Shown here: positions 1-41,042 of the stretch, one piece after another
How positions within the stretch are numbered: the first letter of the stretch is position 1
Layout: every line of letters begins with the position of its first letter
Assembly (NCBI GenBank): GCA_014382695.1
Contig: JACNJF010000134.1
Coordinates: forward strand, 1 to 41,042
Source of the DNA: Gammaproteobacteria bacterium
GTDB taxonomy: Bacteria > Pseudomonadota > Gammaproteobacteria > GCA-001735895
Length of the DNA: 41,042 bases
Reading direction: 5' to 3'
The notes under the pieces: model-generated
What the model saw: the letters and a program-made list of their open reading frames with translations, nothing else
The model's database searches: none
Told to the model about the DNA's origin: nothing
Made by a program: the position numbers and the translations under genes

Positions 1-127
1 AAACCGCTTGAATGATTTTGGTTATTTCAGACTCATTTGTTAATTGGAAAATACTGTCCCTTGAAAGCTAAACCATGCGTAATTATAGCCACAATTCGCA
101 TCAATAAACGGAGTCTAAATCAATAGC

Positions 128-661
128 TCAGGCGAAAACATCCAGCCCCTGTTCAGACCCATCTAATTGACCTGCAGAAACCACTAAAGCCAGCTCAGCC
201 CTGGCCTGTTGAATCATCGCCGAAGCCTGAGCTGCAACCGCCCGATCCTGCGCAGAAGGAACCGCAGGGGCCATCGCCGCACGGGCTATAACCTGCGCCT
301 TCATCAACGTTGCTCTGGGATCGTCAGGAACAGGGGAAGTATCGATACTGACTTCTCCCGCAACTGCATACAGACGTCCATCGGAACCTTTCTGATACTG
401 AAACTGAGCGCCTGAAGTGATATAGCGCGACCCCACTGCAACATGCGCCAGTTCATGCGCCCTGACTTCAGTATCGCGATTTTTTAATTTCTGTAATTCA
501 CGCTGATCCGATAGCTCCTGATTGCGCTCTTGACTGGCAGAAGTCGTAGACGACTCCTCTGACTGTTTTGATTTGGTAGCCGAAAGCGGCTGCGCGTTAG
601 CGTTAAGATCAGATGCTTTTAACTGGGAAGGGAGGGATAAAGGCAGGCTGCTGATGATCAT
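128..661 (-). CDS. SprA-related putative zinc metalloprotease (CJM1_0395 family)
   Basis: The protein is about 177 residues. Its N-terminal third is Ser/Gln/Glu-rich and looks disordered. The conserved C-terminal part contains HELAH, an HExxH zinc-metallopeptidase signature, followed by a GSRYITSGA stretch and a segment running through GEVSIDTSPVPDDP. This order is typical of the SprA-related/CJM1_0395 family, whose substrate is not known. The open frame begins at a GTG (664), directly followed by an ATG (661), which I take as the start. There is no signal peptide or membrane segment. It lies just downstream of, and on the same strand as, a flagellar-rod-like mini-protein. Family assignment is from remembered motifs; protease activity is inferred from HExxH only. 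Confidence 0.75.
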   Translation of the reverse strand: MIISSLPLSLPSQLKASDLNANAQPLSATKSKQSEESSTTSASQERNQELSDQRELQKLKNRDTEVRAHELAHVAVGSRYITSGAQFQYQKGSDGRLYAVAGEVSIDTSPVPDDPRATLMKAQVIARAAMAPAVPSAQDRAVAAQASAMIQQARAELALVVSAGQLDGSEQGLDVFA

Positions 662-681
662 CACACAGACACCGCTTCATA

Positions 682-918
682 TTACACTTTGATATCAATC
701 AACGTACCAACGCGTTCACCGGCCGCCTGCAATGAGCGCGCATTGGCCTGTAAACTGGATACAATTTCGGTTTGCTCAACCAACGCACGATCCTGAGTTC
801 GGGTATCGCGTCCGGAGGCAGCTTCACTGCTAGCGACTTCGGCAACATTGCGCTCGAGTCTCTGCTGTTGATTCTGAAACCCCGCATATACACTGGAGAT
901 AGCGCTTGAGATTTCCAC
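682..918 (-). CDS. Small flagellar-rod-like hypothetical protein
   Basis: This is a 78-residue protein starting at GTG. The N-terminal segment (SAISSVYAGFQNQQQRLERN) and C-terminal segment (ALVEQTEIVSSLQANARSLQ, then GERVGTLIDI) look like the two terminal helices of flagellar rod/hook proteins such as FlgC (FlgC-type ends read roughly EMITAQRAYEAN...MLGTLLDI). The central domain of real rod proteins is missing, so this is either a miniature paralogue or an unrelated helical protein. It sits 17 bp upstream of the SprA-type protease on the same strand. No other flagellar gene is visible in the window. Real as a gene (good spacing, consistent composition), but its function is unknown. Confidence 0.6.
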   Translation of the reverse strand: MEISSAISSVYAGFQNQQQRLERNVAEVASSEAASGRDTRTQDRALVEQTEIVSSLQANARSLQAAGERVGTLIDIKV

Positions 919-1080
919 TTTAATTAAACACTCTATTTAGTTACCGCTAACTATAGCAAATCCGTACACAAATCGGCATCGTTGACCAGTTTCTCGGACC
1001 ATAAGCAGCAATAAATCAGACCAACGGTCTAAAGTTTCGGCATAAACAGATTTTACTACCCGTTGCCACCCGCTCAAACC

Positions 1081-1611
1081 TTAATAGGCCTGCTCCATAA
1101 AACCTGAAGCCTGTCCCTGAAGTGACCGCCCGTTCTGTACTCGTTCCTGTCGCAACAGAACCAGAGCATCCTGGATGTAATAAGTCAGCCTGGTTTTATG
1201 CGCAGCCCAGTCCTGATACAGCGCTATAGCCACGTCTCCATTTTGCCAACGATAGGTGTAATCCGATAAAAACTTGCCCTTAGTCGTGTCTGCCAGCCCA
1301 TATTTGGCCTGTAACCTGAACAGCAACTCAGGCTGCTTCAGCCCGTAGAATTCGTACTCAGCAAAGGCAAATTTTTTACTTCCTTTAGTAAAACCAACAT
1401 GCAACTGCTGAGCATTGTGTAATAGCGAGCCCGCCAGATAAGTATCATACAAACCAGCTACGCCAGTCTGCTTAAGGACCTTCGCTCCTGACTTTTTTAA
1501 AGCTACACGAAATTGATCGCGAGTAGCAGTCGTCAGCTCAACTCCAAACAGTTCAACGGCATACAGTGGATTTAAAAAGGTGATTATAAAGAGCAGGTAA
1601 ACAGTTTTCAT
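1081..1611 (-). CDS. Exported hypothetical protein
   Basis: I do not recognise this family. The frame stays open to a TTG at 1641, but the ATG at 1611 gives a clean signal peptide (MKTVYLLFIITFLNPLYA, cleavage after LYA) and is preferred. The mature protein is about 158 residues. It begins VELFGVELTTATRDQFRVAL, a pattern seen in small periplasmic proteins that compare an expected with an observed sequence-like value, and has many aromatic residues. No catalytic motif, lipobox or further membrane helix is visible. It lies downstream of tatC on the same strand, but whether it is in that operon is not clear. Confidence 0.6.
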   Translation of the reverse strand: MKTVYLLFIITFLNPLYAVELFGVELTTATRDQFRVALKKSGAKVLKQTGVAGLYDTYLAGSLLHNAQQLHVGFTKGSKKFAFAEYEFYGLKQPELLFRLQAKYGLADTTKGKFLSDYTYRWQNGDVAIALYQDWAAHKTRLTYYIQDALVLLRQERVQNGRSLQGQASGFMEQAY

Positions 1612-1705
1612 TCGCCATCCCAGCAGGTAGATATGAATCAACCTGCTATCGGCAAATGCGTTAAATTCTTAAGGTTTTTTCACCATACACCCGGTGAAAC
1701 CTAAA

Positions 1706-2782
1706 TCAGGGACCTATATCATCCGGTGCAGGCGGAATTATTTTCTTATTTTTCTGATCTGATGCAGACTCAGTTTTTTTGTCGTTGTCCGCACCTTCGG
1801 CGCTGGACGAACTATCAGATTTCGGATCAGGCTCTTTGTCCTCATAATACTCAGCCTCTTCAATCCGCTTCATTTCGGCATCCATTTCTTCATCGGTCAG
1901 CGGCCTGTACTCCGAATGAGCACTATTATTCGAGTCAACCGGATCATCGACCACATCGTAATCTTTATCATAGCCTGACGCACTGTTTGCCTGCTCCTGC
2001 TCAGCCTCTTCTTCAGCCTGTTTCCTTAACTTGTCTGCGAAGATATAACTGGACGCAAGCACACCAGTTTCAAATAGCAGCCATACCGGAATCGCCAGCA
2101 ATACCTGTGAAATCACATCCGGTGGAGTCAGCAGCATGCCGAGCACAAAAGCACCCACAATCACATAGGGGCGTTTTTCAGCCATCTGTACCGGTGTCAT
2201 CATGCCCATTGCAACCAGAATGATGGTTGCTATCGGAATTTCAAAGGCCAGTCCAAAGCCAAAAAAGAGGGATATCACAAAATCAAGATAGCGCCCGATA
2301 TCGGTAGAAACACTAACAATTTCAGGCCCTACTGAGGTAAAAAAACCAAACACCAGTGGGAAAACAACATAAAACGCGAACAGTATCCCGCAGTAAAACA
2401 GTACAATACTGGACGCAAGCAATGGCATCGCCAGTCGCTTTTCATGCTTATACAGGCCGGGAGCCACGAAGGACCAGATCTGATACAGGATATACGGCAT
2501 GCCGAGAAAAACCGATAGCATCAATACCAGTTTAAACGGAGTTAAAAACGGTGAAGCAACATCGATCGCAATCATCTGCGATCCTTCCGGCATATGCCTG
2601 GTCAGCGGCCCGGCCAGATAGGTATAGATATCATTCGCCCAGTAAAACAGGCTTAGAAAAATAAGCAGAATAGCGATGACAACGCGTAATAAACGGTCAC
2701 GTAATTCGATAAGATGCGACATCAGCCCCATTGAGGAGGACTCTACAGCATCCTGTTCCTGATCATTTTGTTGTGTTGCCAT
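1706..2782 (-). CDS. tatC: Twin-arginine translocase subunit TatC
   Basis: TatC is the multispanning inner-membrane receptor that binds twin-arginine signal peptides of folded proteins. The first roughly 255 residues carry the family pattern: a cytoplasmic start with MSHLIELRDRLLR, then six hydrophobic segments, with SFVAPGLYKHEK and FGLAFEIP as hallmark stretches. The remaining 100 residues are an unusual hydrophilic tail full of Glu, Asp, Ser and Lys, ending in PPAPDDIGP; most TatC proteins stop near 250-260 residues. It is the last gene of tatABC, 6 bp after tatB, and the whole set follows hisE on the same strand. Confidence 0.96.
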   Translation of the reverse strand: MATQQNDQEQDAVESSSMGLMSHLIELRDRLLRVVIAILLIFLSLFYWANDIYTYLAGPLTRHMPEGSQMIAIDVASPFLTPFKLVLMLSVFLGMPYILYQIWSFVAPGLYKHEKRLAMPLLASSIVLFYCGILFAFYVVFPLVFGFFTSVGPEIVSVSTDIGRYLDFVISLFFGFGLAFEIPIATIILVAMGMMTPVQMAEKRPYVIVGAFVLGMLLTPPDVISQVLLAIPVWLLFETGVLASSYIFADKLRKQAEEEAEQEQANSASGYDKDYDVVDDPVDSNNSAHSEYRPLTDEEMDAEMKRIEEAEYYEDKEPDPKSDSSSSAEGADNDKKTESASDQKNKKIIPPAPDDIGP

Positions 2783-2788
2783 GGTGGG

Positions 2789-3139
2789 TTATTTTTCGGT
2801 CAGGGATACGTTCTGCTGAACGGACTCATCCTTTTTGCTGTCGTCCTTTTCCGGCTCCTTAATAGATCGCTGCAGAGATTCAAGGTCGACATCGTGACGG
2901 GTTTCATTGACGATATCTTTAAGGGATTTCAGTTCATCCTGTTGCTGTCTGAGCATCTGCTGAAGCTCATCGGTACGAAACTCTCGCTCCACATCAGACT
3001 TCACATTAGCAACGAAACGTCTAATCCGCGCAATATAGCTGCCCGCCTTTTTTGCTACAGCCGGCAAACGTTCAGGACCTATCACCAATAGCGCTACGAT
3101 GCCGATCACCAGCATCTCAGCGAACCCCATATCAAACAT
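2789..3139 (-). CDS. tatB: Sec-independent translocase protein TatB
   Basis: TatB partners with TatC in recognising twin-arginine signals. The 116-residue protein starts MFDMGFAEMLVIGIVALLVI, the typical TatB membrane helix with an early Glu, followed by GPERLP and a long amphipathic helix (about residues 23-80) that contains MLRQQQDELKSL. The charged C-terminal tail is poorly conserved in the family. It lies 5 bp after tatA and 6 bp before tatC. TatB is told from TatA by the GPERLP hinge and greater length. Confidence 0.95.
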   Translation of the reverse strand: MFDMGFAEMLVIGIVALLVIGPERLPAVAKKAGSYIARIRRFVANVKSDVEREFRTDELQQMLRQQQDELKSLKDIVNETRHDVDLESLQRSIKEPEKDDSKKDESVQQNVSLTEK

Positions 3140-3144
3140 AGCGT

Positions 3145-3363
3145 CTAAACTTTATCCTTTTCCTCAGTGGACTTGCCTTCGATCACAGACCCACCGGTTC
3201 CCGGCTTGTTACTGTCATCTTCATCTTTTACTGACTTTTTGAAACTACGAATTGCACCACCCAGATCAGCACCTACATTGCGCAGTTTTTTGGTTCCAAA
3301 TAATAAAATGACGATGGCCAAAATCAATAATAATGACCAGATACTTATTCCACCAAAACCCAT
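3145..3363 (-). CDS. tatA: Sec-independent translocase protein TatA
   Basis: TatA forms the size-variable pore of the Tat pathway. The 72-residue protein has a short N-terminal helix ([18 protein letters not shown]), the [20 protein letters not shown] amphipathic-helix signature, and a short charged tail. The start is backed by a good ribosome-binding site, GAGGTG, placed 4 bases before the ATG. The gene follows hisE by about 30 bp, so tatABC is probably co-transcribed with the histidine genes, an arrangement common in gammaproteobacteria. Confidence 0.96.
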
Positions 3364-3393
3364 AACTCACCTCTAATTTGATTATGTTCTAAT

Positions 3394-3711
3394 TTATTTG
3401 CGGGACGCTTTTTCATCGTGCCCGGATAAGCCGAAGCGTCGATCCAGCTCCTGCAAAACCTGTTCAGCCTTAAGTCCCTTATGCGCCAGTAAAACCAGAC
3501 TATGAAACCACAGGTCCGCCATTTCATAAATAATCTGCGACTCATCACCGCCCTTCCCGGCAATGATCGTCTCTGCCGACTCTTCACCGATTTTCTTCAG
3601 GATGGTATCCAGTCCTTTCGCATATAAGCTGGCGACATAAGAAGAGTCGGGGTCCGCCTGCTTTCGAGCTTCCAGCACATCCATCAGGCGTGCAAGTATA
3701 TCATCACTCAT
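3394..3711 (-). CDS. hisE: Phosphoribosyl-ATP pyrophosphatase
   Basis: HisE hydrolyses phosphoribosyl-ATP to phosphoribosyl-AMP and pyrophosphate, the second step of histidine synthesis. It is 105 residues, the usual length of a stand-alone HisE. The metal-binding motif of the MazG-like all-alpha fold is visible: GEES (residues 42-45) followed by E63, D66 and H70 in EMADLWFH. It is separate from HisI here (in enterobacteria the two are fused as HisIE) and lies 10 bp after hisI in the hisBHAFIE operon. Confidence 0.96.
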
Positions 3712-3721
3712 CGGCTTATCT

Positions 3722-4105
3722 TCATTGATATATTTGAGCAGGGTCTTTTAACACGGGCTCATCGCTTTGCCATGCTCCGTCCTTATACACCCGATAAAAA
3801 CAGCGCCGACGTCCGGTATGACAGGCAATCCCGCCCAGTTGCTTAACCTGCAGCAGAATAACATCGGCATCACAGTCAATGCGAACTTCCTGCACCTGCT
3901 GAACATGGCCCGATTCTTCGCCCTTAAACCAGATCTTCTGTCTTGAGCGAGACCAGTACACCGCCTGCTTTTGCTCCAGCGTTAAACCCAGAGACTGTCG
4001 GTTCATCCAGGCCATCATCAGCACTTCTCCGGAATCGACATCCTGAGCGATTGCAGGCACCAGTCCATCGGCATCCCACTTGATCTCATCGAGCAGCGCT
4101 ACCAT
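3722..4105 (-). CDS. hisI: Phosphoribosyl-AMP cyclohydrolase
   Basis: HisI opens the adenine ring of phosphoribosyl-AMP (third step of histidine synthesis). The 127-residue protein has the family pattern [17 protein letters not shown] and the zinc and magnesium sites: DCDAD (residues 77-81), C95-H96 in [11 protein letters not shown], and C102. The start ATG overlaps the hisF stop by one base (TGATG), a sign of translational coupling. This is the mono-functional form, not fused to HisE. Confidence 0.97.
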
Positions 4106-4878
4106 CAGTCACGCACCTCGATGCCACGACTTTTCATGTAGCGCTTAACTTCACTGATGCGATATTCGCCAAAATGGAAAATACTCGCAGCCAATACCGC
4201 ATCCGCCTTGCCGATTAATACGCCATCGGCCATATGTTCGAGGGTGCCAACGCCACCGGAGGCGATCACCGGAATTTTGACGGTTTCAGAGACCAGACGA
4301 TTTAACTCGTTATCAAACCCCTGTTTGGTGCCATCTCTGTCCATACTGGTTAGCAGGATTTCACCGGCACCATACTGATCCATCCTTGCCACCCATTCCA
4401 GCGCATCGATACCGGTACCTTTGCGGCCACCATGGGTAAATATCTCCCAACGATTCTCTTCTCCCGACTGGCTGACTTTTTTGGCATCGACCGCGACCAC
4501 GATACATTGTGAACCGAAGCGATCGGCCGCCTGTTTGACAAACTCAGGATTAAATACCGCTGCGGTATTGATGCCAACCTTGTCAGCGCCGGCATTTAGC
4601 ATACGCCGCACATCGGCGATTTCGCGAATTCCACCGCCAACCGTTAAAGGAATAAACACTTCACTGGCAACAGCTTCCACCATATGCACGATCGTGTCAC
4701 GATTATCTGAGCTGGCCGTAATATCCAGAAAAGTGATCTCGTCGGCACCCTCCAGATTATAACGCCGCGCATTTTCGACCGGATCACCAGCATCACGAAT
4801 TTCTACAAACTTAACGCCTTTTACGACACGCCCATTATCAACATCCAGACACGGAATGATCCGTTTGGCCAGTCCCAT
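4105..4878 (-). CDS. hisF: Imidazole glycerol phosphate synthase, cyclase subunit
   Basis: HisF uses ammonia delivered by HisH to close the imidazole ring, producing IGP and AICAR. It is a 257-residue TIM barrel. The two catalytic aspartates are visible in [14 protein letters not shown] (D12) and VVAVDAKK (D131), with phosphate-binding motifs TVGGGIR and PVIASGGVG. The next gene, hisI, begins on its stop codon, and hisA lies 2 bp upstream. Standard length, nothing unusual. Confidence 0.98.
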
Positions 4879-4880
4879 GC

Positions 4881-5612
4881 CTAATGCCCGTCAATATAGG
4901 ACTGAGCTTCGGCAAGGTCGATCGTACCTTCGTACAGCGCACGACCGATAATCACCCCCTCAATACCGGAGCCTTTAACCTTGTTCAGCTTTTTAATGTC
5001 TTCAATGTTGGTGACACCGCCGGAGGCAATAACCGGAATTGAGACCGACTCTGCCAGCAGGCGCGTCGCTTCAACATTCACACCCTGCATCATGCCATCG
5101 CGGCTGATATCGGTATAGACAATAGCCGACACCCCCTGATCTTCAAATTTCTGCGCCAGATGTTCGGCCGACTGATCGGAAGACTCTGCCCAGCCCTGTA
5201 CCGCGACCATGCCATTTTTGGCATCGATACCGACGATAACGCTACCCGGAAATTCGACACAGAGTTCTGTCACAAACTCCGGCTGCTTGACCGCCTGGGT
5301 ACCTATGATGACGTACTTTACGCCGGCCTCAAGGTAGGCTTCGACCGTTTCAATGGTACGAATTCCACCACCTATCTGGATCGGCAAATTCGGGTAGGCG
5401 GCAGAAATATTTTCGATCACATCAGCATTCACCGGCTCGCCCTGAAAGGCGCCATCCAGATCCACAATGTGTAGCCTTTTCGCACCCTGGGCGAGCCACT
5501 TTCCGGCCATTGCCACAGGATCGTCGGAAAAAACCGTACTTTCTTCCATTCTGCCCTGGCGCAGTCGAACGCACTGCCCCTGTTTTAAATCAATAGCCGG
5601 AATTAAGATCAT
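4881..5612 (-). CDS. hisA: ProFAR isomerase (HisA)
   Basis: HisA performs the Amadori rearrangement of ProFAR to PRFAR. It is a 243-residue TIM barrel related to HisF. The open frame begins earlier (5627), but the ATG at 5612 gives the standard family start [12 protein letters not shown] with catalytic D8, and it overlaps the hisH stop as ATGA. The second acid is D130 in VGIDAKNG. Phosphate-binding QIGGGIRT and PVIASGGV are also present. Confidence 0.97.
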
Positions 5613-6256
5613 AAACTGCCATCCCATTGAACAAAATTAGTTAACAACTGCAAACCTGCGTCAGCACTTTTTTCTGGATGACATTGCATCGCAAAAACAT
5701 TGTCCTGGGCCAGCGCACAGGTAAAGGACTTTCCATACACACAATGCCCAACTTCAAGATCTGGACTTTCCGTCTCAAGATAATAACTATGGACGAAATA
5801 AAATCGGCTGTTATTGTCGATTTTTGACCAGAGCGGGTGCGGGCGCGTTTGAGTCACCTGATTCCACCCCATATGCGGCACCTTCAGGCGCTCTCCCTTC
5901 GCATCTTTAAGCTGACCACCAAAATATTTGACCTGTCCTGGATACAGGCCCAGACAGGCGGTACCACCATTCTCTTCACTGGAATGCACCAGCACCTGCA
6001 TACCCATGCAGATGCCCAGAAAAGGTTTATTGCGCGCGGCATCCAGTATGGTTTCGCGCAATTCATACTCATCGATCGCCAGCATACAGTCGCGTGCAGC
6101 ACCCTGCCCGGGGAAAACCACCTTATCGGCGGCGGCTACTTCTTTTTGAGAGGAAGTGAGGATGACTTTCTGATTTTTATCAACCACATGCTCCAACGCC
6201 TTGGTGACTGAGCGCAGATTGCCCATGCCATAATCGATCACTGCAATGGTTTGCAT
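5609..6256 (-). CDS. hisH: Imidazole glycerol phosphate synthase, glutaminase subunit
   Basis: HisH hydrolyses glutamine and passes ammonia to HisF. It is a 215-residue class-I glutamine amidotransferase. The nucleophile C83 lies in GICMGMQ, and the His-Glu pair H193 and E195 in QCHPEKS. The N-terminal [11 protein letters not shown] is typical of HisH rather than other amidotransferases. It lies 4 bp after hisB and overlaps hisA by four bases, so the three are probably translated as a unit. Confidence 0.98.
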
Positions 6257-6260
6257 CAGA

Positions 6261-6854
6261 CTACAGACTGCCTTTGGTTGATGGAATAATACCGGCCATA
6301 CGTGTATCTGGCGTTATCGCCATACGTATCGCGCGACCGAAGGCCTTGAAAATGGTTTCCGCAATGTGGTGCGCATTTTTACCGTGAAGATTATCGATAT
6401 GCAAAGTCACCAGTGCGTGATTGGCAAAGCCCTGAAAGAACTCATGAAACAGGTCCACATCGAAATTACCGATACTGGCGCGCGGGTATTGCACTCGATA
6501 CTCGATGCCGGGACGCCCAGAGAAATCGATCACCACACGCGACAGGGCCTCGTCCAGTGGCACATACGCATGCCCATAACGTTGAATGCCTTTTTTATCC
6601 CCCAGCGCTTTGGCAAAAGCCTGGCCCAGGGTAATTCCGATATCTTCCACCGTATGATGATCATCGATATGTAAATCACCGATGGCGCTAATCTCAATAT
6701 CCACCAGACCATGGCGTGCTATCTGATCCAGCATATGCTCCAGAAAGGGGATGCCTGTATTAAATTTTGAGCGCCCCGATCCATCCAGATTCAACGTCAC
6801 ATTAATCTGTGTTTCGAGCGTATTTCGAGTAACGGTGGCAGTACGTTCTGACAT
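6261..6854 (-). CDS. hisB: Imidazoleglycerol-phosphate dehydratase
   Basis: HisB dehydrates IGP to imidazole acetol-phosphate. The 197-residue protein is the mono-functional form, without the histidinol-phosphatase domain found in enterobacterial HisB. Manganese-binding histidine clusters are visible: [41 protein letters not shown] and [12 protein letters not shown]. It is the first gene of the hisBHAFIE-tatABC run. hisG, hisD and hisC are not in the window, as expected where they form a separate operon. Confidence 0.98.
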
Positions 6855-6867
6855 ATTTCAAGTAACT

Positions 6868-6903
6868 AAAAAAACAGGCTGCCGATAATAATCTGCTGAG
6901 CCT
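6868..6903 (-). terminator. Hairpin with T7 run just upstream of hisB
   Basis: Read on the minus strand, arms AGGCT and AGCCT (6899-6903 and 6876-6880), with extra GC pairs inside, are followed by TG and then a run of seven T (6874-6868), ending only 14 bases before the hisB start codon. It could end the pip-dtd transcript (dtd stops at 7127) or act as an attenuator in the hisB leader. I saw no His-rich leader peptide in front of it. The stem is short, so confidence is moderate. Confidence 0.45.
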
Positions 6904-6951
6904 AAAAAATACAGCATTAGAATAATCAATAGAAAAGATATTTGCCCCGAT

Positions 6952-6968
6952 CCGGGAAATTTTCCCGG
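6952..6968. repeat. 17-bp palindrome CCGGGAAA-T-TTTCCCGG
   Basis: This is a perfect inverted repeat with 8-base arms around a single T, in the 272-bp gap between dtd and hisB, about 100 bp upstream of hisB. Its symmetry and length suit a dimeric regulator's binding site or a tight RNA hairpin. It has no T run on either strand and so is not a classical terminator. The rest of the gap holds only very short frames. Confidence 0.4.
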
Positions 6969-7126
6969 CTCATCAGGGACACAATCATTTCACTATCGAT
7001 AATTACTGCCTTCTTTCACCTGCTTCAACTTAACGATGAATGGCTCGATTGATTTCACATTGGCCAGGGCAGATAACTGCCAGCCCCTGCTTAATTCTGC
7101 ACCACGTCATCTACCTTCCGAATTCG

Positions 7127-7561
7127 CTATTTCAGTAAAAAAGTCACCGGGCCATCATTTTGCAGATACACCTGCATATCGGCACCAAACTGGCCACTGG
7201 CAACCCTAGCATAGGACATTGCCGCGCTACTCATCAGGTAGTCAAATAACTTTATTCCTCGTTGCGGAGTCGCTGCAGTGGTAAAGCTCGGGCGTCGCCC
7301 CCGATTGGTATCCGCTGCCAGGGTAAATTGAGGCACCAGCAACAAACCACCGGCTACATCCCGTAACGACAGGTTCATCTTATCCTCTGAATCGGCAAAA
7401 ACCCGGTAATTCAACAAACGCTCCAACTGCTTCGACACAATGTCTTCATCATCATTCGGTTCGAAACCGACAAATACCAGTAACCCCTGTTCTATCTGCC
7501 CGACAATCTGCCGATCAATCTCAACTCTGGCCTGGCGCACGCGTTGCAACAATACGATCAC
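7127..7561 (-). CDS. dtd: D-aminoacyl-tRNA deacylase
   Basis: Dtd hydrolyses D-amino acids mischarged onto tRNA and so protects translation from D-residues. The frame is open further upstream (to 7669), but the GTG at 7561 gives a 144-residue protein, matching the roughly 145-residue family. The start reads (V)IVLLQRVRQARVEI, as in other Dtd proteins, and the GTG overlaps the pip stop as GTGA. Active-site segments PQFTLAAD (in place of the usual SQFTLAAD) and the C-terminal NDGPVTFLL are present. Coupling to pip is common in gammaproteobacteria. Confidence 0.95.
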   Translation of the reverse strand: MIVLLQRVRQARVEIDRQIVGQIEQGLLVFVGFEPNDDEDIVSKQLERLLNYRVFADSEDKMNLSLRDVAGGLLLVPQFTLAADTNRGRRPSFTTAATPQRGIKLFDYLMSSAAMSYARVASGQFGADMQVYLQNDGPVTFLLK

Positions 7562-8499
7562 AGACACTCCAGCATCGCGTTCGTACACTCGACCAGCGCT
7601 CGCGTCGTCCCCTGCTCTGAAACCGCATGACCGGCATCCGCAATAATCCTTAACTCGCTCCCGGGCCACGCCTGATGCAGCGCATAGGCCTGATCGAGAG
7701 GACAGATCACGTCGTATCGACCATGCACAATATAGCCGGGAATGCCCTTTAATTTATGCGCATTAGCGAGCAACTGATTCGGTTCAAAAAAACTGTTATG
7801 GCTAAAATAATGGCTTTCAATACGCGCGATGCTTAACGCAAGATGGGGGTCAGAAAAATAATCGATCACCGCACTATTTGGCGTCAGGGTTGCCGTACTG
7901 CCCTCCCAGATAGACCAGGCCTTGGCCGCAGACATACGCTCAATTTCATTATCTCCAGTCAGCCTTTTATAATAAGCCCGCACCAGATTACTCTGCTCCG
8001 CTTGCGGAATCGGGGCTAAAAAGTGCTGCCAGGCATCAGGAAACAGGCGTGCCGTTCCGCCCTGATAGAACCAGTCAATATCCTGCTGCCGGCATAAAAA
8101 AATTCCACGTAAAATAAGCCCGAGTACCTTTTCCGGATGAGTCTCCGCATACGCCAGCGCCAGCGTTGATCCCCAGGAACCACCAAATAACACCCATTTA
8201 TCAATGTTGAGATATTCACGGATCTGCTCCAGGTCATCGACCAGATCCTGTGTCGTATTATCTTTCAGGCTCGCATGTGGCCGAGACTTACCGCAACCGC
8301 GCTGATCAAACAACACAATTCGATAGCGCTCCGGATCAAAATAGCGTCGATGGTACGGCTCACAACTGGCACCGGGGCCGCCATGCAGGAAAATCACCGG
8401 AATTCCATCAAGACTGCCACTTTCTTCGATATACAGCTCGTGCTCAGGAGAAACCTGAAGATAATATGTGCGTGATGGCTGAATAACAGGGAATAACAT
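7558..8499 (-). CDS. pip: Proline iminopeptidase
   Basis: This is a cytoplasmic alpha/beta-hydrolase that removes N-terminal proline from peptides. At 313 residues it has the standard length. Visible features are the oxyanion-hole HGGPG (39-43), nucleophile S108 in GGSWGS, D263 in RYDVICPL and H291 in DAGHAVSE. WYQGG-type helical lid segments occur after residue 130. A ribosome-binding site, AAGGA, lies 9 bases before the ATG and touches one arm of the GacA-like palindrome at 8513-8530. It is followed by dtd with a four-base overlap. Confidence 0.95.
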   Translation of the reverse strand: MLFPVIQPSRTYYLQVSPEHELYIEESGSLDGIPVIFLHGGPGASCEPYHRRYFDPERYRIVLFDQRGCGKSRPHASLKDNTTQDLVDDLEQIREYLNIDKWVLFGGSWGSTLALAYAETHPEKVLGLILRGIFLCRQQDIDWFYQGGTARLFPDAWQHFLAPIPQAEQSNLVRAYYKRLTGDNEIERMSAAKAWSIWEGSTATLTPNSAVIDYFSDPHLALSIARIESHYFSHNSFFEPNQLLANAHKLKGIPGYIVHGRYDVICPLDQAYALHQAWPGSELRIIADAGHAVSEQGTTRALVECTNAMLECL

Positions 8500-8512
8500 A
8501 TTTACTGATCCT

Positions 8513-8530
8513 TGTAGGATTTGCCCTACA
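8513..8530. promoter_or_regulatory. GacA/UvrY-type upstream activating box
   Basis: The 18-base sequence TGTAGG-ATTTGC-CCTACA is a perfect inverted repeat with 6-base arms and a 6-base spacer. This has the same geometry, and nearly the same letters, as the GacA upstream activating sequence TGTAAG-N6-CTTACA that drives rsmX/Y/Z in pseudomonads and resembles UvrY boxes at csrB. Its centre lies about 90 bp before the inferred start of the small RNA on the plus strand. It is also 14 bp upstream of the pip start codon on the other strand, so it could instead form a hairpin in a pip leader. Confidence 0.6.
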
Positions 8531-8611
8531 TTTTTAGTTAATATAAGCCTACATTTACTAGCGACTAAAGACCTATTCCAATTGCCTTCAGCATGAGACT
8601 ATATGTCTACG

Positions 8612-8760
8612 TTCTAAGGATTGAGCCCAAAAAGGATGTTACCGCTTAAGCAGGGTCGCTTTATCAGGAAGGCACTATCTCAGGGATGTAAAATTAAGTC
8701 AATCATCGACCAGGACGGTCAACCCAGCCTCAATCACGGATTTGATTGAGGCTTTTTTTT
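8612..8760 (+). ncRNA. Candidate Rsm/Csr-type regulatory RNA (CsrA/RsmA sponge)
   Basis: The interval has no credible coding frame but ends in a strong plus-strand terminator. Between an inferred start near 8612 (possible -10 TATATG at 8600-8605) and the terminator, about 149 nt, six GGA motifs occur: AGGA at 8617, 8633, 8666 and 8712, AGGGA at 8682 and CGGA at 8737. The one at 8712 sits exactly in the loop of GACC-AGGAC-GGTC (8708-8720) and the last is in the terminator loop. This is how RsmY/RsmZ/CsrB RNAs present sites to CsrA. Length, GGA density, hairpin loops and the GacA-like box all fit. The start site is inferred, and the identity is a proposal, not a homology match. Confidence 0.6.
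8727..8760 (+). terminator. Rho-independent terminator of the small RNA
   Basis: A perfect 10-bp stem GCCTCAATCA / TGATTGAGGC (8727-8736 and 8743-8752) closes a 6-base loop CGGATT and is followed directly by eight T. It points along the plus strand and ends about 70 bp before ttcA. No protein gene lies upstream on that strand, which implies a non-coding transcript. Confidence 0.9.
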
Positions 8761-8831
8761 GCCCGTAATAACCGTATTCATAACAGTCGCTTTGCGCTTA
8801 AAAGTAGTGTTTATCCGCGCATCACCCTATC

Positions 8832-9680
8832 ATGTCTGATCCTGCTCTGAATGACGCCGATATGTTTATTAAACCCCCAAAAAAATTACTACATCTGGCT
8901 GGCAAGGCTATCGCTCAGTTCAATATGATTCAGCCCGGCGACCGAATTCTAGTTGCAGTCTCCGGGGGCAAGGATTCATTGACCTTACTACAGGCATTGC
9001 TCCATTTTCAGCGTCATGCTCCGGTGCATTTTGAAGTAGCGGTCATAACCATAGATCCGCAGAGTGAAGACTTTGACCCATCCCCATTGAAACAGCATAT
9101 GCAACAGCTCGGACTGGATTATTTTTACGTGAGTGAACCCATTGTTCGGCTGGCGTCTGAACATATGAAAAAAGATTCTTTCTGTGCATTTTGTTCGCGT
9201 ATGCGTAGAGGCCTGATGTACAAAACCATGCGCCAGCATCACTACAATGTGTTGGCCCTTGGACAGCATCTGGACGATCTCGCCGAAAGCTTTCTACTGT
9301 CAGCATTACATGGAGGCCAGCTTAAAACTATGAAGGCACACTACATCAATGATGATGGCGATCTTAGAGTCATTCGCCCATTTGTGTATATACGTGAACG
9401 TCAGTTACGCGAGTTTGCGAATAATGCGGAACTACCGGTGATTGAAGATAACTGTCCGGCCTGCTTTGCAAAGCCAACCCAGCGTCAGCATATGAAGGAA
9501 TTACTGGCCGCGCAGGAAGCTGACTACCCGACAACCTTTAAAACTCTACTGTCAACCATGAAGCCACTGATCGCTGATGGCCTGCCCAGTATCGATTCTC
9601 TATTTACGCCAGAAACCAGGGGTAAACAGCACCAGCAGGGTAAAGATTTCGAGTCGACCCAGCAGCATCGCAAGGCATAA
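8832..9680 (+). CDS. ttcA: tRNA 2-thiocytidine synthetase TtcA
   Basis: TtcA is an iron-sulfur, PP-loop enzyme that thiolates cytidine 32 of some tRNAs. It is 282 residues, slightly shorter than the enterobacterial protein (about 311). The ATP-binding PP-loop SGGKDS is at 44-49. Cluster cysteines lie in CAFCSRMRRGLMY (C118, C121) and CPAC (C208, C211). No strong ribosome-binding site precedes the ATG. The last 27 codons overlap the 3' end of trkH on the opposite strand; this tail is polar and probably not structured. Confidence 0.93.
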   Translation: MSDPALNDADMFIKPPKKLLHLAGKAIAQFNMIQPGDRILVAVSGGKDSLTLLQALLHFQRHAPVHFEVAVITIDPQSEDFDPSPLKQHMQQLGLDYFYVSEPIVRLASEHMKKDSFCAFCSRMRRGLMYKTMRQHHYNVLALGQHLDDLAESFLLSALHGGQLKTMKAHYINDDGDLRVIRPFVYIRERQLREFANNAELPVIEDNCPACFAKPTQRQHMKELLAAQEADYPTTFKTLLSTMKPLIADGLPSIDSLFTPETRGKQHQQGKDFESTQQHRKA

Positions 9681-11051
9681 CACCCACTTGGCAAAGTCAT
9701 TGATCGATGCAAAGTTCTGCCCGACCTGATCAAGCCCCGGACCCAGATTATTGAGACAGGCCGCCACAGCGGAAAACGCGGTATCCTGATTCAGACCGGA
9801 AGCCATCAACAGCACAATCATCAGCGCTGAAATTGCAAAATAAGCCGCAAAAAAGCCCCACACGGCTTCAATAACTTTATCCGGAACCGGTTTACGCCCG
9901 ATCTTAACCGCAAACTGAGCCGAAGGATGTATCAGTCGGTGCAGTTCACGCACACCCTGTTTCACCAGCAATAAGATACGGATAACCTTAATTCCGCCAC
10001 CGGTGGATCCGGCGCAACCGCCCATAAAGCTGACATACAGTAACAACACCGGCAGGAATCCCGGCCAGGTATAATATTCGGAAGTGGTAAATCCGGTGGT
10101 GGTGCCGATAGAAACCACATGAAACAGGCCCTCGATAATATTATCCAGTGGCGAATCAAAAGTTTTGGTCAGTAACAGATAGCTAATCGTGATGACGCTG
10201 ACGACCAGCATCACAGTCATATAAGCCTTAAACTCGGCATCTCTCAGATATGGCGTCAGCCGCAGATAGCGCAAAGCGGTAAAATGCAAGGCAAAATTAA
10301 TCCCGGAAAGCAGCATGAACACGATGGCGATTAACTCAATCCCACGGTTATTGAAAAAGCCCATACTGGCATCATGGGTCGAAAAGCCACCGATTGCGAC
10401 GGTCGAAAATGCATGTGAAATAGCGTCGAAGGGATCCATACCTGCCAGCCAGTAGGCCACCCCGCAACTCACGGTCAGTCCCAGATAAATATACCAGAGT
10501 GCTTTCGCAGTTTCGGTAATGCGCGGGGTCAGCTTGGTGTCCTTAACCGGCCCCGGAGTTTCGGCACGATACAGCTGCATTCCTCCAATACCCAGCATCG
10601 GCAATACGGCAACCGCCAGCACAATGATACCCATACCACCCAGCCACTGCAGCTCCTGACGATAAAATAAGGTGGAATGCGGCAGACTATCCAGCCCTAC
10701 AATGACCGTAGCACCGGTTGTAGTCAATCCGGATATCGACTCGAAAACTGAATCGGTAATCGACAGCTCATTGGCATCGGACAGATAGAACGGAAGCCCG
10801 CCGGCGGAGCCCAGCACCACCCAGAACATAACCACCACCATAAAGCCATCACGTAAGCGCAGATCTTTTTTATGCTTGCGAAAAGGGAGAAATAACCCCA
10901 GCCCGCCTACTAATATCAACACAAAAGCTTCCAGGAAGGGCAGCGCCGAATGCTCCTGATAGATCATGTCCACCAGAACTGGGGGCAACATAGTGATACT
11001 GAACACCATCAGCAACAGGCCAAGTATTCTTATAATGACAGGAATCTGCAT
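9600..11051 (-). CDS. trkH: Trk potassium uptake protein TrkH
   Basis: TrkH is the membrane channel subunit of the constitutive Trk potassium importer. It is 483 residues with many hydrophobic segments and four pore-loop repeats: SGLTTTGATV, FSTVAIGGFS, IGTTTGFTTS and AACLNNLGPG, each giving a selectivity-filter position. The C-terminus MLLGRLEIFTLLVLFTPGFWR is the usual TrkH ending, so the 81-bp overlap with ttcA is real and not a misplaced stop. It lies 22 bp after trkA, its cytoplasmic regulator. Confidence 0.96.
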   Translation of the reverse strand: MQIPVIIRILGLLLMVFSITMLPPVLVDMIYQEHSALPFLEAFVLILVGGLGLFLPFRKHKKDLRLRDGFMVVVMFWVVLGSAGGLPFYLSDANELSITDSVFESISGLTTTGATVIVGLDSLPHSTLFYRQELQWLGGMGIIVLAVAVLPMLGIGGMQLYRAETPGPVKDTKLTPRITETAKALWYIYLGLTVSCGVAYWLAGMDPFDAISHAFSTVAIGGFSTHDASMGFFNNRGIELIAIVFMLLSGINFALHFTALRYLRLTPYLRDAEFKAYMTVMLVVSVITISYLLLTKTFDSPLDNIIEGLFHVVSIGTTTGFTTSEYYTWPGFLPVLLLYVSFMGGCAGSTGGGIKVIRILLLVKQGVRELHRLIHPSAQFAVKIGRKPVPDKVIEAVWGFFAAYFAISALMIVLLMASGLNQDTAFSAVAACLNNLGPGLDQVGQNFASINDFAKWVLCLAMLLGRLEIFTLLVLFTPGFWRK

Positions 11052-11073
11052 AATAAACGGGCTATGCGCTTAA

Positions 11074-12450
11074 TTAAAAGAAGGTCGGTGGCACGGAGAA
11101 CAGTTTCTCAACCTGAGAGATATCGCGCTTGTTGGTAATAAACAGAATCACATGATCTTCCGGCTCAACCACGACGTCATGGTGCGCTATCATGACATCA
11201 TCACCGCGCACAATGGCACCGATAATCGTACCTTTCGGCAGCTTAAGCTCATCAATCCGTCGACCCACCACTTTGGATGTTTTGTGATCGCCGTGTGCGA
11301 CCGCCTCAATCGCTTCGGCCGAACCACGACGTAAGGCATGCACCGCAACCACATCACCACGCCGGATATGTGCCAGCATCGCACCAATGGTGACCTGATG
11401 TGGCGATACCGCAATATCGATCAGTCCACTCTCCACCAGCTCAACATAGGCCGGACGATTAATCAGCGACATCACCTTACGTGCACCCAGTCGTTTGGCC
11501 AGCATGGCTGAAAGAATATTGGCTTCATCATCATTGGTTAAAGCACAGAACACATCCATCGATTCGATATTTTCTTCCAGTAACAGGTCAGGATTCGCCG
11601 CATCACCATGTAAAACAATAGAGGAATATAATTCACCAGACAGCTGGTTGGCCCGGCGCAGATCGGTTTCGATCACCTTCACCTGATAGTTTTTTTCCAG
11701 CAGTAACGCCAGTTGTCCACCGATATTACCGCCGCCTGCCAGCATCACCCGTTTATAGGGCTTATCCAGCCGACGCAATTCGGCAATGACCGTTTGAATA
11801 TGCTTTTTAGCCGCAATAAAAAACACTTCATCATCCGCCTCAATCACCTGTTCCGCCGTCGCAGCGAGGGACTTACCCTGTCGAAAAATGGCGGCAACAC
11901 GCATATCGACACCGGGAATATGCTGTCGAATGGTCTGGATTTCCTGACCCACCAGTGGCCCACCATGAAATGCCTTGACCGCAACCAGCTGAACCTTCCC
12001 CTGTGCAAAGTCAAGCACCTGCAGGGAGCCGGGATGCTTGATCAGGCGATGGATATACTCCGTCACCAGATTTTCCGGACTGATAATCACGTCGACCGGT
12101 ATGGAGTTTTCACCAAACAATTCCTTTTTTTGCATGTATTCCTGTGAGCGGATACGTGAAATTTTGGTTGGGGTATGGAATATTGAGTGTGCGACCTGAC
12201 AGGCAATCATATTGATCTCATCGCTATTGGTCAGCGCAATCAGCATATCGGCGTCATCAGCACCCGCCTGCTTTAACACACTGGGATAAGAGCCATTACC
12301 ACAGATAGTTCTTAAATCAAGACGATCCTGCAGATCGGATAAAATATCCTGATCGACATCAATAACGGTAATTTCGTTACTTTCTTCTCTGGCTAGTTCA
12401 GTAGCGACTGAGAAACCGACCTGACCGGCTCCTAAAATTATTATATTCAT
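11074..12450 (-). CDS. trkA: Trk system regulatory subunit TrkA
   Basis: TrkA is the cytoplasmic nucleotide-binding ring that gates TrkH. At 458 residues it holds two tandem RCK units. The first begins MNIIILGAGQVGFSVA, with the acidic strand end TVIDVD, and the second begins near residue 232 with RVMLAGGGNIGGQLA and KVIETD. Each is followed by a TrkA-C domain, as in enterobacterial TrkA. The trkA-trkH order downstream of ntrX is a common gammaproteobacterial arrangement. Confidence 0.97.
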   Translation of the reverse strand: MNIIILGAGQVGFSVATELAREESNEITVIDVDQDILSDLQDRLDLRTICGNGSYPSVLKQAGADDADMLIALTNSDEINMIACQVAHSIFHTPTKISRIRSQEYMQKKELFGENSIPVDVIISPENLVTEYIHRLIKHPGSLQVLDFAQGKVQLVAVKAFHGGPLVGQEIQTIRQHIPGVDMRVAAIFRQGKSLAATAEQVIEADDEVFFIAAKKHIQTVIAELRRLDKPYKRVMLAGGGNIGGQLALLLEKNYQVKVIETDLRRANQLSGELYSSIVLHGDAANPDLLLEENIESMDVFCALTNDDEANILSAMLAKRLGARKVMSLINRPAYVELVESGLIDIAVSPHQVTIGAMLAHIRRGDVVAVHALRRGSAEAIEAVAHGDHKTSKVVGRRIDELKLPKGTIIGAIVRGDDVMIAHHDVVVEPEDHVILFITNKRDISQVEKLFSVPPTFF

Positions 12451-12551
12451 TGGTTAGAAATACTCGGCTGATCAGGATTGAAGAGCAAAACAGGTTCTAT
12501 ACAAACCAGTAATCTGAATGGGCACCAGCGTAACACAGATGATCTTTACTA

Positions 12552-13817
12552 TTATTTTCTGGTTTGAAGTCCCAGTGACTTAAGTTTTCGATATAAATTG
12601 GTTCGTTCCTGACCAATTTTACGCGACAACTCGGTAATATTATAGTGGCACAATTCAAGTTGCTTACTCAGATAATTGCGTTCAAAAAATTCGCGCGCTT
12701 CCCGTAAATCCAGATCAAGGTTGATCGATAGCTGCATAAAATTCAATGATTTTTGATCCAGCGTCTGGCGCGAAATATTCAGAAACTGCTGGATTTCAGT
12801 CAGATCCACATTATCAGCCGTGCTATTTGCCAGTATCTGTCGAATCACTGACTTAAGCTCGGTCAACCCACCCTGCCAGAAATGATTGCGAAACATATTC
12901 TGACCGGCTACGCCAAAATGGCGGTAAGGCAAGGACTCTTTTTCGCTGTACCAGGTTACATAATACTCAACCAGCTCGGGAATATCTTCGATACGCTCAT
13001 TTAAAGAGGGTATATACATCGCCTGACGCCAGTGCTCTGCCAACTCGGGTAACACGCCGTCATGACTCATCAGCGCATCGTAAGTAGATTGACTGGCTAC
13101 AATCAGGCGCCCTCTGGACGCGACTGTTTTCAAATGATTAATCAGCGACAGCAGCTGTTTTTGCTGCTCCAGATTTAAGTCGGTGACCTCGGGTATGAAC
13201 ACGTTCTCTGACAGGCCGTTCTGGTAGGCTTTCAATCCAGTATAAAATGAGGCTGTATTGGTCCTGACCTTTTGCAGCGAATACAAATAACGAGCCCAGA
13301 TCCGGATCCCGGAACCGGGCTGCCCGGTCAGGTAAACCGGACTCAGATCCTGCGCGAGAGCCTTCATGGTCTGACGTAAAACCTGCATCTGATGACTGTT
13401 ACCGACCGGTAACTCGATCTGCTCCGGCTTTTCCAGGTCGCTGGTATTGACTCTGCTGGATAAGGCTGAATTTACTGTTCGTAACAGCTTTGCCGTGGAA
13501 AGTGGCTTTTCGACAAAATCGAAAGCGCCAAAACGGGTCGCTTCAACGGCGGTTTCAACCGTGCCGTGACCCGACATCATCACCACCGGACAGACTAGCG
13601 ATTTCTGTTCATTCCACTGTTTTAGCAGGGTTACCCCATCCATATCCGGCATCCAGATATCGAGTAGAATCAGATCCGGTGAAAACAATTGTTTCTGCTC
13701 AGCAGCCTGAATCGCATTTTCCGCAACGTTAACCTCATAGCCTTCATCTTCAAGGATATCCTTCAGCAATAAGCGAATATCCGGCTCATCATCTACGACT
13801 AAAATTTTAGTACTCAT
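12552..13817 (-). CDS. NtrX-like response regulator with degenerate sigma-54 ATPase domain
   Basis: At 421 residues it has an intact N-terminal receiver: acidic DDEPD, phospho-acceptor D53 in LLDIWMPDMDG, and FVEKPL. A central AAA+ region follows, then a C-terminal Fis-type helix-turn-helix (ITELSRKIGQERTNLYRKLK). The central domain is eroded: the Walker A position reads GQPGSGIRIW, with Ile where the catalytic Lys should be; the GAFTGA loop that contacts sigma-54 is absent; and Walker B reads VFIPEV instead of LFLDEV. It therefore probably cannot activate sigma-54 and may act as a phospho-controlled DNA-binding protein. It is paired with NtrY upstream. Confidence 0.88.
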   Translation of the reverse strand: MSTKILVVDDEPDIRLLLKDILEDEGYEVNVAENAIQAAEQKQLFSPDLILLDIWMPDMDGVTLLKQWNEQKSLVCPVVMMSGHGTVETAVEATRFGAFDFVEKPLSTAKLLRTVNSALSSRVNTSDLEKPEQIELPVGNSHQMQVLRQTMKALAQDLSPVYLTGQPGSGIRIWARYLYSLQKVRTNTASFYTGLKAYQNGLSENVFIPEVTDLNLEQQKQLLSLINHLKTVASRGRLIVASQSTYDALMSHDGVLPELAEHWRQAMYIPSLNERIEDIPELVEYYVTWYSEKESLPYRHFGVAGQNMFRNHFWQGGLTELKSVIRQILANSTADNVDLTEIQQFLNISRQTLDQKSLNFMQLSINLDLDLREAREFFERNYLSKQLELCHYNITELSRKIGQERTNLYRKLKSLGLQTRK

Positions 13818-13875
13818 GAACAGACTCTAAACAAATTCATATGGAAATACCTGGCTGAACCCGGTATTGGATAAA

Positions 13876-16044
13876 TCAGGCATTCGTCTCAGGCACCTTA
13901 ACTGATATCACCGGTAGACGTAGAATAAATCTAGCACCGCCGGTTTCACTGTTTTCGGCCCAGACCAGTCCATTGTGCTCATCCACAATTTTCTTCACTA
14001 TTGCAAGCCCGAGCCCACTCCCGCTACTTTTTCCAGTCACATAAGGTTCAAATAGCGTATCCATTATGCCCGCACTGATCCCTTTACCACTATCTGCCAC
14101 CGTCAGTTCAACATAATGGCAGCCGTACTCTTCAACGCACTGGGTCGATAAACGGATCCAGCCTTTATCATTAATGGCCTCAGAAGCATTTTTCATCAAA
14201 TTATGGATTAACTGTCTGAGCCTCACCGCATCCGCCTGAATTTCGGGCATTTTCATATCCAGATTCAACTGTATATCGATACTTTTCCTGTTTTCGATAT
14301 ACAGCTCCACCACTTCACGGATCATCTGGTTCAGATCCATATTCTGCAGATTGGGACTGGGAGCTCGTGCAAAATCGGTAAAATTATTGACCATCAGCTT
14401 CATCGCTTCGACCTGTTGCACGATAGTATGGGTATAGCGATCAAGCATTTCCTGCTTTTCTTTATCGACCTGCCCCGCCAGCTTGCCCTGCAAACGTTCG
14501 GCAGATAACTGAATCGGCGTTAACGGGTTTTTGATTTCATGCGCCAGCCTTCTCGCCATTTCACTCCAGGCCGAGTTTTTCTGCGCCTGTATCAGCTCGG
14601 TCAAATCATCGATCACGATCACCTGCTCCCGCACTATCTGAAACTTCTGCTCCAGCTCTGAACCACGAACACGTAAAACCTTGCGTCCATTCTGGCCAAA
14701 AATAATAATTTCTTCATGCCATTCCTGCCTGTTTTTCACATTTTGGGTGATGACGTCAAAGAAGCGTCCTAACTGCGGATAGCTCTGAATCAGCTGATCC
14801 GTGGTTCTTTCGTTCAGTGTCCCTGTGTCCAGCCCAAAAATCATTTCCGCGGCACGATTGCCCTGCTTGATTACCCCGGCCTCATCGATCGTCATGACCC
14901 CTGAGTTGATATGCTCCAATACCGACTGCAGATAGCTTTTCTGCAGCGCTTCCATCATCTGACTCTGATCCGCTATCGCCCGTGCACGTGAAATTTTACG
15001 TGTCATGGTATTAAACGAACGTGTCAGAAAGCCCAGCTCATCATCGCCCGACAGGGGGAGCTGTTTGGCATAATCACCCGCTGCAACGGCCTGAGTACCC
15101 TCAACCAGATCATTGATCGGGGACACAAGTTTGCGCGCAGCGATAAACGCTATCCAGATTGCCGATAACACACTCAGCAGCCAGACCAGCGATAGCGCCA
15201 TAGTAAAGCTGGTTTTAAGAGGATCACGTAAAACCGATAATTCACGGTATTTTTCGTAAGCCCTCTGCACCACCTGAGTCAACTCATTGACCTGGTCGGT
15301 AATCGGAAACAGGGTTTGTAGAATTTTCTTTTGCTCAATCGTGGACAGATCGAACACCGGTACCACCACTCGAATCTGCAGACCACTATCCGGGTCCTGT
15401 TCCAGTTTCAGATAATGATCATCCTGCCCCAGACTGCCAAACTCGGTACGCCCCAGAGCGCTCGGCATTTCAGCAGAGTTTTCACTACTGGACCCCAGAA
15501 TTACACCATTTAAGCCCACCAGAGTAATTTCCTTGGCCCGATGCAGAGACAGTGCATCATTCAGGTATACAATCAGGAATTCATCCGGCACAGTCGGAAT
15601 TTCCCTGGCAATCAGGCGGGATTTCTTTAGCGCTTCACGTTTGCGTAAATCCAGCGCACTACGCCCAAGCTTGAGCGAATCTTCCAGTGCCTGTTCCACC
15701 CCCACATCGAACCAGCTATCAATGCTTCGATGCAGAAATGTGAGCGAAAAGTAGTACACGATACTGACCGGAATAATCGTCAATATCACGAATATACTAA
15801 TCATCCGGGTGGTTAAGCGGGAACCGATGGCTTTCAGGCGATACTGGAGTATCAGTTTAAAAACGTTATAGGCGATCAGTCCGAGTAATACAATCAGGCC
15901 TACCGCATTAAAAAATACCAGTAAATTGTAATACTTGCCGAAGCTGGCCGAGTTTGAGGTTGCGTCACTAATCGAGTAAAGCGACACGAACAGCAGAATA
16001 ACTAGCGCGATAACCGGAGCCGAATTACGTAACGCACTGTTCAC
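13876..16044 (-). CDS. NtrY-like sensor histidine kinase
   Basis: This is an inner-membrane histidine kinase of the NtrY type, about 722 residues. In order: two closely spaced N-terminal membrane segments, a third before a long periplasmic region, a fourth near residue 295, HAMP, a PAS segment (YLQSVLEHINSGVMTIDEAG), the H-box RRLAHEIKNPLTPIQ with phospho-acceptor His at about 502, and ATPase boxes NLMKNASEA, DSGKGI and GSGLGLAI. The frame extends to GTG 16059, but GTG 16044 overlaps the preceding stop as GTGA and has GGAG nine bases before it. It lies 58 bp before ntrX, its likely partner. The signal sensed is not known. Confidence 0.92.
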   Translation of the reverse strand: MNSALRNSAPVIALVILLFVSLYSISDATSNSASFGKYYNLLVFFNAVGLIVLLGLIAYNVFKLILQYRLKAIGSRLTTRMISIFVILTIIPVSIVYYFSLTFLHRSIDSWFDVGVEQALEDSLKLGRSALDLRKREALKKSRLIAREIPTVPDEFLIVYLNDALSLHRAKEITLVGLNGVILGSSSENSAEMPSALGRTEFGSLGQDDHYLKLEQDPDSGLQIRVVVPVFDLSTIEQKKILQTLFPITDQVNELTQVVQRAYEKYRELSVLRDPLKTSFTMALSLVWLLSVLSAIWIAFIAARKLVSPINDLVEGTQAVAAGDYAKQLPLSGDDELGFLTRSFNTMTRKISRARAIADQSQMMEALQKSYLQSVLEHINSGVMTIDEAGVIKQGNRAAEMIFGLDTGTLNERTTDQLIQSYPQLGRFFDVITQNVKNRQEWHEEIIIFGQNGRKVLRVRGSELEQKFQIVREQVIVIDDLTELIQAQKNSAWSEMARRLAHEIKNPLTPIQLSAERLQGKLAGQVDKEKQEMLDRYTHTIVQQVEAMKLMVNNFTDFARAPSPNLQNMDLNQMIREVVELYIENRKSIDIQLNLDMKMPEIQADAVRLRQLIHNLMKNASEAINDKGWIRLSTQCVEEYGCHYVELTVADSGKGISAGIMDTLFEPYVTGKSSGSGLGLAIVKKIVDEHNGLVWAENSETGGARFILRLPVISVKVPETNA

Positions 16045-16616
16045 GGGGTAATACTCCACTCCATGGGCTCACTCACCAGGTCCCAGTCGTTTTCCCACCA
16101 GGACGATGATTTCAGTGGGATGGGTAATTCAGCAAGATCGATTCCAAACTGCAGAATGGCATGATATGGCTGCCCCTGTTTAAGTGCATTGTTATCCAGC
16201 AGCGGGTAATTCTGGAGCGCGGATAGAAAAGCCAGGGCATCCTTCAACGACGAAAAGTGCTGGCGACTACCCGCATTCACATTCAGCAGCGTTACCGAGT
16301 CAAGGATCGCATGGTACTGCAGCAGGTATTGTTGACGGATCGTAACAAACGTCTCATTAAACCAGTAATCACGGTATTTGATCACTTCAACCTCCATCGA
16401 GATGGGCAGATCAAAACCCTTTTCAAAGGCGGAAGCTATATACGAAGGAAGATTAATCTCGAAACGTGCATCCATAAAATACACACTGCCGTTAAGACGG
16501 GTTGATGCAGAGCTTATGACAAATTCATTATCTGCCTTAACATACGCAGGACGTAGCATCAGCAGCAACAGAATCAACCATAAAACCCGATTCCTGTGTA
16601 GGTGAAGCAAGTTCAT
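16041..16616 (-). CDS. DUF4390 exported protein
   Basis: This 191-residue protein has a signal-anchor-like N-terminus (LWLILLLLMLRPAYVKA) followed by about 165 residues rich in beta-strand pattern, with SVYFMDARFEINLP and FNETFVTIRQQYLLQYH segments. It matches the DUF4390 family in length and in its fixed position between rsmB and ntrY. The function is unknown. Its stop overlaps the NtrY start by four bases, so it may provide or shape a signal for NtrY; that is inference from coupling only. Confidence 0.8.
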   Translation of the reverse strand: MNLLHLHRNRVLWLILLLLMLRPAYVKADNEFVISSASTRLNGSVYFMDARFEINLPSYIASAFEKGFDLPISMEVEVIKYRDYWFNETFVTIRQQYLLQYHAILDSVTLLNVNAGSRQHFSSLKDALAFLSALQNYPLLDNNALKQGQPYHAILQFGIDLAELPIPLKSSSWWENDWDLVSEPMEWSITP

Positions 16617-16671
16617 TTACTGGATCACATTTTTCAGCGCTAAATTAGTTTGTAACATTAGATTCAGATCA

Positions 16672-18000
16672 CTATCCTCGCTTTTCCAGTACTGCATAGT
16701 AAAAACCATCCATTTCTGCAGCCCCGGGTAATATCTGACGACCTACCGGTCTCGACAGACCCCATTGTACTGTGTTTAAAGGGAGTTCAACACAATTATC
16801 CTGAGCATTAACAAACACCTGAATTTGCCCTTCACTCTCATCCTTAAACAATGAACAGGTACTGTACAGCAGTCGACCACCCGGCTTGAGCAGCGCCCAC
16901 ATCGCGCTCAGCAAGCGTTTTTGCTGCTCAACCAGTCCGCCAATATCGGAGGCCTTACGCAACAGACGAATATCCGGATGACGACGCATAATGCCACTCG
17001 CCGAACAGGGTGCATCGAGCAGGATTCGATCAAACAGCGCTCCTTCAAACCATTCCGCTGGTTCAGCCGCATCGGCACAGATCAACTCGGCCTGAACTGC
17101 TGCCCGCTGTAAATTTTCTGCAACTCTGTGCAGTCTGGTCTGGTCTTTATCTAGCGCGAGCAGATGTAATTCAGGCGTTTGCTGCAAAATATGCAGCGTC
17201 TTACCGCCTGGAGCCGCACAGGCATCCAGCACCCTCATGCCAGCTTCACAGCCGAGTAAGCCGGCCGCGAGCTGGGCCGACGCATCCTGTACACTGGCCT
17301 CACCAGCCGTAAAACCGGGCAGCAATTCAACCGCCACCGGATGCTGCAAAATCAGCGCCGACTCCACTAGCGGGTGCTCCGTTGCTGCCAGCCCCTGATT
17401 TTGCAGCTGAAGTTGATAATCAGTACGAGAAACCTTCGTCAGATCGACCCGCAGCACCATCGGTGCGCGCTGATTGCCTGCCGCAAATATCGATGCCGCG
17501 TGCTCACCCCAGTCCTGCCTGATTTTCTGACGCATCCAGTCCGGGTAAGCCTGCTCATGTTCGGATGCCGACAAATCAGATTTTTCTGCGCTCGTCATAG
17601 CACCAGCCTGATCCCTGATAAAAGATCTTAACACCGCGTTTACCAGCCCTTTCGCCCAGATTTTTTGCCTCTTTTTAAGTAACAGCACCGACTCATTCAC
17701 CGCCGCGTAATCCTCGACCCGCATAAATCGAATCTGGTACAGCCCAAGCAATAATATCACCTGAACATCCAGATCACGGGCTTTCAGGGGTTTTTTGATG
17801 CGTTTTTGCAGCTCCGCCTGCAGCACAAAATAGTAGCGGCAAAACCCGTAGCATAATTCACTGCAAAAGCCCCTGTCCCGATCTGACGCCAATAACTTCA
17901 GCTGTTGTTCAAGCAGATCATTCAGGGATAGTCCATGCTGCAATAACTGTGTGCACACTTCCAGCGCCAGCTGCCGGGCATTAGGCTGAGGCTGATTCAT
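16672..18000 (-). CDS. rsmB: 16S rRNA (cytosine-967-C5)-methyltransferase RsmB
   Basis: RsmB methylates C967 of 16S rRNA. It is 442 residues: an N-terminal NusB-like RNA-binding domain (about 1-140), then a SAM-dependent Rossmann domain with VLDACAAPGGKT, the DAPCSASG motif (C332) and YSTCSL, whose C382 should be the attacking cysteine. DASAQLAA precedes the SAM site, as in other RsmB/Fmu proteins. Its start overlaps the fmt stop as ATGA, linking rRNA methylation with def-fmt. Confidence 0.96.
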   Translation of the reverse strand: MNQPQPNARQLALEVCTQLLQHGLSLNDLLEQQLKLLASDRDRGFCSELCYGFCRYYFVLQAELQKRIKKPLKARDLDVQVILLLGLYQIRFMRVEDYAAVNESVLLLKKRQKIWAKGLVNAVLRSFIRDQAGAMTSAEKSDLSASEHEQAYPDWMRQKIRQDWGEHAASIFAAGNQRAPMVLRVDLTKVSRTDYQLQLQNQGLAATEHPLVESALILQHPVAVELLPGFTAGEASVQDASAQLAAGLLGCEAGMRVLDACAAPGGKTLHILQQTPELHLLALDKDQTRLHRVAENLQRAAVQAELICADAAEPAEWFEGALFDRILLDAPCSASGIMRRHPDIRLLRKASDIGGLVEQQKRLLSAMWALLKPGGRLLYSTCSLFKDESEGQIQVFVNAQDNCVELPLNTVQWGLSRPVGRQILPGAAEMDGFYYAVLEKRG

Positions 18001-18932
18001 GCGTCAGCAAACACTGCATCAAGCAGATTACGACCATTCAGGATCTGTCCGGCTGTGGCACGCTTTTTTCCAGCAAACTGCATTTCCGTAACAGTCAGAA
18101 CTCCTTCACCACAGCACACCTGTATACCCTCCGGAGTATGCGCAATAATTTTACCTGCCGCTGCAGTACAGGGTTGATGGCTAAACTGTGCAGACCAGAG
18201 TTTTACACTCTGCCCCTGCAGATAACTAAAACTCACCGGCCACGGGTTGTAAGCACGAATCGCGCGCTGGATCTGCTGCGCCGGCTGGCTCCAGTCGATC
18301 AACGCTTCCTGTTTCGTCAGCTTGGAGGCATAGGTTACAGCAGCTGGGTCCTGAGCCATGGACGGAATGGACTGATCTTCGATTGCAGACAGTTTCGCCA
18401 TTAATAGGTGGGCACCAGAATAACTAAGCTGATCATGCAGGGCTTCAGCCGTTGTCTGCGGCAGAATATTCACTCGACTTGTCGCCAGCATGTTTCCACT
18501 ATCCAGTCCGGCATCCATCTGCATCAGGGTAATACCGGTTTCAACATCACCGGCCAGGATCGCACGCTGAATCGGTGCCGCGCCACGCCAGCGTGGCAGC
18601 AAGGAAGCATGCAGATTGACACAACCGAGGCGCGGTGCGTTGAGAATGACTGCCGGCAGTAAAATGCCATAGGCCGCGACCACCATAAGATCAGCAGCAA
18701 AAGCCTTAAATTCGCCAATATCCTGCTGTTGTTTAAAATTTTCCGGTTGTAGCACCGGAATATCATGCTGCAGTGCGCACACCTTTACCGGACCAGGTTG
18801 AAGTTTTCGCCCGCGTCCGGCCGGTCGATCCGGCTGGGTATACACCGCGACCAGCTGATGATTCGATTGCAGTAGCGCCTCAAGTGCTGGGACTGCAAAT
18901 TCCGGCGTGCCGGCATAAATAATTTTTAACAT
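17997..18932 (-). CDS. fmt: Methionyl-tRNA formyltransferase
   Basis: Fmt formylates initiator Met-tRNA using 10-formyl-tetrahydrofolate. The frame extends to GTG 18944; the ATG at 18932 gives the canonical start MLKIIYAGTPEFAVPAL and about 311 residues. Catalytic features are VNLHASLLPRWRGAAPIQRA (Asn-His pair) and TGITLMQMDAGLDSGNML. The C-terminal OB-fold tRNA-binding domain begins near residue 205. It is placed between def and rsmB, with a four-base overlap with rsmB. Confidence 0.97.
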   Translation of the reverse strand: MLKIIYAGTPEFAVPALEALLQSNHQLVAVYTQPDRPAGRGRKLQPGPVKVCALQHDIPVLQPENFKQQQDIGEFKAFAADLMVVAAYGILLPAVILNAPRLGCVNLHASLLPRWRGAAPIQRAILAGDVETGITLMQMDAGLDSGNMLATSRVNILPQTTAEALHDQLSYSGAHLLMAKLSAIEDQSIPSMAQDPAAVTYASKLTKQEALIDWSQPAQQIQRAIRAYNPWPVSFSYLQGQSVKLWSAQFSHQPCTAAAGKIIAHTPEGIQVCCGEGVLTVTEMQFAGKKRATAGQILNGRNLLDAVFADA

Positions 18933-18959
18933 AATACCCGCCACACCAGATGAAGATGG

Positions 18960-19463
18960 TTACTGATCCTGTTTTTTTTGTCTTTCCAGCTTCTTGCGAA
19001 TTCTATCGCGCTTTAGACTGGAGATATAATCAACGAATAACTTACCCTCCAGGTGATCCATTTCATGCTGGATGCAAACTGCCTCAAGCTCATCTGCCCG
19101 GATTTCAAAAAAATTTCCATTTTCATCCTGTGCGCGAACACGCACTTTTTGCGCCCGCCGTACCGGTTCATAATAGCCAGGTACCGATAGACAGCCCTCA
19201 TCCATCTCTTCTTCGCCCTGAGCTGACAGAATACGCGGATTAATCAACACTCGGGGAGCATTTTTTTCTTCGCTAATATCGATCACCAGCAGACGTTTAT
19301 GCACATTTACCTGGGTAGCTGCCAGGCCAATACCCGGCGCTTCATACATGGTTTCAAGCATATCACTGATCAGAATCTTCAATTCTTCATCAAATTCAGT
19401 GACCTCTGCGGCCCTGGTACGCAATCGAGGATCAGGGAAATGTAAAATATTTAATAAAGCCAT
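18960..19463 (-). CDS. def: Peptide deformylase
   Basis: Def removes the formyl group from nascent proteins. It is 167 residues with all three family motifs in order: GIGLAATQ (near 45), EGCLSVPG with the metal-binding Cys, and [12 protein letters not shown] with the two metal-binding His and the catalytic Glu. It is a type-1 deformylase by length. It is the first gene of the def-fmt-rsmB-DUF4390-ntrYX-trkAH run and is divergent from the LysM lipoprotein gene. Confidence 0.98.
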
Positions 19464-19539
19464 AATTCAAACTTCGAGAAAGTTTACAAGTATTTGCTCC
19501 AAGCTTATGATTATAATAGAGTCTTAACCATAAAAAAGG

Positions 19540-19566
19540 TTGTAGTTGAGTAAAATTCATCTACAA
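19540..19566. repeat. Inverted repeat TTGTAG-N15-CTACAA in the def/lysM divergent gap
   Basis: Perfect 6-base arms lie at 19540-19545 and 19561-19566, between the divergently transcribed def and LysM genes. Upstream, TATAAT (19512-19517) is a good -10 candidate for the LysM gene, though no clear -35 stands at the right distance. The arms might bind a regulator or form a leader hairpin. Short enough to be chance. Confidence 0.25.
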
Positions 19567-19613
19567 TCGCTGATTACACAACGATACAAAAATATACCAA
19601 TGCAGGGGTTTCT

Positions 19614-20789
19614 ATGTCTAACCATAACAAGCGACTGTTAAAACACGGACTGTTCATCTTCGCCGGTTTAATGCTGTTATCTGGCTGCTCGACCAGTAAG
19701 CAACCCTATGCGGTTGTTGAGAGCACTGACTCGGAACAATCTGTCAACACCACGATCGAGGCCAATATCACTCCTCAGCAACCTCGTGAAACGGTCATCT
19801 ATGAGCCGGAACACCCTGAGACCTATATTGTACAGAAAGGCGATACCTTATGGGATATTTCCGCAAATTTTTTACGCGACCCCTGGTTCTGGCCTGAAAT
19901 CTGGTACAAAAACCCGCAGGTTGATAATCCCCACCTGATCTATCCGGGTGATGAACTGGCAATCGTGTATATCGGCGGTGAAAAACGTATCCAGTTAATC
20001 AGACGCGGTGAAACCGGCCAGGCGCTTTCCAGCACCGGCATGAAAATCGTCAAACTTTCGCCTCGCATCAGAGCGCAGTCCATCGACGCCAGCATACCTT
20101 CCATCCCTATTGAGTCGATCCGCCAGCTGCTGGAAAAACCGCTCATCATTGATGAAGAGGATCTGGCAAAAGCAGCCTATGTGCTGGACAGCCGCAGTAA
20201 CCATCTCGCGAATGCCATCAACGACACGCTTTATGTCAGAAAGCTGGATACCAAAGGTAACGGTCGGTTCCAGATTTTCCGCCCGAATAAACCATTGATT
20301 GATACCGTAACCGGTGAAGTACTGGGCTATGAAGCCTTATACGTCGCAGAGGCAAAACTTGAACGTGGTGGCGATCCAGCGTCCGTCCGCGTCACTTCGT
20401 CCAGTCGTGAAATTCTGCGTGACGACCGGGTACTACCCATTGACAACTCGAATCTGGAGCGTGATTTCTTCCCGAGACCGCCGAAGCAGGAGGTCAGAGG
20501 TACAATCATTTCCCTGCTAGATGGAATCTCTCAACTGGGCCAGTATCAGACTGTTGCAATTAATCTTGGTTTAAGAGATGGCATCTCTACCGGTAATGTT
20601 CTGGCGGTTGACCGCGTCGGCAAGGTCATCATCGACCGTAATGAAGAAGAGAAAGACTTTCAGGTAAAATTGCCCGATGAACGGATTGGCCTGATCATGG
20701 TGATCCGAGCTTATGACAAGATGAGCTTTGCGCTGATCATGGAAGCCCACGAACCCATCCGTTTAAACGAAATCGTACATACACCGTAA
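19614..20789 (+). CDS. LysM-domain lipoprotein
   Basis: This is a 391-residue envelope protein. The lipoprotein signal ends in LLSGC, with lipidated C25. A single LysM peptidoglycan-binding module spans about 70-118 (YIVQKGDTLWDIS...YPGDELAIVYI), with the WFWPEIWYKNPQ insert typical of this family. The C-terminal 270 residues are conserved in the family but have no assigned function. AGGGG precedes the ATG. The gene sits in its usual place between def and dprA and probably binds cell wall at the outer membrane. Confidence 0.88.
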   Translation: MSNHNKRLLKHGLFIFAGLMLLSGCSTSKQPYAVVESTDSEQSVNTTIEANITPQQPRETVIYEPEHPETYIVQKGDTLWDISANFLRDPWFWPEIWYKNPQVDNPHLIYPGDELAIVYIGGEKRIQLIRRGETGQALSSTGMKIVKLSPRIRAQSIDASIPSIPIESIRQLLEKPLIIDEEDLAKAAYVLDSRSNHLANAINDTLYVRKLDTKGNGRFQIFRPNKPLIDTVTGEVLGYEALYVAEAKLERGGDPASVRVTSSSREILRDDRVLPIDNSNLERDFFPRPPKQEVRGTIISLLDGISQLGQYQTVAINLGLRDGISTGNVLAVDRVGKVIIDRNEEEKDFQVKLPDERIGLIMVIRAYDKMSFALIMEAHEPIRLNEIVHTP

Positions 20790-20808
20790 TTCTAATCGTA
20801 CAGAGGCA

Positions 20809-21912
20809 ATGGACAGGGATGAGCTTGCCTTTTACCTGGCGCTGGAGCAGTGCCCGGGAATCGGACCGGTTAACTTTAGAAAAATAGTTGAATCAGCCGG
20901 TTTTACCCCGTCCCGAGCAAGCATTGCTCTGCTGCAAAAAGCCAACCCGTCATTATTAAATAGTAATCAGCTTAACCACCTGAAAAACCCTGATCAGGAG
21001 TCGATTGAGCGGGCCCTTGAATGGCTGAACTCTTCTTCTGAGCATCACATACTCACTATCAAGGACCCTGAATACCCTGACTTACTCAAAGAAGTTCGTG
21101 ATGCCCCGTCTATTTTATACGCTATCGGTAACACAGACTTACTGAATAGCCCGCAGATTGCCATTATCGGCAGCCGCAACTGCACCCCAGGCGGCGCAAA
21201 CACAGCGCGTGACTTTTCAGCCTATCTGGCCCGTGCCGGATTGACCATTACCAGTGGTATGGCGCTCGGCATCGACCAGCAGGCACATCAGGGAGCGCTG
21301 GATGCCAGCGGCAACACCATTGCAGTGATAGGCACGGGTATAGATCGCATCTACCCTTCCAAAAATCGTCAACTGGCGTATCAGATTGCACAAAAAGGGC
21401 TGCTATTATCGGAATTTCCACTGGGCACACCGCCCAACAGTGAAAACTTTCCACGCCGAAATAGAGTCATCAGCGGACTCAGCGTAGCAACCCTGGTGGT
21501 TGAGGCTACACGTAAAAGCGGCTCGCTGATCACCGCTCATTACGGTCTGGAACAGGGACGAGAAGTGTTCGCCATTCCCGGCTCGATTCATAATCCACAG
21601 GCCAAAGGTTGTCACCATCTGATCCGACAGGGCGCTAAACTGGTTGACCAGGCATCGGATATTATCGATGATATAGGCAGCTTACTCGGTTTTATGGCAC
21701 AGCAACCCGTGAATGACCCGACTACCGAGGCTGTAGAGATGGATACTGACTACCATAAACTACTCGAAACTATTGGCTATGACCCGGTATCGTTTGAATC
21801 TCTAGTTCAACACAGCGGCTTGACCATCGAGCAGCTTTCATCCATGCTACTAATATTAGAGTTAAACGATCATATTCAAACGGTAGCCGGCGGTAAGTAT
21901 GTTAGATGCTAA
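20809..21912 (+). CDS. dprA: DNA-processing protein DprA
   Basis: DprA loads RecA onto incoming single-stranded DNA during natural transformation. At 367 residues it has an N-terminal helical domain, then the Rossmann core (AIIGSRNCTPGG, SGMALGIDQQAHQGAL, GTGIDRIYP, SEFPLGTPPNSENFPRRNRVISG, SGSLITA) and a C-terminal winged-helix domain (about 305-367). AGAGG stands before the ATG. No other competence gene is in the window. It begins 19 bp after the LysM gene. Confidence 0.97.
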   Translation: MDRDELAFYLALEQCPGIGPVNFRKIVESAGFTPSRASIALLQKANPSLLNSNQLNHLKNPDQESIERALEWLNSSSEHHILTIKDPEYPDLLKEVRDAPSILYAIGNTDLLNSPQIAIIGSRNCTPGGANTARDFSAYLARAGLTITSGMALGIDQQAHQGALDASGNTIAVIGTGIDRIYPSKNRQLAYQIAQKGLLLSEFPLGTPPNSENFPRRNRVISGLSVATLVVEATRKSGSLITAHYGLEQGREVFAIPGSIHNPQAKGCHHLIRQGAKLVDQASDIIDDIGSLLGFMAQQPVNDPTTEAVEMDTDYHKLLETIGYDPVSFESLVQHSGLTIEQLSSMLLILELNDHIQTVAGGKYVRC

Positions 21913-21939
21913 CCGTGCGCTTACAAATTAGAGGCCAGC

Positions 21940-22422
21940 ATGAAAGAAGGTGTTATAGATGTACTGATGTACATTTTTTCCAGTTATATTGACAATGACG
22001 ATATCCTGCCTGAAGACAGAGAGAGCATTGATGCTAATCTGCGTGAAGCCGGCTTTGAGTCACAGGAGATCGATAAGGCATTTGACTGGCTGGACGGCCT
22101 GGCTCTGGCTGGCGACATCCCTTCGTTGTCTCAATCCAAAAACTCCATGCGCGTGTACTCGCTCAGAGAAAAGCAACGTCTGGACACACGGATACAGGGT
22201 TTTCTATACTTCCTCGAGCAGTCCGGAGTACTCACACCAGAGTTACGCGAGCTGGTAATCAACCGTATCATGGCTCTGGATAGCGATAATATGGTCGATA
22301 TGGAAGAGTTCAGATGGGTTGTGATGATGGTTTTATTTAATAACGCCAATGATCAGGACGAAAGCACCATGATGCATTACGAAGATATCGTATTTGCAGA
22401 TCAGCCCGCCATTTTTCATTAA
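21940..22422 (+). CDS. smg: Smg family protein (DUF494)
   Basis: This is a 160-residue acidic cytoplasmic protein beginning MKEGVIDVLMYIFSSYIDND, the classic Smg start. It has an internal FESQEIDKAFDWLDGL helix and the C-terminal ALDSDNMVDMEEFRWVVMMVLFN block. The molecular role of Smg is not established. It regularly lies between dprA and topA, as here. Length and sequence pattern fit well. Confidence 0.94.
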   Translation: MKEGVIDVLMYIFSSYIDNDDILPEDRESIDANLREAGFESQEIDKAFDWLDGLALAGDIPSLSQSKNSMRVYSLREKQRLDTRIQGFLYFLEQSGVLTPELRELVINRIMALDSDNMVDMEEFRWVVMMVLFNNANDQDESTMMHYEDIVFADQPAIFH

Positions 22423-22447
22423 TTCACCTTTATAAATCCTGTTATCT

Positions 22448-24910
22448 ATGAGTAGCAACCTTGTCATAGTAGAGTCGCCTGCAAAAGCCAAAACTATCGA
22501 AAAATATCTGGGAAAGGATTTCAAGGTCCTTGCTTCATACGGTCATGTCAGGGACCTGATCCCTAAAGAGGGTGCGGTGGAGCCGGACAATGGCTTCAAG
22601 ATGAACTACGAAGTGGTTGAGCGTAACGAAAAGCACATCAACAACATCGCCAAACTACTCAAAAAAGCCGATACCCTGTATCTCGCAACGGATCCGGATC
22701 GCGAAGGTGAAGCCATTTCCTGGCACCTGTACCAACTGCTACAGGAACGAAACCTGATGCAGGACAAAAAGGCATACCGGGTCGTGTTCCACGAAATTAC
22801 CCGTCAGGCTGTGACCGAGGCCGTGGCAAATCCACGCAGTATTACCATGGACCTGGTGAATGCCCAGCAGGCACGCAGAGCGCTGGACTATCTGGTCGGA
22901 TTCAATCTATCCCCATTATTATGGCGCAAGATCCGTCGCGGTCTTTCAGCTGGTCGAGTACAAAGCCCTGCACTGCGCATGATTGTCGAACGAGAGCTGG
23001 AAATTGAAGCGTTTGACCCGCAGGAATACTGGTCCATTGAGGCCGACAACCAGTTTGACAGTCAGCCTTTTGTTGCCAGACTGACCCAGCTCGAGGGCGA
23101 CAAAATTAAACAGTTCAGCATTACCAATGCTGAGCAGGCTAATCAGGCTCATCTGGTACTGAATAAGGCAGCGGGCGGAAAACTGACCGTCTCCAGTGTC
23201 GAGAAAAAGCAGCGTAAACGCCACCCGGCCGCTCCTTTTACTACCTCAACCCTGCAGCAGGAAGCTTCGCGTAAACTTGGCTTCGGTGCACAGAAAACCA
23301 TGCGCACGGCACAACGTCTGTATGAAGGTATCGACATAGGCTCCGGTCAAACCGGTTTAATATCCTATATGCGTACAGATTCCGTGACCCTTTCCGATGA
23401 AGCACTGAAGGATATACGCGAATTGATTTTACAGAAATTTGGCGCCGAGTGTTTACCCGAGGCACCACGTACCTTTAAAACCAAGTCCAAAAACGCTCAG
23501 GAAGCGCACGAAGCGATTCGCCCCACCAGTGCCATGAACACACCCGAGCTGGTCAAATCCCATCTCGGTCACGATGAATTCCGTCTATATGACCTGATCT
23601 GGAAGCGCAGCATCGCCTGTCAGATGATCCATGCCACGCTGGACACGGTCGCCGTAGATCTCGCTGCCGGGGCTCAAAATACGTTCCGGGCGACCGGCTC
23701 AACCATCCTTAATCCCGGTTTCATGCAGGTTTATACCGAAGGGCAGGATGATAAAGGTCCGGATGACCAGAACGAAAAAATGCTGCCCATTCTGACCGAA
23801 GGTGACATCGTTAATCTACTTGAAATCCGTCTTGAACAGCACTTTACCGAACCACCTCCACGTTTTAGTGAAGCGAGCCTGGTAAAAACCCTGGAAGAAT
23901 ACGGTATCGGCCGGCCATCGACCTATGCATCGATCATTACTACCCTGCTTGATCGAGAATACGTTGAGCTGATTACCCGCCGCTTTCATCCAACCGATGT
24001 CGGACGTGTGGTAATCAAATTTCTGACCCAGCATTTTACTCAATACGTCGATTACGATTTTACCGCCCAGCTCGAAGATAGCCTGGATGATATCTCACGC
24101 GGAGACTCCGAATGGTTGCCTCTGATGGAGACGTTCTGGTCATCCTTCAAAAGCCTGATTGACGATAAGATGGAGAATGTCAGTCGGGATGAAGCACTTC
24201 AGGCGCGCGAACTGGGCATCGATCAGGTCAGTGGCAAACCGATTTCCGTACGCATGGGACGGTATGGCCCGTTTGTTCAGATTGGTACTCGAGAAGACGA
24301 AGAAAAGCCGACTTTTGCCGGCTTACGCCCCGATCAGAAGATGGATAAGATCACGCTTGAAGAAGCACTGGAACTATTCAAACTTCCACGTGAACTGGGT
24401 GAAACAGAAGATGGAGAGACGATCTCTACCAACTTTGGGCGGTTTGGCCCCTATGTGAAATATGGCAGCAAGTATGTTTCACTAAAAGTTAAAGAAGGCG
24501 ATGACCCGTATACCGTAACCCTTGAGCGCGCTCTTGAGCTTATTCATGAAAAGAAAGAGTTTGATGCTAATCGTGAAATAAAGCTTTTCGAAGGCACCGA
24601 TATAAAAATATTGCGTGGTCGCTACGGCCCCTATATTACCGATGGCGTTAAAAACGCAAGAATCCCGAAAGATGTTGAAGACCCGGCAACCCTGGATCTG
24701 GCAACCTGCCAGGAATTAATCGAAAAAGCTCCTTTACCAAAATCACGACGCAAGAAAGCAGCCGTCAAAAAGAAGGCCGTCACTAAAAAGAAAGCCGCAA
24801 GTACTAAAAAAACACCTGCGAAGAAAAAGGCAGCCGCAAAGAAAAAATCTGTTAAGAAAGCCGTCAAGAAAAAGGCCAGCGTTAAAAAATCGGTAAAAAT
24901 GACAGCCTGA
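22448..24910 (+). CDS. topA: DNA topoisomerase I with lysine-rich tail
   Basis: This is a type IA topoisomerase that relaxes negative supercoils. In its 820 residues: Toprim domain with VESPAKAKTI and the metal-binding DPDREGE (82-88), active-site Y307 in SYMRTDS, and the core ending near 590. Then come three Topo C-terminal repeats, each with a GR(Y/F)GP(F/Y) motif (near 606, 676 and 725). It has no Cys4 zinc fingers, unlike the E. coli enzyme. The last 55 residues are a Lys/Ala tail resembling histone H1-like proteins, likely to help DNA binding. Confidence 0.96.
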   Translation: MSSNLVIVESPAKAKTIEKYLGKDFKVLASYGHVRDLIPKEGAVEPDNGFKMNYEVVERNEKHINNIAKLLKKADTLYLATDPDREGEAISWHLYQLLQERNLMQDKKAYRVVFHEITRQAVTEAVANPRSITMDLVNAQQARRALDYLVGFNLSPLLWRKIRRGLSAGRVQSPALRMIVERELEIEAFDPQEYWSIEADNQFDSQPFVARLTQLEGDKIKQFSITNAEQANQAHLVLNKAAGGKLTVSSVEKKQRKRHPAAPFTTSTLQQEASRKLGFGAQKTMRTAQRLYEGIDIGSGQTGLISYMRTDSVTLSDEALKDIRELILQKFGAECLPEAPRTFKTKSKNAQEAHEAIRPTSAMNTPELVKSHLGHDEFRLYDLIWKRSIACQMIHATLDTVAVDLAAGAQNTFRATGSTILNPGFMQVYTEGQDDKGPDDQNEKMLPILTEGDIVNLLEIRLEQHFTEPPPRFSEASLVKTLEEYGIGRPSTYASIITTLLDREYVELITRRFHPTDVGRVVIKFLTQHFTQYVDYDFTAQLEDSLDDISRGDSEWLPLMETFWSSFKSLIDDKMENVSRDEALQARELGIDQVSGKPISVRMGRYGPFVQIGTREDEEKPTFAGLRPDQKMDKITLEEALELFKLPRELGETEDGETISTNFGRFGPYVKYGSKYVSLKVKEGDDPYTVTLERALELIHEKKEFDANREIKLFEGTDIKILRGRYGPYITDGVKNARIPKDVEDPATLDLATCQELIEKAPLPKSRRKKAAVKKKAVTKKKAASTKKTPAKKKAAAKKKSVKKAVKKKASVKKSVKMTA

Positions 24911-24914
24911 ATAG

Positions 24915-25472
24915 ATGTCACCCTGGCGTCTTCGACAAATTGCGCGGCAGATAACTCAGGGGGCCATCATTGCCTATCCCACCGATACTATCTGGGGGCT
25001 GGGCTGTCACCCGCTGTTACAGCAATCGGTGTTGGAAATTCAACGCATAAAACGGCGCAGCACCCGTAAAGCACTGATATTACTTGCCTCTCAGCTAGAA
25101 CAGTTACTGCCTTACATAGAGCCAGATAACCGACACCTACATCTTCTCAGCATCCCATCACCCACCGTGAGGCCCGTCACCTGGCTGGTCAAGGCCAGCA
25201 AACACTGTCCGCACTGGCTAACCGGCAACTCAGATAAAGTCGCGGTTCGCCTCACAGATCGCTGCCAGATCGATTTGCTGTGCAAGGCCATGCAGGCGCC
25301 TCTGGTCAGCACCAGTGCCAATATCTCCGGCAGAAAAACCATTCGAAACAGCCTTCAGGCTCACAAACACTTTCAGCCTTCAGTTGATTATATTATCGAA
25401 GGTTTTGCTACCGCGAAAACTCAGGCCAGCGAAATCAGAGATTTACAAACGGGTAAAATTATTCGCTCATAA
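24915..25472 (+). CDS. tsaC: Threonylcarbamoyl-AMP synthase
   Basis: TsaC makes threonylcarbamoyl-adenylate for the t6A modification of ANN-decoding tRNAs. It is 185 residues, the short YrdC form. YPTDTIWGLGCHP, the basic IKRRSTRKALILL and STSANISG motifs outline the active-site cleft. The start lies 4 bp after the topA stop, so the two are probably co-transcribed; the topA-tsaC-hemF order is common. Confidence 0.94.
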   Translation: MSPWRLRQIARQITQGAIIAYPTDTIWGLGCHPLLQQSVLEIQRIKRRSTRKALILLASQLEQLLPYIEPDNRHLHLLSIPSPTVRPVTWLVKASKHCPHWLTGNSDKVAVRLTDRCQIDLLCKAMQAPLVSTSANISGRKTIRNSLQAHKHFQPSVDYIIEGFATAKTQASEIRDLQTGKIIRS

Positions 25473-25480
25473 CATGCTAA

Positions 25481-26846
<1,366 letters not shown>

Positions 26847-26962
26847 TCTTTTTTTCAGTGCCGGTAAAGTGATCAATCAACGCTGATGCGCGGTGCGATT
26901 AGTTAAGCCTTAGGCCTTAGTATCACTGCCATATTAACAGGCACAAGTTTCATTCCTCCCAT

Positions 26963-26996
26963 AAAAAAGCCCCTGAAATATTTCAGGGGCTTTTTA
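26963..26996. terminator. Bidirectional Rho-independent terminator
   Basis: A near-perfect palindrome has GCCCCTGAAA / TTTCAGGGGC arms around a 2-base loop. It is flanked by six A on the left and five T on the right, so it works for both strands. It ends the lysM-to-ykgJ plus-strand run and the converging EF-hand gene on the minus strand. Confidence 0.92.
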
Positions 26997-27026
26997 AAGC
27001 CGAAAGAGTGAAAATTTCAGTTTGGC

Positions 27027-27260
27027 TTATTCACACTCTTCATCGAATATCACAGAGTATTCTTTCTTGCTCAGTTTGCCATCCTTATCTTTATCGAGTG
27101 ACTTGAGCTCTTTCTTGACGCCACTTTTGGCAAACTCTGCAGCATCTACAAAACCATCGGCATTCACATCAGCAGCCTTGAATTTGATCGGAGCAGCCAG
27201 AGCCACGTTAGAAAACAGAAGCGCAGCGCAGGCTGCCAGTGTTAATTGCGTGTATTTCAT
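27027..27260 (-). CDS. Small exported EF-hand calcium-binding protein
   Basis: This is a 77-residue protein with a signal peptide (cleavage after NVALA, near residue 22). Two EF-hand loops fill the mature part: residues 31-42 (D31, N33, D35, D39, E42) and 56-67 (D56, D58, D60, S64, E67), both with all ligand positions intact. The mature protein is only about 55 residues, i.e. one EF-hand pair. It probably binds calcium in the periplasm or outside; its partner is unknown. Single-gene unit ending in the bidirectional terminator. Confidence 0.85.
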   Translation of the reverse strand: MKYTQLTLAACAALLFSNVALAAPIKFKAADVNADGFVDAAEFAKSGVKKELKSLDKDKDGKLSKKEYSVIFDEECE

Positions 27261-27321
27261 AAATTTATACCTGTTAAAAATTAAGTGTTTAGACTAAATC
27301 ATGGATTATTTTAAGTCCAAT

Positions 27322-27371
27322 AAAAAGCCTCGAACAAGAGTGTAGCTTTACTCAAAACCCTTGCAGAGGCT
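27322..27371 (-). terminator. Terminator of the CsgG-like operon
   Basis: On the minus strand, AGCCTC and GAGGCT (27371-27366 and 27331-27326) close a long arm with further pairing inside (CAAG...CTTG), followed by a T run (27326-27322). It begins 12 bases after the CsgG-like stop and so ends the five-gene exported-protein operon. Confidence 0.7.
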
Positions 27372-27382
27372 CTCTTATTAAA

Positions 27383-28327
27383 CTAGTTCTGCAGTTTAAC
27401 CAGATCATTGGTCTTGAAGCCACTGCCGGAAATAACCGTTGCAACCGAACCATCTTTGCCGAAAAATCCGCTGATTTTAAGCTGGCCTCGAACAACGCCG
27501 GGTGCCCGACCTAATGGTACACCAGTCTGAGGGTCGATAATCTCTTCTCCGAGTTCCTGAACCGTAAGCATATCACCGACACTCAATCCGGTTAATTGAC
27601 CTGCATTAATATAGATCGTGTTTCCTTTGACCTGTGCAATGCGACCCGCCCACAGACTCCCGGTCAACTGGCCCAGAATTTTATTCATGGCCTTGCCAAG
27701 TGCATCACGCAAGGCACCGTCCTTTAGCGAGGTATCATGCGAACTCTTGGAGCCAAAACCGAGCAAGCCACCACTGGTTTTACGGAACTCCCCTTCGCCA
27801 TGCGATGCAAACAGCTGTATACCCGTTGTGGTGTCCACAATACGATAATCCACACCTACTTTCGCGACCTGAGTTTTGGATTGCGACAGCAGCGTGTTGG
27901 AGCCCTCAACCAGTTCAGCATAGCTGGTGATAGAGCCTGTCAGAATAGCATTCAGGCCCAGTACCTTGCCCATTTCAGCCGCAGTGCTGGAACTGATGAC
28001 ACCTGAAGCCCCCAGTTTTTGCTGCTGTATAATCGACTCCATGTCCTGCTGTGGAATCACGATAAAATTACCGGTTTCGTGCAGCATGGTGGTCAGAATA
28101 TTAGTTGCGGCTGTTTCTATCCCACGTACCTGACGAGGAGTATTGTTTTCAAAATTAACCACGCCCACACGAAGTTTAGGCCCTTTATAATCAACCTTAG
28201 TGATCGCAACTTCATCAACCTGAACATTTAAACTTTCATTGTGAACAGTTTTGGTTGAGGGCGTACAGCCCGCCAGTATGATGGCACTACCCAGCATAAT
28301 ACTTTTAATCATTTGAATTTTTTTCAT
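27383..28327 (-). CDS. CsgG/HfaB-family outer-membrane lipoprotein
   Basis: The ATG at 28327 is chosen over the frame's earlier start because GAGGGTG lies just upstream and it gives a proper lipoprotein signal (ILAGC, C21). The 314-residue protein has the CsgG core: LRVGVVNFENNT, a GIETAATNILTTML helix, IPQQDMESIIQQQKLGASG, the AILTGSITSY strand and VDYRIVDTTTG. CsgG itself forms a nine-fold secretion pore for curli; HfaB acts in holdfast anchoring. The extra C-terminal 90 residues look like a beta-rich domain (INAGQLTGLSVGD). No curlin genes are near, so the cargo is unknown. It is the last gene of the operon. Confidence 0.88.
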   Translation of the reverse strand: MKKIQMIKSIMLGSAIILAGCTPSTKTVHNESLNVQVDEVAITKVDYKGPKLRVGVVNFENNTPRQVRGIETAATNILTTMLHETGNFIVIPQQDMESIIQQQKLGASGVISSSTAAEMGKVLGLNAILTGSITSYAELVEGSNTLLSQSKTQVAKVGVDYRIVDTTTGIQLFASHGEGEFRKTSGGLLGFGSKSSHDTSLKDGALRDALGKAMNKILGQLTGSLWAGRIAQVKGNTIYINAGQLTGLSVGDMLTVQELGEEIIDPQTGVPLGRAPGVVRGQLKISGFFGKDGSVATVISGSGFKTNDLVKLQN

Positions 28328-28352
28328 TACTATTATCACCCTCTTTTATATT

Positions 28353-29069
28353 TTAAATTCCTGGCCCATTGCGCAGAGTTTTAGTGGCATAGTTAACCAT
28401 CGATATCGATTCATCAGTAAGCACCGTATCGGTCATACTGCTGATAGCCTTTTCGACCAGCCCGCTGATTAGATTGCCCAAAACGGAGCCGTCGCCACCG
28501 GTTTTTCTTTCAATCGTAATCCAGGTAACTTCTTCATCCTGACCATCCGATATGGAGCTCGCCAGAGATGCAAGATTGCCTAATAAATCATCACTTCTGG
28601 ATTCACTTTTTATACCGATATCGCTGTTCCAGAATACACTATCATCACGCGCCTGAACCATTTTCAATTCTGCTCTCACCCGATTCGTATTCAATACGCC
28701 TGAGGTAGTCTGATCATAATGGGTCACATTCCCGTAAATATAGGCATCTGCAACTATACTGCTTTTAATCGCGCTGAACTCAACCTCAGATAACTGTTCA
28801 CCCAGGGTTATTCCAAGTCTGTCGAGCATCACCTGATCAACTTCGGCTCGTGGTGTTACCTTATAAAATTTCGTGGTTAACTTCTGTTCCAGTAAATCGC
28901 GAATCTGATTTGGCGCATCGACACTGTTACTCTCATTCGCAAAAGGCAGGATTACAACCGTGTGAATGGGATTGGTCAAATCCGGTTGCGGCACTGGAAT
29001 ATTGATGCAGCCGGAGATAAATCCGGTAATTAAAAGTACTACGGCCCATTTTGTAAAACGTTTATTCAT
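28353..29069 (-). CDS. GNA1162/DUF799-like (LpoB-like) lipoprotein
   Basis: This is a 238-residue lipoprotein with lipobox ISGC (C21). The core HTVVILPFANESNSVDAP, then MLDRLGITLGEQLSEVEFSAI and ADAYIYGNVTHYDQ resemble the neisserial GNA1162 (DUF799) family and, more loosely, LpoB-type activators. All share a CsgG-like alpha/beta fold. A later Gly/Ser-rich stretch is less conserved. GNA1162-type genes often sit beside CsgG-type genes, as here, 25 bp upstream of the CsgG-like gene. The exact family needs a profile search. Confidence 0.7.
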   Translation of the reverse strand: MNKRFTKWAVVLLITGFISGCINIPVPQPDLTNPIHTVVILPFANESNSVDAPNQIRDLLEQKLTTKFYKVTPRAEVDQVMLDRLGITLGEQLSEVEFSAIKSSIVADAYIYGNVTHYDQTTSGVLNTNRVRAELKMVQARDDSVFWNSDIGIKSESRSDDLLGNLASLASSISDGQDEEVTWITIERKTGGDGSVLGNLISGLVEKAISSMTDTVLTDESISMVNYATKTLRNGPGI

Positions 29070-29151
29070 TATTTATTTCCTCTTATTTTTTGAGTTTCCC
29101 ATTTTTTTGCCCTGAACTTTCAGGCATTCCCCCTGAGCGCCTGAAGTTTAT

Positions 29152-30546
29152 TTATTTCCTGCCAAGGTTCATTTCCAGCGTCGTTAACAGATCCTCTTTT
29201 ACTGCTTTTATCAGCAGTGCCGCTGATTTTTCTGCCGCACTATCACTGGTTAAAGCCCCCGCCTTGGTGGCTTCTGCATTGATCCGGATTGTCTTTAAGG
29301 TACGATTGCTGGCTCCACTCTTAATATTAATGACACCATTGATCTTGGCAAAGTGCATGCCCTGGTAACCGGGGAAGTCCATCACAGTACCCTGCACATC
29401 GATATAATAATCAGCCCTACCTGAAAAGTTATCCTGCTCCGTATACACCTGATAATTCTGCTCAGACAATACACTGGCCAGTCCATCATTAACGCTCAGG
29501 TAAAGATAATCATTGCTTTTACTTTTGATATTTGAGCGCAATTGAACCGATACATCGGATTTCTGCCCCAGCAATACCACCAGTTCAGTGAACGGAGAGT
29601 TATTGATAAAAAGCGCTTCATCCAGATCCAGCTTAACCCTGATTTTATTTTCCGGCTTACCGGTATAGGGCAGAGACCTTACCCGCACACTCAGCCGTCC
29701 CTGCAAATCGGTCATCGAGTCATGATCTAGAACCGCGCCTTCAATCTCCGGAATAACCGCAACAGGAACCCGCTTCAGCGGTTGTCCACGATAACTGAAT
29801 ACCACATTAAACGGTTCACTCACACCCAGCTCCGAGGATCCGGTCTGCTGACGCTCACCAACGGTAGAAACACTTAGCTGCTTAAAGGTTGATGACAGAT
29901 ACTGGTCAAACTCACTGATCAGACTTAACACTTCGTCTCTCAACAGGCTATTTGAGCCCGCATCTGCAAACAGCTGATGCAGCGCTACATCACCTGTTAT
30001 CTGCTTGAACAACTGACTGCTCTTCAGTAGTAGAATCATTGCCTCAGAGCTATCGGAGCGTGCAAACAGTTTTTTTACCTGCTCAAGCTGAGCACGCAGC
30101 TGATCAAACTGACTTTCAATCTGGAACGAAATGCTGGCCGCATTTTTTATCTTATCCAGTACCGCAAAAGCATAGTAACTGCCATTACCCGGTTTAAAGT
30201 GCTGGCCTGCAATCGTGATGCCTTCGATATTATCCAGATTGACCTGAGTACTAATCTGGACATGCATATTTTCCTGCTTTTCAAACTTATCAGCAGTGGA
30301 ACGATATTCTTTTACAATATTACTCTGACTGGAAATACTGACTTTTAACTGCTCGGCCAGACTTGAGTAGGCACTTTTACGAGCATCTTCCGAACTGCTG
30401 CCTTCTCCCACTGCCGTCAGGTATCGGCTGTCACGATAGCCATCCATCCCTCCACCATAAATCCAGTTGGGGTCATCCGCCTGCAAAGCGAAACTGGCAC
30501 AACCCAAACTCGAACATAAAATGAAAACCAGTGCAAATAGCTTCAT
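29152..30546 (-). CDS. Exported LPP20-like domain protein
   Basis: This 464-residue exported protein has a signal peptide ending near FALQA; an earlier Cys in SLGC is not a canonical lipobox. Residues 40-135 carry an LPP20-type domain (YLTAVGEGSSSEDARKSAYS then LAEQLKVSISS). A helical middle (about 140-220) and beta-rich C-terminal half follow, with PFNVVFSYRGQPLKRVPVAV and DVQGTVMDFPGYQGMHFAKI. The large beta-rich part may be a carboxypeptidase-regulatory-like fold. LPP20 relatives include flagellar FlgP and Helicobacter Lpp20. Function here is not known; the middle gene of the five-gene exported operon. Confidence 0.72.
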   Translation of the reverse strand: MKLFALVFILCSSLGCASFALQADDPNWIYGGGMDGYRDSRYLTAVGEGSSSEDARKSAYSSLAEQLKVSISSQSNIVKEYRSTADKFEKQENMHVQISTQVNLDNIEGITIAGQHFKPGNGSYYAFAVLDKIKNAASISFQIESQFDQLRAQLEQVKKLFARSDSSEAMILLLKSSQLFKQITGDVALHQLFADAGSNSLLRDEVLSLISEFDQYLSSTFKQLSVSTVGERQQTGSSELGVSEPFNVVFSYRGQPLKRVPVAVIPEIEGAVLDHDSMTDLQGRLSVRVRSLPYTGKPENKIRVKLDLDEALFINNSPFTELVVLLGQKSDVSVQLRSNIKSKSNDYLYLSVNDGLASVLSEQNYQVYTEQDNFSGRADYYIDVQGTVMDFPGYQGMHFAKINGVINIKSGASNRTLKTIRINAEATKAGALTSDSAAEKSAALLIKAVKEDLLTTLEMNLGRK

Positions 30547-30561
30547 GTTTTACTCCTTATA

Positions 30562-31275
30562 TCATTGCATACGACTGGCAGCGACAAACTGCTCAAACTC
30601 TTCAATTTCCGAGTTTACACTCGGATCAAGCGGAGCTCTAACAGCCTTTTTGCCATCAAACTGAAGCGCAAATCCTGCTTCCAGCTGAATCGATGCCTTA
30701 TAAGCCACAAACTCTTCCATCATCTGCTGTTTAAACTCCTGAAATTCAGTCATCTGCTGCTTACGATAAAGCTCAAACTCGTCTAACTCACGCTGCCGGT
30801 AAAGCTGAAACAACTCATCATCATTGGAATCAAAGTTCAGCGCTCCCTCCACCAGAGAGACACGCTCTTTAGAGTTATCGGCCTGGTCTGTATCAATAAT
30901 AAACTTGGTTCCACGTATGCCGAGGGTAGCGGTAGAGGTCTGGACCGCTACATTTCTATCCTTCCCGCTGGAAATAAAATAATAGATTTTGCCAAACAGA
31001 TGGCTAAAAAATCCCGGCTTTACCAGTTTAATGGTCGCATTCTGATTCGCAATTAACACGTCGCCCTGCTGCGTTTTAATCGCTATTCGTTGTCCATCAC
31101 CGGTTTTAATTTCACTATCTTCGGCTATTCTGGTCCCCGCAGGATAGTCCGGCATATTTTCGGAGCGAATAACTTCACCCATGCTCTGCGCGTGTACAAC
31201 CCCTGTTAACAGGGTCAGCAGCAGAAATATAGAGCCCAGTTTGAATCCCGTGAGGAGGCGCATTAACATATTCAT
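30562..31275 (-). CDS. Exported FecR-domain protein with 11-residue repeats
   Basis: This is a 237-residue protein. A signal peptide ends VVHA-QS. Residues 40-150 form a FecR-type beta domain (AGTRIAEDSEIKTGDGQRI, TSTATLGIRGTKFIID, VSLVEGALNF). Residues 155-200 hold four 11-residue repeats with EF-x-x-aromatic-basic spacing (for example DEFELYRKQQM and TEFQEFKQQM). No transmembrane anti-sigma helix as in TonB-linked FecR, so this is the stand-alone secreted form. Its start overlaps the previous gene's stop by four bases. It shares the repeat with the transglutaminase-like protein encoded upstream. Confidence 0.85.
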   Translation of the reverse strand: MNMLMRLLTGFKLGSIFLLLTLLTGVVHAQSMGEVIRSENMPDYPAGTRIAEDSEIKTGDGQRIAIKTQQGDVLIANQNATIKLVKPGFFSHLFGKIYYFISSGKDRNVAVQTSTATLGIRGTKFIIDTDQADNSKERVSLVEGALNFDSNDDELFQLYRQRELDEFELYRKQQMTEFQEFKQQMMEEFVAYKASIQLEAGFALQFDGKKAVRAPLDPSVNSEIEEFEQFVAASRMQ

Positions 31276-32771
31276 AAGTTTGATATAACCTTAGGGGTAA
31301 CATTCTTGAACTGTGGCATTTTCATGCCCGCGCTTGCATTGATATAAGTTGGATCCGCAATCGTATACTGCTTATGCTGATAGCTGATCACATCACCCAG
31401 TGGATTTTTGAGCTCAACTGCGGTCGCCACGTGGCCAGGGAAATCGAGGCCAACTACATTCAAGCCCAGTAGATTCTTTACCAGCCAGGCAAAAAACACG
31501 GCTCTATCTTCACAGTCTGAAGCAGGGTAAAAAATTGTCTCTTCGGCGAACATATAATTCTCTTCCCCGAACTGATCCTGATCGGTGGCATAGCGAAAGG
31601 CTTTCTGCACAAAGCGCAACAGCAAATTGACCGCCTCAGTCTCCGACATATCGTTAACCATCGGCCTTAACTGAGACAGCAGTGCTGTGGCGGTAGACGA
31701 ATTCAGCGGTGATTGAAAATACTCATTAATGTCCATCTGCGGATAACTGGACAAAAAATCGACGGTATAGCGGTTAAACGGGACGTTCAATTCATATTTT
31801 TTTTGCTGATAAGAAAAACTCAGATGTTTTGTCTGTGTATCAGGCTTGCTACTGAGTGGCTGGGTCAGCGCGAAATCGGACAGCTTCAGGCTTTTCGGGT
31901 AGTTACCGTCATAGGAATAAAGATTTGGCGGTAATTTTTTCTGGCGACTGACTGAATAATACTTTTGAGCACCAAACTTAAAGTAGGCAATGTCATACAG
32001 ATTCTGACTCGCAGGAACCAGCAGGTAAATACGCGATGAATCATACGCTATCCTCGCATCCAGATCGGATTTCAGCAGCAAAAACCAGCTCACAACACTC
32101 CCCATATTATCGGATGCCGTTAATTGCTTGGTAAATTGCTGTACCAGACGTACATAAGCCCAGTCATTCAGATTCAGCTGACGTTTAAGCTTAGTCAATT
32201 GCTGTAAAGTTTGAGGATAATCAGACTGGGCCAGTTGGCTAAACTTAAGCTGGATACCGGACTGGGAAACGATCAGTCCCGACATACTCACGGAAGAAGA
32301 GATGCCATCAACTATCGAAAGCTGATGACCGAGAAACTCAATATTGACCCCTTTCTGGGTCAGAACAGGAGGCTCGGGCGGAATAATAATCACCGGTTCA
32401 GGGATGATACGCGGCAGCGGTATTTCTGCTACTCGAGGTTCGGGTTTGGCTGGCTTCACTACTACAGGTGGTTTTTTATCATCAATTCGGACAACGGGGA
32501 TACGTGGGGGCTTTGGCGCTTCATCACGAATAACACCCTTTTCCGTGTCGAAAGGCTTCCATTGCTGATTCAGGAAATCCGCAAACTCCCGGTCCATTTC
32601 ATCCTTATATTGTTTAAACTCCCCCATGTACTGTCGCTTCCATTGCTCAAACTCAGCCATGGACTGAGCGGCGGATAATGCAGGCAACAACATAGTCGAG
32701 ACTATTAGACATTTCAACAGGCGCGAAGCCGTTACTGAGGAGGTCAAACTGAATGGCAAGAAGACTTTCAT
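31272..32771 (-). CDS. Exported transglutaminase-like cysteine protein with 11-residue repeats
   Basis: This is a 499-residue exported protein, first in the operon. A signal peptide ends ALSA-AQ. Residues 37-68 hold three 11-residue repeats (AEFEQWKRQYM, GEFKQYKDEM, DREFADFL). Residues 75-135 are a Pro-rich linker (KPPRIPVVRI, IIPPEPPVL). After a beta-rich middle comes a transglutaminase-like core with Cys-His-Asp C420 (PASDCEDRA), H447 (FPGHVATAV) and D473 (IADPTY). It could be a protease, an amidase or a cross-linking enzyme; the triad does not say which. It differs from LapG in layout. Confidence 0.8.
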   Translation of the reverse strand: MKVFLPFSLTSSVTASRLLKCLIVSTMLLPALSAAQSMAEFEQWKRQYMGEFKQYKDEMDREFADFLNQQWKPFDTEKGVIRDEAPKPPRIPVVRIDDKKPPVVVKPAKPEPRVAEIPLPRIIPEPVIIIPPEPPVLTQKGVNIEFLGHQLSIVDGISSSVSMSGLIVSQSGIQLKFSQLAQSDYPQTLQQLTKLKRQLNLNDWAYVRLVQQFTKQLTASDNMGSVVSWFLLLKSDLDARIAYDSSRIYLLVPASQNLYDIAYFKFGAQKYYSVSRQKKLPPNLYSYDGNYPKSLKLSDFALTQPLSSKPDTQTKHLSFSYQQKKYELNVPFNRYTVDFLSSYPQMDINEYFQSPLNSSTATALLSQLRPMVNDMSETEAVNLLLRFVQKAFRYATDQDQFGEENYMFAEETIFYPASDCEDRAVFFAWLVKNLLGLNVVGLDFPGHVATAVELKNPLGDVISYQHKQYTIADPTYINASAGMKMPQFKNVTPKVISNL

Positions 32772-33190
32772 TTTATTTACAACCCTGTATTTCTAATACA
32801 AAAATTAGTCGAAATATTCGGCCCAGAAGCGCACAATCAATCGATAAAACATCAAGGATTCGCTATCTTTCTACGCTTGGAGATCACTTTTAATTTTCTC
32901 TCGCTGATAAAACACGACTCAACGACTGTTTTAAAACATCAAATGTGTACTCGAAAACTGGCCGTATATAATACGGTCCGCTTGTTCACCATTTCGAACT
33001 GAAAAATCCCAACAGATCAGCTCACCGCAAAATGGATCATATATCCAGATTGAATTTGCAGACACTTAATGCGACTATAAGCCATGGTTTTTAAACCTGC
33101 CGATGTAGCTCTAAACAACACCCGAACAGCAGTTCGAAAACATTATAATTTGATTAGACTATAACAGACAATATTAAAAGGAGATATATA
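32772..33190. other. Divergent regulatory interval between the exported operon and LPP20 gene
   Basis: This gene-free gap of 419 bp is AT-rich. It holds a perfect inverted repeat CCGTAT-ATA-ATACGG (32962-32976) whose centre looks like a -10 element on either strand, possibly an operator over a promoter of the minus-strand operon. Near the right end TATAAT (33144-33149) and a strong AAAAGGAG ribosome-binding site (33175-33182) precede the LPP20 ATG. No other convincing coding frame is seen. Confidence 0.45.
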
Positions 33191-33778
33191 ATGAATCCCA
33201 CCCTTAATGCAAAAATCATTTTCCTCGCCGCCAGCCTGGCTCTGGCAGGCTGCGCATCTCCACCAGAACCTGCTGCCGATCTGGCAGAATGCGTGTTCCC
33301 GGATGCCCCTACGGAAAGTGCACCACTATGGGTTTGTGATTCACCCATTGAGGGTGTAGAACTGAGCGCAGTAGGCTTTGCGCAACCCTCCAAAGCGGGT
33401 AACTCGTTTATGAAACAGATGGCAACAGCAGACGCCAGAGTTCAACTGGCAGCCACTTTCAAAACTCGCGTACAGAATATGATCAAGCAATACGCGGAAA
33501 CCACTGGTTCAGCCGATAGCGAAACCGTGAATCGTGTGAATACTTCAGTCTCTAAATTGATTACCAATGAAACCCTGGTAGGCTCTCGAGTGTTCAGAAC
33601 CCGCACCAGCCCCAGCGGTGGTCTGTATGTTCTGGTTGGACTGGATACGGCAAATGTACAACAGGCCGCGAAGGACAGCATCCAGACCAGCATGAACAAT
33701 GATCAGGCACTGTGGCAGGAGTTCAAGGCCAAGAAAGCACATGATGAACTGGCTGTAGAAATTTCAAAAATGCAATAA
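33191..33778 (+). CDS. LPP20-family lipoprotein
   Basis: This is a 195-residue outer-membrane lipoprotein: signal ending LALAGC (C21), then SAPLWVCDSPIEGVELSAVG, and the LPP20 domain with KQMATADARVQLAATFKTRV and a C-terminal GGLYVLVGLDTAN strand. Its start has an excellent ribosome-binding site, AAAAGGAG. It is divergent from, and probably co-regulated with, the five-gene exported operon, which has its own LPP20-like protein. Relatives act in flagellar outer rings or as adhesins, but no flagellar gene is present here. A 10-bp hairpin follows. Confidence 0.85.
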   Translation: MNPTLNAKIIFLAASLALAGCASPPEPAADLAECVFPDAPTESAPLWVCDSPIEGVELSAVGFAQPSKAGNSFMKQMATADARVQLAATFKTRVQNMIKQYAETTGSADSETVNRVNTSVSKLITNETLVGSRVFRTRTSPSGGLYVLVGLDTANVQQAAKDSIQTSMNNDQALWQEFKAKKAHDELAVEISKMQ

Positions 33779-33786
33779 ATTCATAT

Positions 33787-33837
33787 CGGCCTGGCCCTGA
33801 TCCTTTCTGCCCGCAGATATGGAATAAGGCCAGGCCG
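33787..33837. terminator. Hairpin between convergent LPP20 and Sco1 genes
   Basis: Perfect 10-base arms CGGCCTGGCC and GGCCAGGCCG (33787-33796, 33828-33837) enclose a 31-base loop, between two converging genes. The T tract after it is weak (TTATATCTCT), so it may be a bidirectional but leaky terminator or simply a stabilising 3' hairpin. Confidence 0.5.
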
Positions 33838-33847
33838 TTATATCTCT

Positions 33848-34447
33848 TCAGTCCGCTTCATTCAGCAACCGGACCAGCTCCACTACGATCTCTTCAGGTG
33901 TTGCATTATGTGGCGAAAAATAACGTAGCACACCGTGCCGATCAACCAGATAAATGACGGAGCTATGATCTAGCACATAACCCATCGCTGAATCTTTCAA
34001 CGCCACTTTCTGATACACCACACTGTACTGACGAGCGACCTTATCCAGACTCTCCTGGCTATCGGTCAGCCCGATAAAACTCTCATAAAAGCCTTTTACA
34101 AATAAAGCCATTGCTGATGGGGAATCACGCTCTGGGTCCAGCGAAACAAAAACACCCTGTACCTGAGCAGCCTGTTCAGGCGTTAACAGACGCATGGCCG
34201 AAGATAGATTCCACAGCGAGGTCGGACAGATATCAGGGCAGGACATGTAGCCAAAATAAATGGCCACCACCCGGCCCTTAAAATCACTCAAGGAAACCGG
34301 TCCCTGCGCGGACTGCAGAGTAAACTCTCCGCCATTATCTGGTAGCAGGCTACTGCCCTGCTGCTTCAGCGCGAGCTGCCCCAGCCACAGGGCCGCAAAA
34401 AAACAAACCAGGATGATCCAGAAATAAACCGCTCTCTTATTGTTCAT
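33848..34447 (-). CDS. SCO1/SenC-family copper chaperone
   Basis: This is a thioredoxin-fold, membrane-anchored protein that delivers copper to the CuA site of cytochrome c oxidase. It is about 199 residues. An N-terminal anchor helix (YFWIILVCFFAALWLGQL) precedes the copper site CPDICP (CxxxC) and the distal His in VLDHSSVIYLVD. The frame reaches a TTG at 34459 that overlaps the stop of the PCu(A)C gene; the ATG at 34447 is equally possible and chosen. The pairing with PCu(A)C is a known copper-delivery set. Confidence 0.93.
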   Translation of the reverse strand: MNNKRAVYFWIILVCFFAALWLGQLALKQQGSSLLPDNGGEFTLQSAQGPVSLSDFKGRVVAIYFGYMSCPDICPTSLWNLSSAMRLLTPEQAAQVQGVFVSLDPERDSPSAMALFVKGFYESFIGLTDSQESLDKVARQYSVVYQKVALKDSAMGYVLDHSSVIYLVDRHGVLRYFSPHNATPEEIVVELVRLLNEAD

Positions 34448-34455
34448 CAGTCGGC

Positions 34456-34947
34456 TCAATGCTTCATCATCGGCGGCAGGCTTCCATCTATCTGGTGCCC
34501 CTGCATCTGCTTCATCTTATGCATCATCACCCTCTGTACCGGTATCAGTAGTTGCTTTTCACTGCCATCGGATAAAATCAGGGTTAGCTCTATCTCATCT
34601 CCAGGATTCAGATCACGCTTCAGCCCCAGCAGCATCACATGCAATCCACCCGGCTGTAAGCTCACCGTTTGCCCGGCAGGCAATTCAATCTGACTGATTT
34701 TGCGCATCCGCATCACCCCCTGATCATTGATATGGGTATGTAACTCGACGATGCCCGCAACCGGACTGCTGGCCGATACTACGGCAGCCGTCTCAGTCGG
34801 ATTGCGCAACTGCATAAACGCGGCACTGTTGCGCTGCTGCATGATGGCTGCGCGCGCAAATGGGTTTTCTACCACCAGTTGGCTAGCCACATCGGCAACA
34901 GCATTGAAAGCCAGCGAGCACGTGGCCAGTACATAAAGAAGTTTCAT
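34456..34947 (-). CDS. Periplasmic PCu(A)C copper chaperone
   Basis: It binds Cu(I) and passes it to Sco or the oxidase. The ATG at 34947 is chosen, with GAGGGA seven bases upstream, giving MKLLYVLATCSLAFNAVA as signal. Family copper ligands: the His/Met set in HTHINDQGVMRM and the LHVM segment near residue 113. The last 25 residues form a further Met/His-rich tail (MMHKMKQMQGHQ and PPMMKH) that may add copper sites. Next gene is Sco, with overlapping ends. Confidence 0.92.
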   Translation of the reverse strand: MKLLYVLATCSLAFNAVADVASQLVVENPFARAAIMQQRNSAAFMQLRNPTETAAVVSASSPVAGIVELHTHINDQGVMRMRKISQIELPAGQTVSLQPGGLHVMLLGLKRDLNPGDEIELTLILSDGSEKQLLIPVQRVMMHKMKQMQGHQIDGSLPPMMKH

Positions 34948-35126
34948 CAGCAAATCCCTCATAGTGGTTTAACAAAACCAGCCAAGGCTACTCTAATGAC
35001 ACCTGAAGCAAAAGTGGCATATTGTCGCAACAGGCGCCTTAGCATTCAGCAGCGCTGCCAAATTTGTGCATACTTTAAATAACGCCTGCTTTTCAATCAA
35101 ATCATAACATTCGAAATTAATAATAT

Positions 35127-35160
35127 TGCCCGGCTTATTTGATAAGAATCCTGCCGGGCA
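35127..35160. terminator. Strong GC hairpin in the PCu(A)C-DUF1045 gap
   Basis: TGCCCGGC (35127-35134) and GCCGGGCA (35153-35160) form an 8-bp stem with an 18-base loop. On the minus strand it is followed by an AT-rich tract (AATATTATTAATTT), so it could end the DUF1045 transcript. On the plus strand it would lie at the start of the candidate RNA described next. Confidence 0.45.
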
Positions 35161-35189
35161 GTTAACGCAATGCTGTCCTGATTATTGAT

Positions 35190-35300
35190 CTAACGAGGAA
35201 GCATAAATACAGGATTAAACAGGATGCAGAATAATAAAAATTCAGGATGATAAGAACTATCAAGCTTGATCAGCAGCCTGCTGGCGCTGCTTTTTTTTTT
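35190..35300 (+). ncRNA. Candidate non-coding transcript with CAGGAT motifs and T10 terminator
   Basis: In the roughly 390-bp gap between the PCu(A)C and DUF1045 genes, four AGGA motifs stand within 52 bases (35196, 35211, 35221, 35244), three of them as CAGGAT. They are followed by a hairpin and T10. No plus-strand gene lies upstream, so a non-coding transcript is likely. It may be a second CsrA-binding RNA, but no GacA-like box is seen. The CAGGAT spacing also recalls degenerate CAGGAT-type repeats found scattered in many bacterial genomes. The 5' end is not determined. Confidence 0.35.
35272..35300 (+). terminator. Rho-independent terminator, plus strand
   Basis: AGCAGC (35272-35277) pairs with GCTGCT (35286-35291) around an 8-base loop, followed by a run of ten T (35291-35300). 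The T run lies only on the plus strand, so it does not serve the minus-strand DUF1045 gene. Confidence 0.8.
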
Positions 35301-35337
35301 GCCTGCAAAACTCAGTAATTATGTAGCCGCCCTGTCT

Positions 35338-36042
35338 TTAATCATCAGATTTCTGCAGATAATGGATCGAGATCACCTGAAAATTCTGCCCCTGGTTATC
35401 CTGCTGCAACAAAAGAATTCGATCCACCCGTAGCGGTCGGAGTAGCAGCGGCCTGATAACAGGCTCGAGAACTAACTGTATTTTATCCAGCGTGGCCGCC
35501 GGCAAGCGATCCGTCAGCGTCATATGAAACAGAAACTCATCCAGCACATAGGGGTAACCCCATTGCTGCAGATATTGCCGCTGCCGCTTACTCAGCTCAT
35601 GCGGGTCACGCCGGTGAATATCGTTACGGGTCAGTACGTCCCGGAATGGCTCCAGCAGCTGTACGCAATTACGCGCCAGGAGGTTAAGTCGAGCGCAGGG
35701 CGTCAAAGGTACCAGAGCAATAAAGTCATTCATTTTCTGCAGTCCAAGCGCCGCGCACTCAAATATCCGGGTAGTGCTCGCCAGTTGCTCGACGGCCTCA
35801 ATCAGCCCGGCTCGAGTTTTATCGGGGTGTAAGCGAAACGGCGCTTTCAGCGTGGCATGAAAACCATAAATCGATGCCCTCGATAAATGGCTTCGGTATG
35901 GCAACAGTGACTGCGTCAGGTCAGGCGACTGGAATTCAACTGCCCGAGCATGATAAATATCGTATCCCAGCCAGCGTGAAGCCTGCTGATACAGCGGATC
36001 GGCTTCAGCAAAGGTAAAATAGAGTGCGTAACGGCTAGTCAT
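35338..36042 (-). CDS. DUF1045 family 2H phosphoesterase-like protein
   Basis: This 234-residue protein has two HxT motifs of the 2H phosphoesterase fold: H62-A-T64 in YGFHATLKAPFRL and H173-M-T175 in FLFHMTLTDRL, separated by 110 residues. DUF1045 proteins are often found in phosphonate (phn) operons, but no phn gene is near this copy, so its substrate (perhaps a cyclic phosphate) is not known. It stands alone on the minus strand. Confidence 0.88.
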   Translation of the reverse strand: MTSRYALYFTFAEADPLYQQASRWLGYDIYHARAVEFQSPDLTQSLLPYRSHLSRASIYGFHATLKAPFRLHPDKTRAGLIEAVEQLASTTRIFECAALGLQKMNDFIALVPLTPCARLNLLARNCVQLLEPFRDVLTRNDIHRRDPHELSKRQRQYLQQWGYPYVLDEFLFHMTLTDRLPAATLDKIQLVLEPVIRPLLLRPLRVDRILLLQQDNQGQNFQVISIHYLQKSDD

Positions 36043-36123
36043 GAATAGAGCGTTTTAAAACCTGTCACAGAAGTTAAAACGACTTAAATCCAAACCCCGG
36101 ACAGGCCGGGTCTAACTCAATTT

Positions 36124-37443
36124 CTAGCGCCGGGTCAGTTTAAGTTCAATCCGCCGATTGCGCTGAAAGGCCTCTGCGCTACGTGCGCTATCAACCGGAT
36201 GAAACTCACCGAAACCCGCAGCTGTCATGCGTTTTGGTGCGATACCCTGTTCCACCAGATAGCGCACGACAGCCACCGCACGTGCCGTCGATAATTCCCA
36301 GTTAGAAGGAAAGCGTGGCGTATTAATGGGTAACTGATCGGTATGCCCGTCGATACGTAAAATCCAGTCGATATCGGCCGGTATAGCCCGCGTTATCTGC
36401 TGCAGCGTCTGCGCCAGTTTATTCAGCTCAAGCTTACCCTGTTCACCGAGAGTGGCCGAGGCAGAGGCAAAAAATAACTCCGACGGCAGCAGAAAACGAT
36501 CACCTTCAATACGGATTCCCGGGTTTTCCACCAGCACCTGACGCAGCCGACCGAAAAACTCTGAGCGGTATTGCTCCAGTTCATTCACCCGTTCGGCAAG
36601 CAGAATATTCAGGCGCTGACCAAGGTCTGCCAGTTGCACTTTCTGGCCAGCACTTTTCTGCTCTTCCAGATGCAGCGCCTGGCCGATCGTACTGAGCTGT
36701 TGTTTCAGCTCATCGATTTGCTGACTGAGCTGTTTCTGGTTGGCGTAGGCAACCGCAGACAGTCTTTTTTCGGTGACCATAGCCTCTTCAGCTTCCCTGA
36801 TTAGAACCACCAGATCCTGGATGCGAAACTCCTTCTGCGCGATGTCCTGCTGCGCCAGCATGGTCATGTTCTGCTGGGTTGCCAGTTGGGCCTGTAATGC
36901 CTTGCTGTTATCACGCAAACTGCCGATCTGGGCCAGTTGATTATCCAGACTGGCTTCGAGTTGCTGAATATTCTGATCCCGCTGTTGCAGGTTGAGCGCC
37001 AGGTTTGCGACATTCGCTTCCAGCTCGGCACGTACCTGTCGCAGCGCAATGATGTCATGCTGGAGCTGGGCCAGCTCGCCTAACTGGACACTAAGGGTTT
37101 TCCGGTCTGTGCTGATCGTGGTCTCCAGGTCGGCAATCTTCTGCTTCAATGCATCCTGAAAAAACACCCCCTGATCGTACTGATTGCGCAGGGTAGAGAG
37201 CTTTAAGGTTAATGCCTGACTGGACTGGCGCTGTAGCTGCAGGGCATTAGAAATCTCGGAAAGTTGCGTATTCAGCCGATCCAGCTCCGCATCCCGACTG
37301 GATACGGTTTGCGCCAGAAACACCTGTGCCACGGTAAAGATTAGCAGCATAAAAATGACCAGCATCAGCAACGCGGATAACGCATCCACATAGCCTGGCC
37401 AGACATTTACCGTCGTGGCGCTACGGCGCCTTCCCCCTAACAT
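36124..37443 (-). CDS. MotB-like protein with long coiled coil and OmpA domain
   Basis: This is a 439-residue inner-membrane protein. One N-terminal helix (about 19-45) carries D20 in GYVDALSALL, at the position of the proton-binding Asp of MotB. A coiled coil of roughly 240 residues follows (45-290, Gln/Leu-rich with LQQRDQNIQQLEASL and similar). Then comes a C-terminal OmpA/MotB peptidoglycan-binding domain (LRIDGHTDQLPIN, ELSTARAVAVVRYL, NRRIELKL). It pairs with the MotA/ExbB-like gene 25 bp upstream. No flagellar, Tol, Ton or Zorya genes accompany them, so this is an orphan stator-like complex. Confidence 0.87.
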   Translation of the reverse strand: MLGGRRRSATTVNVWPGYVDALSALLMLVIFMLLIFTVAQVFLAQTVSSRDAELDRLNTQLSEISNALQLQRQSSQALTLKLSTLRNQYDQGVFFQDALKQKIADLETTISTDRKTLSVQLGELAQLQHDIIALRQVRAELEANVANLALNLQQRDQNIQQLEASLDNQLAQIGSLRDNSKALQAQLATQQNMTMLAQQDIAQKEFRIQDLVVLIREAEEAMVTEKRLSAVAYANQKQLSQQIDELKQQLSTIGQALHLEEQKSAGQKVQLADLGQRLNILLAERVNELEQYRSEFFGRLRQVLVENPGIRIEGDRFLLPSELFFASASATLGEQGKLELNKLAQTLQQITRAIPADIDWILRIDGHTDQLPINTPRFPSNWELSTARAVAVVRYLVEQGIAPKRMTAAGFGEFHPVDSARSAEAFQRNRRIELKLTRR

Positions 37444-37468
37444 AGAAACCGCCTCACGTGCTGCTTAT

Positions 37469-38185
37469 TCATGCTGGCTTATCACTATCAACCAGATTGG
37501 TGACGCCGGCCAGCCACTCTTCCAGTCCGTCATAAAACCGGTTCTGCGCATGACCCGCCTGAATATCCAGAAACCCCAGTACCAGCGACCCTCCCAGACC
37601 AAACAGTGATGAGCTAAAAGCAGTACCCATGCCTTTCAAAGGCTCCAGCAGGCCAGCCTGAAGCTCGGCAAAAATCTTGTTGAAATCACCCCCGTCGATC
37701 GACAGATTGATGATCACACTGCCCACCGAATTGATGGTTCCGAGCAGCCCCCAGAAGGTACCCAGCAGGCCCAGGAAAATCAGCAGACTGATCATATAGC
37801 GCGAGATTTCGCGCGACTCATCCAGCCTGCCCCGAATACCGTCCAGTACCGTACGTAGCGACATCGCCGACATCCGAAAACGGTCTTTGGTCAGATCACC
37901 ACCGAGTTGACGCGTCAGCGGTTTTAGCAGGCGTGGCTCACGCTGCACCGACAGCGCCATATTGCCGGTACGAAAGTAGGCGATCCATTGAGTTTCAGGG
38001 ATTAGCACTACAACCTGCCGATAGGAAATGCCGGTACCGATAATCAGCACGCTGACAATGAGGGAGTTAAAAACCCAGTTTGCCTGAAAAGCCGAATGCA
38101 AAGGCGCATAGATTAGCGCACAAACGACACCGACAATACACAGATAAGCCGTCATCCAGAAAAGCGCGTGTTTTGGGTTACTCAT
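37469..38185 (-). CDS. MotA/TolQ/ExbB-like proton channel protein
   Basis: This 238-residue protein has two N-terminal hydrophobic segments (about 8-55), a cytoplasmic loop, and two further helices. The family hallmark is the third: LLIFLGLLGTFWGLLGTINSVG, with the fourth being GMGTAFSSSLFGLGGSLVLGFL. It would form the pentameric ring around a dimer of the MotB-like protein encoded next. Size and loop length are closest to the 'flagellar motor MotA-like' orphan group rather than TolQ. Confidence 0.86.
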   Translation of the reverse strand: MSNPKHALFWMTAYLCIVGVVCALIYAPLHSAFQANWVFNSLIVSVLIIGTGISYRQVVVLIPETQWIAYFRTGNMALSVQREPRLLKPLTRQLGGDLTKDRFRMSAMSLRTVLDGIRGRLDESREISRYMISLLIFLGLLGTFWGLLGTINSVGSVIINLSIDGGDFNKIFAELQAGLLEPLKGMGTAFSSSLFGLGGSLVLGFLDIQAGHAQNRFYDGLEEWLAGVTNLVDSDKPA

Positions 38186-38548
38186 GGGTATTCCTTAGCT
38201 GAAGAGAAGACAAAATAGAGGTAGTTTTACCATATTAAATAGTAGACCACGATTAAACTTTAAAAGTTACGGTGTAGCTGAAAATCACTAGAAGAAAACT
38301 ACCACCGCTAGCCCCTGAAGCTATTGTACGCATAGTCATTGTGTTGGACAATTGGGCACGCCCCCTGCGATTGGGGAAGTATGCAAATAAGCAGAAGTAA
38401 GTGGATCAGATTTATCCGCGCAGATTATCCAGCTCGAATGGCTTTTCAAATTTGCGTGCACTGGTTATTACGCAGAACAGCCCGCTATTGTTCCCCATGA
38501 TGCACAAAGGCGTAAAAGGATCGTTAACAAAAGACTTATCTGAAAGAA
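38186..38548. other. Gene-poor interval upstream of the MotA-like gene
   Basis: This 363-bp stretch holds no convincing gene. One short plus-strand frame (about 38390-38536, no start codon, ending in TGA) reads LEWLFKFACTGYYAEQPAIV followed by a basic stretch; it looks protein-like and could be the tail of a decayed gene, but I cannot name a family. A CCCC/GGGG mini-hairpin lies at about 38362-38378. The promoter of the MotA-like gene should be at the left edge. Confidence 0.3.
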
Positions 38549-40369
38549 TTAAAAATAAAACATTGTCGAGATTAACAGGGTTTCATCCTGATCACGGCTA
38601 GCCATCGCATCGTCCTCAATACTCTCGCTTGACCAGCTCACATGCGCTGCCAGATTTTTACTCAAGGCATAGGTCAGGAATAGTTGCAGACCGGTAACAT
38701 CCTGATCCGAGTTAAAATTTTCTCGCTCTAACTCCAGACCCAGCTTTAGTTTACGCCCATTAGCCATCAAACCTGCGCGGTAACTCACACTCGATATCCA
38801 GTCACGCTCGTAATACACACCCGGTGCCAGCATTACATACCCGTAAAGCTCCGGCTTACCCCAGGCTTTACCGACTCCGGCACGTAAATAAGTATGCAAC
38901 TCATTATTGAAAGGCCTTTCCAGACCAAAAGCCGCCAGCCATGATACCGGGCTGAATATTTTATCCGGTAACGCCAGTGACTGGATGTCGACGATCTTCA
39001 TCGACTCAAGCCGGGTACGCTCACTCGAAACCGATAACGTAGTATCCACGAAACTGATAAAGGCGCCTTCCAGATACCCGGACTCAATATCGATCGAATC
39101 GTGATACGCCGGCTTTAGGCCGATTTGCAATGAGTCTCCCTCATCACGGCTGTGCAGCACGGCCAGCGATAAACGATTGGAGAAATGTCCATCCAGCGGA
39201 GACACCGGACGAGGAACCTCGACCGAAGGCTGTAAGCCCAGCTTGCTGCGTTCACGTAATAACTTGAGTAGTAAGCGGGTATATTCGCCCGGCTGGATCG
39301 CATGATCGTTACGACGAATTTTGAGCAACTCTATGGATAGTCCCAGAGCCAGTATTTTTTGTTGCAGCGACAAATCCTGCAATAAGGCCAGATCGTAATC
39401 ATCACTCGCGGCAAACTGCAGCGCTTTCTGATCGCTCAATTGCTTAATCATGACCTGGATATTTTTCCGCATCGAAGGGCGATAATCTTCGCGCGCGATC
39501 AAGTCCGCCGCATTCACTACCCGCAGCGTATCGATAGGAATAGTGTTGAAAGAAAATTGATCGGTTAAATCGAGGCCATCTCGCGCTATTTCCAGCAGCC
39601 ACAGGATGTTATAGGAACAGTTTTCGAGGAAAAAGAAATAGTCGGCGGTGAAATTTCGAATCTCCAGGATATGCAAAGCCATGGTATGGATTTCAGCGGG
39701 TGTCAGATTAAGCGGATACTCCCAGATGTCTCGTTGCTCCAGGTCGTTATATTCCTTAATCTTTTCATAGTAAGGCAGAATCGAATATTTACCGATATAG
39801 CCGCCGAAAATTCCACGAAAGGCATAAATAAAACCATTCGATTCATCCGTTTCCGCCGCATAGCTGACGGCATATGAAATCAATGGAGTACTTTCTGCGG
39901 AATCGATACGCAAAAAGGTATGCCCAAAAGCCGACGCAGGAGAATTGATATGCGCCGAGGCCAGAATTAATGTAACCCGATGCGCCTTCAGATCCGCCAG
40001 CTCTTTATTTAAAGCCGTACATGCCGGGATAATAATGTGTTTTCGCAGGGAGGGTAACTGTTCCAGCAACCAGCTGGAACGGGAAATGAACAGACAGAAT
40101 CGGCTATCAGCCGTATCACTACGGTCTTCAATCAATTGTTCTACGCTGGCCAGTAACTCAGCCTGAGGGTTGGTTTTGCCATCTTTTGCCAGGAAAAACC
40201 GAGGATCGTCAATCTCGCTTTGATGATTGCGGAAATGCAGCAGCTTCAACCAGTGATTACTGCGATAGAGTTGTGAGGATTCAATTTCCTGCTGCAGGTC
40301 GACCGGAATGGCCGCCTGCAGAGGAGAATTACCCAGCCAGATCAGCGCTAATACCAGTATCAGACGCAT
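38549..40369 (-). CDS. DUF4105 (Lnb N-terminal-like) outer-membrane protein
   Basis: This 606-residue protein has a signal peptide ending PLQA. The DUF4105 domain (about 120-290) holds a papain-like pair, H150 in SAFGHTFLRID and C251 in FLENCSYNILWLLE, as in the N-terminal domain of lacto-N-biosidase-type and related proteins. From about residue 400 the sequence alternates in beta-strand pattern and ends in ...LISTMFYF, with the C-terminal Phe typical of outer-membrane barrels. It therefore probably has a periplasmic enzyme-like domain on a barrel. Such genes often adjoin DUF3015 genes, as here. Confidence 0.85.
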   Translation of the reverse strand: MRLILVLALIWLGNSPLQAAIPVDLQQEIESSQLYRSNHWLKLLHFRNHQSEIDDPRFFLAKDGKTNPQAELLASVEQLIEDRSDTADSRFCLFISRSSWLLEQLPSLRKHIIIPACTALNKELADLKAHRVTLILASAHINSPASAFGHTFLRIDSAESTPLISYAVSYAAETDESNGFIYAFRGIFGGYIGKYSILPYYEKIKEYNDLEQRDIWEYPLNLTPAEIHTMALHILEIRNFTADYFFFLENCSYNILWLLEIARDGLDLTDQFSFNTIPIDTLRVVNAADLIAREDYRPSMRKNIQVMIKQLSDQKALQFAASDDYDLALLQDLSLQQKILALGLSIELLKIRRNDHAIQPGEYTRLLLKLLRERSKLGLQPSVEVPRPVSPLDGHFSNRLSLAVLHSRDEGDSLQIGLKPAYHDSIDIESGYLEGAFISFVDTTLSVSSERTRLESMKIVDIQSLALPDKIFSPVSWLAAFGLERPFNNELHTYLRAGVGKAWGKPELYGYVMLAPGVYYERDWISSVSYRAGLMANGRKLKLGLELERENFNSDQDVTGLQLFLTYALSKNLAAHVSWSSESIEDDAMASRDQDETLLISTMFYF

Positions 40370-40397
40370 TAAAAAACTGGCGAGGATCTAGCGAGGT

Positions 40398-40849
40398 TTA
40401 GCCGATAATAGTCAGAATATTATCGATAACCTGTGCAGAACTTACCTGGTCATCGGTATAGATAGCCGAAAAATTCTGCTGCAGAGTGGCTGCAAAAACA
40501 GACTTGTTCTGGATATCCAGTAATGCTGCCAGAGTATCCAGCTTCTCACCTTTGCCCATGGCGATATCAGTTGCCAGTGAATCCATATTCTTGGCTAAAA
40601 AATACTGGCTTCGTTAGATACAAAACTGGCTGGCTTTTCACAGCCCAGAGTACCGGAAGAAATACCGAAGGTCTGGTTACCTGAAGTCTGGTTGGTAGTC
40701 GCCGCAAATACCTGCATTATTACCGAATCCTGATCCTTAATGACTTCAGAACCCAGTCCACAACCGGTATTCGAATTGGTAGCGCTTTGAGCCGCGAAAG
40801 AAGCACCGGTTAAAACCAATGCAGCTGTCATAGAAATTAATTTATTCAT
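40398..40849 (-). pseudogene. DUF3015 exported protein, frameshifted
   Basis: Two frames join to make one DUF3015 protein. The first (40849-40595) has signal peptide ASFAAQSA and the family hallmark [15 protein letters not shown], then [19 protein letters not shown]; the second (40586-40398) has NMDSLATDIAMGKGEKLDTL and a C-terminal QVIDNILTIIG. They are broken at a run of six A (40597-40602; six T in the coding strand). One extra T would restore ...[12 protein letters not shown]. It is a true lesion, a sequencing error in a homopolymer, or slippage frameshifting. It lies 28 bp before the DUF4105 gene and next to an insertion sequence. Confidence 0.75.
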
Positions 40850-40875
40850 ACTTTATCCCTTTAATATAGATTAAT

Positions 40876-40889
40876 TAGACACGTCTAAA
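40876..40889. repeat. Inverted repeat TTAGAC-AC-GTCTAA near the IS end
   Basis: These 6-base arms flank a 2-base spacer, just past the transposase stop (40900) and about 27 bp from the DUF3015 start. It may be part of the terminal inverted repeat of the IS1595-type element. The other end of the element is outside the window, so the boundary and any target duplication cannot be checked. Confidence 0.4.
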
Positions 40890-40899
40890 AATTTCCTGA

Positions 40900-41042
40900 T
40901 TACGTACAAATCTCCGCCAGTCTTGTGATTTGAAGTGGTTTAGGCCTTGTAGTGACAGCGGCGCCTAGTAAACGGGTCAGAATGACCCTCAGGTCGAAGC
41001 GTCGATTGAATCGGTACTGGGCCTCAGCAAGATAGCGTTGAG
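40900..41042 (-). mobile_element. IS1595-family transposase, 3' end (cut by window edge)
   Basis: Translating the minus strand from 41040 gives a 46-residue tail ending in TAA at 40900. It contains YLAEAQYRFNRRFDLRVILT and later PLQITRLAEICT. The run 'YRFNRRFDL' followed by RLLGAAVTT is the C-terminus of ISXO2/IS1595-type transposases. Only the last part is in view, so whether the element is intact is unknown. It is inserted directly upstream of the DUF3015 gene and may supply or remove its promoter. Confidence 0.8.

Follow-up and report, generated by a model that had tools for sequence, protein, structure and literature searches.

A predicted GacA-activated, CsrA-binding RNA gene of the Rsm/Csr family between pip and ttcA in an uncultured gammaproteobacterium

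The space between pip and ttcA of an uncultured gammaproteobacterium very probably holds, on the plus strand at 8513-8760 of the window (the whole stretch of 41,042 nucleotides that was analysed), the gene for a GacA-activated, CsrA-binding RNA of the Rsm/Csr family. Rsm/Csr sponge RNAs are a well-known kind of regulator. Here phosphorylated GacA (UvrY) would bind a palindrome that precedes the transcription start by about 90 bp, and activate a promoter at about 8600. The transcript, expected to end at the terminator at 8760, would carry six (A)NGGA sites, of which two or more are placed in hairpin loops. By binding CsrA dimers at the six sites it would draw CsrA off target mRNAs and relieve CsrA control, with the GacS/GacA sensor system as the switch that turns the RNA on. 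Transcription, the binding of GacA and CsrA and the relief of targets are steps that we infer from what was computed, namely the parts themselves, how they are conserved and spaced, and the finding of csrA, gacA and one barA-like gene in the same genome.

The pip gene (7558-8499) is transcribed away from the RNA gene, while ttcA follows on the same strand. The ttcA frame is open from 8832, and the start used in relatives corresponds to 8862 (ATGTTTATTAAACCC); judged from this comparison the latter is the more likely start codon, which would lie about 100 nt past the RNA gene. The order pip, RNA, ttcA is common to ten genomes, comprising eight of the organism's own genus (the source genome included) and two of the neighbouring genus g2, and these form the ten-genome set referred to throughout.

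Table 1. Predicted elements of the pip-linked RNA gene, in window coordinates
Element	Position	Strand	Remarks
Predicted GacA/UvrY-type upstream activating palindrome TGTAGG-N6-CCTACA	8513..8530	.	exact 18-bp match, TGTAGGATTTGCCCTACA
Second CCTACA half-site	8548..8553	+	23 bp past the CCTACA of the palindrome itself; 82% pairwise identity
Candidate -10 promoter element TATATG	8600..8605	+	87 nt from palindrome start; spacing kept
Putative Rsm/Csr-type small RNA, ~150 nt	8611..8760	+	matches model R1; 79% identity vs 23% past the terminator
5' hairpin, GGA motif 1 (8618-8620) in loop	8611..8626	+	stem kept via two-sided changes in G003 and G010
GGA motif 2 (AAAAGGATG)	8634..8636	+	invariant, ten genomes
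Hairpin AAGC-AGGGTC-GCTT	8648..8661	+	loop is AGGATC in G001 and G004
GGA motif 3 (CAGGAAG)	8667..8669	+	invariant, ten genomes
GGA motif 4 (CAGGGATG)	8684..8686	+	invariant, ten genomes
Hairpin GACC-AGGAC-GGTC, GGA motif 5 (8713) in loop	8708..8720	+	loop probability 0.96
Intrinsic terminator, GGA motif 6 (8738-8740) in terminal loop	8726..8760	+	11-bp stem and T8; loop GGA invariant

The perfect palindrome reported in a preliminary description of this DNA is indeed exact, is the single copy in the window, and is the one such site in the whole 4.0-Mb source genome. Exact copies number 0-4 per genome in the family and are almost absent outside it, and the reversed control pattern occurs once in the source genome and in no other family genome; with palindrome and control each counted once in the source genome, the evidence from the palindrome is comparative. 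In the ten-genome alignment of the whole intergenic space its half-sites are 97% identical, against 47% for the N6 centre, and the second CCTACA half-site stands out in the same way from flanks that are about 38-39% identical on both sides. Partial additional half-sites have been described beside the UvrY palindromes of csrB and csrC (PMC4682653), and the consensus of the GacA/UvrY site is TGTAAG-N6-CTTACA (PMC4950607, PMC4682653). A relaxed scan of the source genome gave 8 other one-mismatch sites against 25 for the control, which is no excess.

The possible -10 element proposed earlier at 8600-8605 holds by its spacing, since most orthologues have a hexamer of -10 type at a distance of 83-87 nt from the start of the palindrome, in many of them a clear TATAAT or TATACT. 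The hexamer of the source genome, TATATG, is weak taken alone: it was not picked up by a sigma-70 scan, and no -35 element was seen upstream of it. The spacer ahead of the -10 is 38% identical in the ten genomes, and the RNA would start at about 8610 +/- 2.

Six GGA motifs had been counted in about 149 nt, and six are found within 8612-8760, all in AGGA or ANGGA context. Against dinucleotide shuffles the plain count is marginal (6 versus a mean of 3.6, p=0.07), while enrichment is stronger for (A)NGGA (p=0.005, with overlapping forms of one motif counted separately) and for GGA prefixed by [A/C]A (p=0.0005). Two of the motifs had been placed in hairpin loops, and they are predicted there with probabilities of 0.96 and 0.99. 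The summed GGA hairpin-loop probability is 1.98, compared with 0.12 +/- 0.21 in dinucleotide shuffles, and it exceeds that of their own shuffles in all ten orthologues, in G006 by a small margin. The other four motifs are predicted to be paired or in linear stretches, and known Rsm/Csr members likewise have several GGA outside loops. The overall folding energy of the molecule is no lower than that of shuffles (z -0.36), so the case for a sponge RNA is not built on folding energy. The terminator is strong and one-way, with its T8 running to 8760 as first described, and the scan gives its stem (8726-8753) 11 pairs rather than the 10 reported. On the opposite strand the hairpin lacks a T run, and it would therefore stop plus-strand transcription only.

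Across the ten genomes the RNA is 79% identical, against 23% for the spacer after the terminator, and the spacers on both sides range from 23 to 39%. Within it, 16 of 18 GGA columns are invariant, compared with 36 of the 99 other columns outside the terminator, and both variable GGA columns belong to the first motif, which is shifted in the alignment. Loss of the palindrome and GGA motifs with the flanks retained had been named as an outcome that would speak against the RNA; the reverse pattern is seen, with both kept while the spacers have diverged. RNAalifold on a MAFFT alignment reports little covariation, as the register of the GGA hairpins differs from genome to genome, and the hairpins were checked sequence by sequence instead. 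The hairpin at 8708-8720 has a 3-4 bp stem in all ten genomes, built from GACC/GGTC, GGCC/GGCT or GGGC/GCTC, and the 5' hairpin varies as GTTC/GAGC, CGTCCT/GGGACG and GGCC/GGCC, being weakest in the source genome and G008, and poor in the latter. The same comparison bears on whether the region encodes a small protein of 37 to 42 codons. In the source genome a frame of about 37 codons, beginning with ATG, does run open across the RNA, yet the longest frames of its relatives differ in phase and start, single-base insertions and deletions break the frame, and no reading frame across the RNA is conserved among the orthologues compared. We rejected a small protein gene on this lack of a conserved start codon and frame, and give it almost no credence.

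No Rfam family reaches threshold, either in the window or at 20 related loci, which bears out the earlier expectation that similarity tools would miss the RNA and that this copy is likely unannotated. The CsrB model (RF00018) reaches at best 14 bits in the source genome, against a cut-off of 71 that one control genome does exceed. Below threshold there are matches to SdsR and Spot 42, lying mostly within the terminator, and these raise the question of a different sort of small RNA, one acting by base pairing and dependent on Hfq. Two stretches, CACTATCTCA (8673-8682) and AAGTCAATC (8696-8704), are in keeping with such a role, being unpaired, nearly invariant in the ten genomes, and dispensable for CsrA binding, which requires only GGA context. 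Against it, the matches score 22.5 bits (SdsR_RyeB) and 15.5 bits (Spot 42) where thresholds are 38 and 80, and neither a GacA palindrome nor invariant GGA is a feature of SdsR or Spot 42. An SdsR or Spot 42 identity was rejected, as the matches are below threshold and mostly terminator, and we regard an RNA of this other kind as highly improbable. Base pairing could also come on top of CsrA sponging, as a further function of the same RNA. The two conserved stretches may have a structural role, relate to RNases or act as pairing seeds. A double role, in which the CsrA sponge also regulates by base pairing and these stretches (and, in the sister genus g3, CTCTCCTCGAGATAA) serve as seeds for direct mRNA targets, seems unlikely; the conservation of the two stretches is also the sole part of the locus able to lift the RNA beyond a routine new Rsm/Csr member.

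A sponge RNA of the Rsm/Csr class presupposes its partners, and the absence of a CsrA or GacA homologue had been put forward as grounds for abandoning the proposal; both are encoded in the source genome. CsrA scores over its cut-off, and csrA lies beside lysC. The GacA orthologue shares 48% identity with UvrY of E. coli, and its gene sits directly upstream of uvrC, the arrangement that E. coli has as well. Its best NCBIfam match is NF007018, at 258 bits against a cut-off of 280. A hybrid kinase of 915 aa with the BarA/GacS-like domain order HAMP-HisKA-HATPase-REC-Hpt has BarA as its best whole-length NCBIfam match, at 530 against 890. Both proteins fall below the NCBI strict cut-offs, so their names are drawn from best match and context: from the match alone for the kinase, and from match and gene order for GacA.

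Model R1 of the pip-linked RNA matches all eight genomes of the genus and both g2 genomes with E-values of 1e-34 to 1e-44, these being the sequences from which it was built. It also finds the RNA at the pip locus of two g3 genomes (G028 and G011, E 1e-7 to 1e-6) and another in G029. Across a sample of 369 genomes of the class it has no match outside the family, as expected of a fast-evolving sequence. In many g3 genomes an exact or one-mismatch palindrome occupies the corresponding site upstream of pip. A clear TATACT stands 87 nt from it, and then comes a GGA-containing RNA with a terminator, whose sequence has drifted apart and which in a few copies is poor in GGA. The next g3 gene is transcribed towards this RNA. 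A more distant MAG (L073), which has the pip-dtd-hisB-hisH-hisA order as well, carries the palindrome upstream of pip (L073:346-363, minus strand) and an RNA with 14 GGA and the terminator loop AAGGAT, and in G049, of another family, a palindrome-led RNA is divergent from dtd. The box and GGA-rich RNA upstream of pip in L073 suggest that a CsrA sponge has long had its place here.

These gene orders decide against reading the region as a 5' leader or attenuator of ttcA, in which transcription would stop at the 8726-8760 hairpin, ahead of ttcA, with the part before it as a sensor of, for example, CsrA. The RNA does share its strand with ttcA and comes about 100 nt ahead of the likely start codon. 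Yet g3 genomes with the palindrome and such a GGA-rich RNA have a convergent gene next to it, which makes leader function unlikely as the conserved role, and similar RNAs precede dtd or pip in G049 and L073. Conservation moreover ends at the T run, the spacer to ttcA being 23% identical, and no conserved anti-terminator pairing was seen. The leader was rejected on gene order in relatives, and only a very small chance is left to it. A side observation concerns the g3 pip loci (L022, L025, L028, L029, L032, L048 and others), where CTCTCCTCGAGATAA is conserved right before the terminator; by its letters it resembles an anti-Shine-Dalgarno stretch.

Set beside known members, the pip-linked RNA shows all testable sequence-level features of the Rsm/Csr sponge class, and by these features it is a new sequence family within that class. 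Sponge RNAs need several GGA motifs (PMC4950607, PMC2375449), and GacA sites lie at -75 for rsmY and -196 for rsmZ (PMC4950607). Like RsmX, RsmY and RsmZ of Pseudomonas, the pip-linked RNA has an 18-bp GacA palindrome upstream (here about -90), a comparable size, several GGA motifs of which some fall in hairpin loops, its own terminator, and, very likely, more than one copy per genome. It differs from them in its box, TGTAGG-N6-CCTACA in place of TGTAAG-N6-CTTACA, in having no Rfam match, in its pip/ttcA neighbourhood, and in the long conserved core between GGA sites. With CsrB and CsrC of E. coli it shares the UvrY palindrome, the terminator and CAGGA-type repeats (here CAGGAAG, CAGGGATG and CAGGACG), whereas it is shorter and has fewer sites, the CsrB model spanning 356 positions. 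RsmW of P. aeruginosa, which binds RsmA, has 7 GGA with 3 in loops (PMC4950607) and is similar in having part of several GGA in loops; it follows an mRNA and is without a close GacA box, unlike the pip-linked RNA with its own box, promoter and terminator. No paper on csrB and ttcA together came up in a literature search of partial coverage.

Rsm/Csr systems usually have more than one such RNA, and the source genome very likely has at least two, to judge from its sequence. Several other palindromes precede a GGA-rich RNA of a second kind, located between holA and a gene for an ABC-type permease; these gene names come from reading the translations. Model R2 of this holA-linked RNA matches most family genomes examined, in the source genome with an E-value of 1e-6 (G000:C194:11234-11344, L129). 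There the upstream half consists of N (L129:682-1505), which leaves the GacA box unreadable. Two Rsm/Csr RNA families absent from Rfam, one pip-linked and one holA-linked, are added from an uncultured gammaproteobacterial family. The GacA box together with gene context finds Rsm/Csr RNAs where sequence models fail, and the Gac/Rsm switch can be fitted into the biology of organisms that metagenomes alone have revealed. Apart from these RNAs, exact palindromes in G001 and G007 (L052:1501-1518 and L057:386-403) have no RNA gene behind them. Close downstream of each is a short membrane-peptide frame (MDVFVENI.../MDAFVENI...), a possible direct target of GacA.

Follow-up and report, generated by a model that had tools for sequence, protein, structure and literature searches.

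Periplasmic proteases of the LapG type, which control adhesins according to the literature, offer the best structural match to the protein around which the present locus is arranged, an exported transglutaminase-like protein designated here TG. LapG (Peptidase_C93) and TG have in common the transglutaminase fold, predicted in the case of TG, a Cys-His-Asp triad and export to the periplasm; they differ in that the TG family gives no match to PF06035 (Peptidase_C93/LapG) in Pfam scans, and in that TG has an additional hendecad helix, a proline-rich linker and a middle domain. The lytic transglycosylase MltC provides a second comparison. Proteins with SLT and MltC_N domains adjoin TG in other genomes, and the TG-linked ones carry EF hendecads that are absent from the four classical MltC proteins of TG-negative genomes inspected.

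Two further systems resemble the locus in their lipoproteins. The CsgG-DUF4810-GNA1162 locus, which we take to be of the Neisseria NMB1124-1126 type, also brings CsgG-like and GNA1162-like lipoproteins close together, as is the case in the relatives G011, G015 and G104; the cluster studied here lacks the small intervening lipoproteins and is linked to TG, FecR and LPP20 genes. The H ring of Vibrio (FlgO/FlgP/FlgT) shares with it the LPP20 family, to which FlgP belongs, and a CsgG-clan protein with a FlgT_C-like domain, although the cluster is not near flagellar genes and its FlgT_C match lies below cut-off. In Helicobacter, LPP20 and LpoB-clan lipoproteins occur as well, and the LpoB homologue (HP1457) has been linked to envelope maintenance and, together with its operon partner HP0018, to peptidoglycan remodelling, the role of HP0018 being argued from synteny with the LpoB homologue and from a pulldown of MltD and AmiA (PMC11394524). 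We found no mention there of a TG enzyme or of FecR, and the relation to the TG loci is by family only; we regard the case as a parallel to them and not as a test.

Organization of the gene cluster

The window, that is, the whole stretch of gammaproteobacterial DNA analyzed (41,042 nucleotides), contains six ORFs of interest, all of which were confirmed at the coordinates given in Table 1. A Pfam scan agreed with the family assignments of the initial annotation (CsgG, PF03783, 4.2e-24; GNA1162-like, 5e-13; LPP20, 1e-9 and 5e-8; FecR, 1e-6), and PF02169 (LPP20) was over its cut-off of 25.9 bits in both LPP20 proteins of the cluster (33.8 and 39.0 bits), which are the only two in the whole 4-Mb genome. 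The five minus-strand genes follow each other in the order TG, FecR, LPP20-domain protein, GNA1162-like and CsgG-like, with a 4-base overlap at the first junction and gaps of 15, 82 and 13 bases at the next three; the gene of the LPP20 lipoprotein LPPb is divergent. The initial annotation had described five adjacent exported minus-strand genes sharing one terminator, plus a divergent LPP20 lipoprotein, and the ORFs, the signal sequences and the hairpin bear this out; the hairpin was missed by a simple terminator scan because its loop is long. Signal sequences are present on all six products. Clear lipoboxes were found in the CsgG-like protein (LAGC), the GNA1162-like protein (ISGC) and LPPb (LAGC), while the lipobox pattern gave no match in TG, the FecR protein or the 464-aa LPP20 protein, which by eye look like ordinary secreted periplasmic proteins.

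Table 1. Coordinates of the features in the window
Feature	Position	Strand	Description
TG	31272..32771	-	exported transglutaminase-like Cys-His-Asp protein, 499 aa
FecR-domain periplasmic protein	30562..31275	-	237 aa; C-terminal EF..[YFW]K hendecads, residues ~164-200
LPP20-domain periplasmic protein	29152..30546	-	464 aa; secreted, probably not lipidated
GNA1162-like lipoprotein	28353..29069	-	238 aa
CsgG-like lipoprotein	27383..28339	-	318 aa; ATG at 28327; CsgG/LpoB-clan domain and weak FlgT_C/TsaP-like C-terminal domain
LPPb, LPP20-family lipoprotein	33191..33778	+	195 aa; conserved TG partner
Terminator-like hairpin with U-tract, 3' of the CsgG-like gene	27312..27384	-	73 nt, -29.4 kcal/mol, z -4.85
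Divergent intergenic region TG/LPPb	32772..33190	.	sigma-70-like sites, at most suggestive

Downstream of the cluster and past the terminator, the same strand encodes a small secreted EF-hand protein of 77 aa (27027-27260; Pfam EF-hand 9e-11). On the other side, SCO1/SenC and PCu(A)C copper-chaperone genes recognized by Pfam (33848-34962) directly adjoin the divergent LPPb gene, and by sequence LPPb has the same neighbors in the related genome G007 (locus L168). PADLOC detected no defence family, its sole match being a marginal AbiEii.

TG has an invariant triad and a predicted transglutaminase fold

Profile scans found no Pfam or NCBIfam family model for TG: the LapG model NF045674 reached 12.5 bits against a cut-off of 320, and among 63 homologues there were few weak transglutaminase or LapG matches, the LapG model being weakly matched by five. 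A sequence search of solved structures with the TG profile returned nothing useful. The motif SDCEDR...PGH...DPT nevertheless supplies a triad, Cys420, His447 and Asp473, that is invariant in 63/63 aligned homologues; triad and signal peptide are in keeping with the earlier assignment of a secreted Cys-His-Asp enzyme.

After the signal peptide come a hendecad helix (residues ~37-69), a proline-rich linker (85-140), a middle domain (140-345) and the catalytic domain (345-499). The AlphaFold2 model (pLDDT 86) predicts accordingly a long N-terminal helix, the proline-rich linker, the middle domain and a domain of transglutaminase fold. LapG is the best structural match to this model (Z 11.4, rmsd 3.7 A, 140 residues), followed by TglA, human transglutaminases (TG2) and the pseudomurein endoisopeptidases PeiP/PeiW. 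As Foldseek by itself returned no match with an E-value under 0.001, the model supports the fold class, with no close relative among solved structures. It was also noticed in the model that residues 170-273 may form a second, degenerate transglutaminase-like unit.

The likeness to LapG raises the alternative that the locus is a proteolytic switch, in which TG would be a periplasmic protease that clips a surface or outer-membrane protein, the LPP20 and CsgG-clan lipoproteins would present the substrate and FecR would regulate. The structural match and the five weak LapG hits argue for it, and so does the known role of LapG-type enzymes. Neither adhesin nor LapD-like nor type 1 secretion genes, however, were recognized as recurrent neighbors of TG in 86 loci whose neighbors are partly annotated, and the same holds for genes of the LapA type. 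Moreover, the window genome has a separate, true Peptidase_C93 (LapG) gene (G000:C172:8100-8417, locus L178), so that TG is not simply the LapG of that genome. We consider the proteolytic switch unlikely.

Distribution of TG and its association with LPP20 proteins

A scan of GTDB genomes confirmed at least 551 TG relatives across many phyla; the best 80 of them come from Gammaproteobacteria, Calditrichota, Cloacimonadota, KSB1, Desulfobacterota and others, and a search of a plasmid collection added a TG from Bacteroides finegoldii (Bacteroidota). When all neighbors were clustered without prior choice, the LPP20 family was the commonest neighbor of TG (59/86 loci). The density of LPP20 genes is 0.245 per kb within 2.5 kb of TG versus 0.003 per kb beyond 5 kb, a difference of about 80-fold. 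Among 143 related genomes, TG is present in 10, LPPb in 10 and both in 9 (p = 2e-12); with genomes collapsed to genera, the only way in which phylogeny was handled in these tests, LPPb occurs in all seven TG genera versus one of 98 others. Three genomes (G043, G087 and G092) carry TG and LPPb on different contigs, so the relationship is one of co-occurrence and not of adjacency alone. A FecR homologue follows TG in nine loci, belonging to the window genus and to Calditrichota; in the Cloacimonadota loci no LPP20 gene was found beside TG. Caspase-domain (Peptidase_C14) proteins with CARDB were also observed near TG in KSB1 and Poribacteria (L072:2070-4418 and L091:738-2555), together with a DUF4384 protein in L091.

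The co-occurrence of the whole set, which the initial annotation had put forward as the means of checking its proposal, was therefore found in part: the TG-LPP20 pair recurs across phyla and the TG-FecR pair extends to Calditrichota, but the CsgG-like and GNA1162-like genes lie beside TG only within the window genus. Such a distribution bears on the alternative that the locus is made of two ordinary modules standing side by side with no joint function, one a TG/FecR/LPP20 set of wide distribution, the other a lipoprotein pair of CsgG and GNA1162. The relatives G011, G015 and G104 indeed have CsgG and GNA1162 apart from TG, in a locus of four genes (L131-L133), and G003 has TG-FecR without the 464-aa LPP20 protein, GNA1162-like or CsgG-like genes. 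Against this stand G007, which keeps the full order TG-FecR-LPP20-GNA-CsgG, and G006, in which the two halves of the cluster lie on separate contigs that both break off within the LPP20 gene. In B. finegoldii, furthermore, a single run comprises an LpoB-clan protein whose FlgT_C domain is weak, then DUF6175, two LPP20 proteins and an unknown protein, and lastly TG, that is, a CsgG-clan gene joined with LPP20 and TG. We judge the side-by-side arrangement quite improbable; the grouping of the genes is not due to chance.

The likeness of the Bacteroides run is at the domain level only, since BLASTP found no significant match between the 464-aa LPP20 protein and its counterpart in domain from Bacteroides; for the CsgG-like profile against the LpoB/FlgT_C protein the probability was 6%, and no likeness beyond the domain level is claimed there. 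DUF6175, a family of unknown function (L177:3484-4749 in that run), may by its position be a counterpart of the GNA1162-like protein.

In the open-licence papers searched we found no published description of the TG-LPP20-FecR set, in keeping with the initial annotation, to which it matched no system that could be named. What appears to be undescribed in that literature is the TG family and its pairing with LPP20, the component families being known.

Cell-wall enzymes near TG and a shared hendecad repeat

An MltC-type lytic transglycosylase adjoins TG in five loci. The MltC proteins with EF hendecads (EF-type) and the classical ones, separated by score and by inspection of twelve sequences and not by a formal tree, differ in their association with TG: EF-type MltC is accompanied by TG in 6/8 genomes (p = 5e-7), the other two being of the same genus, and classical MltC in 0/11. 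Five genomes of the window genome's genus have EF-type MltC, and none was found in the window genome itself (assembly 96% complete), where there is likewise no LpoB besides the CsgG-like gene. LpoB-type lipoproteins occur in six TG loci, with a large TPR lipoprotein, and were seen by eye also in G092, G117 and G129; nearly the whole set lies in one stretch in G117 and G129, and the same set is on a contig separate from TG in G092. In Cloacimonadota, a PBP1A-type synthase (Transgly and Transpeptidase domains) is encoded near TG. TG stands there in a steady run with the PBP1A-type synthase and a glycosyltransferase (L082:5476-7875), without LPP20. In many gammaproteobacterial loci, the neighbors left over are cytochrome-maturation or DsbA-like genes, which were set aside as what may be local synteny.

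An 11-residue helical repeat, EF..[YFW]K, is common to the N-terminus of TG (EFEQWKRQYMG-EFKQYKDEMDR-EFADFL), the C-terminus of the FecR protein (EFELYRKQQMT-EFQEFKQQMME-EFVAYK) and the N-terminus of the MltC-type proteins that stand beside TG elsewhere. The strict pattern was present in 35/86 TG, 5/9 FecR and 3/4 MltC proteins, in one of 1038 other neighbor ORFs and in approximately none of the shuffled sequences; the aromatic residues of the hendecads recur at lags 3, 8, 11 and 14. DsbA-like ORFs that matched a looser pattern did so by chance, through the active-site stretch EFFWYGCPHC, and were lost under the stricter one. We infer from the repeat that TG, FecR and the lytic transglycosylase would share a coiled-coil dock.

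The CsgG-like and GNA1162-like lipoproteins

CsgG relatives form outer-membrane secretion pores, and the initial annotation had suggested such a pore, with a dedicated enzyme processing or cross-linking its cargo. The Pfam match given above, a profile match of 1e-10 to the solved CsgG and the outer-membrane-type character of the lipoprotein agree with it. The hairpin-equivalent regions, however, have 27 and 58 residues versus ~33 and 67 in E. coli CsgG (6 and ~9 shorter), as judged against a comparison sequence taken in part from the profile alignment, and they are not visibly amphipathic. Regions of the same short lengths are present in the three relatives whose CsgG and GNA1162 genes make up a lipoprotein locus of their own. 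CsgF (PF10614), the curli partner searched for, had no match in the window genome, and no cargo gene was found near the cluster. Given the shorter hairpin regions and the missing CsgF, a secretion pore is unlikely; with cell-wall enzymes as neighbors of TG instead, and CsgG-like genes beside TG in a single genus, the suggestion is not supported, and we regard it as decidedly improbable. An AlphaFold2 model built from two sequences of the CsgG-like protein had a pLDDT of 34, and no inference on a pore was drawn from it. Viral contigs contained no CsgG relatives. Elsewhere, the locus L130 encodes a CsgG-like protein with hairpin regions of full length, 33 and 67 residues (6545-7639), close to a protein 1670 aa or more in length (8992-14001), and is, by its sequence, a better candidate than the window cluster for a real CsgG-type export locus.

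Outside the window genus, LpoB-type proteins and lytic transglycosylases stand in for the CsgG-like and GNA1162-like genes near TG. The CsgG-like protein itself scored 34.8 bits with TIGR02722 (LpoB), below the cut-off of 110.55, and PF13036 was over its own cut-off. Its C-terminus weakly resembles FlgT_C (15.5 bits versus a cut-off of 27; PDB profile match to FlgT 0.007). This weak resemblance is what stands of the earlier idea that the LPP20 proteins build ring structures, whereas the rod and hook genes of the window genome are on other contigs. An outer-membrane ring of the FlgO/FlgP/FlgT kind, belonging to a flagellum or another machine and with TG clearing the wall for it, would account for an LPP20 protein beside a CsgG-clan protein of this sort, in a genome that has flagellar genes and only the two LPP20 proteins of the cluster. 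Yet no flagellar gene was recognized as a recurrent neighbor of TG in the 86 loci, FlgT_C is nowhere over cut-off in the window genome, and TG-LPP20 is present in Bacteroides, which are not known to be flagellated. The ring is highly improbable.

Discussion

As the TG/LPP20 set recurs beside cell-wall enzymes across several phyla, it looks like envelope maintenance and not like an export pore. The reading that we favor, with a probability of about 0.5, makes the locus a module for outer-membrane/peptidoglycan maintenance and TG a hydrolase. The location of the module and its partners are well supported. At its core would be the secreted cysteine hydrolase TG and a dedicated outer-membrane lipoprotein, LPPb, with the hendecad dock gathering TG, the lytic transglycosylase and the FecR protein. 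On the outer-membrane side, scaffolding or regulation may fall to CsgG-clan lipoproteins (here the CsgG-like and GNA1162-like proteins, elsewhere LpoB) and LPP20-domain proteins. During wall remodelling, TG would then cleave a peptide bond, either of the sacculus or of an envelope protein; that it joins one is less likely.

Some of the data count against the maintenance module. The closest folds to the TG model include adhesin proteases as well as wall enzymes, the window genome is without EF-type MltC, and the Cloacimonadota TG genes have no adjoining LPP20. It is with more reserve that we put forward the broader proposal of an undescribed periplasmic machine of several diderm phyla, in which hydrolases of a new transglutaminase-fold family, a lytic transglycosylase and a FecR protein would be joined through one shared hendecad coiled coil, with LPP20 and CsgG/LpoB-clan lipoproteins attaching them to the outer membrane.

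The shared hendecad motif offers a direct and simple test of interaction. LPP20 lipoproteins, found widely as envelope proteins and antigens, have a poorly known function, and an enzyme that co-occurs tightly with them provides a testable biochemical partner. If peptidoglycan or wall-linked proteins prove to be the substrate of TG, the known wall hydrolases of diderm bacteria would gain a class with the transglutaminase fold.
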